A stretch of 64,000 bases of DNA. It comes from Anaerolineales bacterium (GTDB lineage: Bacteria; Chloroflexota; Anaerolineae; Anaerolineales; Villigracilaceae). The DNA is taken from assembly GCA_016932715.1 (NCBI GenBank), contig JAFGCG010000191.1, positions 1-64,000 on the forward strand, written 5' to 3'. The notes below the pieces were generated by a model. That model saw only the letters and a program-made list of their open reading frames with translations. It did not search any database and was not told where the DNA came from. The translations under genes were made by a program, and so were the position numbers. Of the stretch, positions 1 to 64,000 are shown piece by piece (the first letter of the stretch is position 1; each line of letters starts with the position of its first letter).

Positions 1-213
1 AAACTTGGCTTGACGGATGCGGAGTTCGAAGACATTATGAATACGCCGCCGAAAACGATTTATGATTACCCATCCTATGCCAAGGATCGTCGGGATGCCA
101 TGGGAAAGATCACCCTGCACAATGTAGCAGGGCAAATAATTTATGTGTTGACGAATCCTGTGGCTGCCGTAAAAAAGGGTTCGAAGATAATTCTGGACGC
201 CCTTTCAAAATGA
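1..213 (+). CDS. C-terminal end of a probable N-acetyl sugar amidotransferase (WbpG/PseA-like)
   Basis: The frame is open from the first base, so the gene begins outside the window and only about 70 C-terminal residues are visible. The tail contains PPKTIYDYPSY, which resembles the end of WbpG/PseA-type amidotransferases; these convert an N-acetyl group of a nucleotide sugar to an acetamidino group with ammonia. The HisH-like and HisF-like genes 5.5 kb downstream are the usual partners of WbpG and supply that ammonia, which supports the call. No catalytic motif lies in the visible part, so the assignment rests on a short tail and on context. Confidence 0.5.
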   Translation, partial: KLGLTDAEFEDIMNTPPKTIYDYPSYAKDRRDAMGKITLHNVAGQIIYVLTNPVAAVKKGSKIILDALSK

Positions 214-365
214 TGTGAATGGCCGGTTGAAGACCCTGCACATATAGCATAGAAAGCTGTATTGGAAATTAAGCCCAATCACTACTCGGTCTTCTGTTTA
301 TTGTCGATGCACATTTATTGGTTTGAGTTGAAACGATTGTTTAATTACAAAAAGGATAAGCAACC

Positions 366-2291
366 ATGTGTGGCATAGCAGGTATTTATAACCTTGAATC
401 TCAGCCTGTATCGAGTCTGACGCAAAATTTGAATGTTATGAATTATTTATTGCGCCATCGCGGTCCGGACGGCAATGCGATTTGGTCAAACCCCTTGGGC
501 ACACTGGGGATGGTTCACCGTCGGTTGAGCATTATCGATTTGTCGCCGGCCGGGGCTCAACCGATGACGGATCATTCCGGCAATTGGATTGTCTTTAATG
601 GGGAGATCTATAACTATATTGAGTTGCGGCAGGAACTGGGTCCGCAAAATTTCACCACGGCCTCAGATACCGAAGTGATTATGGCTGCCTATCGCAGATG
701 GGGAACAGACTGCGTGAATCATTTACGTGGCATGTTTGCCTTTGCAATATGGAGTAAAGCCGATCAAACCTTGTTCTGTGCCCGTGACCGGTTTGGCATT
801 AAGCCATTCTATTACACGATCCAGAACGATATATTCTATTTTGCGTCTGAGCCCAAGGCCCTTTTGCCCTTTGTCGACAGGATTGAAACCGACCTGGATG
901 GCTTCAAGGATTATCTAACATTCCAGTTCTGCATGGCCGGCAAGACGCTGTTCAAGGGAATTCGCGAATTGTTGCCAGCTCATCATCTGCTCATCAAAAA
1001 CGGAAATATTCAGATCCAGCAGTATTGGGAAGTCTTTTTTGAACCTGACTACGATCACACTCCGCAATACTTCGAGGAGAAGCTCCGCGCCCTATTGGTG
1101 GATTCCGTTCAATTCCATTTGCGGAGCGATGTGCCGGTTGGGGCGTATGTCAGCGGAGGGCTGGATTCCAGCGCGGTTGCATCCATCGCTAGTGATCAGC
1201 AGGATGCCGGGGCAATGATGGGATTTACAGGCAAATTTTCACGCTACGGCGACGAGTTTGATGAAAGCAGATTTGCCCGCACTCTTGCCGAACAAAAAGG
1301 ATTCCAATTATGTGAACAGGATATTACCGCGCAGGATTTTATCGAAAACATCCGCAAGGTGATCTACCATATGGATTACCCTGCTGCCGGGCCGGGTTCA
1401 TTTCCTCAATATATGGTCTCACGCTTGGCCGCGCGTCACCGCAAGGTGCTGCTTGGCGGGCAGGGTGGTGATGAAATATTTGGCGGTTACGCCCGATATC
1501 TAATTGCCTACTTCGAACAATGTATTAAAGGCGCCATCGAGGGGACGATGCATAGTGGCAATTTCGTCGTAACGTATGAATCGATCATTCCTAATCTTGT
1601 GGCTTTGCGCAACTATAAGCCACTGCTCCAGGAATTCTGGCGTGAAGGCTTGTTCGAGTCCATGGATCGCCGGTACTTCCGCCTGGTGAATCGCGCACCT
1701 TCATTGGATGCCGAAATCAACTGGTCTGCACTGGAACCATATTCAGCGCGTGAAGTATTCCGTCAAATTTTTAACGGTGAAAATGTTCGTAAGGAATCCT
1801 ATTTCGACTTGATGACACATTTTGATTTCAAGACTCTGCTGCCAGCATTACTGCAAGTTGAGGATCGAATGAGTATGGCTCATGGCTTGGAGGCGCGCGT
1901 GCCCCTGCTGGATCATCCAATTGTCGAGCTTGCCGCGACCATCCCGGCAGATATTAAGTTCAAGAATGGTAAAATGAAACATATCTTGGGGGAGGTTGTT
2001 AAACCATTTCTTCCGGATACGATTCTCAATCGACAGGATAAAATGGGTTTTCCCACCCCGCTGTCCGAATGGCTGGCAGGCGAGGCGCGGGACTTTGTCC
2101 ATGATATTTTCTTAAGCCAGAAGGCATTAAATCGTGATTTGGTTAATAACCGCCAGGTTCTGCGCGGCATGGAGGGTGAGCCTCGTTACGGTCGCAAGAT
2201 CTGGGGCTTGCTGTGTATCGAAATCTGGCAGCAGGAATTTCATGATCGCGAGCCTGAGTATAAGAGACTGCTTGAATTTGTGCCAGCGTAA
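366..2291 (+). CDS. asnB: Asparagine synthase (glutamine-hydrolysing), AsnB-like
   Basis: The 641-residue protein has the full two-domain layout of class B asparagine synthetases. The N-terminal glutaminase domain starts MCGIAG, with Cys2 as nucleophile, and keeps NGEIYNY and SDTE. The synthetase domain has the PP-loop SGGLDSS near residue 265 and the GGQGGDEIFGGY and EARVPLLD motifs. It would make an amide from a carboxylate with ATP and glutamine in the cytoplasm. Lying inside a glycan locus, it may amidate a sugar carboxylate (as WbpS-like proteins are proposed to do) rather than make free asparagine; that is inference. The start has an AAGGAT ribosome site 9 bases upstream. Confidence 0.88.
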   Translation: MCGIAGIYNLESQPVSSLTQNLNVMNYLLRHRGPDGNAIWSNPLGTLGMVHRRLSIIDLSPAGAQPMTDHSGNWIVFNGEIYNYIELRQELGPQNFTTASDTEVIMAAYRRWGTDCVNHLRGMFAFAIWSKADQTLFCARDRFGIKPFYYTIQNDIFYFASEPKALLPFVDRIETDLDGFKDYLTFQFCMAGKTLFKGIRELLPAHHLLIKNGNIQIQQYWEVFFEPDYDHTPQYFEEKLRALLVDSVQFHLRSDVPVGAYVSGGLDSSAVASIASDQQDAGAMMGFTGKFSRYGDEFDESRFARTLAEQKGFQLCEQDITAQDFIENIRKVIYHMDYPAAGPGSFPQYMVSRLAARHRKVLLGGQGGDEIFGGYARYLIAYFEQCIKGAIEGTMHSGNFVVTYESIIPNLVALRNYKPLLQEFWREGLFESMDRRYFRLVNRAPSLDAEINWSALEPYSAREVFRQIFNGENVRKESYFDLMTHFDFKTLLPALLQVEDRMSMAHGLEARVPLLDHPIVELAATIPADIKFKNGKMKHILGEVVKPFLPDTILNRQDKMGFPTPLSEWLAGEARDFVHDIFLSQKALNRDLVNNRQVLRGMEGEPRYGRKIWGLLCIEIWQQEFHDREPEYKRLLEFVPA

Positions 2292-2354
2292 TACATGACA
2301 ACCTGCACCATCATAAATTCATAAAAAAGCTTTGTTATTGAAAGGAGAATTTGC

Positions 2355-3293
2355 ATGAAAGTATTAATTACAGGAGGCTCCGGTTTTATCGGTTCCCACC
2401 TCGCTGATCGTTTGCTGGCGCGCGGGGCTGAAGTGCTGGTCATTGACAACTATGCCACCGGCCGCAGGGATAATTTGACCCCTCATCCAAAACTGCAGCT
2501 GATCGAGGGAACGATCGCGGATGCAGAACTGGTTCAAAAGGCATTTGAAAACTTCAAGCCAGATCAAGTGGTTCATGCTGCTGCTTCCTATAAGGATCCA
2601 AACAATTGGGCGGAAGACTCACGCACAAATGTCACTGGGACTGCAAATATCGTTCAGGTTTCTCAAAGTCTGGCTATCAAGCGTCTGATTTACTTCCAAA
2701 CGGCGCTGTGCTATGGCTTGCACCCGATCGAACAGCCGATCACGCTGACTCATCCGATTCGGCCGGAAGGCAGCAGTTATGCGATCAGTAAAACAGCAGG
2801 TGAACACTACATCAGTTTAAGCGGCTTGGATTTTATTTCCTTCCGTCTGGCAAACGCTTATGGTCCCCGTAATTTGAGCGGCCCTCTGCCTACATTCTAT
2901 TATCGCCTCACGAACGGAAAAAAGTGCTTTGTCATGAACACCCGGCGGGACTTCATCTTTGTTGATGATCTGGTGGACGTCGTGGTCAAGGCATTGGAGG
3001 GAAGAGGTCAAAAGGGTTATTACCATATCTCCTCAGGAAGCGACTATGCCATCAAGGAACTGTACGATGCTGCGATCGAGGCGCTCGGCGTCATTGAATC
3101 AGAAGAAGTTGAAGTGCGTGACCGCAATCCTGATGATGTGTTCTCCATTCTGCTTGATCCGTCCAAGACAAATCAGGATTTTGATTGGAAGGCATCCACA
3201 CCCCTGATGGACGGAGTCGCGCGTGCCATCGAGTATTACAGGAGGTTTGGCATCAACGAAACCTATACACACCTGAAAGTTTCCTCTGGATGA
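2355..3293 (+). CDS. NAD-dependent sugar epimerase/dehydratase (extended SDR)
   Basis: This 312-residue protein is an extended short-chain dehydrogenase. It has the Rossmann motif TGGSGFIGSH at residues 7-16, the YAISK catalytic Tyr-x3-Lys, and the RDFIFVDDLVD segment typical of the C-terminal substrate region. Such enzymes epimerise, dehydrate or reduce nucleotide sugars in the cytoplasm. A good AAAGGAG site precedes ATG 2355. The stop overlaps the ATG of the next SDR gene (ATGA), so the two are probably translationally coupled and work in the same pathway. The exact substrate is not readable. Confidence 0.85.
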   Translation: MKVLITGGSGFIGSHLADRLLARGAEVLVIDNYATGRRDNLTPHPKLQLIEGTIADAELVQKAFENFKPDQVVHAAASYKDPNNWAEDSRTNVTGTANIVQVSQSLAIKRLIYFQTALCYGLHPIEQPITLTHPIRPEGSSYAISKTAGEHYISLSGLDFISFRLANAYGPRNLSGPLPTFYYRLTNGKKCFVMNTRRDFIFVDDLVDVVVKALEGRGQKGYYHISSGSDYAIKELYDAAIEALGVIESEEVEVRDRNPDDVFSILLDPSKTNQDFDWKASTPLMDGVARAIEYYRRFGINETYTHLKVSSG

Positions 3294-4354
3294 TCCTTAT
3301 GAAGGAATTTCGCCAATCAAGAATTTTGGTAACCGGTGGCGCAGGTTTTGTAGGCGGCAATCTGGTGCGACGCTTGCTTGACCTTGAAGTCGAATCGATC
3401 CATATCGTGGATAATCTTCTTTCAGCGGAACGCATGAACATACCAGACGATGGCCGCATTCGTTTTATGGAAGGATCGATCGCGGATGATCAGGTTCTGA
3501 GTCAACTGTCTGATGAATACGATTATGTTTTTCATCTGTCTACCTATCATGGCAACCAAAGTTCCATCCATGATCCAATTGCTGATCATGACAATAATCT
3601 TCTCACAACGCTCAAGTTGTTCGAACGGTTAAAGAACTTCAAGCACCTGAAAAAGGTGGTGTACTCCGGCGCCGGCTGTGCAGTTGCCGAAAAGAGCTTT
3701 GATCAGGCTCATGCTACACCTGAAGATGCTCCCATTTCCCTGAAAATGGATAGCCCCTATTCCATTTCAAAAATCGTCGGGGAATTTTATGCTGTTTATT
3801 ACTTCGACCGTCACGGTCTGCCGACTGTCCGGGCACGTTTTCAAAATGTATATGGTCCCGGTGAAATTCTTGGGGCGGGCCGCTGGAGAGGAACTCCCGC
3901 CACTGTGTGGAGAAACGTAATACCCACCTTTGTATACAAATCCCTCAAAGGTCTGGCTCTGCATGTGGAAGGGGATGGAAATGCTTCCCGCGATTTTATA
4001 TTTGTCCAGGACATTGTACATGGATTGTTGCTCTGTGCCCTGACTGGCAGGGCCGGTGATGTTTATAACCTGGCAAGCGGTGTGGAGACTTCTATACTCG
4101 ATCTGGCGACTCTCATCAATGAATTGACCAGTAATCCAACGCCCATTGAGTTTCTGCCCCGCCGTGATTGGGATCATTCCGGCAGGCGCTTCGGCAGCCC
4201 GGAGAAATCAAAACGGGAGATCGGATTCGAGACGCGAACCAGTTTGCGGGAAGGTTTAGCGGAAACAATTACGTGGACGAAAGAGAATTTGAAGGTCATC
4301 GAGACCTGTATGGAACGCCATGCAATTCACTTTACTATACCTTTATCTCAATAA
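3290..4354 (+). CDS. NAD-dependent sugar epimerase/dehydratase (second extended SDR)
   Basis: A second extended SDR with TGGAGFVGGN near the N-terminus, a YSISK active-site motif and a C-terminal RDFIFVQDIVH segment. I place the start at ATG 3290, which overlaps the TGA of the preceding SDR (ATGA coupling); ATG 3299 is also possible. The frame stays open further upstream to 3185, but that would overlap the previous gene by over 100 bases and add a non-homologous leader. It differs clearly in sequence from its neighbour, so the pair probably catalyses two consecutive steps on a nucleotide sugar of the surface glycan. Confidence 0.83.
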   Translation: MILMKEFRQSRILVTGGAGFVGGNLVRRLLDLEVESIHIVDNLLSAERMNIPDDGRIRFMEGSIADDQVLSQLSDEYDYVFHLSTYHGNQSSIHDPIADHDNNLLTTLKLFERLKNFKHLKKVVYSGAGCAVAEKSFDQAHATPEDAPISLKMDSPYSISKIVGEFYAVYYFDRHGLPTVRARFQNVYGPGEILGAGRWRGTPATVWRNVIPTFVYKSLKGLALHVEGDGNASRDFIFVQDIVHGLLLCALTGRAGDVYNLASGVETSILDLATLINELTSNPTPIEFLPRRDWDHSGRRFGSPEKSKREIGFETRTSLREGLAETITWTKENLKVIETCMERHAIHFTIPLSQ

Positions 4355-4421
4355 GATCTTGTTGGCATCGATCGTGCAAGATAAATTTCCCGTTTAGTTT
4401 TTCAGAAACAAGTAACAGACT

Positions 4422-5684
4422 ATGCAGAAAAAAATACTGATTTTATGCCATTCCCATCCGGATACCGACCCTCGTCCCAACCGGATGATCCATTACTTGA
4501 AGGATAAATATCAAGTGACTGTAGTGGGCAAAAGTGAAGTGCGGATCGAAGGTGTTCAATCGATTGGTCTTTTCCGTTCCTTGGGAGATCAGAAACGATT
4601 GTTCAAAGACGCCCAGGAGCGCATGCGTGCCAATCCGCTTGATAACCTTATTGTTATGGCTGGTAGAACGGCGATGCGCTGGCTAATGTGCCTGTTGTTT
4701 TTTCCAAAAGCGGGAGCGCAGAAACTTGTCCGAAATATCAGATTGATTCTTAGACAGTATGATCGGATCGCATGGTCACAGCTTGGACGTGCAAAGATGG
4801 TTCAGGATAAATTGGCTGGCCAGCACTACGATTTGGTGATATCTCATGATATTTCTTTGATGCCGCTGGTTCACCGTCTTGTCTCTGATACGACAGCAAA
4901 AATTATGTTGGATGCCAGGGAGTTTTATCCCAAGAACTTTGATGATCAGTGGCAATGGCGATTGAATGTAAAACCCGTGAACATATATTTGTGTAAAACC
5001 TATCTGCCTTACTGCGATAAGGTGATCACGGTGAGCAGGGGATTGGCGGATGAATACAAATGGGAATTTGACGCTGATGCCGATGTCGTAATGAGTTTGC
5101 CGGATTACAGGGATCTGTCTCCTTCCTGTATCAATCCCGAACAAATACGAATTATTCATCATGGGTATGCCAGTTATTCCCGTAGAACGGAAGTAATGAT
5201 CGAGATGATGGATTATGTGGATGAGCGTTTCTCACTGGATTTGATGCTCCCAATAGGCGGCGCTTACTATCGTAAGATCGTTTCGATGGTGAACCAGCGA
5301 AAAAACGTACGAGTGCTTCCATCTATTCCGATGCAGGAGATCGTTCCATTTACGAACCAGTATGATATTGGGTTGTTCTTATGCCCGCCAACAAACTTCA
5401 ATCTGATGCATGCATTGCCCAATAAATTCTTCGAGTTTATTCAGGCCCGGCTGGCCGTGGCAATCGGTCCCAGTATTGAGATGAAGGGAATTGTTGAGCA
5501 GTATGGCTGCGGGATCGTCTCTCACGATTTCAATCCACTCTCACTGGCACAAGAGTTAAATAGCTTGACACCCGAAAAGATTATGGAATATAAGCAAAAA
5601 TCAGATCTTGCAGCAAAACATTTAAATGCAGATGCCAACCGTAAAAAAATCCTGAGCATAGTGCAGGATTTGCTCAATGAGTAA
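4422..5684 (+). CDS. Glycosyltransferase, GT4-like (paralogue A)
   Basis: The 420-residue protein begins KKILILCHSHPDTDPRPNRM and ends with a GT-B type C-terminal domain (LPNKFFEFIQARLAVAIGPS, then GCGIVS). It is a clear paralogue of the product of 7186-8349 and a more distant one of 10914-12086: all share the DxRxxR-type N-terminus, ISHDI/IHAND, LDAREFYP/FDAHEYTP and LPNKxFxF segments. It probably transfers a sugar from a nucleotide donor onto a lipid-linked glycan at the cytoplasmic membrane face. Acceptor and donor are unknown. Annotated start ATG 4422 has no strong Shine-Dalgarno site. Confidence 0.75.
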   Translation: MQKKILILCHSHPDTDPRPNRMIHYLKDKYQVTVVGKSEVRIEGVQSIGLFRSLGDQKRLFKDAQERMRANPLDNLIVMAGRTAMRWLMCLLFFPKAGAQKLVRNIRLILRQYDRIAWSQLGRAKMVQDKLAGQHYDLVISHDISLMPLVHRLVSDTTAKIMLDAREFYPKNFDDQWQWRLNVKPVNIYLCKTYLPYCDKVITVSRGLADEYKWEFDADADVVMSLPDYRDLSPSCINPEQIRIIHHGYASYSRRTEVMIEMMDYVDERFSLDLMLPIGGAYYRKIVSMVNQRKNVRVLPSIPMQEIVPFTNQYDIGLFLCPPTNFNLMHALPNKFFEFIQARLAVAIGPSIEMKGIVEQYGCGIVSHDFNPLSLAQELNSLTPEKIMEYKQKSDLAAKHLNADANRKKILSIVQDLLNE

Positions 5685-5753
5685 TGATTCGCTTGCAGAC
5701 GGGCCCTGCTTCTGCAAAAGAATTTTGCCGGGAAGTTGAAAGAAGAGGAGCTT

Positions 5754-6377
5754 ATGACAATTACTGTGGTGGATTATGGTGTTGGCAACCTTGGCTCGAT
5801 CATTAATATGCTCAAGAAGGTGGGAGTCAAAGCGATTGCATCCTCCGATGCTGATACGCTGATGCAGGCGGGGAAATTAATCCTGCCGGGTGTGGGCGCA
5901 TTTGACGCGGGTATGAACAAGCTTAACGAGAGTGGACTGGTTCCCTTGTTGAACCACCTTGTTCTTGAAAAGAACATCCCGGTTTTAGGGTTATGTCTTG
6001 GACTTCAATTGATGACCAAGGGGAGCGAAGAAGGTCAGGCACAAGGACTTGGCTGGCTGGATGCTGAAACCCTACGCTTTAAGTTTGGCGTCGAAACCTC
6101 CCATCTTAAGATCCCACATATGGGTTGGAACACAATTGAGATAAAACGGCAACACCCACTCTTTACTGACCTTGATCCTGAGCCGCGCTTCTATTTCGTC
6201 CATTCCTTCTATGTTCATAGTCATGATCCCGAGGCTGTGCTTGCAGAAACGGACTACGGTGGCCGTTTTCATTCCATATTTGGAAAAGGCAATATCGTAG
6301 GCGCACAGTTCCATCCAGAGAAGAGTCACAAATTCGGAATGCGCTTTCTAAAGAACTTTGCAGAGGTGGTGAAATGA
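5754..6377 (+). CDS. HisH-like glutamine amidotransferase of an acetamidino/sugar amidation system
   Basis: This is a class I glutamine amidotransferase of the HisH family. It starts MTITVVDYGVGNLGS, carries the nucleophile Cys in LGLCLGLQLM, and has the His-Glu pair in AQFHPEKS, so the triad looks complete. The GAAGAGGAG site favours ATG 5754 over an in-frame ATG 18 bases upstream. It overlaps the HisF-like gene by four bases (ATGA), so the two subunits are coupled. No other histidine gene is nearby, and the partner lacks a key HisF aspartate. I therefore read it as the ammonia-producing subunit serving a WbpG-type amidotransferase, not as a histidine enzyme. Confidence 0.82.
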   Translation: MTITVVDYGVGNLGSIINMLKKVGVKAIASSDADTLMQAGKLILPGVGAFDAGMNKLNESGLVPLLNHLVLEKNIPVLGLCLGLQLMTKGSEEGQAQGLGWLDAETLRFKFGVETSHLKIPHMGWNTIEIKRQHPLFTDLDPEPRFYFVHSFYVHSHDPEAVLAETDYGGRFHSIFGKGNIVGAQFHPEKSHKFGMRFLKNFAEVVK

Positions 6378-7135
6378 TCCGACCGCGTGTCATTCCCGTA
6401 TTGTTACTGCAGGGTCAGGGCCTGGTGAAGACCATTAAATTTAAAGATCCCACTTATCTGGGTGACCCGATTAATATCGTTCGCATTTTTAATGATAAAG
6501 AGGTTGACGAACTCGTGTTTCTGGACATTACCGCCACTGTCGAAAACCGCTCTCCGGCATTCGAAACGTTGGCTAAAATCACCAGCGAGTGCTTTATGCC
6601 CCTGGGTTATGGCGGCGGAGTTCATATCATTGATGATATCAAAAAATTGCTGAACATCGGGATTGAAAAGGTTGTTTTGAACACCTCTGCAGTTGAGAAT
6701 CCGGCCCTGGTGCGTGAGGCGGCGGATTATGCCGGTAGCCAGGCTGTCGTTATTTCGATGGATGTGAGAAAGAATTTTTTGGGAAAGTATGAACTTTGTG
6801 TTCGGAGTGGCACAAAAAATACAGGGTTGGATCCGGTAAAGCAGGCAATCGAAATGGAGAAACAAGGTGCAGGCGAGTTGCTGATTAACTCAATCGACCG
6901 TGACGGAACAATGCAAGGCTACGATATTGAGTTGATCCGGAGTGTCTCAGATGCGGTCTCCATCCCGGTGGTGGCTTGTGGGGGCGCGGGCAAGTTGCAG
7001 GATTTGGGAGATGCGATTAGGATGGGCGGCGCCTCCGCCGCGGGCGCTGGCAGTATCTTTGTCTTTCAAGGTCCATTGCGGGGTGTATTGATTAGCTATC
7101 CATCACCGGCTGACCTGAAACGGATTTTGCCCTAA
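6374..7135 (+). CDS. HisF-like subunit (AglZ/HisF2-type acetamidino modification protein)
   Basis: The 253-residue TIM barrel follows HisF closely over most of its length (DELVFLDITA, GYGGGV, NSIDRDGTMQGYD, VVACGGAG). True HisF begins with a catalytic Asp in CLDVKDGRVVKG; here the same stretch reads PVLLLQGQGLVKT, so that Asp is a Leu. The second conserved Asp, in SMDVRKN, is kept. This pattern fits the HisF2/AglZ branch, which channels ammonia to a WbpG-type amidotransferase in glycan synthesis rather than making imidazole glycerol phosphate. The four-base overlap with the HisH-like gene and the WbpG-like tail at 1-213 agree. Confidence 0.82.
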   Translation: MIRPRVIPVLLLQGQGLVKTIKFKDPTYLGDPINIVRIFNDKEVDELVFLDITATVENRSPAFETLAKITSECFMPLGYGGGVHIIDDIKKLLNIGIEKVVLNTSAVENPALVREAADYAGSQAVVISMDVRKNFLGKYELCVRSGTKNTGLDPVKQAIEMEKQGAGELLINSIDRDGTMQGYDIELIRSVSDAVSIPVVACGGAGKLQDLGDAIRMGGASAAGAGSIFVFQGPLRGVLISYPSPADLKRILP

Positions 7136-7185
7136 AGATTGGAACTCTTTTTTGTAGTTGTGAATTGCTTTGAGGTTAGAGAGTA

Positions 7186-8349
7186 ATGAAGAGAATACTC
7201 ATCGTCTGCAACATGGATCCCAATTCCAATCCTCGGCCCAGCCGCATGATCAATTGGCTGAAAGACGATTATGAGCTGGAGGTCGTTGGTACGCGCAGGC
7301 TTAACATGAAAGGTGTTCCATCATACGTTCTGGGACCTGTTCCTAGCTGGTCTGATGGTCAAGGTTTCTTTTCCAGAGCAAAAAGGGTTGTTCTTCGCAA
7401 TTACAACCTGCTAGCCGAGAAGTTTGAGGAGGTCAATGCCTCAAGATTGGGCGACACGCAAGCGGTTGCCAAAGAACTTGCCCAAAAGGATTATGACCTT
7501 ATTATTTCTCATGATCTGGTTCTTCTGCCTCTGGTCTTCAAGATAAAAGGAGCAAAGACCCGGGTGATGTTGGATGCCCGCGAATATTATCCACAGCACT
7601 TCAATGATCGCTGGCTGTGGCGCAGGTTGAAAAGACCTGTCAATGAATATCTATGCCAGGCGTATCTTCCCCGTTGTGATAAGCTCATCACGGTCAGTGA
7701 TGGCCTAGCTAGTCAGTATCAGCGGGTGTACGGGGTCACGTTCGAGGTCATTATGAGTCTGCCTGTTCGATGGGATATACAACCAGTACCACCGCAAGCG
7801 GATCAAATCAGGCTGATTCACCACGGGGCTGCCGGAAGATCGCGGAAAATCGAGACAATGCTGCAAATGATGGATTATGTAGACGAACGTTTTACTCTTG
7901 ACTTGATGATGGTGTCGCGAGATGATAAATACTGGAAGAAGATCGTATCCCTGGCAAATAAAAGGAAAAATGTTCGTATCGTTCCGCCGGTGCCAATGCA
8001 GGAAATCGTTCCGCTAACCAATCAATATGATATCGGACTCTTTTTGGTGCCTCCCACCAATTTCAATCTTCAATATACATTGCCCAACAAGCTTTTTGAG
8101 TTTATCCAGGCTCGCCTGGCGGTGGCGATCGGCCCCAGTGTTGAGATGAGCAGGATCGTGAGAAAGTACGATTGTGGTGTTATCTCGAAAGATTTTGAGC
8201 CTCGCTCTTTGGCAAATGAGCTAAATCGACTCACGCCTGAGAAGATTATAAAGCTCAAGCAGAATTCTCATCAGGCCGCCAAAGAACTGAATGCCGAAGT
8301 AAATGCCAAAAGGATTCGCGAGATCGTGCTCGGTTTGACAGAGGTTTAG
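7186..8349 (+). CDS. Glycosyltransferase, GT4-like (paralogue B)
   Basis: A 387-residue paralogue of the product of 4422-5684, with the same N-terminal pattern (RILIVCNMDPNSNPRPSRM), ISHDLVLLPLV, LDAREYYP, ITVSDGLA and a C-terminal LPNKLFEFIQARLAVAIGPS block. It ends with ELNRLTPEKIIKLKQNS, also shared. It has no predicted membrane span and probably acts at the cytoplasmic face of the membrane on lipid-linked sugars. Two close copies flanking the HisH/HisF pair suggest a local duplication and two similar linkages in the repeat unit. Confidence 0.75.
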   Translation: MKRILIVCNMDPNSNPRPSRMINWLKDDYELEVVGTRRLNMKGVPSYVLGPVPSWSDGQGFFSRAKRVVLRNYNLLAEKFEEVNASRLGDTQAVAKELAQKDYDLIISHDLVLLPLVFKIKGAKTRVMLDAREYYPQHFNDRWLWRRLKRPVNEYLCQAYLPRCDKLITVSDGLASQYQRVYGVTFEVIMSLPVRWDIQPVPPQADQIRLIHHGAAGRSRKIETMLQMMDYVDERFTLDLMMVSRDDKYWKKIVSLANKRKNVRIVPPVPMQEIVPLTNQYDIGLFLVPPTNFNLQYTLPNKLFEFIQARLAVAIGPSVEMSRIVRKYDCGVISKDFEPRSLANELNRLTPEKIIKLKQNSHQAAKELNAEVNAKRIREIVLGLTEV

Positions 8350-8367
8350 GCTTGAGGTTCCGGCATG

Positions 8368-8400
8368 GTGTCGGAACAGGCAGGCACTTCTTTCCGACAC
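8368..8400. repeat. Inverted repeat after a glycosyltransferase gene
   Basis: GTGTCGGAA at 8368-8376 is matched by TTCCGACAC at 8392-8400, giving a perfect 9-bp stem with a 15-base loop 19 bases after the stop of the preceding gene. There is no T-run after it, so it may be a weak terminator or an RNA-stabilising hairpin. Confidence 0.5.
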
Positions 8401-8423
8401 GCTTTCATGAAAGAGGTAGCGAC

Positions 8424-8930
8424 TGTGACGCATAGAAAGAAGGTTTGTATCCTTGTTTTTTTCCGACATTGCTCATGATGGGCGGGTACCTAGACAGGTT
8501 GAATATGCGTGCAAACACTACGAGGTTGAGGTAATTGCTTATGGCCCGTGGACTCCGCTGGAAAATGTAATTATTTTCAACTTGCCAGGCCGGTTCCGGC
8601 GTCGTTCAGACAGAATCTCTTGCGGCTGTTTTCTTTAGCCGCCGGCAGAATCAATCCCGCAATCTTTACGTGTGTCTTTTGGCAGCAAGCGGAACACAAG
8701 CATGCAGTAGAGATTCTCAAGCATCGCCAGTATGATTTAATCCATGCCAACGATTGGATGGCTTTGCTGGTTGCGGCTCGTGCAGTCTCGGGAAAAGAAA
8801 TACGCATTCTGTTTGATGCTCATGAAGATTCCCCGGATGCAGGTGGCGAAACCTGGCTAATTGCCGGGCACCGAACCTCCGGACAAGCTTATAATGTGTG
8901 CTCGGGATGCGCGGCCGCCAGGGCGTAGAG
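8424..8930 (+). pseudogene. Decayed glycosyltransferase, relative of the gene at 10914-12086
   Basis: The opening (GTG 8424, after an AGAGGT site) matches the intact gene at 10914 codon by codon, but the T-run at 8456-8462 has one extra T, which shifts the frame into a stop. With that base removed it continues FSDIAHDGRVPRQVEYA. A one-base loss near 8565-8580 restores a second frame giving ARPVPASFRQNLLRLFSLA, VFWQQAEHKHAVEIL, then YDLIHANDWMAL and LFDAHED. Homology then stops abruptly at about 8830, and the C-terminal half is missing. The gene is therefore broken by two frameshifts and a truncation. The stretch from about 8830 to 9039 holds no recognisable gene. Confidence 0.8.
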
Positions 8931-9039
8931 TCCGCATGTTTTGCGGGAGCCGGCCAGGGTCCCACGGGAACCGTGTTCGATTCCCATGCCCAAGTCACTT
9001 GTCATGTGATGAAATCATTTCCAGGACATTGGAGAAGGC

Positions 9040-10032
9040 ATGCTCGATTGGAAAGATAGCAAGGTTTTGGTCACAGGGGCGGGCGGTTTCATCGCCAGCC
9101 ATCTGGTGGAACGCCTCGTCCAGGAGGGGGCGCGCGTCCGGGCGTTTGTGCGTTACACCTCACGCAGCGACGTGGGCCTGCTGCGTTTTCTGCCATCCGA
9201 CGTTTTTTCGCAGCTGGAGATTGTGCGCGGCGACCTGAGGGATGCCGAGGCGGTCGGCGCGGCGGTGCGTGACATGGAGACCCTCTTTCATCTCGGCGCT
9301 TTGATCGCGATCCCCTACTCCTATGTTCATCCGCGTGAAGTGATCGAGACCAATGTGATGGGAACCCTGAATGTGTTGATGGCTGCCCGGGAATTCAAAC
9401 CGCGCCGCATCGTGCATACCTCCACCAGTGAGGTGTATGGGACCGCGCGTTATACGCCGATCGACGAAGCACATCCCCTGCAGGGCCAATCGCCCTATTC
9501 CGCCAGCAAGATCGGCGCAGATAAAATCGCGGAGAGTTTTTACCGTTCCTTCGATGTGCCGATCGTGATCCTGCGGCCGTTCAACACCTATGGACCGCGC
9601 CAGTCTGCGCGCGCGATCATCCCAACCATTATTACGCAGGCGCTTACGCGCCCAGAGATCCACCTGGGAAGCCTGGAGCCGTCGCGTGATTTTACGTATG
9701 TTGGGGACACTGTGGAGGGGTTCCTCTGTGCGGCGTCTGCCAACGAAATCTTTGGGCAGGAAGTCAACCTTGGCAACGACAATACCATCCGCATTGGCGA
9801 CCTGGTAGACAAGATCCTTTCCATGCTCGGGAAATCCGCCAAGGTTGTGACTGAGACACAACGTATGCGTCCCTCAAAGAGCGAAGTCATGAAACTGTGG
9901 GCCTCCAACCAAAAAGCGGCTGAAATCCTGGGATGGAAGCCCCGCGTCTCTCTGGACGAGGGCCTGCGCCTCACCATCGAGTGGATCTCAGCCCACCTCC
10001 ATCTCTACCAGCCCGATCACTACACCGTTTAA
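9040..10032 (+). CDS. NAD-dependent nucleotide-sugar 4,6-dehydratase family (LegB-like SDR)
   Basis: The 330-residue extended SDR has the Rossmann motif TGAGGFIASH, the active-site YSASK preceded by STSEVYGTA, and RPFNTYGPRQSARAIIPT. The opening MLDWKDSKVLVTGAGGF and RAFVRYTSRSDVGLL strongly recall LegB-type GlcNAc-nucleotide 4,6-dehydratases and GDP-mannose-4,6-dehydratase relatives. It would make a 4-keto-6-deoxy nucleotide sugar. The nucleotidyltransferase gene begins one base after its stop, so activation and dehydration of one sugar are probably co-transcribed. AGGACATTGGAGAAGG lies upstream as ribosome site. A nonulosonic-acid role is inferred. Confidence 0.78.
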   Translation: MLDWKDSKVLVTGAGGFIASHLVERLVQEGARVRAFVRYTSRSDVGLLRFLPSDVFSQLEIVRGDLRDAEAVGAAVRDMETLFHLGALIAIPYSYVHPREVIETNVMGTLNVLMAAREFKPRRIVHTSTSEVYGTARYTPIDEAHPLQGQSPYSASKIGADKIAESFYRSFDVPIVILRPFNTYGPRQSARAIIPTIITQALTRPEIHLGSLEPSRDFTYVGDTVEGFLCAASANEIFGQEVNLGNDNTIRIGDLVDKILSMLGKSAKVVTETQRMRPSKSEVMKLWASNQKAAEILGWKPRVSLDEGLRLTIEWISAHLHLYQPDHYTV

Positions 10033-10033
10033 T

Positions 10034-10744
10034 ATGCGCGCGATCATCCTCGCCGGCGGCATAGGAACTCGCCTTGCCCCTTACACAACGATTTTCCCAA
10101 AACCACTCATGCCGATTGGTAATATGCCTATTCTTGAAATTGTGATGCGGCAGCTTGCTAGCCATGGTTTCCAGGATCTGACCCTTGCCGTTGGATACCT
10201 GGCCGAATTGCTTATGGCGTATTGCGGCGATGGCAGTAAGTTCAACGTGCACCTGGATTATTCGCGCGAGGATGAACCACTTGGCACGGCCGGTCCTTTA
10301 GCGCTGGTGCCAAATCTGAACGAGACATTCCTGGTTATGAATGGTGACTTACTGACGACGATTAATTACAGTTCAATGCTTGACTATCACCGTAAACGCG
10401 GAGCCATTGCAACCCTGGCCCGCTATCAGCGGGATGTAGAGATCGATCTCGGTGTGATCGAGTCGAATTCGGATGGTTGGTTGTCGAACTATATCGAGAA
10501 GCCTACCCTCCACTATGCAGTCAGTATGGGTATCTATATTTTCGAGCCTGAGATCATGGCGTACATTCCCTACGGCCAGCGGCTTGACCTGCCCGAGTTG
10601 CTGAAGAAATTACTGGCAGAGGGGCAGCAAGTCAATACATTTGAATTCAACGGTTACTGGCTTGATATTGGACGGCATGAAGATTACGAGAAAGCTATTA
10701 GCATATTTGCTGAAAATCGAGGGGATTTTTTACCCCCAGTATAG
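10034..10744 (+). CDS. Sugar-phosphate nucleotidyltransferase (NTP_transferase family)
   Basis: A 236-residue GT-A fold nucleotidyltransferase with the signature LAGGIGTRLAPYT at residues 6-18, FPKPLMPIGNMPI, DEPLGTAGPL and the metal-site MNGDL. It couples a sugar 1-phosphate to a nucleoside triphosphate and releases pyrophosphate in the cytoplasm. Its size matches short glucose-1-phosphate or GlcNAc-1-phosphate transferases (RmlA/LegF-like), without an extra acetyltransferase domain. It starts one base after the SDR gene. A decayed copy of its 3' end is present at 12240-12323. The nucleotide and sugar used cannot be fixed from sequence. Confidence 0.82.
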   Translation: MRAIILAGGIGTRLAPYTTIFPKPLMPIGNMPILEIVMRQLASHGFQDLTLAVGYLAELLMAYCGDGSKFNVHLDYSREDEPLGTAGPLALVPNLNETFLVMNGDLLTTINYSSMLDYHRKRGAIATLARYQRDVEIDLGVIESNSDGWLSNYIEKPTLHYAVSMGIYIFEPEIMAYIPYGQRLDLPELLKKLLAEGQQVNTFEFNGYWLDIGRHEDYEKAISIFAENRGDFLPPV

Positions 10745-10913
10745 AATCTTCCATATCGAAATCTTCATGCGAATTGCTTACGCCACGCTACAGAATTGAA
10801 TCAAGGATCATCAATGAGAATGTCGAAATAGCAATTAATGAATATTTATGCTGGATTGTTTTTGCATACAACCGAGCATATTTCGAAAGTGTTCTGAGAA
10901 AAGGGAAGCAGTT

Positions 10914-12086
10914 TTGAAAACCAGAAAAAGAGTTTGTATTCTTGTTTTTTCGGACATCGCTCGCGACGGGCGGGTGTTGAGGCAGGTCGAATATGCCCGG
11001 AGATCTTATGAAGTGGATGTGGTTGCTTATGGCCAGTGGAATCCTCCCGAAGGCGTTGCTTATTTTCAGCTCGACAGGCCGGTTTCGGCGTCGTTCGGCG
11101 AAAACATCGCGCGGCTTTTCTCTTTAGCAAGAGGACGATTCCAGCCTGTCCTCTTCGAGCGTGTCTTTTGGCGGCAGACGGAACACAAACATGCGCTGGA
11201 AGTCCTGCAGCATAAACAGTATGACTTGATCCATGCCAATGACTGGATGGCTTTGCCTGTTGCTGCCTGTGCCACTCAGGGAAAAGGAACACGCCTCTTG
11301 TTTGATGCTCATGAATATACTCCGGCTCAATTTGATCAATATTTTACAGGCCGTCACTTAAAATCCTACTATTATGAATATATGCTGCGAGCTTATGCCG
11401 GGAAGATTAACGAAGTCGTCACAGTATCAGACGGGATAGCAAATTTATACCGGGAAAATTTTGGCTGGGAGTCCACTGTGGTGCGTAATGCTCCGGCCTA
11501 CACCGCGGTGGAATTTCATGCCACAGATCCAAATTCCATCCAGCTTGTTCATCACGGTGGGGCAAGCCCAGGCAGACATCTGGAGGATCTTATTCATCTG
11601 ATGACCCTGCTGGATGAGCGCTTTCATTTGACGTTTATTCTGGTGCCCACCAGGGTGGGGTATGTGACCTACTTGAAAAAGTTAGCCATGCGTTTGGCTC
11701 CCTGTAGAATCAGGTTTATTGACGCAGTACCTCCCAGCTTATTAACCTCGAATCTGACTATGTATGATGTGGGTATTCATCTCTTGAAAGCAGCCAACTT
11801 GAATTACCTTTATGCTCTGCCCAACAAGTTGTTTGACTTTATCATGGCCGGATTGGGAGTAGCAATTTTCCCTTTGCCCGAAATGGCCAAACTTGTGAAG
11901 GAACATGGGATTGGGATTGTGTCTATGCAGCAGTCGATTCGTGTCATGGCAAATTCGCTGAATACTTTATCCTCTGCTCAGATCGACGAATTTAAGAAAA
12001 ATTCGCTGCTTCTAGCAAAGACTCTTCATGGGGATGCCGAAATGGCAAAATTAATGGATATCTACGCCAGACTGTTGTCAGCCTAA
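10914..12086 (+). CDS. Glycosyltransferase, GT4-like (paralogue C)
   Basis: The protein starts KTRKRVCILVFSDIARDGRV and carries IHANDWMAL, FDAHEYTPAQFD, VTVSDGIANLY, and a C-terminal LPNKLFDFIMAGLGVAIFP block. I choose the TTG at 10914, which has AAGGGAAG a few bases upstream and whose position matches the GTG of the decayed copy at 8424; the frame is open to an ATG at 10848, but the extra 22 residues show no homology. The product is 390 residues. It is the intact version of the pseudogene 2.5 kb upstream and a distant relative of the transferases at 4422 and 7186. Confidence 0.75.
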   Translation: MKTRKRVCILVFSDIARDGRVLRQVEYARRSYEVDVVAYGQWNPPEGVAYFQLDRPVSASFGENIARLFSLARGRFQPVLFERVFWRQTEHKHALEVLQHKQYDLIHANDWMALPVAACATQGKGTRLLFDAHEYTPAQFDQYFTGRHLKSYYYEYMLRAYAGKINEVVTVSDGIANLYRENFGWESTVVRNAPAYTAVEFHATDPNSIQLVHHGGASPGRHLEDLIHLMTLLDERFHLTFILVPTRVGYVTYLKKLAMRLAPCRIRFIDAVPPSLLTSNLTMYDVGIHLLKAANLNYLYALPNKLFDFIMAGLGVAIFPLPEMAKLVKEHGIGIVSMQQSIRVMANSLNTLSSAQIDEFKKNSLLLAKTLHGDAEMAKLMDIYARLLSA

Positions 12087-12239
12087 GAGGCATTGTTTAT
12101 GAAACAACCCCTGTCGTGATCACAGCGGCAGTACTCTTCTTGACCACACGCTCGGCGGGCATTGTCCCAGTCACTGCCACGAGTGGCTAAATTCTGTGAA
12201 CTTGTGTCTCAAATTATTGACACATTCCGGGACATGTTT

Positions 12240-12323
12240 TACCATTCTTGCAAGCTACATGAGGACTATGAAAAGCCATTAGCGTATTTGCCGCAAACCG
12301 TCGGTTTTTTGTATGCTGAGTAA
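12240..12323 (+). pseudogene. Remnant 3' end of a sugar nucleotidyltransferase
   Basis: The frame CAT GAG GAC TAT GAA AAG (HEDYEK) to the TAA at 12321 mirrors the end of the nucleotidyltransferase at 10034-10744 (HEDYEKAISIFAENR). The similarity runs past the stop: ATCTTTATGAGAATTGCCTA here against ATCTTCATGCGAATTGCTTA after the intact gene. Nothing of the gene's front part is present. The rest of 12087-12369 holds no gene I can recognise. Confidence 0.65.
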
Positions 12324-12369
12324 GATGTACAGCTCAAGATCTTTATGAGAATTGCCTATATCATAGACT

Positions 12370-14529
12370 ATGTCGATTCAAGTAACTTACCAGTCACTGA
12401 TGAACTATTTTAGAAATAGTCGTTTCTGGCTTTCCATCGTTTTTGGCGTATCTTTTGGGCTGTTATTCAATCAGTATGTGCTATTAAAACTATGGTCCTT
12501 TGGGAGTCTGCGCCTTCAGGTTGCCTCCTATTTCTCTATCCTCTTGTTCTTTATTGTTTGCTTTTGGTTGTTGGAACGAATTCTGACACACCGCTTTCGG
12601 CTGCTGGTTAAAATACAACGCGTAGGTGTGATTTTTGTAAGTGCATTTTTGCTTCCAATGATCTTAATGGTTTCTGTTCTCAACCTTGAAAAACTACTAA
12701 GCCAAAGTCTTTATTTCTTCCTACCTGCTCATACTGTCGAGATTGAGGTTTTGCCTGGGGAAGAACAGAAGCAGGCCGATGTTGTGCTGACAGCCTTTTT
12801 TAGCGAGGCACAGGGATACATAAGCTTTAATGCGCTCGAAGCAAAAGGATGGCAGCGGATCGGAGACGAATTCGTCCTCACTGACTCGATTGACAATCGG
12901 ATTGAATGGCGGGGCAAAACCGGTGATCGAGCATTTTTGGTGTTTGGATCACGTAGCGGCTCGGCTCAAGTCACGGTTACCTGGGACAATGCTCACCGAA
13001 CGTACGAGTTATCACCCAGGAAAGCCCGAGAAACCCGGGCATCCAAAGACTTTCGGGTCCCGCTGTATGCAGACTGGCCCGCTTTGATCCTGGCTATCTA
13101 TCTCTGTATTGTCTTTAGTTCTTTTGCCGTTTCTGTACTCTTTGCGGGCTTTCCTGGTATTGCGGCCAGCGCTCCCCTCTGGAAGTGGTCATGGTTGTTC
13201 CACGCACTGCCCATGTGCTTGGTGTGGTCAATATACCTGCTGGTCTTTTGGCCAGGATTCATGAGCAATGATTCCATGAGTCAGTGGGGTCAAGTCATCA
13301 CTGGCGAATTCGTTCATGCAAACCCTGTTGGGCATACGTTAACCATATGGCTGATCACCCGGCTTTGGTTTTCACCGGCAGCAGTAGCGCTTGTTCAAGT
13401 TGCCGCTTTGGGAGTGACTCTGGGATGGGGAATTGCAACCATGCGGGAATTCGGCGCCCCGGCCTGGTTGGCGTGGCTGACAACGATTGCGCTGGCACTT
13501 TCTCCGGCAAATTCTGCCCTGAGCATCACTCTCTGGAAAGATGTTCTTTTTTCCATTGTGGTCGTAGCGTTGACGGTTCTCGTTTTCAAAATTGTAGCGA
13601 CACAGGGAACATGGTTGAATCAAAAAATGTCCTGGCTTCCGTTGGGGAGCATATTGACTTTGGTAAGCTTATACCGGTTGAACGGGATTTTTGTTGCTGC
13701 AGGTACGCTCTTGCTTGTTGCCTGGCTCTATCGGGAATACTGGCGGTCGCTATTAAAAACTGCTGGTCTATTCGTGACAATCTATTTTTTATTCACGGGA
13801 GTTGTTTTTCGGATATTAGACGTTCAGGTTGTCAACATGGCTCGGGATGAGCTGATCCTGTCCCACCTTCTCGCGGGTCATATGCGGGCTGGAACCTTTA
13901 TCCCTCGGGAAGATCAAATGCTCCTGCGGCCAGCTTTTCCGGAATATCCCTGGCCGTACAGATGTCATCGCAATACCGAGCTTATATTTACAGTCGATCG
14001 CAGTTATCTAATAAAGCATGGCCGGGCAGTGGCAGACATCGCTCTACAGGTCACACAGCGAAACCCCTGGGAAACTCTACGGCATTTTGCCTGCCAAGGC
14101 GCTTCTGTATATCGTATTCCTCAAGAATATCCCAATGAATTGATATGGTTCGGTATTGTCAAAAACGATTATGGAATCCAGGCAAGCTCATTGCTGCCCG
14201 GGTTGTCTCCTTTGCTAACAGATGTACTGAGATGGATCATTGACCCTAAAAACTGGAGGATTACGCAGTTCGTCTGGCGTATGCCTTTTTGGATGTATCT
14301 CAGTATCTTCGCATGTATTGTGTTTTGCGCGAGAAACAAAACCTGGCGGCCGTTGCTGGTACTGCTGCCGGGCCTGGTGACTGTCCTGCCGTATCTCATT
14401 TTGACACTCGGACAAATTTTTCGATATGTCTATAGCATGTATTTGATTGGTATCCTTCTTAGTGGCTACTTCTTGTTCTGTGTATTCCCAAATGGGAACC
14501 TTATTTCTGATGAGGAATCGGTCACTTGA
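12370..14529 (+). CDS. Large multi-pass membrane protein, GT-C/DUF6020-like
   Basis: The 719-residue protein has about 14 hydrophobic segments: three at the N-terminus, a soluble stretch of roughly 120 residues (around 125-240), then a long membrane domain. The segment WPGFMSNDSMSQW sits in a loop after a membrane helix, as the acidic loop does in GT-C glycosyltransferases and in DUF6020 proteins. Such enzymes use polyprenyl-phosphate sugars on the outer face of the membrane. It has no full-length relative elsewhere in the window. Its place between transferase genes supports a role in glycan transfer or polymerisation. ATG 12370 has no obvious ribosome site. Confidence 0.6.
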   Translation: MSIQVTYQSLMNYFRNSRFWLSIVFGVSFGLLFNQYVLLKLWSFGSLRLQVASYFSILLFFIVCFWLLERILTHRFRLLVKIQRVGVIFVSAFLLPMILMVSVLNLEKLLSQSLYFFLPAHTVEIEVLPGEEQKQADVVLTAFFSEAQGYISFNALEAKGWQRIGDEFVLTDSIDNRIEWRGKTGDRAFLVFGSRSGSAQVTVTWDNAHRTYELSPRKARETRASKDFRVPLYADWPALILAIYLCIVFSSFAVSVLFAGFPGIAASAPLWKWSWLFHALPMCLVWSIYLLVFWPGFMSNDSMSQWGQVITGEFVHANPVGHTLTIWLITRLWFSPAAVALVQVAALGVTLGWGIATMREFGAPAWLAWLTTIALALSPANSALSITLWKDVLFSIVVVALTVLVFKIVATQGTWLNQKMSWLPLGSILTLVSLYRLNGIFVAAGTLLLVAWLYREYWRSLLKTAGLFVTIYFLFTGVVFRILDVQVVNMARDELILSHLLAGHMRAGTFIPREDQMLLRPAFPEYPWPYRCHRNTELIFTVDRSYLIKHGRAVADIALQVTQRNPWETLRHFACQGASVYRIPQEYPNELIWFGIVKNDYGIQASSLLPGLSPLLTDVLRWIIDPKNWRITQFVWRMPFWMYLSIFACIVFCARNKTWRPLLVLLPGLVTVLPYLILTLGQIFRYVYSMYLIGILLSGYFLFCVFPNGNLISDEESVT

Positions 14530-14626
14530 TTGAGTTGTTTGACTCTACGTGGAAAATAGATAGATTGCTCCTCTCGTTGGCAGCTATTGATTCAGTCAGG
14601 TCATTTTAAAATCAGGCCATCAGGAT

Positions 14627-15598
14627 ATGTTAGACGATAAAAAAATCGCGGTTGTAATCCCTGCATATAACGAGGAACAGTTAATCGAGAGCACAGTCAA
14701 TGGAATTCCGGCCTTCATAGATAAAATAGTTATAGTAGATGACTGTAGTGCAGACGAAACTGTGAATCGCGCCGGTAGTCTTCTCCTTCGGCAACCTGAT
14801 CGTATCATACTGATTGAGCATGTGGTAAATCAGGGAGTTGGCGGGGCCATCGCCAGTGGCTATATTTGGTGCCGTGACCACGATATGGATATCGCAGTTG
14901 TCATGGCGGGAGACGCGCAAATGGACCCGAATGATTTGCCAGCTCTTCTGGAGCCTTTGCTGTGTGATCGCTCTGATTATGCAAAGGGGAATCGATTGTT
15001 CTCTGGTGATGCGTGGAATCTTATACCTAAAGTGCGGTACCTGGGAAATGCGGTAATGTCTTTGCTCACAAAAATAGCTTCAGGGTATTGGCAGGTGGCG
15101 GATTCACAATGCGGTTACACAGCGATCAACCGAAAAGCTTTGGCTGCGATTGACTGGGCACAAATGTACAAACGATATGGTCAACCTAATGACTTGTTGG
15201 TAAGATTGAACGTAAATAATTTCAGAGTGCGCGATGTTCCGACTCGTCCCATTTACAACATAGGAGAAAAAAGCGGGGTAAAACCTATTCGAATGATCCC
15301 TCGCTTGTCGCTTTTGTTATTAAAGCTGTTTGTTTGGCGTATGTTTCAGAAATATATTATCAGAGACTTCCATCCCTTGGTTTTTTTCTATCTATTTGGG
15401 TTTTCGTTGTCACTGCCCGGCTTCCTTTTAGGAATATGGCTGGTTATCTATCGCATTTTTATTGGATATGTCTCTGTGACTTCGGCACTTTTTGCGGCCC
15501 TTCTTATAATATCTGGGCTTCAATTCCTCTTATTTGCCATGTGGTTTGATATGGATTATAACTTAAGGACAAATGGACGCTCAGAAGACCGGAGATAA
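14627..15598 (+). CDS. GT2 glycosyltransferase, polyprenyl-phosphate mannose/glucose synthase-like
   Basis: The 323-residue protein has a GT-A domain (VVIPAYNEEQLI, VDDCSADET, QGVGGAI, MAGDAQMDPNDLP with the DxD-like metal site) and the DPM1-type segment DSQCGYTAI. Two membrane helices follow at about residues 240-310. Proteins of this kind move a sugar from a nucleotide onto undecaprenyl phosphate, which makes the donor for the GT-C enzymes encoded around it. It lies alone between two small gaps, with a TCAGGAT site before ATG 14627. Donor sugar unknown. Confidence 0.8.
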   Translation: MLDDKKIAVVIPAYNEEQLIESTVNGIPAFIDKIVIVDDCSADETVNRAGSLLLRQPDRIILIEHVVNQGVGGAIASGYIWCRDHDMDIAVVMAGDAQMDPNDLPALLEPLLCDRSDYAKGNRLFSGDAWNLIPKVRYLGNAVMSLLTKIASGYWQVADSQCGYTAINRKALAAIDWAQMYKRYGQPNDLLVRLNVNNFRVRDVPTRPIYNIGEKSGVKPIRMIPRLSLLLLKLFVWRMFQKYIIRDFHPLVFFYLFGFSLSLPGFLLGIWLVIYRIFIGYVSVTSALFAALLIISGLQFLLFAMWFDMDYNLRTNGRSEDRR

Positions 15599-15913
15599 GA
15601 CCACAAAATTTGGTCTTTATTACAGCAGGTGTTCTCTACGATCATGGAGAAATTTTATGCTCCGGGACTCGAATACTTAGCGAATTTTAGCAACTGTAAT
15701 TTGCCTGCTGGTGCATTTACAAGGCTATTGATTCGATAATTTGCTACTAAATGCAGAGATCAAGAAGAATCAATAAAGTTTAGAATCAGTAGATCTCGAA
15801 ACGACTGGGAGAAGCCCGAAAATAGGGGTGCGGGCACCGAAGGGCCCGCACCCCTATTTTCGGGAATCCTTTCAACCTTCGTGAAGTACTGAGAATAGGA
15901 GCATGTACACTGG
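15599..15913. other. Gene-free spacer dominated by a perfect hairpin
   Basis: This 315-base spacer between the GT2 and methyltransferase genes is A+T-rich apart from the G+C-rich inverted repeat described separately. No open frame with coding character, clear promoter or other repeat was seen. Confidence 0.6.
15815..15864. repeat. Perfect 21-bp inverted repeat (hairpin)
   Basis: The arm 15815-15835 (CCCGAAAATAGGGGTG plus CGGGC) is exactly complementary to 15844-15864, with an 8-base loop ACCGAAGG. No T-run follows, but each arm contains AAAA/TTTT, so a transcript from either side would form the same stable stem. It may be a two-way terminator or a mobile palindromic unit. Confidence 0.85.
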
Positions 15914-16552
15914 ATGAAGGAATATGGCGAAAGCAACGTGCTGAATACCGAAGCACTGGGATACTTGCTGGGGAAATATAAGGAACGAAACCTGATATCT
16001 AGGTTCCTCGTTAGCAACTTTTATCGTGCGATTCAAAACGTTGTTCAATTGCTGGAGCCGACCGACCGTATATTGGAGGTCGGATGTGGTGCTGGGATTT
16101 CCTCGCTTCGGATTCGTCAAATGCTTTGCGGACAACATTTCGAAGTGTCAGATGTCGATGACAACGCGGTCCGTCAGTTCGAAAAGATCGGTTTTCCTAT
16201 CCCTTTTAAGCAGGAGTCCGTACTACAGTTGCAAAGAGCCGATGATGAATTCGATTGCGTTTTCCTCCTCGAGGTTCTTGAGCATGTACCGGATTACGAA
16301 AGAGCGCTTTCAGAATTGTTTCGTGTTTCAAGAAAGTATGTTGTTGTTTCCACGCCCAACGAGCCTTTATGGCGAATTCTGAATCTACTCCGCTGGAAGT
16401 ATATTCGTGATTGGGGAAATACTCCTGGTCATGTAAACCATTGGTCCCAATCGGCTCTTGTAAGGCTAATTAACAGATTTGGAGAAATCCTAAAAGTATA
16501 TGGTCCTTTGCCATGGACAATCGTAATTGCGAAAGCCCCACCCAATAAATAA
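15914..16552 (+). CDS. Class I SAM-dependent methyltransferase
   Basis: The 212-residue protein has the SAM-binding motif ILEVGCGAGISSL near residue 55, an acidic motif II region (VSDVDD) and FDCVFLLEVLEHVPD, the UbiE/Methyltransf_11 pattern. It probably methylates a sugar, lipid or other small acceptor of the glycan pathway. The flippase-like gene begins three bases after its stop, so the two are likely co-transcribed. A GGAG sequence lies about 13 bases before the start, further than usual, so the exact start is uncertain. Confidence 0.75.
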   Translation: MKEYGESNVLNTEALGYLLGKYKERNLISRFLVSNFYRAIQNVVQLLEPTDRILEVGCGAGISSLRIRQMLCGQHFEVSDVDDNAVRQFEKIGFPIPFKQESVLQLQRADDEFDCVFLLEVLEHVPDYERALSELFRVSRKYVVVSTPNEPLWRILNLLRWKYIRDWGNTPGHVNHWSQSALVRLINRFGEILKVYGPLPWTIVIAKAPPNK

Positions 16553-16555
16553 TTT

Positions 16556-17500
16556 ATGAAAAAGAAAAAGGTGGCACAAGCAGTTCGACTCGCAGGTTTT
16601 TTCTTTTCGCTGATTGCCTTGTTGTTTGTTGGAAAATCATTTTGGGATCAGAGAAAATTTCTCTTAGGTATAGATCTCCGGTCTGTTGCGATCATTGCTA
16701 TTGCATGCAGTCTGCTTTATCTCCTGGCTAATCTCATACTGGTTATTGCTTGGAAAATGTTGCTACACTGGTTTGGAGAAGCTCAATTAAGCTTAATTGA
16801 TGGTATAAGGACATATGGCCAGGCGCAGATATTAAAATACATTCCAGGCAATATATTTTCCTTGCCAGGCAGACATCTATTGAGTATCCAGCAAGGCATT
16901 GAACACGGACCTTTAATAGGCGCGGCGATGTTTGAAATCATCGGATTACTTACAACATCGAGCGCCGTTTCCATATTAGGGATTCTGTTGAATAGGGGAA
17001 ACGTTATGCGTCTTTCGTTGTTGGGCGCATTCATTGTGTTTTTGCTTGCCCTGGCAAGTCCTTTCGCTATAAGGTATATGCTTTCTCGTGAATTTGTTTT
17101 GAAAAAATTACCTGTGTTTCAATTGATGAATTGGGGAGATTATTCTCATTTAATGGGAATTTGGCTGTTATATTTTTGCTTCTTTATGCTTACTGGACTT
17201 ATTCTCTTTTGGATTACTAGCGCAATGCAAGGTTCATGGGGGATTGCCCCCTGGACTGTAATCTCCTCGACCTTTGCGGTTTCGTGGCTTCTCGGATTTG
17301 TCACACCCGGATCCCCCGCAGGTGTCGGCGTGCGGGAAGGCATAATCATCCTGATTTTATCCAACTATCTGGGGGAACCTGCTAGTGTGGTAATTTCGTT
17401 AATCATGCGTGTGATCACAATGACGGGCGATGTGCTTTTTTATTTTTGTGGTTTATTCCTTCGCGGGAAGGATTCTATGCGATTCCATCCTGTTCGATAG
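16556..17500 (+). CDS. Flippase-like membrane protein (LPG synthase TM / UPF0104 family)
   Basis: A 314-residue integral membrane protein with about eight hydrophobic helices and the family features KYIPGNIFSLPGRH and TPGSPAGVGVREG. UPF0104/AglD-type proteins resemble the membrane half of lysylphosphatidylglycerol synthase and often sit in glycan or lipid clusters, where a flippase or lipid-handling role is proposed. It follows the methyltransferase by three bases. Here it could help move lipid-linked sugars across the membrane; this is inferred from context only. Confidence 0.72.
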   Translation: MKKKKVAQAVRLAGFFFSLIALLFVGKSFWDQRKFLLGIDLRSVAIIAIACSLLYLLANLILVIAWKMLLHWFGEAQLSLIDGIRTYGQAQILKYIPGNIFSLPGRHLLSIQQGIEHGPLIGAAMFEIIGLLTTSSAVSILGILLNRGNVMRLSLLGAFIVFLLALASPFAIRYMLSREFVLKKLPVFQLMNWGDYSHLMGIWLLYFCFFMLTGLILFWITSAMQGSWGIAPWTVISSTFAVSWLLGFVTPGSPAGVGVREGIIILILSNYLGEPASVVISLIMRVITMTGDVLFYFCGLFLRGKDSMRFHPVR

Positions 17501-17549
17501 CTGTCCCACAATGTACTCGTAGAAATGGAAAATCGGTACCAGGAATTTT

Positions 17550-18638
17550 ATGAAAATTGCTTACGTTACAATTCATGTCGCGCCGGAACTCATGCAGAGC
17601 GGCGCGGGCAAAAAGATCAAACGTCAAATTTCCGTCTGGCGCGAGAATGGGCACGAAGTGTCTCTCTTCAGCCTTACGCCATCGGAAATTCCGTTTCCCA
17701 CGGAACGTCAATTTGAATTTGAAAAGCGCGCAAATATCCTGAGGCGCGAACTCAACCGCGCCTCCGCGTTGAAGCGCATGCTTGCGTCCATCCGGGAGTA
17801 CAAGCCCGATATCATTTATCTCCGCTTTGGATTGTACTCCTATCCCCTCCACCACATCTTCAAGATCGCGCCTGTGATTTTGGAAATAAACAGTAACGAC
17901 AAGGCGGAGTATGCAACGCGGGGGATTTTTTTCTACTGGATAAACCGACTCACGCGCGGCTTCACATTTAATTCTGTTTCTGGAATTGTTTCCCCAACCC
18001 ATGAGCTGATTAGCATCCTTCCGCCCGGCGCACCGGTTTCGGTCATTTCAAACGGTGTGGACCTGACCGAGGTGAAACCTCTGCCTCCCACCCGCAATAC
18101 CAATCCTGTAATCACTTTGGTCGGCTCCCCCGGCATGAACTGGCATGGTGTGGATAAATTGATCTGCTTCGCCGAAAAGTCCCCCGATGTTATCGTAAAT
18201 ATTGTTGGATATTCCCAGGAAGATGTCGGGATGCCTGTTCCTGCGAATGTATTCCTGCATGGTTTTTTGGCGTGGCCAGATCTGCGTGAAATATTACGAA
18301 ACACAGACGTTGCCTGCGGCACGTTGGCTTTGCATCGAAAGAACATGCAGGAAGCCTGTCCCTTAAAGGTGAGAGAGGCGCTTGCCTGCGGTATTCCCGT
18401 TGTCATCGCATATCATGACACGGACCTGAGCGGAGTAACCCTCGATACGGTCCTTCAGATCCCCAATGTGGAGGATAATGTCCTCCAAAACGCCCAACGC
18501 ATCCGCCAATTTGCCCGCGAGATGATCGGCAGACGGGTAGATACGAACTTCGTCGCCTCTTACCTGGATCATCGTAAAAAGGAAGCGGCCCGTCTGGCTT
18601 TCTTTGAGAGGATCCTCGCGGGTACGGAAGGTAAATGA
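17550..18638 (+). CDS. Glycosyltransferase family 4
   Basis: The 362-residue GT-B protein starts KIAYVTIHVAPELMQSGAGKK, has SPTHELISIL and VISNGVDLTEV at the domain border, and a C-terminal donor site with CPLKVREALACGIPVV. It has no membrane segment. It likely extends a lipid-linked oligosaccharide at the inner membrane face. A good AGGAA site precedes ATG 17550. The next glycosyltransferase starts right at its stop with no gap, so the two form one transcription unit. Confidence 0.82.
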   Translation: MKIAYVTIHVAPELMQSGAGKKIKRQISVWRENGHEVSLFSLTPSEIPFPTERQFEFEKRANILRRELNRASALKRMLASIREYKPDIIYLRFGLYSYPLHHIFKIAPVILEINSNDKAEYATRGIFFYWINRLTRGFTFNSVSGIVSPTHELISILPPGAPVSVISNGVDLTEVKPLPPTRNTNPVITLVGSPGMNWHGVDKLICFAEKSPDVIVNIVGYSQEDVGMPVPANVFLHGFLAWPDLREILRNTDVACGTLALHRKNMQEACPLKVREALACGIPVVIAYHDTDLSGVTLDTVLQIPNVEDNVLQNAQRIRQFAREMIGRRVDTNFVASYLDHRKKEAARLAFFERILAGTEGK

Positions 18639-19784
18639 ATGAGGCCGCTCTCCATCCTCCTGCTCGGCACGCAAATGGCGATCGGCGGGGCGCAAAGAGG
18701 CTTGCTCGATCAGGCGCGCTGGTTCAAATCGCATGGCTGTAAAGTGACCGCTGCCTTTTTTTATGACAAGGAGGGTCTGCATGAAAAATGGAGACGGGCA
18801 GTTGATTTTCCGATCCACAACCTTGAGGCATACGAGAATGGCGCCGGTTTTCTGCGCCAGGCGGGTCAGTTGCTGATGGGCTTGTGGCGGCTATGGAAAT
18901 TGCTTCTACGCGAACGATTCGAAGTCGTTGAGGCTTTTACCCACGACAGCAACCTTCTCGGATTGCCTCTTGCCTGGCTGGAACGCGTGCCCGTTCGAAT
19001 CGCAACGCATCGTGGCAGGATCGAAGGGTTTCTCTTGTGGCGGCAAAGATTGCATAGCTGGCTGGTCAATGTTGGAATTGCAAGTACCCTCGTTGTGGTC
19101 TCGGAGCAGACGCGACAACTTGCCATGGACGAAGGGGTAAGGTCAGATCGAATTGTCGTGATCCCGAATGGCGTCATGCCTCTGGATACATCGTCGGTCA
19201 ATGGAATGGATGCCCGCAAGGAATTGGGACTTGCTGAAGACAACCTGTTTCTTCTTTCCATCGGTCGTCTCACCCATCAAAAAGGACACGAGCATCTTAT
19301 CCAGGCTATGCCGAAAGTGATCCGTCGTTTCCCAACTGCAAAGGCGTGGATTTGCGGAGATGGTCCCTTACGAGCACAGCTGGAATCACAGATCGTAGAA
19401 CTTGGCTTATCCGACCATGTAAGACTACTAGGCTCACGGGATGATGTTTCACTGTTGCTGGCAACTGCGGATATCTTTGTCCTCCCTTCACGTTCGGAGG
19501 GGTTATCGAGGGCGTTAATGGAAGCCATGGCGGCGGGTATTCCCGTTGTTGCCACTAACGTTGGCGGCATCAGGGATTTAATAACCGACGGCGTGCACGG
19601 ACTTCTGGTTCCCTCGGAGGATTCCGAAAGACTGGCGCAATCCATATTACAATTACTCGATGCTCCACTAATGATGAAGAGAATGGGCGCGGCGGCACAG
19701 GCGCATGTTCTTGAGGCTCATTCGACAGATATCATGTGCCAAAGGTATTACGATTTGATACTGGGCCTCTTGGAAAACAAATGA
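18639..19784 (+). CDS. Glycosyltransferase family 4
   Basis: The 381-residue protein has the classical GT4 layout: IGGAQRGLLDQARWF at the N-terminus, VIPNGVM linking the two domains, SIGRLTHQKGHEHLI, and the donor-binding segment LPSRSEGLSRALMEAMAAG with the EX7E glutamates. It starts immediately at the stop of the previous transferase. It is probably a retaining transferase acting on a membrane-linked acceptor. Similarity to the neighbour is only at the fold level, so this is not a recent duplication. Confidence 0.87.
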   Translation: MRPLSILLLGTQMAIGGAQRGLLDQARWFKSHGCKVTAAFFYDKEGLHEKWRRAVDFPIHNLEAYENGAGFLRQAGQLLMGLWRLWKLLLRERFEVVEAFTHDSNLLGLPLAWLERVPVRIATHRGRIEGFLLWRQRLHSWLVNVGIASTLVVVSEQTRQLAMDEGVRSDRIVVIPNGVMPLDTSSVNGMDARKELGLAEDNLFLLSIGRLTHQKGHEHLIQAMPKVIRRFPTAKAWICGDGPLRAQLESQIVELGLSDHVRLLGSRDDVSLLLATADIFVLPSRSEGLSRALMEAMAAGIPVVATNVGGIRDLITDGVHGLLVPSEDSERLAQSILQLLDAPLMMKRMGAAAQAHVLEAHSTDIMCQRYYDLILGLLENK

Positions 19785-19820
19785 ACTTGTTCGAAGTACA
19801 AAAATTCTCACAGTGAACCA

Positions 19821-21965
19821 ATGATGAGTACAAGAATCGGACGTGCTTTATTCTTGCTTGCAGGCGTATGGATAATCTCTGGCGCCTGCGTGGAATTCTA
19901 TAATATCGCCTGGGGAACCGGGGTTTGGCTAGGTCAGCTTGCGCTAAAATGGGCGCTCGCTCTGTTCCTGTTTGGATTGTTCTGCATCTTATGTCTGGTT
20001 GGCACCTGGATTGTCCTTTGGTCCCTCAAAAAATTGGAAAGGCCGTTTGAATCTCTCTCTTCATTCCGTGACCGGCTGGGTACCTTCCGTTGGGTTCTGG
20101 CTGCCCTTTTCCTGGCTGCGCCCGTTTATTTCCTGCAATACACATTTTGGGGGATCGTCCTGCATGATCACTATCTGCGAATCCTGCTCGCCGGCTTTTC
20201 GGGCATATTGCTGGGCTGGCTGCTCACGAAAGAGGCGAACCAGCTTATCAACTGGCAGGGCATCCTGACCTCATTTATCCTGGTATCCGGCAGTTTTGTC
20301 CTTTTTGTATCGCTGAAAGAAGTGACGGCTTATCCCTTTTCCCTGGGATGGTCGGAAGGGAACCGGCTTTGGGATTATTCCATACTGTTTGGCCGCCATC
20401 TTTACGATTATCCATTGGACAAACCTATCCCGGTCCTCCTGGATTTTGGCAGAAAGTTTGTAGGTGGTGTTCCATTCCTGATTCCCAGCGTAAATATTTG
20501 GCAGGTTCGTTTGTGGCTCGCCCTCGTGGATATTGTTCCCTATCTGGTTCTGGGGTGGGCTGCCTTTCGCTTGGCGAAAAACAATATTATGAAGTGGACG
20601 CTGGCTGGGATATGGGCGTTTACGTTTGTGCACCAGGGACCCATCCATCCTCCATTGTTGTTATCTGCAATCGTCGTGGCTTTAGCATGGGAACGTCCTT
20701 TATGGCTGGCTGTTCCATTGATCGCGGTTGCCAGTTACTTTGCTGTGATCAGCCGCCTCACATGGCTGTTTGCGCCTGGGATGTGGGCGGTCATGCTGGA
20801 GTTAAGTGGGGCGGTGACCGCCCAAAATGATCCGCCTGGCAAAAGGATCTGGTTCCGGTCAGCCGCTGCCGGCTTGGCTGGAGTGCTCGGCGGTTACGCG
20901 GCTCCTTTTTGGGTCCCCAGCCTGCTTCGGTGGATCAGAACGATTAGCGAATCGCCTGTTGCAGTCAACCCGGATGTGATTGTCGGCAGAAATGTCACTA
21001 TGGCAGCAGTCAACGCAACCGTGACTACCCAGCCTCTGCTTTGGTCCAGGCTGCTTCCCAATGCAACCTACAATGAGGGCATCCTGATCGGATTATTGTT
21101 AGCGGTCCTGCCCCTGATTGCCGTCTTGATCTATCTTGTGAGAACAGGTCGCTGGAAGCTTACTACATGGCAAAAGCTTGCTATCATTTTGCCGCTCCTT
21201 TCCTTTTTGGTGGTTGGTTTGATTGCCAGTGTGAAGATCGGCGGCGGGGCGGACCTGCACAATCTGGATATGCTGATTATTGGGTTGATGTTTGTCGGTG
21301 CGATTGCATGGCGTAATGGCGGTTCTAAGTGGATTGATGAGATTCAAGCTGCCCCTGTCTGGGTAAAATTTGTGCTGGTGGCACTGATTCTTATCCCGGG
21401 TTATCAACCTTTAATGCACATGTCGCCGCTTGTGATCACAGAAGATAGAACCACAGTGGCTGCGTTGGCTGATATTCACGAGGATCCTTTGCCCAACCCT
21501 TTACCCGATACGCTGCCTTCCCAGCCTGACACGATCAAAACCCTGGAGAGTATCCGGAAAGAAGTAGCAAAGGCTGCTCAGAACGGCGACGTTCTCTTTA
21601 TGGATCAGCGTCAGTTGCTCACATTTGGTTATATCAAAGATGTTCCGCTTATCCCCGAGTACGATAAAAAGGTGCTTATTAATGAGGCTTTGAGTGGAGA
21701 TGCTCGGTACTTTGCAAGTTTCTATCGGGATCTGGCATCTCGGCGTTTCTCTCTGATCGTCACCAACCCTGTCAATCGGCGGCTGGACAAGACCGAGGGC
21801 CACTTTAGCGAAGAGAACAATGCCTGGGTAAAATGGGTCTCCACGCCTTTGCTATGCTACTATGAGTCTCTGGACAGACTGAAAAGAGTCGATGTGGAGC
21901 TCCTGGTGCCGCGCCAGGATATCTCGACCTGCGAGCAGGGACTTCCAATACAGATCAACAAATAA
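19821..21965 (+). CDS. Multi-pass membrane protein, GT-C-like (paralogue of 24821-26809)
   Basis: The 714-residue protein has about 13 membrane helices and a soluble C-terminal region of roughly 170 residues. It shares several blocks with the product of 24821-26809: FSLGWSEGNR against FAMGWSETSR, LKIGGGADLHNLD against LKIGGGANLHNLD, QLLTFGYIKDVPLIPEYDKK against a matching stretch, and FSEENNAWVKWV near the C-terminus. Together these suggest an uncharacterised polyprenyl-sugar-dependent glycosyltransferase family. ATG 19824 is an equally possible start. Confidence 0.65.
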   Translation: MMSTRIGRALFLLAGVWIISGACVEFYNIAWGTGVWLGQLALKWALALFLFGLFCILCLVGTWIVLWSLKKLERPFESLSSFRDRLGTFRWVLAALFLAAPVYFLQYTFWGIVLHDHYLRILLAGFSGILLGWLLTKEANQLINWQGILTSFILVSGSFVLFVSLKEVTAYPFSLGWSEGNRLWDYSILFGRHLYDYPLDKPIPVLLDFGRKFVGGVPFLIPSVNIWQVRLWLALVDIVPYLVLGWAAFRLAKNNIMKWTLAGIWAFTFVHQGPIHPPLLLSAIVVALAWERPLWLAVPLIAVASYFAVISRLTWLFAPGMWAVMLELSGAVTAQNDPPGKRIWFRSAAAGLAGVLGGYAAPFWVPSLLRWIRTISESPVAVNPDVIVGRNVTMAAVNATVTTQPLLWSRLLPNATYNEGILIGLLLAVLPLIAVLIYLVRTGRWKLTTWQKLAIILPLLSFLVVGLIASVKIGGGADLHNLDMLIIGLMFVGAIAWRNGGSKWIDEIQAAPVWVKFVLVALILIPGYQPLMHMSPLVITEDRTTVAALADIHEDPLPNPLPDTLPSQPDTIKTLESIRKEVAKAAQNGDVLFMDQRQLLTFGYIKDVPLIPEYDKKVLINEALSGDARYFASFYRDLASRRFSLIVTNPVNRRLDKTEGHFSEENNAWVKWVSTPLLCYYESLDRLKRVDVELLVPRQDISTCEQGLPIQINK

Positions 21966-21969
21966 TTCG

Positions 21970-21975
21970 TAAAAT
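21970..21975 (+). promoter_or_regulatory. Candidate -10 box for a leaderless transcript
   Basis: TAAAAT lies exactly six bases before ATG 21982 and no ribosome-binding site lies between, so transcription would begin at or next to the start codon. The -35 region is weak. Confidence 0.45.
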
Positions 21976-21981
21976 ACCTGT

Positions 21982-22821
21982 ATGGGATTGAAACACCTAA
22001 ATCTTCCTTACCTGATTCCTCGCCTGGTTCGCCACTTCCTGCCCGAAAAACTGGTGCGGGCTCTGCTTTTACGGAGCCTCATCATCCGCCCGGGACTCGA
22101 AACCAGCGACCCGTTCGCGGCGGTCCAGCGTTATGTCGATGTGCTCTCAGCGCACGGACGGTCCTTCGGTGGGAAGCGCGTCCTGGTCTTCGGCTATGGC
22201 GGGCGCTTCGACCTCGGCGTGGGCTTGCTGAAGATGGGCGCTGCCCATGTCATCCTCTGCGACAAATATGCGCGGCCCGATGAGGTACATAACCAGCGAA
22301 TGTTCGCGGGGGAGCAGGAATACTTTGTTAAACGGGACCAGGGCCTTCGTCCGCGCCCTGAACGGATGACATTATTGGAATCGGATATCCGGGAGGTGCA
22401 ATCCTCCGGGAGAATGGAACCTGTCGACATCGTCCTCAGCAGCTCGGTGTACGAGCATCTTGACGATGTGGAAGGCATTACGCGTGCCCTGGCTGGCCTG
22501 ACGAAGCCTGACGGCATCCAGATCCACTTTGTGGACCTGCGCGATCACTTCTTCAAATATCCTTTTGAAATGCTGCGCTTTTCAGAAGGTGGATGGCGCA
22601 CCTGGCTGAACCCTTCCAGCAATCACAACCGCTACCGTTTGTGGGATTACCGCCGCGCATTCGAGTCCTGTTTCGGCCAGGTTGAAATCGAAGTCCTCGA
22701 CCGGGATGCGGAAGCGTTCCAGAAGGTCAGGCCGTACATCCGCCCGGAATTCCTGAGCGGCAATCCGGAGGACGACGCCGTGACCCTGATCCGGGTGATC
22801 GCCTCGAAACCTTTGAGTTAA
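21982..22821 (+). CDS. Methyltransferase-domain protein
   Basis: The 279-residue protein has a Rossmann-like core with VLVFGYGGRFDLGVGLLKMGA, where the usual E/DxGxGxG becomes FGYGGRFD, and IVLSSSVYEHLDDVE, the signature following strand four of class I methyltransferases. LTKPDGIQIHFVDLRDH follows. It is soluble and probably modifies a sugar or polyprenyl intermediate. The start appears leaderless. Its stop lies two bases before the next membrane-protein gene, so the two are linked in one unit. Confidence 0.68.
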   Translation: MGLKHLNLPYLIPRLVRHFLPEKLVRALLLRSLIIRPGLETSDPFAAVQRYVDVLSAHGRSFGGKRVLVFGYGGRFDLGVGLLKMGAAHVILCDKYARPDEVHNQRMFAGEQEYFVKRDQGLRPRPERMTLLESDIREVQSSGRMEPVDIVLSSSVYEHLDDVEGITRALAGLTKPDGIQIHFVDLRDHFFKYPFEMLRFSEGGWRTWLNPSSNHNRYRLWDYRRAFESCFGQVEIEVLDRDAEAFQKVRPYIRPEFLSGNPEDDAVTLIRVIASKPLS

Positions 22822-22823
22822 CC

Positions 22824-24830
22824 ATGTACCTTTTCAATGAACTTCAGATCCTGCCTTTGCTCCTGCTTTTCCTGCTTTGGGGATTCGGCGGATGGCTGCT
22901 GACCCTGCGCTGGTTTGACCTGGAACCCCACGAACGCGGCTTGATCGGCTTTGGGCTGGGTCTGGTCATCGCCAACTGGACGGGGAATTTTCTTGCGCGC
23001 TTCCTCCCGTTGCCTGTCGCCTTTTGGGGCGCAGCGCTGTTGACGCTGGCGCTGGGCATTCTTTCTGCCTGGCCGCTGAACCGTGAATTATTCCCGGGAT
23101 GGAAGAATATACGCTGGTCTGCATGGCTGTTGTTTATCGGCACGGCATTCGTCCTTACATTGATCGGGCGGGGCCTGGGGATATTGGATGAGTATCAGAA
23201 TTTTCCCGCCATTTCGATCATGGCGACAGGCGACATCCCGCCGCATTTGCCGGGCGCGCCGGATGTGCACTACGGCTACCATTACTTTCTCTTCCTGCTC
23301 GACGTTCAGTTCATGCGGGTTGCATCGGCGCCTCTCTGGACCGCCGTTGATCTGGCGCATGGGCTGACGCTTGCCCTTGCAATTACTTTCGTTGGTTTGC
23401 TGGCGTGGCGTCTGACCCGCAGCAAAACTGTTGCACGGGTTTCCGCAGCATTTTTTCTGTTGGCAGGAGGCACACGCTGGCTTTTGCTCCTCGTGCCCGG
23501 CACCTTATTGAACAGGGTATCTTCTTCGCTGACGTTGATCGGCTCCGGCAGCGATACTGCCCCCAGTCTCTTTGAAGCGCTTTCCCGGCCCTGGGCTGTC
23601 GCAGGCGCCGGACCGATCCCTTTCCCTTTCGCGTTCGTGAACGGGGTAAATCCTACAGCAGTTATGACGCGCCATGGTTATGGCGTTTCCGCCCTCCTCA
23701 TCCTGCTTTTAATGTTGCTGCTGGCAGGTCGGCAAAAGACATGGAAAGCAGGCATCCCTCTGACCATCCTGCTCGCCTCTCTTGCACTGGCGAATGAAGT
23801 GGATTTTGTTCTTCTCTATCTCGGAATTCTTCTGATCGCCATCCTGTGGATGGTTGAGAATAAAACGATCCGGCCGCCGCAGTCGGCGCGATTCTGGATC
23901 GTTGTCACGATCCTCGCAGGCGTGTTCGCATTGATACAGGGAGGCATGGCAACGGAGGTCCTGCGCGGCCGCCTGGCTCCTCCCGATACCCAGACAGCTT
24001 CGTACTTCAAAGTTGGCTTTTCGCTTGTGCCTCCCCAGGTGGTCTCTTCCCATCTTGGTAAGTTATCGCTGCTGCAGCCTTTTCAACTGCTTGCGGCACT
24101 CTTGGAAGTGGGTCCCCTCGTCCTGGCATTCCCGCTCGTTTTGATTTGGGGATACAAAGCCTTGCGCGAAGAAAAATGGTTCCAGGCGGCCCTCGCGGCG
24201 TCCGCCATCCCGAGCCTGTTCTCCATTTTCATCGAATATTCAGGCAATGCGGGCGTGACAGCCACCACCCGCTTGCTTGCGAACGTGTTCTTCCTCTGTA
24301 AAATTTTTGCCGTCCCGCTTTTCTGGTTGTGGCTGCAAAACCAGCCCGAATGGAAACATCACGCAGTGTATGGATTGGGACTCCTTGCCATGCTTGGCGG
24401 CGTAGTGCTTTTTGCAATTCAACTGATCGCCGTGCCTCGGCCTGTTTACACTGAGTTTCTTACCGATATGGATGCGCGCTTTTATCAGGAATATTGGGAT
24501 CGTCTCTCCCCGCCCTCGGCCTGGATCCTGGACCCCAGCCCTTCACGCGCCCAGACGGTTTTTGGCCGCCAGTCCCAGGCCAGTGCAGGCACCGATTGGG
24601 CTGTCTTTACACCTGAGTACCGGGCGCTGGTTCAAAACCCCGATCCCTATCGATTGAACGCGGCGGGTTATGGTTATGTCTATGCTGACAAAGAATATTG
24701 GAAACTCCATGCCTCACAACTTGAGCGGCCTTGTGTACAGGTTGTGAAGACCATCGAAGGCGTAAAACAGGCACATGGCGGTTTTGCGCCTGATTTCCGG
24801 CGATTGGTCGACATCTCCGCATGCAAATGA
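22824..24830 (+). CDS. Multi-pass membrane protein, GT-C-like
   Basis: The 668-residue protein has about 14 hydrophobic helices and a short soluble C-terminus. An early external loop carries ILDEYQNFPAI and LPGAPDVHYGYHYF, the acidic/aromatic loop pattern seen in GT-C and DUF2298-type proteins. The gene starts two bases after the methyltransferase and its end overlaps the next gene by ten bases. It probably handles polyprenyl-phosphate sugars at the outer membrane face, but no characterised relative can be named. Confidence 0.62.
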   Translation: MYLFNELQILPLLLLFLLWGFGGWLLTLRWFDLEPHERGLIGFGLGLVIANWTGNFLARFLPLPVAFWGAALLTLALGILSAWPLNRELFPGWKNIRWSAWLLFIGTAFVLTLIGRGLGILDEYQNFPAISIMATGDIPPHLPGAPDVHYGYHYFLFLLDVQFMRVASAPLWTAVDLAHGLTLALAITFVGLLAWRLTRSKTVARVSAAFFLLAGGTRWLLLLVPGTLLNRVSSSLTLIGSGSDTAPSLFEALSRPWAVAGAGPIPFPFAFVNGVNPTAVMTRHGYGVSALLILLLMLLLAGRQKTWKAGIPLTILLASLALANEVDFVLLYLGILLIAILWMVENKTIRPPQSARFWIVVTILAGVFALIQGGMATEVLRGRLAPPDTQTASYFKVGFSLVPPQVVSSHLGKLSLLQPFQLLAALLEVGPLVLAFPLVLIWGYKALREEKWFQAALAASAIPSLFSIFIEYSGNAGVTATTRLLANVFFLCKIFAVPLFWLWLQNQPEWKHHAVYGLGLLAMLGGVVLFAIQLIAVPRPVYTEFLTDMDARFYQEYWDRLSPPSAWILDPSPSRAQTVFGRQSQASAGTDWAVFTPEYRALVQNPDPYRLNAAGYGYVYADKEYWKLHASQLERPCVQVVKTIEGVKQAHGGFAPDFRRLVDISACK

Positions 24831-26809
24831 ACATCATCCAGCCCGCGCGTCTCACATTTTGGCGATTTATCTTTGTGGCGACTGCCGCGCTCCTTTTTCT
24901 TTCCGTGAACCAGTTGCTTGGAAAAGCGAATGCCGTCGGTGTGGACCTCTCCGCCAGCACATCATGGAGGGGACTGCTCGCGGGACTGAGCGCCCTCGGA
25001 CTGCTCTCGCTTCTGCTCTTCGCCTTCGTCGGGTCCCGTTATGGGGAGCGGGTCCTCGCCCTGGCAGAATTTCCGGAACGCGCCCCCGCCCAATTGCGCT
25101 GGCTCGGTGCAGTGCTGATCGGCGTGGCACTGGTTGGATTCACATTTGTCTTCACGATCCCCTTCCTGCGAAGCTTCTTTGCCGGAGTAACCTGGATCCG
25201 CGCGCTGGGTTTCTGGTCGTTCAGCCTGGTGGGGATGTGGGGGATCAAATTCCTTCGCAAGGAAACGCCCTGGTTCAGCGCGCTGGTTGCGATCATACTG
25301 TGTCAAGCCACGTTCCATCTCTTGTTGCTGTACTGGCCGCGCGTCACCGACTATCCCTTTGCCATGGGCTGGTCGGAGACGAGCCGTTATTATTATCCTT
25401 CCCTCTATCTCTCTGAAAAAGTGTATGGTCAGCCATACCCCTGGCCGATCCTGCATCCCACGTTGCACCTGCTGCTTGTGCCGCCTTACCTGTTCGATGC
25501 ATCGCTCTGGGTTCACAGGTTTTGGCGTATAGCGCTCGGATATCTCCTGGTGGCAGCCGTTGTCCCTGTTCTGCTGAGGCGGCTTTCCATCCCCGGCCGC
25601 GCAGCACGCTGGCTGACAGGTTTATGGATGTTTCTCTATCTATATATGGGTCCCATCTATTTTCATTTGACGATCCCGGTGATCCTGGTCCTATGGGGAT
25701 TCTCCACCCGGAGCGACCGGCGCACCTGGATCGTCCTGCTCCTGGCGTCTGTCTGGTCTGGCTGGAGCCGCGTAAATTGGTATCCCATGCCCGGGCTCAT
25801 CGCCGCAGTTCTGTATTTAATGGAAGTGCCCTATAAAGGGAAAAATGTTTTGACGTACCTGCTTAAACCTGCGCTATGGTTTATCGTGGGCACGCTGGTC
25901 GCATTTCTATCGCAACGAGTTTACATTGCTCTTTCCGGCATACCGGACAGCAGCGTCTTTTACAGCAGCTTTACCTCTGACCTGTTATGGTATCGGCTTT
26001 GGCCCAATTCCTCTTTTTACTTCGGAATTGTACCGGGGGTGATATGGGTTTCCCTGCCCATGTGGCTTGCCGTCTATGTTGCGCTGCGATCCTCGAAAGG
26101 AGACTGGCATCCGCTGCGATTGGCGCTCATCTTTGCCGCAGTACTCGTTATACTTCTGGGTGGGGTTATCGTAAGCCTGAAGATTGGCGGCGGCGCAAAC
26201 CTCCATAATCTGGATGCGTATTTTATTCTCCTGTTGATCTGTGTTGCCTATCTTGTATTGGCTGGCTATCGCAGCGAAACTGGAGCAATAGCCCGGCCTG
26301 TTTCCCTGCATTGGCTGCTGGTGCTGGCATTGATGTACAGCCCTGTCTCAACGTATTTGCAGTTTGGGATCGGTTTCAAAACATATGATTCCGTGCGGAC
26401 GCAAAAGGTGCTTGCCGGTTTGCAGGCTCAGGTGGATGCGGTCAACGCCCGGGATGGGGAAATCCTTTTCATTACGCAAAGACATCTCGTTGCCATGCAT
26501 ATGTTGAACGGCGTGACGCTCCTCCCCGAGTATGAACGCGAAGACCTGATGGAAATGGCGATGGCGAATGATGTCCAATCCCTGACAAGGTTTCGGGAAG
26601 ATATGGAGAATCAACGGTTTGCATTGATCGTTGTTGACCCGCTGAACTACAATCTCCTGGCAAGGAGGCGCAGCTTTTCGGAGGAGAACAATGTCTGGGT
26701 GACGCGCGTCGTGAAACCTATCCTGTGCAATTATCGCGAAGAAGCTGTTTTCCCGGCTGATGAGATCGCGCTCTATGTACCGCAGGAGGGCGCGCGGCAG
26801 TGTCCGTGA
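24821..26809 (+). CDS. Multi-pass membrane protein, GT-C-like (paralogue of 19821-21965)
   Basis: The 662-residue protein has about 13 membrane helices and a soluble C-terminal part. It is homologous to the product of 19821-21965 over the whole length, with shared GWSE, LKIGGGANLHNLD and FSEENNVWVTRVVKPIL blocks. It overlaps the preceding gene by ten bases. Its stop at 26807-26809 abuts the stop of the minus-strand methyltransferase gene, leaving no spacer between convergent genes. A membrane glycosyltransferase role is inferred from topology and neighbours. Confidence 0.63.
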   Translation: MQMNIIQPARLTFWRFIFVATAALLFLSVNQLLGKANAVGVDLSASTSWRGLLAGLSALGLLSLLLFAFVGSRYGERVLALAEFPERAPAQLRWLGAVLIGVALVGFTFVFTIPFLRSFFAGVTWIRALGFWSFSLVGMWGIKFLRKETPWFSALVAIILCQATFHLLLLYWPRVTDYPFAMGWSETSRYYYPSLYLSEKVYGQPYPWPILHPTLHLLLVPPYLFDASLWVHRFWRIALGYLLVAAVVPVLLRRLSIPGRAARWLTGLWMFLYLYMGPIYFHLTIPVILVLWGFSTRSDRRTWIVLLLASVWSGWSRVNWYPMPGLIAAVLYLMEVPYKGKNVLTYLLKPALWFIVGTLVAFLSQRVYIALSGIPDSSVFYSSFTSDLLWYRLWPNSSFYFGIVPGVIWVSLPMWLAVYVALRSSKGDWHPLRLALIFAAVLVILLGGVIVSLKIGGGANLHNLDAYFILLLICVAYLVLAGYRSETGAIARPVSLHWLLVLALMYSPVSTYLQFGIGFKTYDSVRTQKVLAGLQAQVDAVNARDGEILFITQRHLVAMHMLNGVTLLPEYEREDLMEMAMANDVQSLTRFREDMENQRFALIVVDPLNYNLLARRRSFSEENNVWVTRVVKPILCNYREEAVFPADEIALYVPQEGARQCP

Positions 26810-27556
26810 CTATTTTTCCAGGATGATCAGGAGACGGGTGGCGAACAAGCCGGGAAAGAAGTCCAGTAATTTTTCCAGTTTCTTGATCAGAGGCAGCATC
26901 GAAGTTGGATACAACTGAGGTTTGGAAAACCCGCCCGAAGCGGCATAGGCGAGGGCAGAGAGACGAATGGTTTCGATCTTCTGCCAGTCTTCGAGTTTAG
27001 AGCGGAAATTGTTTCCGATAAAGATCCGCGTGGCGTTCCCTTGGGCTGCATAATAACCAATACTTTCGGGCGACCAATCTTCAGGCGCATCCCACTCGAT
27101 TTTTTTCATAATTGCAATCGGCTCATCGTGCGGTATGCCATAGACCAGCAATCCCAATACACTCATATAGGGTTCCAGCATGATGACACGTCCACCTTTA
27201 CGAATGACGCGCGTAAACTCCCTGAGTACCGTACCCGGATATTTCAAGTGGTGGAAAACATCCGTCAGGATCAGATCGGAGATTGATTCGTCTGCAAAGG
27301 ATAGTTTATAGGCATTTTCGATCTGGTCGATCCACGGGTTGGGGAACAGATCAGTGCGCAGACAATCGGGAATGACGTCTCGAATGTTGCCGAGACCGGA
27401 ACCCAGTTCAACAATTTTTGCATCGGGTAAATTGCTCAAATTCTGCGCGATGAGATGATAAAACCCATCATACAATTTCTGCAGCAGAGGCTTCCGATGC
27501 CAATAATGGCTGTTTTTATTGATAAAGTCCTGATGTAAATGGATTCCCATGATCAT
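26810..27556 (-). CDS. Class I SAM-dependent methyltransferase
   Basis: The 248-residue protein has the SAM motif IVELGSGLGNIRDV near residue 45 and an ISDLILTDVFHHLKYPG segment followed by RKGGRVIMLEPYMS, the Methyltransf_11 pattern. Transcription is opposite to the block before it. AAAAGG lies before the ATG at 27556. It is the last gene of a minus-strand set that includes three membrane glycosyltransferase-like genes and a methyltransferase-GT2 fusion, and may act on the same glycan. Confidence 0.75.
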   Translation of the reverse strand: MIMGIHLHQDFINKNSHYWHRKPLLQKLYDGFYHLIAQNLSNLPDAKIVELGSGLGNIRDVIPDCLRTDLFPNPWIDQIENAYKLSFADESISDLILTDVFHHLKYPGTVLREFTRVIRKGGRVIMLEPYMSVLGLLVYGIPHDEPIAIMKKIEWDAPEDWSPESIGYYAAQGNATRIFIGNNFRSKLEDWQKIETIRLSALAYAASGGFSKPQLYPTSMLPLIKKLEKLLDFFPGLFATRLLIILEK

Positions 27557-27645
27557 GTAGCCTTTTGTTAAGTCGATTTTTTGATAGTAGAATTTTGACC
27601 ACGTAGGATAAGCCTTAAGCCCATCCCGGGCAATGAATATGCCGG

Positions 27646-29118
27646 TTAGGCGGGTTCCGGTGCTGGCGCCTCGCAGGTTTTGTACCGTATCCAGTTCAGG
27701 ATTGTAACAAAAATAAGGATCAGGAATAACGGGGGAAAAGCATTATTCAAATAATAAGGTTTGTACTTGAATGGGATCAGTACGGAGGCATACGCCAGCG
27801 TGATGCCCAGGACCAGCGCGCTGGACGTCAGTTTCGAGAAAATATTTTTAGGATCTGGAACGCTGCACAGCACCAGAGCTACAGGGGCCGTTAATATGGA
27901 CAATGTATAGTCGTTGCTGATCGGGATAATCAATGCGCCGATCATGCATGCCGCTAACAGATACGGATCCATACCTGCCCTGTTCCTTCGATAAGAAATC
28001 AGTATGGCGGACAGGAACAAAATACAAAATATCAAAAACAGGGATGTTTCAATCAATCCTGAATTTTGTCTCAGTACCGCCAGGGTATGTTGCCCGGTGA
28101 TCCCATATCCGTCTTTGGTGAGATTGAAGACGAATGCGTTGATGGAGTGATTGCCATTCCACGTCCATCCGGGTGTGGACATCTGGGTCATAATCATCTG
28201 CAGGAAGTCCCAGAATACCCGGTATCCCATGATAAAAAGAAGCAAAGCATTGAACAGAGCAAGCCCCACAAACCTCCGCAGGATGCTTTTCCAGTCTCTC
28301 CAGTCATCGATCAGCATCACAATAAAGATGGCTGGATAGATCTTTAATTGAACGGACAGGGAGAACAGCAAATAAGCAAAGAGGCGATACTTTGGGTGGT
28401 AGTGAAAGATATAGATGGACCACAGGCAAAGTAAAAATGTGAAGACATTATATTGTCCTCGTTCCAGCTCGAACTGGAATCCATACGAGGCTAATCCTGT
28501 AATAAAGAACAATAGCACCAGGGGGATGTTCTTTTTGTCCACCATTTTGACCGGCAGGACAAATGTAAGCAGACAATAGCTAAATACACTGAAAAGTGTA
28601 AAGAATTTGAAAAGCGTGGGGTAATCGTCAACGAGTAACAGCGGCGCGAAGAATGCATAGGTAAAGGGTGGATAAAACCCGATCGTAAATGGAGACTCAT
28701 TTGCGTTAAACCATCCTTTTGCCAGCTCGATGATCACGATCAGGTCATTGCCGATGGGAAATCGGTCCGGGATATATCGGTTAAAGTAATTCATCCTCAG
28801 GTCGGAATTCAGGAACATGGGCCAGACGAAAAAGAGGATGTAGGTGATCAGAAAGCCGATCAATACCCAGGCGATCACCGGCAGATGGATCACCTGGTCC
28901 ATGAAAGCGCGCAGGCGTTGTCCGGCATCGAGTTTTCCATCAGCGGCAAGAGTGGCCCAAATGCCAATCAGTAAAATGAGGATTGAAATTTCAATACCCA
29001 GTATCTGCGTGGATTGAATTCCGGCTCTTGCACCGGGCAGAAAATCAGCCAGCAGGGAGAAGACTATACCAAGGATTCCAATGCCGATCAAGCCAACGCC
29101 GAGTTTTCGGAGGGTCAT
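27646..29118 (-). CDS. DUF2029/GT87-like membrane protein (paralogue of 30918-32414)
   Basis: A protein of 490 residues with about 12 membrane helices. It shares long stretches with the product of 30918-32414: YIPxxxPIGNDL, FTIGFYPPFTYAFFAPLLL, LASYGFQFELERGQYN and LSVQLKIYPAIFIVMLIDDWRDWK. The GFYPP and QLKIYP motifs are typical of GT87 (DUF2029) mannosyl/arabinosyl transferases that use polyprenyl-phosphate donors. The ATG at 29118, with GGAAGG seven bases before it, is preferred over the GTG five codons upstream. Confidence 0.75.
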   Translation of the reverse strand: MTLRKLGVGLIGIGILGIVFSLLADFLPGARAGIQSTQILGIEISILILLIGIWATLAADGKLDAGQRLRAFMDQVIHLPVIAWVLIGFLITYILFFVWPMFLNSDLRMNYFNRYIPDRFPIGNDLIVIIELAKGWFNANESPFTIGFYPPFTYAFFAPLLLVDDYPTLFKFFTLFSVFSYCLLTFVLPVKMVDKKNIPLVLLFFITGLASYGFQFELERGQYNVFTFLLCLWSIYIFHYHPKYRLFAYLLFSLSVQLKIYPAIFIVMLIDDWRDWKSILRRFVGLALFNALLLFIMGYRVFWDFLQMIMTQMSTPGWTWNGNHSINAFVFNLTKDGYGITGQHTLAVLRQNSGLIETSLFLIFCILFLSAILISYRRNRAGMDPYLLAACMIGALIIPISNDYTLSILTAPVALVLCSVPDPKNIFSKLTSSALVLGITLAYASVLIPFKYKPYYLNNAFPPLFLILIFVTILNWIRYKTCEAPAPEPA

Positions 29119-29261
29119 GTTAAAGCCTTCCACACAAATCGAGTCTGTCGTTCAATGATTTTGCTCGCATTGTTTTTGTTGAAGAGATTGTGACGCAAAG
29201 TGATTCCTGCTGCGCGCAATCCTATATTCAAAAGATTTTTTGGCCGCGGATAGAAATATTC

Positions 29262-30887
29262 TCAAAGTAGACCATTCGTGGAATAAATCGATAATGCTAG
29301 AAACGTTCCAGTTACAATGGATAGCATTGCCAAAAGCACTCCCAGAGTGACGTATATTTTACCTTTCCCGGACGTTGTGCCCAGTATTTGATAACCCTGC
29401 CAAAACCCAATGATGCTGAGGAGCAGTAATGCCGGCATGAAATCTTCCGCGTAGCGCATGGCTGCCCAAAAGAAAGCCAGGAGGGATAGAAAAGGGAAGG
29501 CAAAGGAGCCAATCAGGCTGGTCGTGATCCAGGGTAAGGAGATCACTCCAGACTCTTCGCTGGAATCCTTTGCCTGGTTCTTTCTAAAGAATTGCTTCAC
29601 AGATCTGACGACCGGTATGCTGGCAAACACTGTAAACGGAACGGCGCAGAGGAAACCTGTGATTGCCTGGGCAATATAGAGCGGAGGCAGCGTTTGCCAG
29701 GGGAGGATTTCCCTGGTTATGCCTCTGGCCGGGTAAAGGAATGGGAATGATGGCTTTATGGTAAAGGGATTGAAAAGGTAATTATACAGATTTTGAAAGA
29801 TGTATCCGGGCAAAAACAATTCATCCAGGTGTTTTTGAAGATAGGGGCCCGCAAGTTGATAGGTGAATCCGGTTTCGAGAATGGAACCGAAGCGTGCCCA
29901 GTTGTACCAGCTCAAACTCACTGCGCCCATAAAAAGCGGCAGCCCCAGTGGAATCAATCTGCTCACAATTTTGGGAAGCGAGGGGCGATTCGTTTTGAAA
30001 ATCCAATAGATAACCATAAGCGTCATGAAGACGACCGGGAACACCATCACCAGCCGGGTCCCCACCGCGAGTGCCCATAATGTGCCCGCAAGGATCAACC
30101 CCCAGTTTGAAACCGGCTTGCGGTCCAATGCGAAAATGGCTGACGCCAATCCGCTGATGAAGAAGAACTGAGCGCCTGCAATTGCTGTCTCATACAGTTT
30201 GGGCTGGCAAAGGAGCCACAAAGCCGGGTTCGCCAGCCCCGCGAAAACAACGGAAAGAATGACGATCCCTTTGGGGATCGCCTGGAAGAACCGCTGCCAG
30301 AGATGCATGATCAGCAGAAACTGCGAGAGGAATATCCCACATATGGAAACAAATAAAAAGTAGACCTCATCGATCTTGTCAGGCAGAAACGGTCCTGCGA
30401 TGGCAAGGAGCAGTGCCGGGGCGGGTCCCCAATAGAGGTAAAACTTCCCCTTGTACAGGGATAGATCCTGCGGCACCCTGACCCCCTGTCGCGCGGCCGG
30501 ATCATACGGATTGGGCAACTCCAGGAGGGCCGGATCCGGTTTGAGCGGCAGGGAGAGTTCGCCGTTTCTGAACGAAGTCGCCAATAAGGAATAGTACCTG
30601 GAAGTCAGATCATGGCTGACACTCGTGAACCAGAAATAAATTCCGATCACAATCAGGAGTGCCGGAAACATAAAAAGGTCAGTGTGAGTCGATTTGTCCG
30701 GAGCAGCGGACTGCCGCCTGATTATCCAGGGGATGAGCGCAATCGCGAGTCCGAAAATCAGGAGGGCGATTCTTCCCTTGCCCCAGCCCGGGCTGGGATC
30801 CAATCCAATTTCCCGGGCAAAGATCGCCATCCCCAGGATCAATGCGCCGATCATCAAAAAAATGGATACGGGTGCCGTTTTTTGCAT
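29262..30887 (-). CDS. Membrane glycosyltransferase-like protein (GT39/GT-C type)
   Basis: The 541-residue protein has about 12 hydrophobic helices. The first external loop contains DLTSRYYSLLATSFRNG and the region DLSLYKGKFYLYWGPAPALLL, which is typical of a GT39/ArnT-like family in bacterial glycan loci. It sits between the two GT87-like paralogues on the same strand, with gaps of 30 and 143 bases. It probably transfers a sugar from a polyprenyl-phosphate donor outside the cytoplasm. No ribosome site is strong at ATG 30887. Confidence 0.68.
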   Translation of the reverse strand: MQKTAPVSIFLMIGALILGMAIFAREIGLDPSPGWGKGRIALLIFGLAIALIPWIIRRQSAAPDKSTHTDLFMFPALLIVIGIYFWFTSVSHDLTSRYYSLLATSFRNGELSLPLKPDPALLELPNPYDPAARQGVRVPQDLSLYKGKFYLYWGPAPALLLAIAGPFLPDKIDEVYFLFVSICGIFLSQFLLIMHLWQRFFQAIPKGIVILSVVFAGLANPALWLLCQPKLYETAIAGAQFFFISGLASAIFALDRKPVSNWGLILAGTLWALAVGTRLVMVFPVVFMTLMVIYWIFKTNRPSLPKIVSRLIPLGLPLFMGAVSLSWYNWARFGSILETGFTYQLAGPYLQKHLDELFLPGYIFQNLYNYLFNPFTIKPSFPFLYPARGITREILPWQTLPPLYIAQAITGFLCAVPFTVFASIPVVRSVKQFFRKNQAKDSSEESGVISLPWITTSLIGSFAFPFLSLLAFFWAAMRYAEDFMPALLLLSIIGFWQGYQILGTTSGKGKIYVTLGVLLAMLSIVTGTFLALSIYSTNGLL

Positions 30888-30917
30888 TGTTTCAATCTAT
30901 GCCTTGTTGTCATCTGT

Positions 30918-32414
30918 TCAAGCTGCTGTCTGGGATGCTGATTCAGCTGCGACCGGGTGCCCATTGCCGTTTTTGTATCGCATAAAATTCAGGATGGTCA
31001 CCGTAATCAAAATGAGAAACAGCGCGGGAAAGAGATTGTTCAGGAAGTGGGGTCTGTAATTATAAGGGATGAGTGTCGAGAAATAGGTGATAGAGATTCC
31101 CACAGTCAACAAAATCGAAATAAGCCTGTGCCACGGGTTGTTCATTTCCGGAATGCTGCATAAGAACAGTAACATCGGGACCGGCAGGAGTGACAGGGTG
31201 TAATCATAGCTGATGGGCAGGATCAGCGCCCCGATCATGCAGGTCAGCAGCAGGTAGGGGTCGAGCCCGGTCTCTTTTCTCAGGTGGAAAATCAGTAAAG
31301 CGGAAGCAAAGAGAAGAATGAACGTCAGAATCAGAATCACTTCAACCCATTCGGCATTGTGGCGAAATGTTCTGAGGGTGTCCAGGCTGAGCAGTCCCAA
31401 ACCGTCCTGCTTGGCAACGCTGATGAACGAAGAGATGGAATGATTCCACGGTCCGATCCAGGAGGGGTTGACGATTTGCGTGGTCACCGAGCGAAAGAAA
31501 TCCAAAAATACCTGGTATCCCATGAGAAAGAAAAGGCCGAGATTGAACAGCCCGATCCCCGTGAATCTTACGATGACATTTTTCCAATCCCTCCAGTCGT
31601 CCACGAACATGACAATAAATATTGCGGGATAGAGCTTTAATTGAACCGAAAGGGAAAATAAAAGGTAGGCAAGGAGACGATGCTTGCGGTGATAATGAAA
31701 AATATAAATGGAGGTCATGCAAAGCAGGAACGTAAAAGCATTATATTGCCCGCGTTCCAGCTCGAACTGAAACCCATAGGAGAACAGCCCGGTAATGAAC
31801 AGCAATAAAGCCAGCGGGAAATGCTTCCTGGCGATCATCTTCAGCGGCAGCAGCAGGGTTAGAAGACAGTAGTTGAAAAAAGTAAACAAAGTGAACAGCC
31901 GGTACAGCGTCGCGTCGTCCTCGATGAGCAGCAGGGGAGCAAACAGGGCATAGGTCAGCGGCGGGTAGAACCCAATCGTATAAGGTGATTGATTTTCAAC
32001 CAGCAGTCCTCTGAGCAGATCGATTTTTACCCGGAGGTCATTGCCAATCGGGTTCAGATTTGGGATGTACCTGGTGAAGTAATTCATCTCCAGGTTGGAG
32101 TTCAGGAACACGGGCGACAGAAACAACAGCAAATAGACAAAGAGAAAGCCGATCAATACCCAGGTGATGATCGGAAAATCGAGGATCTGGCTGATCAGCC
32201 TGTGAATTTGTTTCCCGGGCTGGATCTCATCGATTGTTTCCCTGCGGACCAGCCAGATGCCAGACAAAACCAGGATGACTGAAACTTCAATAGCCAGGAT
32301 CGGGATGGAGGGAATACCAGGCCTGTCATTGAACACAATCGCGGCGATTAACGAGAGTGCTGTTCCTGCGATGCCCGTGATGGTCAATCCCCTGCCGATT
32401 TTTTTTGCAGCCAT
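30918..32414 (-). CDS. DUF2029/GT87-like membrane protein (paralogue of 27646-29118)
   Basis: The 498-residue protein has the GT87 features YTIGFYPPLTYALFAPLLL, FSYGFQFELERGQYNAF and SVQLKLYPAIFIVMFVDDW, and about 12 membrane spans. It matches its paralogue from end to end, so one arose from the other, and the GT39-like gene was inserted or retained between them. The C-terminus is charged (KNGNGHPVAAES). It probably adds an arabinose-, mannose- or related sugar from a polyprenyl donor at the outer membrane face. Confidence 0.75.
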   Translation of the reverse strand: MAAKKIGRGLTITGIAGTALSLIAAIVFNDRPGIPSIPILAIEVSVILVLSGIWLVRRETIDEIQPGKQIHRLISQILDFPIITWVLIGFLFVYLLLFLSPVFLNSNLEMNYFTRYIPNLNPIGNDLRVKIDLLRGLLVENQSPYTIGFYPPLTYALFAPLLLIEDDATLYRLFTLFTFFNYCLLTLLLPLKMIARKHFPLALLLFITGLFSYGFQFELERGQYNAFTFLLCMTSIYIFHYHRKHRLLAYLLFSLSVQLKLYPAIFIVMFVDDWRDWKNVIVRFTGIGLFNLGLFFLMGYQVFLDFFRSVTTQIVNPSWIGPWNHSISSFISVAKQDGLGLLSLDTLRTFRHNAEWVEVILILTFILLFASALLIFHLRKETGLDPYLLLTCMIGALILPISYDYTLSLLPVPMLLFLCSIPEMNNPWHRLISILLTVGISITYFSTLIPYNYRPHFLNNLFPALFLILITVTILNFMRYKNGNGHPVAAESASQTAA

Positions 32415-32431
32415 AGGACAGCCTGTCTTTG

Positions 32432-33865
32432 CTAAACGAATTTTATGCGCCGGGCGGCAAAAGCAACCATGCGCAGCAGCAGCAATCCGTGTTTCCAGCG
32501 CGAGATGTTCGTGGAACCGTAGGTCCGTTCGCGATAACGGATCGGCAGGTCGATGATCTTGCGGTTGAGTTTGGCAGCGCCGAAGATCAGGTCATAGTCG
32601 CCGAACGGGTCGAAGTCGCCGAAGTAGGAACGGTTGGCGGCAATCCGCTCATAATCCCATTTCCAGAGGACTTTCGTGCCGCAGAGCGTATCCTTGATGG
32701 GCTGCCCCAGCAGCCAGGAGAAAGCCATGCTGAAGAATTTGTTGCCAAGCAGGTTGAGGGTCCGCATGGCTTCCTTTTCCATGGGATAGACCAGACGCAC
32801 ACCGTTGATAAATTCACCTTTTCCGGAGACCAGTGCCTCGTAGAAACGCGGCAGGTCCTCGGGCGGGACGGTCAGGTCTGCATCCAAAATCATCAGCACA
32901 TCGCCACGGGCTTGCGAGAAGCCCAGCCGCACCGCGTCAGCTTTGCCGATGCCCGTTTGTTGCAGGAGCAGGCTGGGGGTCGCGGGATGCGACGCGCTCT
33001 CCCGCTCGATGGCTGCGTACGTGTCATCCTTCGAGTGGCCCTCGACAAAGATCAATTCGGTCCCGCGTCCCATCTGCGGAGTCCGTTCGAAAATGGCTTT
33101 GATGTTGCCCGATTCGTTGCGCGCCGGAACGATGACGGAAACCACCGGTTCCCGGGCGCGCTCCGGGGCGGGCCGCGCGATCACAAAGTTGCAGAGAGCC
33201 AGTTCATAAAAGGGCCACCAGCGGACCAGGAAGCGATTCGCCAATCCGCCCAGCGGCAGGGGCCAGAGAATTTCCTGGGTGACACGGATCGTTTCAAAGT
33301 TCGCCAGGCGCAGCAGGGCATTGACATCTTCACGCGTGAGCCAGTTTTGGTACAGATTGGAACTGGCAAGGTTCAATTTCTGGACGAGACCGAGTGGGGA
33401 TTGCCACAGCCTGCTATAAAAATTAAGCAGGATACGGGTGTGGGCCCCACAGAGCGGCTTAAGCTGCTCGAAGACGCGCTGCACGTCCCAGGCATCATTG
33501 ACCAGGTCTGACAGGATGATTGCATCGAACGTTTCGTTGAGTTCGGAGAGATCGTGCGCGTCAGCCCGGATGAATTCAAGCTCCGGATGACGTTCTTTTG
33601 CGCGGCAGATCATGGCTTCCGAAAAATCGATCCCCACGCCGCGGGCGGGCTTGAGCGCCGCGAGCAAATCCCCCTCTGCACAACCGATTTCGAGGACCTT
33701 TTGATTTGAGCCAATGTGGAAGTGGTAGATTTCCTGCAGGCGGCGGTGATACCAGCCGCCCATGCCCTGCCAGGAAGAGCGTTTGCGGGCGATGGCGTCC
33801 CAATGCGCGATGCGGGCTTGCTGGTATGTTTTGGCAGCGGAGTCGGAGAACGAGGCAAGTTTCAT
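32432..33865 (-). CDS. Fusion protein: SAM methyltransferase plus GT2 glycosyltransferase
   Basis: The 477-residue protein joins two enzymes. Residues 1-220 form a class I methyltransferase with VLEIGCAEGDLLAAL near residue 60 and FDAIILSDLVNDAWD. Residues 240-477 form a GT2 domain with VSVIVPARNESGNI, EGHSKDDT, the DxD motif LDADL and the DPM-like segment PIKDTLCGTKVL. The single frame has no interruption, and the join lies around VIARPAPERARE. It is the first gene of the minus-strand unit that ends at 26810 and may make and modify a lipid-linked sugar in one polypeptide. Confidence 0.8.
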   Translation of the reverse strand: MKLASFSDSAAKTYQQARIAHWDAIARKRSSWQGMGGWYHRRLQEIYHFHIGSNQKVLEIGCAEGDLLAALKPARGVGIDFSEAMICRAKERHPELEFIRADAHDLSELNETFDAIILSDLVNDAWDVQRVFEQLKPLCGAHTRILLNFYSRLWQSPLGLVQKLNLASSNLYQNWLTREDVNALLRLANFETIRVTQEILWPLPLGGLANRFLVRWWPFYELALCNFVIARPAPERAREPVVSVIVPARNESGNIKAIFERTPQMGRGTELIFVEGHSKDDTYAAIERESASHPATPSLLLQQTGIGKADAVRLGFSQARGDVLMILDADLTVPPEDLPRFYEALVSGKGEFINGVRLVYPMEKEAMRTLNLLGNKFFSMAFSWLLGQPIKDTLCGTKVLWKWDYERIAANRSYFGDFDPFGDYDLIFGAAKLNRKIIDLPIRYRERTYGSTNISRWKHGLLLLRMVAFAARRIKFV

Positions 33866-33927
33866 GGTCGCCTGATTGTACGTGGAGAAAACAGAATTGA
33901 AAAGGTGGCTTATTTTTTTAGCGCGTA

Positions 33928-33936
33928 TGCTATACT
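33928..33936 (+). promoter_or_regulatory. Extended -10 promoter, TGCTATACT
   Basis: TG-C-TATACT is an extended -10 element in the divergent gap before the HD-domain gene. The same 11-mer TATGCTATACT occurs at 36390-36400 before plsY. No good -35 box is visible, as expected for an extended -10 promoter. Confidence 0.5.
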
Positions 33937-34002
33937 GCGATGGCGCTGCGGAGCGTTTGAAATTCGTATGTTTCTGGTCCCGATTGTGACCGAGGTGTGA
34001 GA

Positions 34003-34686
34003 ATGCTGACCAATGATCAATTTATACAAATATGCAACTTTACTCAGCGATATTTAGAAGAAACGGCTGCCAGGAGCGAGCAGGAATGGCTGAAGTCTTT
34101 CCCGCGTGCGGCTGAACACCGCTGGCAGCATACCCTGAATGTGCTTCACAATGCCGAAACGATCCTTGCGGGCGAAGGAGCCCCGGAAGATGTAAAGGAG
34201 ATCGTGCGGGTCGCGGTCATTTTACATGACATCTCCATGTTCGTCTGTGATCATGAAATACACGGCCGGGTGAGTGCGGAGATCGCAGAGAAATATCTTT
34301 TGGAAGAGGGCTATCCAAAAGAGTTTGTCGCCAAAGTTGCGCGGGCAGTTGCCGAGCATGGGACAGACCTTGGGCCTCTTTCACCGGAAGAGCAGGGAAA
34401 GCTCTTCTCATGGGAGGGAAAAGTCGTTTTGGAAGCAGATATTTTGGACAAATTGGGAGCCAGCACAATTACCGATACGTTGCTCTCCCTTGGTAAAAAG
34501 GACCAATTGGGGTTTGAGTGCAGAAGAGAACTAGCCAATGGGCGAGCCATGCAGAGAGCTGCTTTTTTCAAAGACTACATCTGGACGGAAACCGGCCGGA
34601 GGTTGGCAGCACAGCGGTTCGGCTTTTTTCTAAAATTTCTGGATCAACTCGAGCAGGAAGTCATTGACAATTCAATGCCTTCTTAA
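34003..34686 (+). CDS. HD-domain phosphohydrolase-like protein
   Basis: The 227-residue protein carries an HD-domain metal site: HRWQHTLNVLHNAE, then VILHDISMFVCDHEIHGR with the His-Asp pair, and a later ADILDKLGA. HD proteins hydrolyse nucleotides or other phosphoesters. I choose ATG 34003, five bases after GAGGTG, over the GTG six bases upstream. It has its own promoter and starts a short plus-strand run with the YwbE-like and lipoprotein genes. The substrate cannot be named. Confidence 0.75.
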   Translation: MLTNDQFIQICNFTQRYLEETAARSEQEWLKSFPRAAEHRWQHTLNVLHNAETILAGEGAPEDVKEIVRVAVILHDISMFVCDHEIHGRVSAEIAEKYLLEEGYPKEFVAKVARAVAEHGTDLGPLSPEEQGKLFSWEGKVVLEADILDKLGASTITDTLLSLGKKDQLGFECRRELANGRAMQRAAFFKDYIWTETGRRLAAQRFGFFLKFLDQLEQEVIDNSMPS

Positions 34687-34696
34687 TTGTTGAATC

Positions 34697-34891
34697 ATGG
34701 ATGCGAAAACCCGCTCGAATATTAAACCTGGGCTGACTGTGCTCATTGTCTTGAAGCAGGATCAACGCACCGGCAAACTGACAAAGGGCATTGTGAAGGA
34801 GATTCTCACAAAATCTCCAACCCACCCTCATGGAATCAAAGTCCGCCTGGAGAGCGGCGCAGTTGGACGTGTGAAAGAAATTGTAGAATAA
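34697..34891 (+). CDS. YwbE family small protein (DUF2196)
   Basis: A basic 64-residue protein with the YwbE pattern: KPGLTVLIVLKQDQRTGKL, TKGIVKEILTKSPTHPHGIK, VRLESGAVGRVKEI. The family is small, widespread and of unknown function; its fold resembles a short beta-barrel. It begins ten bases after the HD-domain gene and is probably co-transcribed with it. No signal peptide or membrane span is visible. Confidence 0.88.
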   Translation: MDAKTRSNIKPGLTVLIVLKQDQRTGKLTKGIVKEILTKSPTHPHGIKVRLESGAVGRVKEIVE

Positions 34892-34921
34892 GGGAACACA
34901 GCCCTGCTGACGAGAGGAAAC

Positions 34922-35995
34922 ATGGCATCGCCGAGAATAAAGCTGCTGACCTGCCTGACAACCCTAGCACTGCTCATTGGATGTGTCCCATCTTTTGTGA
35001 CGCCCACCCCCATCCCTCCGCTCGACCCCAACGCAATTGGCACATTTACGGTGCAGACGGCCGACGCCGCGGTCACCCAAACGATGGCGGCGCTGCCGCC
35101 TTCTACCCCAACGGCGACCATTACAGCAACTCCTCGTAACACCTTTACTCCGGAACCCAGCTTCACTCCGGTTCAGCCTTATCTCTTTCCCACTGCCACT
35201 GGAGTTTTGGGGCTTCAATACTACCGCGTCAAACACGATAACCAGCTGGCTATCTACAATTACAAATCGCGTACCCATGACGACAACTCGGAAGGGATGC
35301 GAAACCAGGCTCCCGAAGTTGTACCTCTGCTTGTCTCGCCGAAAGAGGGCACCGGGACACACAGGACGACTGTAGACGGCGCCTGGGAAACGTATATCGA
35401 TGCGCTGAACGACAACGATAAAAGTAAATTAAAGTACTTGAAATCGCCTATTACAGCCTTGTTCAACCGGGCGGGTTTTCCCCAGTTGGAGAGTCTCACG
35501 ATGGGCGGCAATATCATTACCCTGAATGAAATTCAGGGCACCTGGGGCAGGGTCAACACACTGGAGCCTGGCGGTCCCCCCAGCGTCAAGGATGTTAATT
35601 GGATCACCAGACCCGATCTGGTCCATAAATTTGTTGTGGTGACGTGGAAAAGATCCACGAAGACGACGGCCCTGACCAGGCCGCCAAAAGGCGACATCTA
35701 CTGGCCCCTGGTAACCAAACAGCCTGTCTGGATTCAAATGGACCGGCTCGAGCCGTTTCCCATCCTGCCCATGGAAGTGACTGCCAATCTTGATTTGTAT
35801 ATCCAGGACAAACCCGGTCCCGCGATCGAGGAGACCAGATTTCAGTTATTGAAGGGCGAGTCAGCATCGGTGGTCCTGTACTATCCGTCTGGCTCGGATG
35901 TGTGGGGCAGATTGTCGAATGGCGGCTGGATCCCGCTCCTTTATAGAGGGCAATATCGCACCACCTGGTCAATGGCAACTGTGCCGCCTCCCTAG
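34922..35995 (+). CDS. Predicted lipoprotein with Thr/Pro-rich linker
   Basis: The 357-residue protein starts with a lipoprotein signal: basic MASPRIK, a hydrophobic run and the lipobox LLIGC at about residues 17-21. A linker of about 60 residues rich in Thr, Pro and Ala follows, then a roughly 270-residue globular part with no recognised fold, including ALNDNDKSKLKYL and LKGESASVVLYYPSGSDVWG; the latter resembles an SH3-like tail. It is probably anchored at the outer face of the membrane. Function unknown. Confidence 0.75.
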   Translation: MASPRIKLLTCLTTLALLIGCVPSFVTPTPIPPLDPNAIGTFTVQTADAAVTQTMAALPPSTPTATITATPRNTFTPEPSFTPVQPYLFPTATGVLGLQYYRVKHDNQLAIYNYKSRTHDDNSEGMRNQAPEVVPLLVSPKEGTGTHRTTVDGAWETYIDALNDNDKSKLKYLKSPITALFNRAGFPQLESLTMGGNIITLNEIQGTWGRVNTLEPGGPPSVKDVNWITRPDLVHKFVVVTWKRSTKTTALTRPPKGDIYWPLVTKQPVWIQMDRLEPFPILPMEVTANLDLYIQDKPGPAIEETRFQLLKGESASVVLYYPSGSDVWGRLSNGGWIPLLYRGQYRTTWSMATVPPP

Positions 35996-36142
35996 ACCAC
36001 AGATAAACACAGATGAAATGATCTGAGCACCCGCCAACCGGAGTTCTATCCACAAATCAGAGTTTGCGCCCGCACCCGATTTGCCACGAATTGCCAGGCA
36101 AGTCGAAATCGGGGTGTACATGTCAGCGCGCTCCGGGGTGAA

Positions 36143-36179
36143 ACTGCGTAAGGTGACTCATTAACTCACGTTACGCAGT
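36143..36179. repeat. Hairpin with ACTGCGTAA/TTACGCAGT arms
   Basis: ACTGCGTAA at 36143-36151 pairs with TTACGCAGT at 36171-36179, and an inner GTGA/TCAC pair extends the stem after one G-G mismatch. The word ACTGCGTAA followed by TCATTAA recurs downstream at about 36288. Confidence 0.7.
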
Positions 36180-36189
36180 AAGCGGAAAA

Positions 36190-36285
36190 TTTAACCGCGA
36201 AGGCACGAAGATCGCGAAGACTCTTCTTCCTGCGCGAAGAAGACACTCTTTGTGTCCTTCGCGTCTTCGTGGTGAAGAAACAACA
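36190..36285. repeat. Imperfect inverted repeat of the CGAAGG-CACGAAG type
   Basis: The left part AACCGCGAAGGCACGAAG and the right part CCTTCGCGTCTTCGTGGTG are imperfectly complementary across about 95 bases. They are made of short quasi-repeats of the CACGAAG word. Similar intergenic repeats are common in many bacterial genomes; no open frame or transposase is associated. Confidence 0.65.
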
Positions 36286-36391
36286 GCACTGCGTAACATC
36301 AGTCATTAAGAGATTGCCGGTGTTGATGAACAATGACGATGGAGTATTTCGAGCTCGTTCTGGCAGGTTTGTGTTTCCCCTGTATTGCCTA

Positions 36392-36400
36392 TGCTATACT
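36392..36400 (+). promoter_or_regulatory. Extended -10 promoter close to the plsY start
   Basis: TG-C-TATACT ends eight bases before ATG 36409, and no ribosome-binding site fits between, so the message would be leaderless or nearly so. The element is identical to the one at 33928-33936. Confidence 0.5.
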
Positions 36401-36408
36401 CGCCGGAT

Positions 36409-37056
36409 ATGAATGTCCCACAGGCACAAATTGTTCTTTCCTCTCTCCTTTTTCCTCTTTTAGGTTATCTCTCCGGCTCGCTTCCTTTTTCCATTTGGGT
36501 GACGCGTTTCGTCAAAGGCGTGGATGTGCGCGCGGCGGGTTCGGGCCATGCGACCACGACCAACACCATCCGACAGGCTGGCTTCGCCTGGGGTGTGCTG
36601 GTCGGGATTCTTGATGTGGCAAAAGGATTCATTCCAACCTATCTTGCATTGAACGTGGGACGGGATGTCACAGGGTACCCGCAGGGTATCCCGCCTTACA
36701 TTGTGCCTCTCACGGCCGCGCTGGCTGTGGCAGGTCACTGCTGGCCCCTCTTCGCGCAATTCCGCGGCGGTATGGGTCTGGCAACCTTTGGTGGTGCGCT
36801 GCTTGCCGTCGACTGGTTTTCATTCGTCGTTGCTCTGGGTCTGTTATTGATTCTCGTGCTCGTCATCCACCACAGCGCGCGCGCCAGCGTGTTTGCAGGA
36901 ATTCTCGTGGCGCCCGTCTTTTGGCTCTTCGGTCTGCGCGGCATGGAGATGTGGATCGCCCTGGCAGGCGGGCTCGTGATTGCCTACCGCTTCCTCATCG
37001 ACTGGAAACGCAAATACCGTGAACTCTGGCTGGACCGGGAGAAACCGGTCCAATGA
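36409..37056 (+). CDS. plsY: Glycerol-3-phosphate acyltransferase PlsY-like
   Basis: A 215-residue integral membrane protein with about five to six spans and the three PlsY motifs: GSLPFSIWVTR (motif 1), GSGHATTTN (motif 2) and FRGGMGLAT (motif 3). PlsY acylates glycerol 3-phosphate with acyl-phosphate to begin phospholipid synthesis. Motif 2 is usually GSGNxGATN, so GSGHATTTN is divergent (Asn to His) and may mark a lineage variant or a paralogue. ATG 36409 is chosen because an upstream ATG adds a leader without homology. The gene overlaps the DegV gene by four bases. Confidence 0.8.
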   Translation: MNVPQAQIVLSSLLFPLLGYLSGSLPFSIWVTRFVKGVDVRAAGSGHATTTNTIRQAGFAWGVLVGILDVAKGFIPTYLALNVGRDVTGYPQGIPPYIVPLTAALAVAGHCWPLFAQFRGGMGLATFGGALLAVDWFSFVVALGLLLILVLVIHHSARASVFAGILVAPVFWLFGLRGMEMWIALAGGLVIAYRFLIDWKRKYRELWLDREKPVQ

Positions 37057-37892
37057 AACTCGGCATTGTCACGGACTCCACTTGCGATATCCCACAGTTC
37101 CTGGTCGAGCAGTATGAACTTGAAGTCGTCCCGTGCATTCTGGTGATCGATGGAAAGGAATATGTGGATGATGGCAAGGGCATCACGCGCGAGGAATTTT
37201 ATAAGCAATTGCCCTCGCTCCAGGCACAGCCGACAACGTCCGCGCCTTCGATCGGCGATTTCTCCGCCCGCTATGAATCTCTCCTCAGGCGCGGCTGCGA
37301 CCAGGTCCTCTCCATCCACGCCGCCGGGGCACTGACCTCCATCCTGAATGTTGCCCGCCAGGCCGCCGCTGATTTCCCGGGTCGCGTCACCTGCCTGGAT
37401 AGCACCTCCCTCTCCCTGGGACTTGGCTTTCAGGTGCTTGCTGCGGCCGAAGCCGCCGAGCTGGGATTGCAAGCCGCGCTTGCGGCAGTCGCAGCCGCGC
37501 GCCGGAACCTGCGCGTGTACGCTGCGCTGGATACGATCGAATATCTCAGGCGCAGCGGGCGCGTCCCTGCCACGGTTGCCATGCTGGGAGGACTCCTGAG
37601 CATCAAACCGCTGATCGAACTGGCGGATGGAGAGGTCAAAGCCATCGGCGCGGCGCGGACGACGCGCCAGGCAAATGAACGCCTGTCCCGCTTCCTGCTG
37701 GACGAGGGTCCACTCGAGAGGCTGGCGATTCTGCACACGAACGCCGAACCGCGCGCCAGAGAATTCCTGAACGAACTGATGCAGAAAGCCAGCCAGTCCA
37801 TGCCGCGTGATATCCTGATGCTCAACGTGACCACGATCATCGGCACGCATCTGGGTCCCAACGGGCTGGGCTTTGCGTTGGTGAGGAAGTAA
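37053..37892 (+). CDS. DegV family fatty-acid-binding protein
   Basis: The 279-residue protein shows the DegV pattern: LGIVTDSTCDIP at the start, VVPCILVIDGKEY, TTSAPSIGDF and ATVAMLGGLLSIKPLIEL. DegV/FakB proteins bind a fatty acid and present it to a kinase that makes acyl-phosphate. PlsY consumes acyl-phosphate, and the genes overlap by ATGA, so the pair fits phospholipid synthesis. The ATGA overlap fixes the start. No FakA kinase gene is present in the window. Confidence 0.88.
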   Translation: MKLGIVTDSTCDIPQFLVEQYELEVVPCILVIDGKEYVDDGKGITREEFYKQLPSLQAQPTTSAPSIGDFSARYESLLRRGCDQVLSIHAAGALTSILNVARQAAADFPGRVTCLDSTSLSLGLGFQVLAAAEAAELGLQAALAAVAAARRNLRVYAALDTIEYLRRSGRVPATVAMLGGLLSIKPLIELADGEVKAIGAARTTRQANERLSRFLLDEGPLERLAILHTNAEPRAREFLNELMQKASQSMPRDILMLNVTTIIGTHLGPNGLGFALVRK

Positions 37893-38070
37893 TCAGTATC
37901 CGGTAGTCAGTATTCAGTACATCAGGAATCAGTGGCACATAAGAAGTGAGGGGAAGGGATAGATGGAAAAATCGGGTTGCTTTGCCCTGTCTGCCTTCGT
38001 GCCCTATCCCCTTTCCCTTATCCCCTGTTCTCTATTCTCTACTCTCTTTTCTCTACTCCACTACCCTGCA
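37893..38070. repeat. Quasi-repetitive spacer with a pyrimidine-rich tract
   Basis: The first part repeats words of the type CAGTATTCAGTA (from CAGTATCCGGTAGTCAGTATTCAGTA). The second part, about 37990-38060, is almost all C and T, with repeated TTCTCTACTC-like words. No gene is present. Confidence 0.55.
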
Positions 38071-38079
38071 TGATAAAAT
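38071..38079 (+). promoter_or_regulatory. Extended -10 promoter for recG, leaderless start
   Basis: TG-A-TAAAAT ends six bases before ATG 38086 with no ribosome-binding site between. This matches the spacing at 21970 and 45741. Confidence 0.45.
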
Positions 38080-38085
38080 AACTCC

Positions 38086-40614
38086 ATGCAGCCTTCATTA
38101 GAAAAATTACGCAAATTCTTCCGTCTCGAACACGAGAACGGATACAGCAACAGCGCCATTATCGGTGGACTCGCCAGGATGCTCGACTATTGGGAAGGCG
38201 AGGCCCGCGCCGATGGCATTCAGGAGGAAGTGATCCAGGCCGTCGTGCAGCGGCTCCGTTCTTATGACGGGCTCAGTCCACAGTCGCGCGCCGACGCGTT
38301 GAAGGGGTTGTGGAAGCGCATCGGGGAAACGTATCCCGAAGCGCAGCAGAAGCCGCGCGGCGCTCCACAACGCCGGCCTGCCGCCGAAGGGCAACGTCCA
38401 GAACCTGTCCAGGAGCATGTCGAGGGGGGACAGCCTCCAACGGAATTGGCTCCACCGGTGGCGCAGAAGCGGGAGCGTTACCAGCGTCCCGCACCGCCGC
38501 CGCGTTCGGAGACCACACCGGGCGCAAAGACGTCTGCCACACCAGCGGCCCTCGATGCCAAATTGACTGTCCTGCAGGGCATCGGTCCGCGCCACGCCGA
38601 GACGTTGGGCAAGCTGGGCATGCAAACGCTCGGCGATATGCTCTATTACTACCCGCGCCGCTACGACGATTACTCGCAGCTCAAGCCCATCAGGGACCTG
38701 TTCTATGGCGAGCAGGTGACGGTGATCGGCACCATTCAGAGCGTGCATTCGCGGCCGATCCGCGGCGGCAAAGCCTCGATCATCGAAGCGATCATCAGCG
38801 ACGGCACGGCCGGCCTGCGCCTGTCATTTTTCAACCAGCCCTGGCTGGCGAATCGCCTCAAGCCGGGAGATGCCATCTCGGTTTCAGGGAAAGTCGATCA
38901 ATACCTGGGGCGGCTTGTGATGAACAGCCCGGATTGGGAATCGGTCGAGGTGGAAAACCTGCACACCAATCGGATCGTGCCGATCTACCCGTTGACCGAG
39001 CGCATCACCCAGAAGTGGCTGCGCAACGTTATGAAACAGGTCGTCGAATATTGGGCGCCGCGCGTCGCGGATGCCCTGCCGGAAAGCACGCGTTCATCTG
39101 CGCACGTAATGCCGTTGGCAGAGGCATTGCTGCAGGTCCATTTTCCGGACTCGCAGGAAAAGCTCAGAGCCGCGCGCGAACGCCTGGCATTCGACGAGAT
39201 TTTTTATCTGCAAATGGGCGTGCTGCGCCAGAAGATCGATTGGAAATCCGTGGAAGCCAGGCGCTTCCCGGTCTCCGACGAGTGGCTGGAGGCGCGTTTA
39301 AAAAGCCTGCCCTTCACCCTGACGTCTGCCCAGCAAACCACCCTCAAAGACATCCGCCTCGACCTCGACTCGGGCAAGCCGATGAACCGGCTCCTGCAGG
39401 GCGATGTCGGTTCCGGCAAAACCGTCGTCGCGGCGTTAGCCGCCGGGATGATTGCGATCAATGGCTCACAAGCCGCGATCATGGCGCCCACGTCCATCCT
39501 GGCGGAGCAGCATTATCGCAACTTCACGCAGCTTCTTACCGGCGAAAGCGGGATCCTGGAAGAGGGTCAGATCCGCTTGCTGGTCGGCGACACCCCCGAA
39601 CCGGAGAAGGAAGTGATCCGGCAGGGCCTGGCAGAAGGCTCGCTCAAGATCGTGATCGGCACGCACGCGATCCTCGAAGAGCCGGTCGCGTTCCAGGATC
39701 TGCAGCTGGCGGTGATCGATGAACAGCACCGCTTCGGTGTCGAACAGCGCGCCGCCCTGCGCACGAAGGGGACCAATCCGCACTTGCTGGTGATGACCGC
39801 TACACCGATCCCACGCTCGCTGGCACTGACGCTGTATGGCGACCTGGACTTGTCGATCATCGATGAGATGCCGGCGGGACGAATACCGGTCAGCACCTAT
39901 GTGCTGCGGCCGCAGGAACGCGAGCGCGCCTTTACGCTGCTGCGCGGGCAGATCAAGGATGGCAAACAGGCGTTCATTATTTATCCGCTGATCGAGGAGA
40001 GTGACAAGATCGAAGCGCGCGCTGCCGTGGATGACTACGAGACTCTTTCGAAGGAAGTTTTCCCCGACTTGAAACTGGGCCTGCTGCATGGGCGTATGCG
40101 TCCGCAGGAAAAAGACGAGACCATGCTCAAGTTCCGCGATAAAGAATATGACGTCCTCGTTTCGACCACCGTGATCGAAGTGGGTGTGGATGTGCCGAAC
40201 GCCACCGTGATGATCATCGAAGGCGCCGATCGCTTCGGCCTGGCGCAGCTGCACCAGTTGCGCGGGCGCGTCGGGCGCGGCTCGGATCAGTCCTATTGCC
40301 TGTTGATCCCCACCCATGAAGACGCGGCAGAAAATGAACGTTTGCAAGCCATGTCCGAATCGAATGACGGTTTTGTGCTGGCTGAAAAGGACCTTCAGCA
40401 GCGCGGTCCCGGTGAGTTTCTGGGGACTCGGCAGTCCGGCTATTCCAGCGGGTTGCGCATGGCGAGCATTACCGATGTCAAGTTGATCGAAAAGGCGCGC
40501 GTGCAGGCGCAAAAGTTATTCGAGGGCGATCCCTATTTGCATCAGCCTGAGCATGCCCTGCTGGCGGAAGCGTTTGGAAGATTCTGGGGCGACGGCAAAG
40601 GGGATGTGAGTTAG
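38086..40614 (+). CDS. recG: ATP-dependent DNA helicase RecG, N-terminally extended
   Basis: The 842-residue protein is a RecG helicase that remodels stalled replication forks and Holliday junctions. After an extension of about 150 residues (charged, with a Pro/Arg-rich part near 85-150) come a helix-hairpin-helix region (LQGIGPRHAETLGKLG), the wedge OB domain, Walker A GDVGSGKTVVA, the DEQH box with DEQHRFG, TATPIPRSLALTLYG and QLHQLRGRVGRG. Classical RecG is about 690 residues. The extension begins with a predicted helical stretch (LEKLRKFFRLEHENG). The start has an extended -10 six bases upstream. Confidence 0.95.
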   Translation: MQPSLEKLRKFFRLEHENGYSNSAIIGGLARMLDYWEGEARADGIQEEVIQAVVQRLRSYDGLSPQSRADALKGLWKRIGETYPEAQQKPRGAPQRRPAAEGQRPEPVQEHVEGGQPPTELAPPVAQKRERYQRPAPPPRSETTPGAKTSATPAALDAKLTVLQGIGPRHAETLGKLGMQTLGDMLYYYPRRYDDYSQLKPIRDLFYGEQVTVIGTIQSVHSRPIRGGKASIIEAIISDGTAGLRLSFFNQPWLANRLKPGDAISVSGKVDQYLGRLVMNSPDWESVEVENLHTNRIVPIYPLTERITQKWLRNVMKQVVEYWAPRVADALPESTRSSAHVMPLAEALLQVHFPDSQEKLRAARERLAFDEIFYLQMGVLRQKIDWKSVEARRFPVSDEWLEARLKSLPFTLTSAQQTTLKDIRLDLDSGKPMNRLLQGDVGSGKTVVAALAAGMIAINGSQAAIMAPTSILAEQHYRNFTQLLTGESGILEEGQIRLLVGDTPEPEKEVIRQGLAEGSLKIVIGTHAILEEPVAFQDLQLAVIDEQHRFGVEQRAALRTKGTNPHLLVMTATPIPRSLALTLYGDLDLSIIDEMPAGRIPVSTYVLRPQERERAFTLLRGQIKDGKQAFIIYPLIEESDKIEARAAVDDYETLSKEVFPDLKLGLLHGRMRPQEKDETMLKFRDKEYDVLVSTTVIEVGVDVPNATVMIIEGADRFGLAQLHQLRGRVGRGSDQSYCLLIPTHEDAAENERLQAMSESNDGFVLAEKDLQQRGPGEFLGTRQSGYSSGLRMASITDVKLIEKARVQAQKLFEGDPYLHQPEHALLAEAFGRFWGDGKGDVS

Positions 40615-40745
40615 TAGATTGGTAGTTGGTAGATTGGTCGCCTGGTCAATCGTCTTCTGGTCTCAGATGATCCTGCGACTGCCAGAGCAAGACTATGAGA
40701 CTAGAAGACTATGAGACTAGAAGACTAAGGACTAACAGACTAAAC
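40615..40745. repeat. Intergenic repeat element (TGGTAG/ACTAAG type), copy 1
   Basis: The left half is rich in TTGGTAG-like words (TAGATTGGTAGTTGGTAGATTGG), with CGCCTGGT and CTTCTGGTCTC. The right half has a 16-base unit AGACTATGAGACTAGA repeated exactly at 40690-40705 and 40706-40721, then degenerate AGACTAAGGACTAACAGAC. The two halves are roughly complementary. Words are shared with the copy at 45586-45707. Confidence 0.7.
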
Positions 40746-41264
40746 ATGGTCAGAGCATTGTTCCCGGGGACGTTCGACCCCATTCATTACGGTCATATCG
40801 ATATTGCCTCACGGGCTGCACGTCTCTTCGATGAAGTGGTGATGGCAGTCTATGACAAGCCATTGAAATCGTTGATGTTCTCTCCCGATGAACGCATGGA
40901 ACTGGTCCGGCAGGTCTTCAACGGCAATCCCAAGGTCAAAGTGACCGGCTATAGCGGCCTCACGGTGGGGTTTGCCCACCAGATCGACGCGCAGGTGATC
41001 GTGCGCGGCCTGCGCGTGTTCTCCGATTTCGAGTACGAATTCCGCAATGTGCTGGCAAATCGGAGCCTCGCCAGCGATATCGAAACGGTCGCTCTTTTCA
41101 CCGCCGAGGAGCATATGTTCCTCTCCTCCAGTACCGTCAAGGAAATCGCCTCCCTGGGCGGCGATGTCTCCAGCATGGTGCCCGCGCACGTCAATGAGGC
41201 TTTGAAAAAAAAAGTAATCGGACTGGGTGATGGCGACCACCTGCCGAACGCGCTGCGTGATTAA
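40746..41264 (+). CDS. coaD: Pantetheine-phosphate adenylyltransferase
   Basis: A 172-residue CoaD with the family start MVRALFPGTFDPIHYGHIDI, the (T/S)FDPxxxGH nucleotidyl site, RGLRVFSDFEYEF near residue 88 and SSSTVKEIASLGGD. It makes dephospho-CoA from phosphopantetheine and ATP in coenzyme A synthesis. ATG 40746 is chosen because the 17 residues before it in frame come from the repeat element upstream. The length is normal for the family. It lies between recG and a coiled-coil gene, the latter after a 42-base gap. Confidence 0.95.
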   Translation: MVRALFPGTFDPIHYGHIDIASRAARLFDEVVMAVYDKPLKSLMFSPDERMELVRQVFNGNPKVKVTGYSGLTVGFAHQIDAQVIVRGLRVFSDFEYEFRNVLANRSLASDIETVALFTAEEHMFLSSSTVKEIASLGGDVSSMVPAHVNEALKKKVIGLGDGDHLPNALRD

Positions 41265-41306
41265 AAATGCGATAGAATTGGAGTCGTCCGTTCCACGGAG
41301 GCTTTT

Positions 41307-41801
41307 ATGGACATCCTGCAACTAATCGACCGGCTGGAAGAATTGTTCAATGAGAGTAAAGCCATCCCGCTGACCCGGAATGTGATGGTGGATGAAGACC
41401 GTATGCTGGATATCATCGATCAGATGCGGATTGCCATCCCGGAGGAAGTAAAGAAGGCACAGCAGCTTCTCGGTCAGCGCGACCGCGTCCTGGCGCAAGC
41501 GCAGGAGGAAGCCAATCGCACGCTCGAGATCGCGCGTCAGAAAGCCGATCAGCTTGTATCGAAGGATATGGTTGTACAGGAGGCGCAGCGCCGCGCCGAC
41601 CAGGTCCTGGCGCAGGCGCGGGCCGAAGCGGAAAACACCCGCGCGGACGCGGATGACTACGTCCTCCAAAGCCTCACCCAGCTCCAGGAGGAGTTGGAAC
41701 GGATCACCAATCAGGTAAATAACGGCATTCGAACGGTCAGGGAGGAACAGTCGAGGCGGGCGCCTGCTTCTTCATCCGTTTCCCAGCCGACGGATAAGTA
41801 G
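41307..41801 (+). CDS. Coiled-coil protein of unknown function
   Basis: A 164-residue soluble protein. Residues 40-145 are nearly all helical and Ala/Glu/Arg/Gln-rich with heptad-like spacing (QAQEEANRTLEIARQKADQ), so a long coiled coil is expected. The N-terminus LQLIDRLEELFNESKAIPL recurs in similar proteins coded next to coaD, some described as DivIVA- or ATP-synthase-b-like; function is unproven. An ACGGAGG site precedes the ATG. A hairpin and a strong terminator follow. Confidence 0.7.
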   Translation: MDILQLIDRLEELFNESKAIPLTRNVMVDEDRMLDIIDQMRIAIPEEVKKAQQLLGQRDRVLAQAQEEANRTLEIARQKADQLVSKDMVVQEAQRRADQVLAQARAEAENTRADADDYVLQSLTQLQEELERITNQVNNGIRTVREEQSRRAPASSSVSQPTDK

Positions 41802-41821
41802 CGCAAGATGCCATCTTGCGC
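41801..41821. repeat. Short palindrome overlapping the stop of the coiled-coil gene
   Basis: GCGCAAGATG is followed almost at once by CATCTTGCGC, forming a near-perfect stem that begins at the last base of the stop codon and precedes the terminator. It may slow the polymerase. Confidence 0.5.
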
Positions 41822-41837
41822 CACGGTTTCGCAAATG

Positions 41838-41866
41838 AAAACATCCCGCGCGCGGGATGTTTTTTG
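41838..41866. terminator. Strong intrinsic terminator between convergent genes
   Basis: AAAACATCCCGCG (41838-41850) is exactly complementary to CGCGGGATGTTTT (41851-41863), and the run of T continues. With A-tract and T-tract on opposite sides it can stop transcription of both the coiled-coil gene and the PBP gene on the minus strand. Confidence 0.85.
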
Positions 41867-41882
41867 TTGGAAGGAAAGCAAT

Positions 41883-44800
41883 TTAGGGACCCGGGGTCGG
41901 CGTCTCGGTCGGGAACTCCGTGGGTGTTTCAGTGGAGGTGGGCGTGGCAGTGTCAGGAACAGGCGTGTCGGTTGGGATGACCGCGGTCGGCGGGAATTCG
42001 GTTGGGGTGGCAGTGGCAGTTGGGGTCGGAGTGGGCAGGTTGAGGGTCAGAGTGAGCCGGCGTTCCGCATAGTGATCCTCTCCGTTGGAGAGATAGATTC
42101 GCAGGGTGATCTTATTATCCTGTATCCCCTGTAGATTCCAGGTGTAGATCACGGAAGGACTCGGAAATGCATTCGTGCCCTGCGCGAGGAGATTCCAGTT
42201 GGATGGATCCGGACCCGCACCATACTCGAGCCGCCAGTTGGTGAAGCCGCCGTTCTTGACATCGATGACGCCGCTGATCGGAAGTGTGGGATTCGTGATG
42301 ACAGAAGTCTCGTTGATGTTGCTGAACTCAAGGACAGGGCGCGGATCGGATGCCTTGCATTCGCGGTCGGGGGCAAAGGGCGGATTGCGCGGCATATCGT
42401 GCGCTTCCAGCCAATCCTTCCCCGCGCCGGAGCGCAGCCATTGACGTCCCCATTTGTCCGAGACGTTTATCATCATTTCATCTTCGACAAAATCCTTGCA
42501 GGCATCCCCGGCGAGCAAGCCCGTCCAGGTATCCAGGTTGGCGCGGCGGAACAGGTCCTGCGAAGCCGGCAGAGGCGGCTGGTCGCTGGCGAAGATTTCA
42601 TTGCGCTGACCGCCCCGGCACCACTGGGAAGGCTCCGTGCCGGAGACGGAACAAATCGCTTTATCGATGATGCCGGGGGGTCTCGAGAAAGGCGTGGGCG
42701 CGCCGCCGCTGACGATGGGTACGGCATATTGCATGAAGGACGACCAGATCGGCGCGGCGCCTGTCAGACCGGTCGTGTTGACCATAGGCGTGTAATCGGC
42801 GTTGCCCACCCAGACGCCCGTGACGAGATCGGGGGTGTAGCCGAGCGTCCAGTTGTCGCGGAAGTCGTTGGTGGTGCCTGTCTTCGCGGCAACCTGGAAG
42901 GGCAGGTTCAGGAGCGAGTTGCGGCCGAACATCCATGAACGCGCCTCGTTGTCGGAAAGAATGGATGAGATCAGGAAGGCGTGCTCGGCGCGGATGACCT
43001 GGTCAGTTTCAGGCGGCTGATATTCATAAACGACTTTGCCATTGAAATCGACGATCCTCAGGATCGCCACCGGCGGGACGCGTTTGCCGCCGTTCGCAAA
43101 CACGGAATACGCAGAGGTCAATTCCAGCAAACTGACATCACCCCCGCCAAGCGTCAGGGATAAGCCGTAATCGGGTCTTGTAAAACTGGTAATGCCCAGC
43201 CGTTCCGCCATGCCGATCATGCCGTCCTTTTGCGGCGTGTTCGGATCGTCATAAATGCCCACAAAGTCGAGAGTCTTCACAGCCGGCATGTTGAACGAGT
43301 TGGAGAGCGCCGTGCGGACTGTGACGGGTCCGTGGAATTTCCCATCATAGTTGACGGGGCGGTATGGCTCACGCGTGTCATTGGGGTTGCCGGAAGGCGG
43401 GAATTCGCTGGGCACATCCCAGATCAACGTGGCTGGCGTCCAGCCTTTTTCGAAGGCGGCAACGTAGTTGACCGGCTTGATGGAGGAACCCGGCTGGCGT
43501 GTGGGGCTGTCTGCCATGTTGATCTGCCCGGAGATCGCTTCATTGTTGAAATCCGGCGAACCGACCATGGCAAGGATCTCGCCCGTGGAAGGCTTGATGG
43601 CAACCAGGGCTGCATTGTGCGCGTTCTTGTCGGTCAGCAGGGCGACCTGTTCGGTCACCAGCCTCTGGGCTTCGTCCTGGAACGTTGGGTCGATCGTCGT
43701 GTACACGATGAAGCCGGAGCGATAGATGGTCTGCGCGCCGTATAACTTCTCCAGTTCTGAACGAACGAAGTTGACCCAGTGCGGGTAACGGGCATTTATG
43801 ATCGGTGGGGTGAACGTACGGTTTTTAATGTCGTTGGCGGCGTTCGCGGCAGCGACCTCATCCACACAGATGGGCACCTCGCTGTTGCTGACCCTGATGC
43901 AGCCCTTGGTCTGGCTCACTCCGTACATCAGCACGAGCACCTGCTGCTGGCGCGCCAGCGTCACCTCGCGGTTGGTGTAAATATCATAGACCGAGGGAGA
44001 TTGCGGCAGACCTGCCAGGAAGGAGGCTTCCGCCAGATTTAATTGATTGGCTGTCTTGCCGAAATACGTTTCCGAGGCGGCTTCGATGCCATACGCCAGA
44101 TTGCCATAATAAATCTCGTTGAGGTAAAGCTCGAGGATTTGATCCTTGGAATAACGGCGCGTGATCTCTGCCGCCAGGATGATCTCACGCGCTTTACGCG
44201 AGTACGTCCGTTCGGCGCGCTCTTCCGGCGTTAGCAGGAGCGCCCGCGCAAGCTGCTGGGTGATGGTCGAGGCGCCGCCACCCTCGCCGCCGGTGCGATA
44301 GTTTTCCCATAAGGCACGCGAAATCGCCCAGAAGTTAAAGCCAGGGTGATTGTAAAATTCCTTGTCTTCTGTGGCGATTGTTGCCGCGAGCACAACCGGG
44401 GAAATTTTATCGATGGTCACATACGTCCGGCGGCCTGCATTGGGATCGAGGATGTCGTAGAGCGGATTCCCATTGCGGTCCAGGATCCGCGTGGTCTCGA
44501 ATTGGGAGGCGTGGGTTTGCAGATCTTCCACGCTGGGCAGGGTGCGGGCAACGGAGTAATACGAGTACAGAAATGCCGAACCGCCCAGGATGAGCAGCAG
44601 GACCACCGCGAACAATGCGACCAGGAAAGCGCGCACGAGACATCCGCCCCAGCCGCTTCTCCAATCGAGGGCAACGCTGCGGCCCGCAGCGGGTGCGGGT
44701 ACCTGGACCGGCAGCTGGCTGGGCGGCGCATGACGAGTCTGTGCCTGCCGCGGGCGACTCGGCGGTTCATAGGCAACCGGCGAGACACGCGTACCGTCCA

Positions 44801-45035
44801 GGTCGAGTTCGTCGACGCGGCGCGGCAGCGGCATGTTATCTTTATCCAGAGCAATATGCGGGGGAGGCGTTGGTGTGCGCCGCGGCAGACTTGCTTTCGT
44901 CGTCGCGTTTGGGTTCGGTTCCTCTTCTTTCGGCTCAGCGGGAAGGTCCGTGCGCGTTTCTGCTTCTGAATCGATCAGCCGTTTTAAAAACCGTTTATTC
45001 TCTTCTTCTCTTCTTTTCTCTTCTTCGTTTGTCAT
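41883..45035 (-). CDS. Class A penicillin-binding protein (PBP1A-like)
   Basis: The 1050-residue protein has a cytoplasmic charged N-terminus, one membrane anchor (AFLVALFAVVLLLILGGSAFL, about residues 130-155), a GT51 domain (ATEDKEFYNHPGFN, GGASTITQQLARALLL, EIYYGNLAYGIEAASETYF) and a transpeptidase domain with SSIK as SxxK, SNSFN, and KTGTTNDFRDNW. It polymerises and cross-links peptidoglycan. The last ~50 residues are a Thr/Pro-rich low-complexity tail, and the preceding 90 include a possible beta-domain. The start at ATG 45035 is preferred over a GTG four codons earlier. It is longer than a typical ~800-residue PBP1A. Confidence 0.93.
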   Translation of the reverse strand: MTNEEEKRREEENKRFLKRLIDSEAETRTDLPAEPKEEEPNPNATTKASLPRRTPTPPPHIALDKDNMPLPRRVDELDLDGTRVSPVAYEPPSRPRQAQTRHAPPSQLPVQVPAPAAGRSVALDWRSGWGGCLVRAFLVALFAVVLLLILGGSAFLYSYYSVARTLPSVEDLQTHASQFETTRILDRNGNPLYDILDPNAGRRTYVTIDKISPVVLAATIATEDKEFYNHPGFNFWAISRALWENYRTGGEGGGASTITQQLARALLLTPEERAERTYSRKAREIILAAEITRRYSKDQILELYLNEIYYGNLAYGIEAASETYFGKTANQLNLAEASFLAGLPQSPSVYDIYTNREVTLARQQQVLVLMYGVSQTKGCIRVSNSEVPICVDEVAAANAANDIKNRTFTPPIINARYPHWVNFVRSELEKLYGAQTIYRSGFIVYTTIDPTFQDEAQRLVTEQVALLTDKNAHNAALVAIKPSTGEILAMVGSPDFNNEAISGQINMADSPTRQPGSSIKPVNYVAAFEKGWTPATLIWDVPSEFPPSGNPNDTREPYRPVNYDGKFHGPVTVRTALSNSFNMPAVKTLDFVGIYDDPNTPQKDGMIGMAERLGITSFTRPDYGLSLTLGGGDVSLLELTSAYSVFANGGKRVPPVAILRIVDFNGKVVYEYQPPETDQVIRAEHAFLISSILSDNEARSWMFGRNSLLNLPFQVAAKTGTTNDFRDNWTLGYTPDLVTGVWVGNADYTPMVNTTGLTGAAPIWSSFMQYAVPIVSGGAPTPFSRPPGIIDKAICSVSGTEPSQWCRGGQRNEIFASDQPPLPASQDLFRRANLDTWTGLLAGDACKDFVEDEMMINVSDKWGRQWLRSGAGKDWLEAHDMPRNPPFAPDRECKASDPRPVLEFSNINETSVITNPTLPISGVIDVKNGGFTNWRLEYGAGPDPSNWNLLAQGTNAFPSPSVIYTWNLQGIQDNKITLRIYLSNGEDHYAERRLTLTLNLPTPTPTATATPTEFPPTAVIPTDTPVPDTATPTSTETPTEFPTETPTPGP

Positions 45036-45124
45036 AAAAATCACCACGAATGCAACAGATGAAAGGGATTCAAATCGGCGTCATTTTTCTCTCTTTCATC
45101 TTTCATCCTTCTTTCACCTGTAGT

Positions 45125-45571
45125 TTATTTTGGTTTACTCATTAATAAAACCGTCCACGAACCGCGATGAGTAACTTCTTCATTTTGGTTCTTCACTTCC
45201 AGGGTGATCGTGACGGAGCCTCCGCCAATGCGCGGCAGGGCTTTGGTTTCCCTGATTTCCAGATCGACGTAGATGCTGTCACCGATAAAGACCGGCTTGA
45301 CGAACTTCCATTCATTGACTTCGCGGAAGGCGATCACGGTGCCATCCAGGATACCGGTTCGCCAGGCCAGGCCCGAAGCGATGGACAGGCCCAGGAGTCC
45401 GTGTGCGACCTGCCTGCCGAACACGGTCGTCTTGCTGAACTCGGGATCGGTATGGATGCGGTTGTTATCGCCTGTGAGTTCGGCGAAGGTCATAATATCG
45501 CTTTCAGCAATGGTGCGTTTCTCCGTGACGATCTTTTGTCCAACGCTGAATTCTTCAAAGTAGAGTCCCAT
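45125..45571 (-). CDS. MaoC family dehydratase (hotdog fold)
   Basis: The 148-residue protein is a single hotdog-domain MaoC-like enzyme. FAELTGDNNRIHTDPEFSK contains the conserved Asp-x4-His hydratase site, followed by VFGRQVAHGLLGLSIASGL. Members hydrate enoyl-CoA or enoyl-ACP substrates; acyl chain specificity cannot be read. It lies upstream of the PBP gene on the same strand, 89 bases away. Its start region faces the second copy of the intergenic repeat. Length is normal for the family. Confidence 0.87.
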   Translation of the reverse strand: MGLYFEEFSVGQKIVTEKRTIAESDIMTFAELTGDNNRIHTDPEFSKTTVFGRQVAHGLLGLSIASGLAWRTGILDGTVIAFREVNEWKFVKPVFIGDSIYVDLEIRETKALPRIGGGSVTITLEVKNQNEEVTHRGSWTVLLMSKPK

Positions 45572-45585
45572 AGGTAGTCTCCTGG

Positions 45586-45707
45586 TTTCGTGGTTGGCTA
45601 GTTGCCTGGTTTGATAGTCCTCTGGTTAAACACTGCCATGGTCTCGAAGTTTTGATAATCCTGTGACCCAACTACCAAACTAATGAACTACTAAACTATG
45701 AGACTAA
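45586..45707. repeat. Intergenic repeat element (TGGTAG/ACTAAG type), copy 2
   Basis: The left part reads TGGTTGGCTAGTTGCCTGGT and CCTCTGGTTAAAC; the right part CCAACTACCAAACTAATGAA and ACTATGAGACTAAATT. The 12-mer ACTATGAGACTA is exact in copy 1, and the order of words (TGCCTGGT, TCTGGT, then ACTA words) is the same. Confidence 0.65.
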
Positions 45708-45717
45708 ATTATACCCT

Positions 45718-45746
45718 TTGACCTATTGACAGTCTGCCTATACAAT
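45718..45746 (+). promoter_or_regulatory. Promoter with -35 TTGACC and -10 TACAAT, predicted leaderless
   Basis: TTGACC (45718-45723), a 17-base spacer and TACAAT (45741-45746) fit a sigma-70 promoter. The ATG at 45753 lies six bases after the -10 box with no ribosome site, so transcription should begin at the A of the start codon. Confidence 0.6.
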
Positions 45747-45752
45747 ACACCT

Positions 45753-48119
45753 ATGCGCGATTGGTCACTCGCTCCGGGCGACCCGCTTTGTCTCAGCCTC
45801 GCCGCGGATGCCCGCCTTTCCATTCCGGACTATCTCAACGACCATATCTGGGAACTGAACCTGGGTAGCGGGGAACCTGCCGCGCTTTCGCTCCAGACCA
45901 CGTATGGGCTGCGGGCAAAAGCCATGCGCCTTTTCCTGCGTTTCAGCGAAGATGGGAAAAGTGTCAGTGCGCCGTCTGCTTTTGCGCTGCCGCCGACGAT
46001 CCGCCGTTTTTATCCGAATTTTCTCGTTCTCGACTATGCTCCTCTAAAGAGTATAGACGTTACAGCCGAGTACTGGGTTCCGCAGTCGAATGCGGTCAGC
46101 GGGCGCATCAGCGTTGCCAACAAAACCACTGCCATACGGAAGGTCCGCCTGGAACTCTGTGCCATGCTCACCCCGATCGACGGGCAGGGGATGACGGCGA
46201 CCCAAATGCAAATGGTCAACGTACTCGCCGGGCAAACGGGCGGACTCTTCCCGGTCCTTTTTTTGACCGGTGGTCCCGCGCCGGGTTCGAGTCCCTACCC
46301 CTCGCTCTTCCTGGACCTCGAGCTGGGTCCCGGCGCCGCGCGGACTCTCACCTGGGTGCAGGCTGCGACGGATAATTTGCAGGCTTCCTTTGACCTCGCC
46401 CGGCAAACCTGCGCGCGTCCCTGGGAAGCGGAAAAAGCCCGGCTGGAATTGCTCAATGCGGGCCAAACCATCGACATCCGCACCGGCGACAAAGACTGGG
46501 ACGCCGCCCTGGCGTTCAGCCAGAGCGCGGGCTTTGGCATGTTCTTCGCACCCGATACGCAGCTGCCCTGTCCATCCATTGTCGCTGTGCGCGGACCCGA
46601 TAACGGCTATTCGCCCAAGGGCGATGGCACGGACTATCCCACCGCGTGGAATGGGCAGACTCCCTTCGATGCTTATTATCTTTCCAGCGTGCTGCCCGCC
46701 TCGGAGGCTGCAAAGGACCTGCTGGAAAACTTCTTCGCGATCCAGCAAGAGGATGGTTCCATCGACGGGAAGCCGGGCATGGCGGGCCAGCGCGGGCGCT
46801 ACCTCGCCGTGCCGCTCCTTGCCAGCCTCGCCTGGAAACTCTATGAAAAGTCGGAAGACGAAAAATTTCTTAGTGAAGTCTTCCCCAAACTCCATAAGTT
46901 TTTCTGGTCCTGGTTTTCCCCTGAATATGATGAGGACCGGGATGGCTTGCCGCAATGGAAGCACATCCTGCAGACGGGCTTCGAGGATAACCCGCTCTTC
47001 GACGCCTGGCATGAATGGTCGCTGGGCGTGGATATCACCCAGGTCCACAGTCCGGCGCTCGAGGCGATGCTGTATCACGAGGCAGCCTGTCTCATCAAAA
47101 TGGCGGAGCAGCTCGATCAAGACGATATGCTGCCATTGCTTCATGAGCAGGCGGCGAAATTGCGCGGCTCCATCGAATCAACCTGGCAGTCGCGCACGGG
47201 TTTGTATCACTATCGCGACCGCGCCACGGGATTGAGTCTCGCGGGCAAGGTGCTGGTGAAGCAGCAGGGTTCAGGCACGGTCTCGCCGAAGCTGAAGTTC
47301 GAGCAGCCGATCCGCCTGTTGATCGAAGTCCAAACCCAAAGCCCGGCTGCGAAACGTCCGGAGGTCCGCATCCACCAGCTGGCGACAAAACCGGCGGACG
47401 AAATCGTGGCGAGTGGCAGCTATCAGTGGCGCAATCGCGGGTCCGTCTACACCACACAGAAGGTGTTCTCGAAGATCGCGAAAGTCTCGATACGCGGCTT
47501 GGACGACGAAGATACCGTCGTCATCAGCACACTGGATTTCACGACCGAAGATCACACGCTCTTCATGCCGCTCTGGGCTGGCATCCCGGATGAGCAGCAT
47601 GCCCAAACCATGATCGGCCGCGCCCTGCTGGATGCGGGCCGCTTCCACCGGCCGTTCGGCATTCCGGCCTGCCCGCATCTGACCCAGCCGGAAGCGGAGG
47701 CCATTTCACAAGCCGTCCATCTCCCGTGGAATCTGTTCATCTGTGAGGGCTTGTTGAAATATGGATTCCGTTCCGATGCCGCACGCTTGCTTGCGCACAT
47801 CATGAATGGCATCATTCAAAACCTGAAACAGAACCATGCCTTCCATGCGCGCTATCACGCCGAAAAAGGAACCGGCATGGGCGAACGCAACGCCCTCCAT
47901 GGACTGGCTCCGGTCGATTTGTTTTTACGCGTCCTCGGCATCGAAATCCTTTCCGGCACGCGGGTCAAATTGGAAGGCAGGAATCCCTTCCCCTGGGATG
48001 TGACGATCAACTACAAGGGGCTGAAAGTAAAACGGGGACTGGAAGAGACCGAAGTGATCTTTGCCAATGGCAGGTCGGTGACGATCACCGATCCCGAGCC
48101 ATTACTCGTCACCCTGTGA
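45753..48119 (+). CDS. GH63-like (alpha/alpha)6-barrel glycosidase-family protein
   Basis: The 788-residue protein has an N-terminal beta-rich part (about 1-200) and a helical barrel around residues 250-520 with WNGQTPFDAYYL, FFAIQQEDGSIDG, FDAWHEWSLGVDITQVHSPAL and LHEQAAKL. These helices and acidic residues resemble GH63-type mannosylglycerate/glucosylglycerate hydrolases. A second beta-rich segment (about 550-620) is inserted before the last helices. The likely substrate is a glucoside, but it is not fixed. The start at ATG 45753 is preferred because a promoter ends six bases before it. Confidence 0.62.
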   Translation: MRDWSLAPGDPLCLSLAADARLSIPDYLNDHIWELNLGSGEPAALSLQTTYGLRAKAMRLFLRFSEDGKSVSAPSAFALPPTIRRFYPNFLVLDYAPLKSIDVTAEYWVPQSNAVSGRISVANKTTAIRKVRLELCAMLTPIDGQGMTATQMQMVNVLAGQTGGLFPVLFLTGGPAPGSSPYPSLFLDLELGPGAARTLTWVQAATDNLQASFDLARQTCARPWEAEKARLELLNAGQTIDIRTGDKDWDAALAFSQSAGFGMFFAPDTQLPCPSIVAVRGPDNGYSPKGDGTDYPTAWNGQTPFDAYYLSSVLPASEAAKDLLENFFAIQQEDGSIDGKPGMAGQRGRYLAVPLLASLAWKLYEKSEDEKFLSEVFPKLHKFFWSWFSPEYDEDRDGLPQWKHILQTGFEDNPLFDAWHEWSLGVDITQVHSPALEAMLYHEAACLIKMAEQLDQDDMLPLLHEQAAKLRGSIESTWQSRTGLYHYRDRATGLSLAGKVLVKQQGSGTVSPKLKFEQPIRLLIEVQTQSPAAKRPEVRIHQLATKPADEIVASGSYQWRNRGSVYTTQKVFSKIAKVSIRGLDDEDTVVISTLDFTTEDHTLFMPLWAGIPDEQHAQTMIGRALLDAGRFHRPFGIPACPHLTQPEAEAISQAVHLPWNLFICEGLLKYGFRSDAARLLAHIMNGIIQNLKQNHAFHARYHAEKGTGMGERNALHGLAPVDLFLRVLGIEILSGTRVKLEGRNPFPWDVTINYKGLKVKRGLEETEVIFANGRSVTITDPEPLLVTL

Positions 48120-48141
48120 TTCCACATGGAGTGCTCAGAAT

Positions 48142-48169
48142 ATCCTGCAAAATCCGGCAGGATGTTTTT
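48142..48169 (+). terminator. Intrinsic terminator after the GH63-like gene
   Basis: ATCCTGC at 48142-48148 pairs with GCAGGAT at 48157-48163, followed by G and five T. The hairpin starts 22 bases after the stop codon. Confidence 0.75.
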
Positions 48170-48222
48170 GTTTAGATTCGTGTACGCACAGGTGGGGATT
48201 TAATCTTAAGCGAAAAAGTTTA

Positions 48223-48231
48223 TGGTATAAA
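48223..48231 (+). promoter_or_regulatory. Extended -10 promoter TGGTATAAA for the exchanger leader
   Basis: TG-G-TATAAA lies in TTTATGGTATAAAAA, which recurs before the genes at 49507 and 56426. Transcription would begin near 48237, at the first base of the structured leader. Confidence 0.55.
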
Positions 48232-48236
48232 AACAT

Positions 48237-48347
48237 GGGAATTTCACGTCCGTAGCCCATTCGAGGCTATAGCGCTTCCCTTGCCGTGCTTGTGTATCCA
48301 GTCCTTAGCACGGTTTTTGTTGCCACAAAGTCGATGAGGAGGATAGC
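48237..48347 (+). promoter_or_regulatory. Structured 5' leader with terminator-like hairpin (candidate riboswitch or attenuator)
   Basis: Two stems nest at the 5' end: GGGAA (48237-48241) pairs with TTCCC (48276-48280), enclosing TAGCC (48253-48257) with GGCTA (48265-48269). Then CCGTGCT (48284-48290) pairs with AGCACGG (48307-48313), followed by five T, which is the form of an intrinsic terminator. The ribosome site GAGGAGG lies at 48336-48342. I could not match this to yybP-ykoY, ydaO or another known aptamer, so it is a candidate only. Confidence 0.5.
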
Positions 48348-49352
48348 GTGATCTGGGTCGAATTCATCGTTTGCGCTGCATTGATCGTTCTGGCAGGCTC
48401 CTTACTTTCGAAATATGGAGATGTCATTGCTGAAAAAACCGGGTTGGGACGTGCCTGGATCGGCGCAATCCTGATCGCGGGTGTGACCTCGCTACCGGAA
48501 CTGGCTTCCGGCATCTCGGCGGTTGCCTGGTTGAACGTGCCGAACCTGGCTGCAGGCGCAGTGATGGGAAGCTGCCTCTTCAACCTGATGCTGATTGCCA
48601 TGATGGATTTGGCGTATCAGCCCGGGCGCGTACTTGCCAAGGCACAGGATGTCCACATCCTCTCCGGCGGGCTGGGCGTACTGCTACTGGGACTGGTTGC
48701 AATGGTGGTCCTGATCGGCCCGCCCATGAACGGGATTGGCGTGTTCGGTCTTGGACTGGTAAGTATCGTAATTGTTATCTTATATGCCATTGGCGGAACG
48801 ATGATCGCCGGGCTGGAAAAGGAGCGGGTGGGCGAAGTGCTTGCGAAAGAGGCTAAAGAGCTGGATTATGCCCATATCACCAGGCAGAAAGCTTTTCTTG
48901 TTTTCATTGCAAGCGCTGTTGCAGTGATCGTTCTGGGTGTCTGGCTGGCTTCCATTGGAGATCGCCTTTCCGCTACCACCGGACTCTCGCGCAGCTTTGT
49001 CGGCAACCTTTTCCTGGCGGTTTCCACCTCCCTGCCGGAGATTGCCGCGGGCATGGCTGCTATTCGACTCGGCGCGATCGATCTGGCGATTGGGAACGTG
49101 CTGGGGAGCAATCTGTTCAATATTCTCCTGTTGTCGATCTATGATCTCGCCGACGGAAGCGCCAACTTTTGGTCTTCGCTTAACAATGCCAATGGCTTCG
49201 CAGCTGTCATGGCAATGATGATGACCGGTGTGGTGATCATCAGTTTGATGTACCGCGCCTCGCCGCGTACTCCCTATCGCTTTTCGTGGGACGGGGTTGC
49301 GCTGATTTTTATGTATGTTGGTTCGATTGTCATGCTTTATTTTCTTGGATGA
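48348..49352 (+). CDS. Ca2+/Na+ antiporter (CaCA family, YrbG-like)
   Basis: The 334-residue membrane protein has about 10 helices and two inverted alpha repeats. Alpha-1 holds GVTSLPELASG and GAVMGSCLFN; alpha-2 holds STSLPEIAAGMAAIRLG and GNVLGSNLFNILL. The conserved PE glutamates needed for Ca2+ binding are present in both. The family exchanges Ca2+ for Na+ or H+ across the inner membrane. GTG 48348 has a good GAGGAGG site. A structured leader with a terminator hairpin precedes it, so expression is probably controlled at transcription elongation. Confidence 0.87.
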   Translation: MIWVEFIVCAALIVLAGSLLSKYGDVIAEKTGLGRAWIGAILIAGVTSLPELASGISAVAWLNVPNLAAGAVMGSCLFNLMLIAMMDLAYQPGRVLAKAQDVHILSGGLGVLLLGLVAMVVLIGPPMNGIGVFGLGLVSIVIVILYAIGGTMIAGLEKERVGEVLAKEAKELDYAHITRQKAFLVFIASAVAVIVLGVWLASIGDRLSATTGLSRSFVGNLFLAVSTSLPEIAAGMAAIRLGAIDLAIGNVLGSNLFNILLLSIYDLADGSANFWSSLNNANGFAAVMAMMMTGVVIISLMYRASPRTPYRFSWDGVALIFMYVGSIVMLYFLG

Positions 49353-49438
49353 CCGGAAAGAGAATGGATTGACGTTTTGTGGCTGCTGAAAAAACAAATT
49401 TGTAATTTCCGCGATTTAATTTAAACCTGCGTTTTTTA

Positions 49439-49447
49439 TGGTATAAA
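49439..49447 (+). promoter_or_regulatory. Extended -10 promoter TGGTATAAA
   Basis: TTTTATGGTATAAAAAT matches the elements at 48223 and 56243. Transcription would give a leader of about 50 bases ending in the AAAGGAG ribosome site for the gene at 49507. Confidence 0.5.
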
Positions 49448-49506
49448 AATTGTGGGTCGATATTTACTGTTTATTGCAGGGGGGAAGAGAAAGGAGAAAC
49501 TATCTC

Positions 49507-51144
49507 ATGAAACAGAAGACAAAAACCGTAGTTGCCGGTGCATTGGGCGAATGCGTCCATGTGGCGGGCGTGACGAACTTTCTGCGTCTTGCAGAATCCG
49601 CGGGCTGGCGGACAGTCTTCCTCGGTCCCGCGGTGTCGGTGGAGGAGATGATTTCTGCCGCGCAGCGCGAAAACGCAGACCTGGTCGGGGTCTCCTACCG
49701 GCTCACGCCCGAGACGGGCGAACGATTGCTGGGGGAGTTCGCCGAATCCGCCTCGGAACTGCATGAGCGTGGAATCCGCTTTGCGTTTGGCGGGACACCG
49801 CCGGTTGCCGAACGCGTCCGCCAGATCGGGTTTTTCGAGCGCCTCTTTGACGGGAGCGAACCTCCGGAGGCGGTCCTCGCTTACTTAAAGGGCCAGCAGG
49901 CTGAGGCGTTGAGCGAAGCGGATTTTCCTCAGTCCGCAGTGGAACGCATCCAATGGAAATCCCCGTATCCGATCCTTCGCCATCACTTTGGTCTCCCCAC
50001 CCTGGAAGCGACGATCGAGGGGATCCAAAAGATCGCGGAGGCGCAAGCCCTGGATGTTATTTCGCTCGGCATCGACCAGGATGCGCAGGAGAATTTCTAT
50101 CACCCCGAGCGGCAGGACCCGCGCCGCAAAGGCGCGGGCGGTGTGCCGGTGCGTTCGGAGGAGGATTACCGCCTCTTGTACGCCGCCAGCCGGCGAGGGA
50201 ACTTCCCGTTGCTGCGCACCTATTCCGGTACCGATGACTTTCTTCGGCTCGCCGAGATGTACGTGGAAACGATCAACATTGCCTGGTGCGCGATCCCGTT
50301 GTTCTGGTTCAACCAGATGGACGGGCGCGGTCCCTGGGACCTGGAGGGTTCGATCCGCGAACATCAACGCGTGATGAAGTGGTACGGCGAGCATGACATT
50401 CCTGTGGAGTTGAACGAACCGCACCACTGGGGCATGCGCGATGCGCCCGATGTGGTGTTTGTCGTTTCGGCATATCTTTCGGCATATAACGCGCGGGCGT
50501 TCGGCGTGAAGGATTACATCGCGCAGCTCATGTTCAACAGCCCGCCGGGGCTTTCCGACGCGATGGACCTGGCGAAGATGCTGGCAGTTCTGGATCTGGT
50601 CGAGCCGCTTGAGAGTGATAATTTCCGTGTCTGGAAACAGACACGGATCGGTCTGCTCTCGCATCCACTTGACCCCGATGCTGCCCGCGGACATCTTGCG
50701 GCAGCGACATACCTTCAGATGTCACTCAAGCCTCATATCTATCACATCGTTGGGCACACGGAGGCGCATCACGCCGCGACCGCGCAGGACATCATCGAAG
50801 CGAGCAGGATGGCGCGCCGCGCCATCGAGAATGCCGTGCGCGGCGCACCGGATATGACGGCCGATCCCACGATCACGAAGCGGAGAAAGCAACTGGTGAA
50901 GGAAGCGGCCCTTTTGCTGGAAGCCATCGCCGGTCTCGCGGGACCCGAGGCGGCCGATCCATTCACCGACGCGGTGACCCTGGCACGAGCCGTGACCAGC
51001 GGACTCCTGGACGCGCCCCAGTTACGGGGCAACAAGTTCGGGCGTGGAGAAATCCGCACGAACATTGTCCATGGTGCAAATGTGGTTGTGGATGCAAAGG
51101 GAAAGATCCTTAAAGAGGAAAGACGTTTATCGAAGTTAATCTGA
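49507..51144 (+). CDS. Cobalamin-binding, glutamate-mutase-like protein
   Basis: The 545-residue protein begins with a B12-binding-type Rossmann domain (about 1-135): VVAGALGECVHVAGV, ADLVGVSYRL, and FAFGGTPP. In GlmS-type proteins the loop reads DxHxxG; here it is CVHVAG, so the His that ligates cobalt is present but the Asp is a Cys. Residues 145-545 form a barrel-like domain with ALDVISLGIDQD and LEGSIREHQRVMKWY, the latter resembling methylaspartate mutase E. The arrangement would be a GlmS-GlmE-like fusion. It may rearrange a carbon skeleton using B12, but the substrate is unknown. AAAGGAG lies 10 bases before the ATG. Confidence 0.55.
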   Translation: MKQKTKTVVAGALGECVHVAGVTNFLRLAESAGWRTVFLGPAVSVEEMISAAQRENADLVGVSYRLTPETGERLLGEFAESASELHERGIRFAFGGTPPVAERVRQIGFFERLFDGSEPPEAVLAYLKGQQAEALSEADFPQSAVERIQWKSPYPILRHHFGLPTLEATIEGIQKIAEAQALDVISLGIDQDAQENFYHPERQDPRRKGAGGVPVRSEEDYRLLYAASRRGNFPLLRTYSGTDDFLRLAEMYVETINIAWCAIPLFWFNQMDGRGPWDLEGSIREHQRVMKWYGEHDIPVELNEPHHWGMRDAPDVVFVVSAYLSAYNARAFGVKDYIAQLMFNSPPGLSDAMDLAKMLAVLDLVEPLESDNFRVWKQTRIGLLSHPLDPDAARGHLAAATYLQMSLKPHIYHIVGHTEAHHAATAQDIIEASRMARRAIENAVRGAPDMTADPTITKRRKQLVKEAALLLEAIAGLAGPEAADPFTDAVTLARAVTSGLLDAPQLRGNKFGRGEIRTNIVHGANVVVDAKGKILKEERRLSKLI

Positions 51145-51149
51145 GTAGA

Positions 51150-51224
51150 AACGTTGCGAAGGCGGCGTCATGGCGACACTCATCCTGCGAGTGAAGTTCG
51201 AAGGATCAGAACCTTCGCAACGTT
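51150..51224. repeat. Nested palindrome in the gap before the opine dehydrogenase gene
   Basis: AACGTTGCGAAGG (51150-51162) is exactly complementary to CCTTCGCAACGTT (51212-51224). Inside lie CACTC-ATCCTGC-GAGTG and a CGAAGG/CCTTCG pair. The 75-base unit has the look of a mobile palindromic repeat and lies within a presumed operon. Confidence 0.75.
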
Positions 51225-51246
51225 CATCCTGACACTGGAGGAATCA

Positions 51247-52347
51247 ATGGCGAAAAAATATGTAGTGATCGGCGCGGGGCATGGCGGGAAGGCAATGGCG
51301 GCGCATCTGGCTTTGATGGGGTTTACGGTCAATTTGTACAACCGGACGCCGGAGCATGTGGAAGTGATCAAAAAACGCGGCGGCATCGAACTGGAAAGCA
51401 CCGAAGGCGGTCCGCATGGATTTGGTGAACTGGCTCTGGTCACGTCCGATATCGCGGCGGCGATCGACGGGGTCGAAGTGATCATGGTCGTTTTGCCCTC
51501 CTCCGCGCATGCGGACATTGCCAAGACGATGGCGTCTCACCTGAAGAACGGGCAGATCGTCGTCCTGCATCCGGGGCGAACCTGCGGGGCGCTGGAATTC
51601 GTCAAGGTGATCCGCGACAACGGCTGCACAGCGGATGTCACGGTGGCGGAGGCGGAAACCTTCATCTACGCCTCCCGCTCGGATGGGCCCGTGCAGGCGC
51701 GCATCTTCCGCATCAAGGAGGCGGTGCCGCTGGCGGCGCTCCCCGCCGCGCGGACACAGTGTGTTCTGGATGCGATCTGCGAAGCCTACCCACAATTCAT
51801 CGACGGTGTGGATGTGCTGAATACCGGCATGAACAACATGGGCGCGATCTTCCATCCGGCCCTGACGCTGCTCAACATGGGCTGGATCGAAGCCACACAT
51901 GGCGATTACCAGTTTTACATCGATGGGGTCACGCCTTCGGTGGCGCGCGTACTCGAAGTGCTGGACCGTGAGCGCGTCACGGTTGCCTCGGCGCTGGGCA
52001 TCCGCGCCCGCACGTCGCTGGAATGGCTGAAACTGGCGTATGACACGACCGGCGCGGACCTGCATGAAGCCATCCATAACCAGCCCGGTTATTACGGTAT
52101 CAAAGCTCCGGCTACGTTGAATCACCGTTATATTTTCGAGGATGTGCCGATGAGCCTGGTCCCGATCGCTTCCCTTGGAAAGCGCTATGGTGTTTCGGTG
52201 CGCGGCATGGAAAGCATGATCAAGATCGCCAGTATTATTCATCATACCGATTACTGGCGGCGCGGGCGGACGGTTGAAAAACTCGGCCTGGAACAATGGA
52301 GCGTCAGCGAGTTGACGCGCTTTGTCCAGGAGGGGACGATCGATTGA
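51247..52347 (+). CDS. NAD(P)-dependent opine dehydrogenase family protein
   Basis: The 366-residue protein has a Rossmann domain (VIGAGHGGKAMAAHLAL, VVLPSSAHADIAK) and a C-terminal helical domain beginning at NMGAIFHPALTLLNMG, the NxxxHxxxxLxN active-site pattern of octopine/nopaline dehydrogenases. They reductively join the amine of an amino acid to a 2-keto acid, or oxidise such a compound. GGAGG lies six bases before ATG 51247. In context it probably acts on the product of the mutase-like protein or on amino-acid derivatives for the two synthetase-like genes. Confidence 0.8.
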   Translation: MAKKYVVIGAGHGGKAMAAHLALMGFTVNLYNRTPEHVEVIKKRGGIELESTEGGPHGFGELALVTSDIAAAIDGVEVIMVVLPSSAHADIAKTMASHLKNGQIVVLHPGRTCGALEFVKVIRDNGCTADVTVAEAETFIYASRSDGPVQARIFRIKEAVPLAALPAARTQCVLDAICEAYPQFIDGVDVLNTGMNNMGAIFHPALTLLNMGWIEATHGDYQFYIDGVTPSVARVLEVLDRERVTVASALGIRARTSLEWLKLAYDTTGADLHEAIHNQPGYYGIKAPATLNHRYIFEDVPMSLVPIASLGKRYGVSVRGMESMIKIASIIHHTDYWRRGRTVEKLGLEQWSVSELTRFVQEGTID

Positions 52348-52401
52348 GGAAATCCTGGCTTTGCTGGGATCATACAGTTCAATGTGAAAAGGAGTAATCT
52401 A

Positions 52402-53745
52402 ATGTCTGGAATCGCTGGAGTGGCCCGTGCGGGCCAAACCGAACTCGTGGACCAAATGCTGGATAAAATGTCGCATCGCGGCCGGGATTGGCGCGAGACA
52501 CGCGAGAGCCAGGGGACAACATTTGGCGTGGTCGGTTCGAAAATTCAAAAGCATGACCGAGCTGAGTTGAAATCCAGCGACCTCGTTCGTGACCGTGCCG
52601 GGAAAGGACATTTTGCCCAGGCTCAGGTACGCCCGGGCGGTTTTGTCCTCACCCGCGGCAGGCTGGGGGTACGTCCTCTTTATTATGGCTGGACCCGCGA
52701 CGGCGCATTTTGCTTCGCCTCAGAAATGAAAGGACTATTGGCGGCGGCGCGCGATATTCATGAATTGCCGCTGGGCTGGTCCTTTGACGGTAAACAGATG
52801 AACAAGCTTACGGAGATCGTCGTTCAGGTGCCTGAGGCAGGCGAGCCCGAGTCCTTCGCAGTGGAACTGCGCTCCCGCCTGGAAAAAGCCGTTCAGAACC
52901 GCATCGGTGATGGGAATGTCGGCGCGTGGCTGTCGGGAGGTTTGGATTCGAGCGTCATGGCTGCGCTGGCTCGCCCCCATGTGGACAGGCTCCACACCTT
53001 TGCAGCCGGCCTGCCGGGCGCACCGGACCTCGAATTTGCGCGGGCGGTCGCGGAATTCATCCATTCCGATCATCACGAGTGCATTGTCCAGCCAGAGGAA
53101 ATCTTTGCAACATTGTCGGACGCGATCTATGCGCTCGAGTCGTTCGACGCCCTGCTGGTACGGTCGAGTGTGATGAACTATCTGGTTGCCAAAGCCGCCT
53201 CGGAATTCGTGCCGGCGGTCTTTTCCGGCGAGGGAGGGGATGAGTTGTTTGCCGGCTACGAATATTTGAAGGCGCTCGACCCGGCCAACCTTTCTTCGGA
53301 ACTTGTGGACATCACCAATCGATTGCACAACACTGCCCTGCAGCGTGTGGATCGCTGTTCCTCCGCATTTGGAACTGTGGCGCATGTGGCATTCCTGGAT
53401 CCGGATGTGGTGGACTATGCGTTGAAAATCCCCGCCGGACTCAAACTCCGCAATGGCGTGGAAAAATGGGTCCTGCGCGAGGCAATGAAGGGCTTACTGC
53501 CCGCTTCGGTCCTGCGGCGGCCCAAAGCCAAATTCTGGGAGGGCGCGGGCGTGGAGGACTTCCTGGCACAGTATGCCGAACAAAAGATCAGCGCTGCGGA
53601 TTTCGAACGCGAGCGGCAATTGCCGAATGGTTTGCGCCTGAATACGAAAGAGGAACTCTACTACTATCGCATCTTCCGTGAGCATTTTGGCGAATTCGAT
53701 GATCTGTCGTGGATGGGCCGCACAAAGGGATCTCCTGTCGCTTAA
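52402..53745 (+). CDS. Asparagine-synthetase-like ligase without a glutaminase site
   Basis: The 447-residue protein has the layout of AsnB, but it begins MSGIAG, so the catalytic Cys2 is Ser. Its N-terminal domain is about 48 residues shorter than that of the next gene; the NGEIYNY and SDTE glutamine-binding stretches are missing. The synthetase part keeps the PP-loop SGGLDSS near residue 177 and GEGGDELFAGY, but the usual RMSMAxGLEARVPFLD is RCSSAFGTVAHVAFLD. It should adenylate a carboxylate without hydrolysing glutamine, as beta-lactam synthetases do. Clear gene-duplication relation to the next gene (ITNxLHNTxLQR block). Confidence 0.75.
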   Translation: MSGIAGVARAGQTELVDQMLDKMSHRGRDWRETRESQGTTFGVVGSKIQKHDRAELKSSDLVRDRAGKGHFAQAQVRPGGFVLTRGRLGVRPLYYGWTRDGAFCFASEMKGLLAAARDIHELPLGWSFDGKQMNKLTEIVVQVPEAGEPESFAVELRSRLEKAVQNRIGDGNVGAWLSGGLDSSVMAALARPHVDRLHTFAAGLPGAPDLEFARAVAEFIHSDHHECIVQPEEIFATLSDAIYALESFDALLVRSSVMNYLVAKAASEFVPAVFSGEGGDELFAGYEYLKALDPANLSSELVDITNRLHNTALQRVDRCSSAFGTVAHVAFLDPDVVDYALKIPAGLKLRNGVEKWVLREAMKGLLPASVLRRPKAKFWEGAGVEDFLAQYAEQKISAADFERERQLPNGLRLNTKEELYYYRIFREHFGEFDDLSWMGRTKGSPVA

Positions 53746-53833
53746 CGATTATCAATAACGGGAGGCGCCTCGGCTGAACCTGGAAATCCATCTTCCAAAA
53801 TTAAATCCAAATCCGTTCTATAAGGAGTTGAGC

Positions 53834-55327
53834 ATGTGTGGAATCGCTGGGGTCTTTCAACAACCAGCAAATCGAATTGTCAAAACAATGGTAAAGAATA
53901 TTTCTCATCGCGGACCCGATGGTCACGGCGTGATGGATATTCCAAATGGGACGCTGGGGCATACGCGTCTTGCCATCCTGGATGTGGAAGGCGGGCATCA
54001 GCCAATGGATTATCAGGACACGACGATCGTCTTCAATGGCGAAATCTACAATTATAGAGAGTTAAAGCGCAGGCACCTTGCCAGTTTACATGTGAAGACA
54101 CATTCGGATACGGAAGTACTGATCCACTTGTATCGAAAATTCGGGCCGAAATGTGTGGAGTTGCTGGATGGTATGTTTGCCTTTGCCATCCAGCATAACG
54201 GAGAAATATTCCTGGGGCGCGATCCGATTGGGATCAAGCCGCTTTACTATGGTACGAGCAGGGATGGAAAACGTTTTTTCTTTGCATCTGAGATCAAGGC
54301 ACTGATTGGGATGGTTGAAAGCATCAAAGAATTCCCGGCCGGGCACTGGTATCACTCGCGCCTTGGCTGGCAGAAATACTATCAACTCGAAGAAACGATC
54401 CATCCGTTCGATGGAACAGAAGATGAGGCATTGCCAGCCATCAGATCCACACTGCGCGCAGCGGTCTATAAACGCCTGCTTGCCGATGTGCCGGTTGGTG
54501 TGAGCCTGAGCGGCGGGCTGGACAGCAGTATCGTCACGACCTTGGCGCGTGAAGAGTCTGAAGAATTGCATTCCTTTGCGGTGGGCGTGCCGGGAAGTTC
54601 CGATCTGGCGGCTGCCCGGCACATGTCCAAATATCTCGATACGATCCACCACGAATACGTGTACAGCACGCAGGATATGGTCGAGATATTGCCCGAAGTC
54701 CTTTACCATCTCGAATCGTTTGACCCTGCGCTGGTGCGTAGTGCCATCCCGAATTATTTCCTTGCAAAGCTGGCTTCTGAGCATGTCAAGGTCATTCTCA
54801 CCGGCGAAGGCGCGGACGAAGTCTTTGCAGGATATGATTATCTGGCGAAATACGAAACATCTGACGGTTTGCAGGATGAAATGCTCTACATCACGAACGC
54901 GCTCCACAACACCAATTTGCAGCGCGCCGACCGCATGTCCATGGCGTTTGGATTGGAAGCGCGCGTGCCTTTCCTGGATGTTCAATCTGTTTCGCTTGCG
55001 ATGGGCATTCCTGCCGGCTGGAAGTTGCATCGTTCAAGAGCGCCGAAAGCGCTGCTACGCCAATCCTTTGTGGAAGACCTTCCTCTGGAGATTATCAATC
55101 GTCCCAAGGAAAAATTTTCGAAGGGCGCGGGTTCGTCCGATCTTATTACCCAATGTGCCGATGCTGAAATTTCAGATCAGGAGTTCTTATCGGAGCGGGA
55201 GCGCCTTAAGCAGGAATGGGACTACGAATTGCAGAACAAGGAAACGTTGTATTATTACAGGATGATACGCGAATTCTATGACGATGAATGGATCCTTCCC
55301 ACCATGGGAAAGAGCCGCAGTTTATAA
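53834..55327 (+). CDS. asnB: Asparagine synthase (glutamine-hydrolysing), intact paralogue
   Basis: The 497-residue protein is a complete class B asparagine synthetase: MCGIAG with Cys2, NGEIYNY, HSDTEVL, the PP-loop SGGLDSS near residue 225, GEGADEVFAGY and EARVPFLD. Ribosome site AAGGAG is seven bases before ATG 53834. The preceding gene is a degenerate sister, and the two share ITNALHNTNLQRADR-type blocks, so they may form a pair in which this one supplies ammonia or amidates and the other ligates. That pairing is inferred. Confidence 0.85.
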   Translation: MCGIAGVFQQPANRIVKTMVKNISHRGPDGHGVMDIPNGTLGHTRLAILDVEGGHQPMDYQDTTIVFNGEIYNYRELKRRHLASLHVKTHSDTEVLIHLYRKFGPKCVELLDGMFAFAIQHNGEIFLGRDPIGIKPLYYGTSRDGKRFFFASEIKALIGMVESIKEFPAGHWYHSRLGWQKYYQLEETIHPFDGTEDEALPAIRSTLRAAVYKRLLADVPVGVSLSGGLDSSIVTTLAREESEELHSFAVGVPGSSDLAAARHMSKYLDTIHHEYVYSTQDMVEILPEVLYHLESFDPALVRSAIPNYFLAKLASEHVKVILTGEGADEVFAGYDYLAKYETSDGLQDEMLYITNALHNTNLQRADRMSMAFGLEARVPFLDVQSVSLAMGIPAGWKLHRSRAPKALLRQSFVEDLPLEIINRPKEKFSKGAGSSDLITQCADAEISDQEFLSERERLKQEWDYELQNKETLYYYRMIREFYDDEWILPTMGKSRSL

Positions 55328-55335
55328 TCCACAGC

Positions 55336-55908
55336 ATGCAGACGTTTGATTGGTATACCTGGGTGATTTTGCCCCTCATTGTTTTCCTGGCACGCTTTGT
55401 CGACGTGTCACTGGGAACCATGCGTATCATCTTCCTCTCGCGAGGCAAGAAATATCTTGCTCCCCTGCTTGGTTTTGTAGAAGTGTTCATCTGGATCACG
55501 ATCGTATCCGAGATCGTACGCGGTGCTCACAACATTGTTGCCTATCTGGCATATGCCGGCGGGTTTGCGGTGGGGAATTATGCCGGCATGCTCCTCGAGG
55601 AGAGGCTGGCGATCGGGACTTTGGTGATACGCATCATCCTTTCTAAAAATGGATCCGCGCTGGTCGAGCGCCTGCGCGCGGAAGGCTACGGGGTCACATA
55701 TGTGGATGGACACGGTGCCAGCGGTCCTGTGATACTCGTTTACACGGTTGTGATGCGGAAGGAACTGGTGCGCATTGTTGACCTGATCAAGGAGGTTTGC
55801 CCCAAAGCCTTCTTTACCGTGGAGGAACTGCGCTCTGCGCAGCAGGGCATCTTCCCCATACGTTCCTCTTCACGATTGGATCGAATCACACGCAGGAAAT
55901 CAAGGTAA
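55336..55908 (+). CDS. UPF0316/DUF2179-like membrane protein
   Basis: The 190-residue protein has three hydrophobic segments (about residues 6-95) with RFVDVSLGTMRIIFLSRGKK, then a soluble domain with RIILSKNGSALVERLRAEGYGVTYVDGHGA, the DUF2179-like part. The family (UPF0316, YebE/YitT-like tails) is widespread and of unknown function. ATG 55336, nine bases after the previous stop, is chosen over an in-frame upstream ATG that overlaps that gene. It may share its transcript. Confidence 0.75.
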   Translation: MQTFDWYTWVILPLIVFLARFVDVSLGTMRIIFLSRGKKYLAPLLGFVEVFIWITIVSEIVRGAHNIVAYLAYAGGFAVGNYAGMLLEERLAIGTLVIRIILSKNGSALVERLRAEGYGVTYVDGHGASGPVILVYTVVMRKELVRIVDLIKEVCPKAFFTVEELRSAQQGIFPIRSSSRLDRITRRKSR

Positions 55909-55990
55909 AACGCTTTGACCCGGATGAGGCGATTGATTGGTATTACAGTGTAAAGTCGCGAGAAAGCTACACTGGCTTGAGTAGAATCTG

Positions 55991-56045
55991 CCAATCTGCG
56001 CTAATCTTCGCTGATTTTATTCGTGCAGATTGGCGAAGATTAGCG
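55991..56045. repeat. Interleaved complementary words of the AATCTGCG/CGAAGATTAGCG type
   Basis: CCAATCTGC (55991-55999) and CGCTAATCTTCG (55999-56010) are followed after 13-15 bases by their complements in the same order: GCAGATTGG (56025-56033), CGAAGATTAGCG (56034-56045). The two stems cannot coexist without a connecting loop, so they are alternative hairpins from imperfect tandem words. Confidence 0.75.
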
Positions 56046-56120
56046 GACTCTGACTCTGGCCTTACGAACCTTGCGCTGTAATATTAGTCGGTGTGGATAA
56101 ATCGGTGAGCCTGCCAAAAA

Positions 56121-56195
56121 TTCACCACCGAGTACATGGAGCGCACAGGGCTTTCCTTACTTTTCTCTGTAGACTCAGCGATCTCGGTGGTGAAA
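56121..56195. repeat. Inverted repeat with CACCACCGAG ends
   Basis: TTCACCACCGAG at about 56121 is exactly complementary to CTCGGTGGTGAA near 56182-56193, and imperfect GCGCACAGGG/CTCTGT words sit inside. It is the ACCGAG relative of the CACGAAG repeat at 36190. Confidence 0.7.
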
Positions 56196-56242
56196 ATCAG
56201 CCTGTCCTTTTAGCCGAAAACAATCCTTGCCGGCAGTTTTTG

Positions 56243-56251
56243 TGGTATAAA
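56243..56251 (+). promoter_or_regulatory. Extended -10 promoter TGGTATAAA
   Basis: GTTTTTGTGGTATAAAAATTA resembles the elements at 48223 and 49439. It would start a transcript of about 168 leader bases before the phosphorylase gene. Confidence 0.5.
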
Positions 56252-56425
56252 AATTACAGGGTTGATGTTTGGGGGCAAGCACAGGAAGAACCATGACCTG
56301 CTGAAACAACGCTCAATCAAAATACCGCCAGGATCATGAAATTTTCGTGATGGAGGAATGTCTTTGGCGGAGGTTTCGCCTGTACTTTTTATCGTTGGAT
56401 GCAAAATGGGTCCCGTTGGTCTTGC

Positions 56426-58165
56426 ATGATACAGTCTGAATTATCCACGATATATTCACACCTGATTGCGCTGTACGGCCAATTTACCGGCCCTGCGGTG
56501 TTCGAGCGTCTGGGCGCGATCCTGGAACGCTATCGCAAGCTGCCGGCATTTCAGGGGGGACAGGATCACCTCCTTTCCGAGCGCGACAGTGTTCTGATTA
56601 CCTATGGGGACCAGCTGCGCGAGCGGAATACCCGTCCCTTGCAGACCCTGAATAATTTTTGCGGGCAGTATCTTTCCGGATTGGTCAACAGCATCCATAT
56701 ATTGCCGTTCTTTCCATACTCTTCGGATGACGGGTTTTCAGTCAGCAATTATCGAGCGGTGAACCCCAGGTTCGGTCGCTGGGATGATGTGTCGCGCCTC
56801 GGTCGTCATTTTCGTTTGATGTTCGATGCGGTCATCAACCATATCTCCGTTCACCACGAGTGGTTCCAGGCGTTTTTGAGGGATGAGCTGCATTACCGGG
56901 ATTATTTCATTGTAGTGGATGGCGCCCCGGACCTCTCGCAAGTGGTCCGCCCGCGTGCCCAGCCGCTCCTCACCCGGTTCGATACAGACGCAGGTCCCAG
57001 ACAGGTATGGACGACATTCAGCGCAGACCAGGTCGATCTCAATTTTAAAAACCCTGAGGTACTCCTGGAGATCATCGATCTGCTCCTGTTCTACGTGGAG
57101 CAGGGCGCCCGACTCATTCGCCTGGACGCGATTGCCTACCTGTGGAAGGAGATTGGAACATCCTGTATTCATCTGCCGCAGACACATCGCATCGTCCGTC
57201 TCTTCCGCGCAGTGCTCGATGTCCTGGCGCCGCATGTCCTGCTGATTACGGAAACAAACGTTCCTCATCGCGACAACCTCTCCTATTTCGGCGACGGTGA
57301 AGATGAGGCACAGATGGTCTATAACTTTGCTTTGCCGCCGCTGGTCCTGCACACATTCTCCACCGGGAGCAGTGCTGCCCTGTCGAAATGGGCAGCGGAA
57401 TTGAGATTGCCTTCCCAGCGCACCACGTTTTTCAACTTCCTGGCGTCGCATGATGGGATCGGCATCAATCCCGCGCGCGGCATACTCTCCGACAGCGAAA
57501 TCGATAGGCTGGTCGAGCGCGCCGTTCGGCACGGCGGCCTGGTGTCCTACAAGGATGATCCGGGCGGCACGCCCGTCCCCTATGAACTCAACATCAATTA
57601 TTTCGATGCGCTCTCGCATCCGGGCGCGCACGAGTCTCTCAGCACGCAGGTGGACCGCTTCATGACCGCCCAGGCGATCATGCTGGCGCTGGTCGGTGTG
57701 CCGGGTATCTATTTTCACAGCCTGTTTGGATCGCGCGGCTGGCGCGCAGGCGTGGATCTGACCGGACGGAATCGCAGCCTCAATCGCCAGAAGTTCGAAC
57801 TCGCCGCGTTCGAACGCGAATTGATGGATGAGTCGTCCCTGCGGTATCAGGTCTTTAGCCGCTATGCCCAGCTGCTGGTCGCGCGCAGCGCTTCCTCAGC
57901 CTTTCACCCGCACGGGGGGCAGGAAGTGCTGGATTGCGGCGCAGCGATCTTCGCGTTGCTGCGTGTTTCTCCTGATGGAGATCAACGTGTGCTGTGCCTG
58001 CATAACATTTCGGACCAGGCTCAAAACGCGACGGTGAATTGGAAAGATGTTTTTCGCTTGTCTTCCAGGCAGGGTACCAACCTCATCGATCTGACAGATC
58101 ATTCCTTGAATGGCAGCCTGGCTTTACAGCCCTATCAAACTTTATGGTTAAGGATCAGGAAATGA
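56426..58165 (+). CDS. Glucosylglycerate phosphorylase-like GH13_18 enzyme
   Basis: The 579-residue protein is a GH13 subfamily 18 enzyme (sucrose/glucosylglycerate phosphorylase): INSI-type strand with INSIHILPFFPYSSDDGFS, FDAVINHIS, IRLDAIAYLWKE with nucleophile Asp near residue 234, LLITETNVPH with acid/base Glu near 275, and FLASHDGIG. GH13_18 phosphorylases cleave glucosides with phosphate to glucose 1-phosphate. The adjacent GH63 and GpgS genes make glucosylglycerate the likely substrate. ATG 56426 is preferred by comparison with family N-termini; an in-frame ATG at 56399 is possible. It overlaps the next gene by four bases. Confidence 0.8.
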   Translation: MIQSELSTIYSHLIALYGQFTGPAVFERLGAILERYRKLPAFQGGQDHLLSERDSVLITYGDQLRERNTRPLQTLNNFCGQYLSGLVNSIHILPFFPYSSDDGFSVSNYRAVNPRFGRWDDVSRLGRHFRLMFDAVINHISVHHEWFQAFLRDELHYRDYFIVVDGAPDLSQVVRPRAQPLLTRFDTDAGPRQVWTTFSADQVDLNFKNPEVLLEIIDLLLFYVEQGARLIRLDAIAYLWKEIGTSCIHLPQTHRIVRLFRAVLDVLAPHVLLITETNVPHRDNLSYFGDGEDEAQMVYNFALPPLVLHTFSTGSSAALSKWAAELRLPSQRTTFFNFLASHDGIGINPARGILSDSEIDRLVERAVRHGGLVSYKDDPGGTPVPYELNINYFDALSHPGAHESLSTQVDRFMTAQAIMLALVGVPGIYFHSLFGSRGWRAGVDLTGRNRSLNRQKFELAAFERELMDESSLRYQVFSRYAQLLVARSASSAFHPHGGQEVLDCGAAIFALLRVSPDGDQRVLCLHNISDQAQNATVNWKDVFRLSSRQGTNLIDLTDHSLNGSLALQPYQTLWLRIRK

Positions 58166-59940
58166 ATTTGGATATCGATTCAAGATATTTGAAGCTCCTC
58201 AAAGACCGGATCAATCTGCGCCAGATCCCCTTCAGTGACCGCGGCTCACGGCTGCTGATTTTTCAATCCGAGCAGCACCTCATTGTCCGGCTGGCGGAGC
58301 GCTGGTTCAAACGCGAGGGCCAGCTGGCTGCCTACCGGACGCGCGCGCCCCTGATCGATCAATGGGTCTTTACCGATGGAGGAGGCAAGCCTCTCGAACT
58401 CAAGCCAACGACGTACCCGCATCGGATCGATTTCGAAACCGCCATTGGAACATTCAGCCTGGCATTCGTGGATATCGAAACCGTGCTGCTCACCCTGCCG
58501 CCTGTCCAGTGTGCAATCAAGTTCAATGCCAATCTGGATAAGATTCAGACCGACCGGCGCGGCGGCGTGCTGCGCCTGACCGGGGATATCCGCCGCAATG
58601 TTGCGTATACGACCAATGCACACATCGTTCAGCATTCCACGACGGCTTTCGGCACCGACAACCAGATTGTCCACCTGTACCTGGATGCGACCGAGGGGGG
58701 CAAGTCGCTGCTGTTGAATATTACGCCTCGTCTGGGATTCAATCGCTACATTCCTGAACCCGCCAACGTGATGGAGGAGGCGGCGCAGCGCTGGCATGAC
58801 TGGTTCGCGAGCGCGCCGCAGGTGGAGCAGGCATATGAGGAACAATATTATTACGCCTGGTGGGTGATGCGCGCCGGTCTCATCTCCACGCGTTTCTATA
58901 CAACCCGGGAGGCGATGACGCCGTCTATGATCCACTATGTCGGCGTCTGGCAGTGGGATTCCTATTTCCATGCGCTGGCGTACCGCCACCTGGAGAAACG
59001 CCTGGCGCATGACCAGATCCGTATCGTGCTGGATCACCAGCGTGAAGACGGCATGATTCCCGATGCGATCCATGACGAGGGAGCAGTGACCCATATCGAT
59101 CATCCCATCGATGCCGATGTAACGAAACCGCCCCTGCTTGCCTGGGCGGCCTACAAACTCTTCGAGCAGGATGGCGACCGCGAGTTCCTGGATGAGATCT
59201 ACGAACCGATTGTGCGTTCGAACATCTGGTGGTTCGAGAACAACGACACGGATGGCAACGGCCTGTGCGAGTATCAGCACCCCTATTCTTCGGGGCTGGA
59301 CGACAGTCCATTGTGGGATGAGGGGATGCCGGTTGAATCGCCCGATCTCAATACCTATCTTTATCTCCAGCAGGAAGCCCTCGCGAAAATTGCGCGCGTG
59401 ATCGGCAAAGAGCAGGACGCGCAGATGTGGCGGGACCGGGCCGAAGCCATGGCGCGCCGCCTGGTCGATCTCGCCTGGGATGCCGGGAGCGGCCTCTTTT
59501 GGGCGCGCCGCAACGGGTCGCGCGTGAACGTTCGGACTCCCTTCAGCCTGTTCCCGTTGATCACGGGTCAGATGCCGCCCGAGATTTCCAGCCGGCTGGT
59601 TGCCCATCTCACCGATGAACGCCAGTTCTGGGCGCGCTATCCGGTCCCCACGGTTGCCATGGATGACCCAAAATACGACCCGCTGCTCATGTGGCGCGGA
59701 CCCACCTGGGTGAATGTCAATTACCTCCTGATCGAAGGTTTGCAGCGTTCGGGTTACCCTGACCTGGCGCGTGAGCTGCGCCGGCGCACGCTGGACCTGA
59801 TCTGCTGCCGCGACGATATTTATGAGTACTATCACCCGATGACAGGCGAGAATCCACCCAGGGCGGCTTCCATGTTTGGCTGGTCTTCGGCCGTGTTCAT
59901 TGACCTGGCGATCCAGGCTGCCCGGGAAAAAACGCAATGA
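58162..59940 (+). CDS. Glucosylglycerate/mannosylglycerate hydrolase-like GH63 enzyme
   Basis: The 592-residue protein has an N-terminal beta domain and an (alpha/alpha)6 barrel (about residues 230-590) with WQWDSYFHALAYRHLEK, QREDGMIPDAIHD, YSSGLDDSPLWDEG (general-acid Asp region) and MWRGPTWVNVNYLLIEGL. These are the GH63 mannosylglycerate/glucosylglycerate hydrolase features. It hydrolyses the solute to sugar and glycerate in the cytoplasm. The start overlaps the previous stop (ATGA) and an AGGATCAGGAA ribosome site is present. It overlaps the GT4 gene by four bases. Confidence 0.83.
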   Translation: MNLDIDSRYLKLLKDRINLRQIPFSDRGSRLLIFQSEQHLIVRLAERWFKREGQLAAYRTRAPLIDQWVFTDGGGKPLELKPTTYPHRIDFETAIGTFSLAFVDIETVLLTLPPVQCAIKFNANLDKIQTDRRGGVLRLTGDIRRNVAYTTNAHIVQHSTTAFGTDNQIVHLYLDATEGGKSLLLNITPRLGFNRYIPEPANVMEEAAQRWHDWFASAPQVEQAYEEQYYYAWWVMRAGLISTRFYTTREAMTPSMIHYVGVWQWDSYFHALAYRHLEKRLAHDQIRIVLDHQREDGMIPDAIHDEGAVTHIDHPIDADVTKPPLLAWAAYKLFEQDGDREFLDEIYEPIVRSNIWWFENNDTDGNGLCEYQHPYSSGLDDSPLWDEGMPVESPDLNTYLYLQQEALAKIARVIGKEQDAQMWRDRAEAMARRLVDLAWDAGSGLFWARRNGSRVNVRTPFSLFPLITGQMPPEISSRLVAHLTDERQFWARYPVPTVAMDDPKYDPLLMWRGPTWVNVNYLLIEGLQRSGYPDLARELRRRTLDLICCRDDIYEYYHPMTGENPPRAASMFGWSSAVFIDLAIQAAREKTQ

Positions 59941-61154
59941 AGAAGGTCGCTCTGTTGCATTACTCCGCGCCGCCCATCGTCGGCGGCGTCGAAAGTGTGC
60001 TGGGATACCAGGCGCGCCTGATGGCAGATGCCGGTCATCAGGTGCGGATTGTGGCGGGCCGCGGCGAGCAGACCGACCCGCGCATCCCCTTCATCCATCT
60101 TCCATTAACCGATTCGCGTCACCCTGAGATTCTCGAACTCAAAGCTGAGTTGGACCAGGGGCGCCTCCCCTCCGGGTTTGATGAACTGGTCGCGGCACTC
60201 CGCGCGCTGCTGGTCGAGGCTCTGGAGGATGTAGACATTCTGATCGCTCACAACGTTTGCTCGCTCAGCAAGAATCTTGCTCTGACCGCCGCGCTGCGGA
60301 ATCTCGCAGACCGCAATCCCCCGCGTATGATCTTGTGGCACCATGATCTGGCATGGACAACCCCGCGCTATCGGGCTGAACTCCATGATGGTTATCCGTG
60401 GGATCTGCTCAGGCAGGCCTGGCCCGGGGTGAGGCAGGTCACAGTCTCTGAAATGCGCCAGCGTGAGCTCGCCGAACTGTTCCAGATCGACCAGGACGAG
60501 ATCACGGTGATCCCCAATGGTGTGGATACAGCCAGGTTCCATAAACTTGAAAAGCAGACCAGTGACTATGTGAAGCAGCTGGACCTGCTCAACGCCGCTC
60601 CGCTGCTTCTGCTGCCTGTGCGGATTACGCCCCGAAAGAATATCGAATTGGCATTGCGTCTCTGTGCGAGCTTGCGGCGGCATTTCCCTGACATAAAGTT
60701 GATCGTCACCGGTCCCCTGGGACCGCACAATCCCGCAAATGTGAAATACTTCGAGAAACTGACTGCACTGCGCAAAGAGCTGGGAGTGGAGAACGCAGTC
60801 CGTTTTCTTGTCGAATTAACCTCAGAATACATCCCCGATGAAGTCATTTCGGATTTCTATCATCTTGCCGATGCCCTGTTCCTGCCCTCGCGCGAGGAGG
60901 GATTTGGTATCCCGATTCTGGAGGCAGGCTTTGCAGGCTTGCCGATCTTTTGCTCGGATATCCCTCCGCTGCGGGACCTGGGCGGTTCGAACGCAACTTA
61001 TTTTTCGCCGGATGCTGATCCCAGTGAGCTTGCGGACATCCTGGCGGATCGCCTTTCCTCCAATGCTGTCTTTCGGATGCGCACGCAGGTGCGCCGGCAG
61101 TATACGTGGGAACGTATTTACGCGCGCCAGATTGCGCCGCTGCTCACGGCGTGA
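59937..61154 (+). CDS. GT4 glycosyltransferase of the glucosylglycerate cluster
   Basis: The 405-residue GT-B protein carries PPIVGGVESVLGYQARLM at the N-terminus, ILWHHDLAWTTPRY, ITVIPNGVDTARFH and LPSREEGFGIPILEAGFAG with the EX7E glutamates. ATGA overlap places it in the operon between the GH63 gene and gpgS. In Rhodopirellula and Persephonella, GT4 enzymes add mannose to glucosyl-3-phosphoglycerate; that activity is one possibility here. No sequence signature seen settles this, and it could equally act on another acceptor. Confidence 0.7.
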   Translation: MKKVALLHYSAPPIVGGVESVLGYQARLMADAGHQVRIVAGRGEQTDPRIPFIHLPLTDSRHPEILELKAELDQGRLPSGFDELVAALRALLVEALEDVDILIAHNVCSLSKNLALTAALRNLADRNPPRMILWHHDLAWTTPRYRAELHDGYPWDLLRQAWPGVRQVTVSEMRQRELAELFQIDQDEITVIPNGVDTARFHKLEKQTSDYVKQLDLLNAAPLLLLPVRITPRKNIELALRLCASLRRHFPDIKLIVTGPLGPHNPANVKYFEKLTALRKELGVENAVRFLVELTSEYIPDEVISDFYHLADALFLPSREEGFGIPILEAGFAGLPIFCSDIPPLRDLGGSNATYFSPDADPSELADILADRLSSNAVFRMRTQVRRQYTWERIYARQIAPLLTA

Positions 61155-61169
61155 GTGTCAGGAGGTTGT

Positions 61170-62981
61170 ATGAAGACCCCGTCAAAGACCAAACTCTTCA
61201 AAAAAGTTCTTGTCCCGCTGGTATATGGCTGTGAACAAACCTCTGCCATCAACGCCGCGCGCACCATTGCCGGAGAGGACAATGTGATGCTCGTGGGACT
61301 GGTCTATGTCCCGGAGGCGGAATCGCTCAGCGGCGCCGCAGTGCCTGTCCGGGAAGTGCGCCAGATGCTCAGGAAGCTTTCCGGCGTCCGATATCGCACC
61401 GAGGTGTACGCTGCTGCTACTCACCGGCCCTGGCATGAAATCATTGGGGTTACGGAGAGAGAAAAGCCCGATCTCCTGGTTTTGGAATATCCCTGCCAGT
61501 TCGAAACGCTCAACACGACCCTGGCGGAAGTATTGGCGCACCCGCCCTGCGATATTGCGATCGTCAACTCACATGTCTCGGCCAGTCTGGATAACGTGTT
61601 GATCCCGATCCGCGGCGGTCCCTATGCGGAACTGGCGCTGCGCATTGCATTATCCATGCGACGGTTTCGCCAAATCGATATCACTTCCCTGCATATGGTT
61701 TCCACGAAGTCTGACCGTAAACAGGATGCCGCTTTTCGCGGAATCGAACGCGTGTTGAAACAACTGCCTGAGGTGAAGGAACATAATGTCGCCACAGATG
61801 ACTCTGCCGAGGCGCTCTTCGAGACGTCACGCCAGTTTGATCTGACGGTGATGGGCGCCAGTGCCCGGTCGGTGGATGAGGTCGCTTCCATCGGCCCGGC
61901 GGCGGAACGGATGATGAGGGAGGGTAAATGCGGCCTGATCGTTGTGAAAACCAAACAGCCGCCGCGCTTTCCCCTGGAGAGCGAAGAAGTCGGTCAGACC
62001 GCCATCTCCGTCCTGGTGGACAAGTGGTTTGCGGAAAACACGTTCCACGCGGATGAGTTCCAGGACCTGAATTATCTATTGAGCCTGAAACGCGAGCGCG
62101 GAGTCTCCATCAGTCTGGCACTCCCTGCGCTCAACGAAGCAGAGACGGTGGGAAATGTGATCCAAACCATCAAACAGGCATTGGTGCTGGATGCTCCTTT
62201 GCTGGATGAAATTGTTTTGATCGATTCCAATTCTGAAGACCGGACGCGGGAAATTGCCCAGGCATTGGGCGTTCCGGTTTACATCCATCAAGCGGTTTTG
62301 CCACAGTACGGGGCGCGGCGCGGCAAGGGGGAAGCGCTCTGGAAAAGTCTGTATTGCACGAAAGGCGACATCCTGATCTGGCTGGATACGGACATCGTCA
62401 ACATTCATCCGCGCTTTGTCTATGGTTTGATCGGTCCCTTGCTCCTGCGGCCCGACGTCCAGTTCATCAAAGGCTTTTACAAGCGTCCATTGCGAGTAGG
62501 CGGCAAGATCCAGGCTGGCGGCGGAGGCCGGGTCACCGAACTGACGGCGCGCCCGCTCCTCAACCTGTTCTACCCTGAACTCTCCGGCGTGATCCAGCCT
62601 CTTTCCGGAGAATATGGCGGGCGCCGGTCTGCGCTCGAGCAGTTTGGCTTTTTCTCGGGCTATGGTGTGGAAATTGGGATGTTGATCGATGTGCTCGACA
62701 AGTTTGGCTTGAACGCCATCGCCCAGGTGGATCTACAGGAGCGCATCCATCACAACCAGCCGCTGGAGGCGTTGAGCAAAATGTCCTTTGCCATCATTCA
62801 GGCTGTGATGCGCAAGCTGGAAACCCGTTATGGACAGAGCATTCTGGAGAACGTCAATCAGACTATGAAATTGATCCGTTATGAGGGGGAACGTTTTGTG
62901 CTGGACATAGAAGAGATCGCCGAACGTGACCGTCCACCCATGCTGGAGATTCCCGAATATGGCGAACGCCCGCGCGCGTGA
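61170..62981 (+). CDS. gpgS: Universal stress domains fused to glucosyl-3-phosphoglycerate synthase (GpgS)
   Basis: The 603-residue protein joins two UspA-like domains (about 1-135 and 136-270; VLVPLVYGCEQ, VLIPIRGGPYAELALRIAL, VMGASARSVDE) with a GT81 GpgS domain (about 300-600). The latter has ISLALPALNEAETVGNVI, IDSNSEDRT, GKGEALWKSL, WLDTDI and GGGGRVTELTARPLLNL. GpgS transfers glucose from NDP-glucose to 3-phosphoglycerate, the first step in making glucosylglycerate. ATG 61170, after AGGAGG, is chosen over a GTG five codons earlier. A separate phosphatase (GpgP) is not seen in the window. Confidence 0.88.
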   Translation: MKTPSKTKLFKKVLVPLVYGCEQTSAINAARTIAGEDNVMLVGLVYVPEAESLSGAAVPVREVRQMLRKLSGVRYRTEVYAAATHRPWHEIIGVTEREKPDLLVLEYPCQFETLNTTLAEVLAHPPCDIAIVNSHVSASLDNVLIPIRGGPYAELALRIALSMRRFRQIDITSLHMVSTKSDRKQDAAFRGIERVLKQLPEVKEHNVATDDSAEALFETSRQFDLTVMGASARSVDEVASIGPAAERMMREGKCGLIVVKTKQPPRFPLESEEVGQTAISVLVDKWFAENTFHADEFQDLNYLLSLKRERGVSISLALPALNEAETVGNVIQTIKQALVLDAPLLDEIVLIDSNSEDRTREIAQALGVPVYIHQAVLPQYGARRGKGEALWKSLYCTKGDILIWLDTDIVNIHPRFVYGLIGPLLLRPDVQFIKGFYKRPLRVGGKIQAGGGGRVTELTARPLLNLFYPELSGVIQPLSGEYGGRRSALEQFGFFSGYGVEIGMLIDVLDKFGLNAIAQVDLQERIHHNQPLEALSKMSFAIIQAVMRKLETRYGQSILENVNQTMKLIRYEGERFVLDIEEIAERDRPPMLEIPEYGERPRA

Positions 62982-62983
62982 CC

Positions 62984-63376
62984 CTATTCCGGCTCCCCAC
63001 TCGATAGTGAATCGGGAGATTGAGCCTCACCAGCTAAAGCATGAGTCTTGGGATCATAGTGTCCGCGCATTTCGTCGCTGAGTGTCCCCTCCCAAAGCGG
63101 TACACCGGAGAGGTAAGCTGCCCTGCCGATCATATGCGCTGCCACCGGTGCGGTGAAAAACATGAAAACCACGATCGCGAGCGCGCGTACCCCGATGGCG
63201 AAGTCGTTGAAGAATAAGGCGACTCCCAGCATAATAAGCCCCACACCCAGCGTAGCAGATTTGGTGCTACTGTGCAGCCGCATGAGCACATCCGGCATAC
63301 GCACCAGCCCGATGGCTGCCAGCAGCATAAAGACCGCGCCCAGCAGGAGCAGGAACAGGCTTATGCTTTCCGCCAT
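62984..63376 (-). CDS. mnhG: Na+/H+ antiporter subunit MnhG/MrpG
   Basis: The 130-residue protein has three hydrophobic helices with the MnhG family pattern: [26 protein letters not shown] and [24 protein letters not shown]. It is the last gene of an Mrp/Mnh operon that reads E, F, G on the minus strand; it overlaps mnhF by 16 bases, so the two are coupled. Mrp antiporters expel Na+ in exchange for protons and protect against salt and alkali. Its C-terminal part is acidic and hydrophilic. It ends two bases from the convergent gpgS stop. Confidence 0.92.
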
Positions 63377-63636
63377 GGCAGTTCTCCCTTTTCGACAAAA
63401 TAGGCAAATGCAACCGTACCGAGAAACCCGATCAGCGCCAGGGCGATCGCGACGTCCAGAAAAATGGTCTGCCGGGTCGCTACAGCATAAACGGCAATGA
63501 TTCCAACGGCCAGCGCCGTCATCATATCCAGCGCCACCACGCGGGAGGGCAGGCTGGGACCGCGTACCAGCCGCACGAATGCCAGGAACATGGCAAGGAT
63601 CAACAAGCCTAACGTAATATTGATAAGAATTTGCAT
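63361..63636 (-). CDS. mnhF: Na+/H+ antiporter subunit MnhF/MrpF
   Basis: The 91-residue protein has three helices: [23 protein letters not shown] and the MnhF-type segment [16 protein letters not shown]. It forms part of the multisubunit Mrp Na+/H+ antiporter in the inner membrane. It starts one base after the stop of mnhE and overlaps mnhG, as expected for the operon. Length is normal for the family. Confidence 0.92.
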
Positions 63637-63637
63637 T

Positions 63638-64000
63638 TCAGCCTCTTTCTGATCTGGTCCCGCGCATCAGTCTCAGGAGCCGCCTCTCGACTCCCTGCTT
63701 GATCTCGCGCCGCAGGGCGTCGGCATCGGGAGCATACATGGCGTGGATGAACATCGTGTTCCTGTCGGTGGAAATGTCCAGGCTAAGCGTGCCGGGGGTC
63801 AGGGAAATAAAATAAGCCAGCGCGGTGATCTCAGCGTCGGTGCGCGCATCGAGCGGAAGGGCGATCACGCGCGGCTTCATGTAATTGCGCAGCGTCAGCA
63901 CATCGTGCGCCACCCGCAGGTTGGCAAGCAACAGTTCCCACAGGAAGAAGAACACGAAGCCGATCACCTGCCAGACTTTTACGAAGTAATCGGATGGCTC
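63638..64000 (-). CDS. mnhE: Na+/H+ antiporter subunit MnhE/MrpE, 5' end outside the window
   Basis: The frame is open to the right edge with no start codon needed: the codons upstream of GTG 63967 read YFVKVWQ, so the real start is beyond 64000. [19 protein letters not shown] and [19 protein letters not shown] are characteristic of MnhE. About 120 of the usual ~160 residues are visible. The gene leads the operon E-F-G; subunits A-D would be expected outside the window. Confidence 0.9.

Follow-up and report, generated by a model that had tools for sequence, protein, structure and literature searches.

A conserved cobalamin-mutase and opine-dehydrogenase gene pair suggests an unrecognised acidic-opine pathway in some Chloroflexota

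The pairing of a B12-dependent mutase homologue (mut) with an opine dehydrogenase (odh) in some Chloroflexota, often with amide-forming ligases and genes for salt balance in the vicinity, suggests an unrecognised acidic-opine pathway. In the window (the whole stretch of 64,000 nucleotides of Anaerolineales DNA that was analysed), the pair is followed by two asparagine-synthetase-like genes, asn1 and asn2 (Table 1). The gene calls and boundaries confirm the preliminary description of four same-strand genes with purine-rich ribosome sites and short gaps (102, 54 and 88 nt), and Pfam matches agree with its domains: B12-binding mutase-like, opine dehydrogenase and two AsnB-like proteins. The 11 terminator-like sites called in 49300-56500 are all outside the three intergenic gaps, and the scan says little because that number is near the shuffle mean (7.7, sd 2.9). 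Riboswitch scans of the window, of 20 short loci and of 8 long loci gave no match at the gathering threshold.

Table 1. Features of the window and their positions
Feature	Coordinates	Strand	Description
Na+/Ca2+ exchanger-family protein	48348-49352	+	Upstream of mut; PF01699 (9.7e-28)
mut	49507-51144	+	545 aa; single-chain GlmS-GlmE-like adenosylcobalamin mutase homologue; PF02310 at N-terminus
odh	51247-52347	+	366 aa; opine dehydrogenase with acidic-amino-acid and NADPH-type residues; PF02317
asn1 (AsnB-like 1)	52402-53745	+	447 aa; PF00733; glutaminase absent
asn2 (AsnB-like 2)	53834-55327	+	497 aa; AsnB-type amidotransferase, GATase complete; PF00733
DUF5698/DUF2179 protein	about 55336-55908	+	PF18955, PF10035; fifth same-strand gene, 8 nt past asn2
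Glucosylglycerate-type module	56399-62981	+	Four genes, in the next four rows
Sucrose-phosphorylase-like GH13	56399-58165	+	Substrate assignment putative
MGH1-like glycoside hydrolase	58039-59940	+	Substrate assignment putative
GT4	59937-61154	+	
USP-GpgS	61155-62981	+	GpgS equivalog PRK13915, 373.8 bits (cut-off 262)
Mrp-type Na+/H+ antiporter subunits G, F, E	62984-64000	-	Larger subunits continue past the window end

Of 61 related genomes, 23 have both mut and odh and the other 38 have neither (Fisher 3e-17, kinship not corrected for). Full-length mut is present in 22 of the 23 and is split across two contigs in the remaining one, with odh at at least 70% identity. Among the loci fetched for the best 80 of 210 mut relatives, several of which end at contig ends, odh lies directly downstream of mut in 72 of 75. 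Judged by gene content and order, mut and odh are a conserved unit, a strict pair, and they very probably share one pathway. The exact order mut-odh-asn1-asn2 was found in none of these 80 loci, so the shared four-gene pathway proposed earlier is supported for mut and odh and is not supported as stated for the exact set of four. That absence would suit four unlinked neighbours, a reading that the identical distribution and adjacency of mut and odh refute for these two genes and leave extremely improbable overall.

The N-terminus of mut matches the B12-binding domain (6.8e-10), and the C-terminal part of about 420 residues has no Pfam match. The top PDB fold match of the predicted model (pLDDT 86) is the glutamate mutase E chain, 1cb7_B (Foldseek, E 6.5e-15, TM 0.59/0.66), followed by OraE and then by IcmF and MCM. 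The model thus supports a GlmE-like TIM barrel, related to GlmE, OraE and MCM, as the predicted catalytic part. The Pfam cut-off of PF06368 is passed by only one mut protein among the 61 genomes. Like Clostridium GlmS/GlmE, mut has a B12 domain and a TIM-barrel partner, and the weak alignment is colinear up to the C-terminal GxxDxP; unlike them, it is one chain with the S-like domain first, shares about 15% identity and carries CxHxxG. Ornithine 4,5-aminomutase OraE, the second-best match behind glutamate mutase, carries its B12 domain at the opposite end.

The CxHxxG motif is present in 57 of 57 aligned proteins, with G14, E15, C16, V17, H18 and G21 invariant. Compared with the canonical DxHxxG, the His and Gly are kept and the Asp is replaced, which makes His ligation plausible, not proven. 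Glutamate mutase grips glutamate through Arg66, Arg100 and Arg149. In a very weak profile alignment (hhalign, probability only 0.65%; Arg66 region not settled), Arg100 of GlmE falls on Gln194 of mut and Arg149 on Tyr239; with two of the three arginines replaced, mut may act on something other than glutamate itself. An adenosyltransferase (PF01923) is encoded in the genome of the window, and no mut relatives were found on plasmids at E 1e-3. MutL (PF13941) was dropped as a specific partner of mut, as its presence in 57 of 61 relatives is not discriminating. Also dropped as mut relatives were the GlmE-family matches of two genomes (G037 and G046), whose loci read as methylmalonyl-CoA-mutase-type proteins.

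The odh protein belongs to the Octopine_DH family (PF02317, 1.8e-48) and aligns to ArODH/CENDH (1bg6) with 263 bits and 38.6% identity over 347 columns. The Rossmann GxGxxG and the catalytic His-Asp dyad are present; His203 is conserved in 72 of 72 aligned proteins (the window protein and 71 others) and Asp299 in 70, with Glu in the other two. Arg111, Gly199 (198 in ArODH numbering) and Arg33 (35), the latter an NADPH-type residue, are each found in all 72. The Arg111/Gly198 pair sets the preference for acidic amino acids (L-Asp and L-Glu, with pyruvate; Telek et al. 2024, PMC10787698). In a comparison of eight proteins, it appears only in the two dehydrogenases that adjoin a mut homologue, those of the window and of a divergent locus (L111), the match of the latter resting on a distant alignment because it is only 23% identical to the window odh; the other six all lack the pair, position 111 being Lys in one of these (G059). 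Arg35 also occurs in four plasmid opine dehydrogenases and so is not confined to the mut-odh pair.

By its Arg111/Gly198, odh looks tuned to acidic amino acids, which would place it in the mODH subclass. It shares with the mODH enzymes of the Sativali hot spring (PMC10787698) an identity to ArODH near 40%, Arg111, Gly198, Arg35 (five of six mODH), Asn at 34 and Thr/Ser at 36, a likeness drawn through ArODH numbering and the published mODH residues. Published relatives have KM values of 0.5-25 mM and kcat values of 0.1-1.6/s. A term search of the main text of that paper returned no mention of an operon, gene cluster or mutase.

The asn1 protein opens with MSGIAG, hence without Cys2, and about 50 residues bearing the glutamine-binding loops are deleted, in line with the earlier view that the first AsnB-like protein has no usable glutaminase site. 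In asn2, which opens with MCGIAG, the loops FNGEIYN and SDTEV are kept. With a score of 550.5, asn2 passes the cut-off of 499 for NCBIfam PRK09431 AsnB and is of the AsnB type (303 bits against AsnB 1ct9); asn1 fails it with 318 and is not AsnB by the Cys2 and glutaminase criteria either. Lactam synthetases have lost the glutaminase and kept SGGLDSS. The asn1 protein resembles beta-lactam and carbapenam synthetases in both respects, yet its top PDB relative by bits is AsnB (1ct9, 171; beta-lactam synthetase, 84; CarA, 54). On its residues, asn1 is a member of a subfamily that lacks Cys2 and the glutamine loops. Such proteins occur in 6 of the 23 mut genomes and in 0 of the 38 without mut.

Ligases were counted in the 54 loci, from the best 80 of 210 relatives, that extend 5 kb or more downstream: 27 have an AsnB-like or ATP-grasp ligase within 6 kb, mostly as one AsnB-like gene and in 4 as an ATP-grasp ligase alone, and the other 27 have none of the searched types. 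AsnB-like matches were labelled by the better-scoring query, and a few AsnB relatives of 48-49% (e.g., L054 and L075) count as asn2-like. AsnB homologues lie near mut in 12 of 33 long loci (from the same best 80 of 210) vs none of 53 control windows. From these counts, AsnB-like genes are optional beside mut-odh, and the conservation in relatives proposed as a check holds for the first two genes and only partly for the last two. The mut-odh pathway could be real and the AsnB genes ordinary asparagine synthetases beside it by chance, as the equivalog score of asn2 and the half of loci with no searched ligase would allow; this is unlikely, since asn1-type proteins that lost the glutaminase occur only in mut-positive genomes, AsnB homologues are missing from the control windows and ATP-grasp ligases take a place near the pair in other loci. 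That neighbouring ligases amidate the product has about an even chance.

The window genes sit between a Na/Ca exchanger-like gene and the glucosylglycerate and Mrp genes. Neighbours were counted in 33 of the best 80 of 210 loci, those of 16 kb or longer, with families picked after being seen, matches in the query-supplying locus dropped and near relatives of that locus retained: antiporter or exchanger homologues were found in 14 of 33, the Na+/Ca2+ exchanger homologue in 6 and the DUF5698/DUF2179 homologue in 17, each against 0 of 53 control windows. A CitMHS-type permease, which may transport carboxylates rather than act as an ion antiporter, lies near mut in 9 of 32 loci of the same best 80 of 210. 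Five hand-chosen genomes have 12 PF00999 genes in all; 5 of these, spread over 4 of the genomes, are no more than 22 kb from mut. No significant enrichment was seen for NhaA (2/33, p 0.14), two CPA2 queries (3/33 each, p 0.05), DUF389 (3/32), ATP-grasp (3/32, p 0.05) or the methyltransferase (2/32). In other loci, the glucosylglycerate module shows no enrichment around mut (GpgS 1/33, GH13 2/33, GH63-like 0/33, GT4 2/33 vs 1/53).

The Na+/H+ antiporters, the Na/Ca exchanger and, here, the glucosylglycerate genes suggest a compatible solute or salt-stress metabolite, and a role of the product as an osmolyte is possible rather than probable. The carriers of mut come from mixed habitats, groundwater among them, and some are presumably freshwater species or hot-spring thermophiles; high salt is therefore not their common factor. 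Cultivated carriers include Anaerolinea thermolimosa and Bellilinea caldifistulae. The acidic-substrate signature of odh and the salt-balance setting are both additions to the preliminary description.

In the proposed pathway, mut would rearrange an acidic amino acid, the nearest precedent being the conversion of glutamate to a 3-methylaspartate-like product. The odh enzyme would couple this amino acid to pyruvate, yielding an N-(1-carboxyethyl) acidic opine. In loci that also have an AsnB-like or ATP-grasp ligase, a carboxylate would become an amide, asn2 using glutamine nitrogen and asn1 free ammonia or another amine. The order first envisaged, from rearrangement through reductive coupling to amide formation, fits the domain evidence for these predicted roles. 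The product is probably an acidic opine; the fuller reading, in which mut, odh and ligase make an acidic opine that is amidated in this strain and is perhaps a compatible solute, is tentative, at somewhat less than an even chance.

The divergent locus L111 encodes a mut homologue fused to MutL that adjoins the Arg111/Gly198 dehydrogenase, which lacks Arg35. Its neighbours include an AAT-family hydrolase (PF03417) and, by reading of their sequences, an RpiR-like regulator, an APC-type permease and an oligopeptide ABC system. The first 700 residues of the mut-MutL protein have no plasmid relatives at E 1e-3. This uptake and breakdown setting, together with the missing Arg35, fits a catabolic module in which odh would cleave an acidic opine or oxidise an amino acid and mut would return a branched acidic amino acid to glutamate. 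Both enzyme classes are reversible, and the CitMHS-type permeases near window-type pairs could import carboxylates. The NADPH-type Arg35 of all 72 window-type dehydrogenases and the ATP-consuming ligases that half of the loci have close to the pair point the other way, and the catabolic role is judged rather unlikely. Opine dehydrogenases also produce staphylopine-like metallophores. A metallophore or a signalling opine is nevertheless very unlikely here: among ten neighbour proteins scanned there was no nicotianamine-synthase-like gene or metal receptor, a weak count because most single-locus neighbours are not annotated.

Extended to its full length, the acidic-opine pathway of Chloroflexota would have a new single-chain B12 mutase family forming a branched acidic amino acid, an NADPH-dependent, acid-specific odh joining it to pyruvate and interchangeable ligases amidating the product to a previously unknown opine-type compatible solute, with the sister mutase-MutL/opine-dehydrogenase cluster importing and degrading the same kind of compound; that all of these parts hold is doubtful. 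The acid-preferring opine dehydrogenases, which were described from a metagenome with biocatalysis in view, would gain a candidate partner and role in nature if the pathway is true, and a B12-mutase family would be added. One report (PMC7824335) describes Chloroflexus and Roseiflexus species without ectoine and betaine synthesis genes. The acidic opine of this pathway may serve as a stress-protecting solute, and would then be a possible osmolyte in Chloroflexota.

The four plus-strand genes of the preliminary description (49507-55327) are borne out. Each gene is preceded by a purine-rich ribosome site, the gaps measure 102, 54 and 88 nt, and a scan of 49300-56500, itself near its shuffle mean, places no terminator-like site in these gaps. 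A DUF5698/DUF2179 gene begins 8 nt after asn2; apart from odh, no neighbour recurs more often, a homologue being present in 17 of 33 long loci among the best 80 of 210 mut relatives. The source genome comprises 4.9 Mb in 195 contigs.

Coordinates of the genes discussed (window positions unless a locus or genome is named)
Feature	Position	Strand	Remark
MGH1-like glycoside hydrolase	45726-48119		797 aa
mut, B12 mutase homologue	49507-51144	+	
odh, opine dehydrogenase	51247-52347	+	
asn1, AsnB-like ligase	52402-53745	+	
asn2, AsnB-like ligase	53834-55327	+	
DUF5698/DUF2179 gene	55336-55908	+	start about 55336
ATP-grasp gene	L049:6943-7977		D-Ala-D-Ala-ligase-like
mutase-MutL fusion	L111:4233-8027		1264 aa; genome G237
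asn1-type gene with odh fragments	G049:C20:8409-11385		

The gene set had been expected to recur in relatives. This holds for mut and odh, since odh lies directly 3' of mut in 72 of the 75 fetched loci with at least 1.2 kb downstream (from the best 80 of 210 relatives), but only partly for the ligases; asn1 and asn2 types occur together only in the window and, in a different order, in locus L046 (104 loci examined). In the three exceptions to adjacency odh is immediately upstream (L050), behind an asn1-type gene (L061) or present as a fragment only (L097). Mut is found in 23 of 61 genomes (22 full-length, one split across two contigs) and odh, at 70% identity or more, marks the same 23. Both are absent from the other 38, four of which give weak mut matches to the B12 domain only and one (G059) a 32% odh match. 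In a phylum sample of 400 genomes, 59 have some mut match; the match list, read by eye, contains 26 genomes with near-full protein coverage, one partial (G070) and one divergent copy (G237), the remainder being short matches to the B12-domain stretch. A literature search covering few subscription journals found no report of glutamate or methylaspartate mutase with opine or octopine dehydrogenase, nor of octopine dehydrogenase in Anaerolineae; the enzyme folds are known and their strictly conserved combination is apparently unreported.

The odh protein matches the characterised ArODH/CENDH (1bg6) with 263 bits and 38.6% identity. According to excerpts of Telek et al. 2024 (PMC10787698), six opine dehydrogenases from a 67 °C hot-spring metagenome, about 40% identical to ArODH, act best on L-Asp and L-Glu, taking pyruvate as partner substrate and, for the most part, NADPH as cofactor. 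Reciprocal double mutants showed that Arg111 together with Gly198 determines this amino-acid preference; Arg35 points to NADPH use. All three residues are present in every one of the 72 odh proteins aligned, one from the window and 71 from loci among the best 80 of 210 relatives. In a comparison of eight family members, the Arg/Gly pair is confined to the odh of the window and that of locus L111, which are only 23% identical and each adjoin a mut homologue. It is found in none of the other six (ArODH, four plasmid proteins and one G059 protein, with Lys at 111), and neither the plasmids searched nor G059 contain a mut homologue. Arg35 is no marker of the mut-odh pair, because the four plasmid proteins carry it too. 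The Asp kinetics in the same excerpts are modest, which leaves room for a different acidic compound as the natural substrate; we infer that this would be the mut product.

In mut, Pfam recognises the B12-binding domain alone. The model predicted from an alignment of 57 proteins (mean pLDDT 86, pTM 0.79) has the glutamate mutase catalytic chain as its top solved-structure match (E 6.5e-15, TM 0.59/0.66); ornithine 4,5-aminomutase comes next, ahead of acyl-CoA mutases. Given this best match, the modelled mut looks like a single-chain equivalent of GlmS plus GlmE, the two glutamate mutase chains. At the B12 site all 57 proteins carry GECVHxxG, in which the histidine is kept and cysteine replaces the usual aspartate; an adenosyltransferase is encoded in the genome. 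The profile alignment with GlmE is very weak (probability 0.65%), yet colinear up to the C-terminus. In it, mut Glu419 aligns with GlmE Glu330, which we take to be an adenosyl contact, whereas Gln194 and Tyr239 stand in place of GlmE arginines 100 and 149, presumably substrate-binding. By this alignment, the mut substrate is therefore probably not glutamate gripped in the GlmE manner.

The ligases accompany the pair variably. A family-model scan identifies asn2 as a complete AsnB-type protein. Asn1 subfamily members with a resolved start (L205 left out) begin MSGIAG, MAGIAG, MTAIAG, MAAIAG or MSAIAG and lack Cys2; in the aligned members the glutamine loops are mostly or wholly missing and SGGLDSS is retained. 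Asn1-type proteins (at least 52%) occur in 6/23 mut genomes versus 0/38 without mut, and asn2-like matches to the asn1 query in 9/23 versus 1/38, some genomes being incomplete. Of the loci that extend 5 kb or more downstream (54 among the best 80 of 210 relatives), 17 have asn2-like genes within 6 kb of the pair (four also with a methyltransferase), six have asn1-like genes (one also with ATP-grasp) and four have ATP-grasp alone; 27 have none of the searched ligase types. ATP-grasp genes near mut-odh (L038, L045, L049, L056, L072) apparently replace AsnB in some loci. A class I methyltransferase gene, which could methylate the product, lies immediately 3' of odh in L035, L044, L054, L075 and L078. 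In G049 an asn1-type gene adjoins odh fragments, whereas the intact pair is on a different contig; the fragments represent either a second copy in decay or a break in the assembly.

Ten scanned neighbour proteins include NhaA, a CitMHS/ArsB-type permease, CBS, DUF389, LacI, a methyltransferase, an ATP-grasp ligase and two PF00999 antiporters, of which one also carries a c-di-AMP receptor domain; the scan found no match for one protein. Antiporter/exchanger homologues occur in 14 of 33 mut loci of at least 16 kb (among the best 80 of 210 relatives) and in none of the 53 control windows (17.6 kb each, taken from three genomes; p 1.8e-7), or in 11/33 loci excluding CitMHS (p 8e-6); both values overstate the association, because the families were chosen post hoc and the loci share ancestry. 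In five hand-picked genomes, searched with an independent family model, 5 of 12 PF00999 genes lie within 22 kb of mut, spread over four genomes; G034 has none near mut. Homologues of the 797-aa MGH1-like hydrolase are near the pair in 6/33 long loci and 0/53 controls. The window cluster is followed 3' by a glucosylglycerate-type module (GpgS above the curated cut-off) and then Mrp antiporter genes; this module is not enriched near mut in the other loci (33 long loci versus 53 control windows). Glucosylglycerate phosphorylases are placed in GH13_18 (PMC11009771), and this is a candidate activity for the module's GH13 protein. Ectoine and betaine genes are reported absent from Chloroflexus and Roseiflexus species in excerpts of a phototroph paper (PMC7824335).

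In locus L111, the N-terminal part of the fusion protein is 39-40% identical to mut and is joined to MutL (PF13941, 4.8e-80). An upstream Arg111/Gly198-type odh, without Arg35, overlaps this gene by 4 nt. An AAT-family hydrolase is a neighbour, as are a SIS-domain regulator, a permease and an oligopeptide ABC system, named from sequence reading. This one locus supports the mut-odh pairing. The cluster is possibly a catabolic mirror of the window pair, and suggests that a compound of the pathway may also serve as food.
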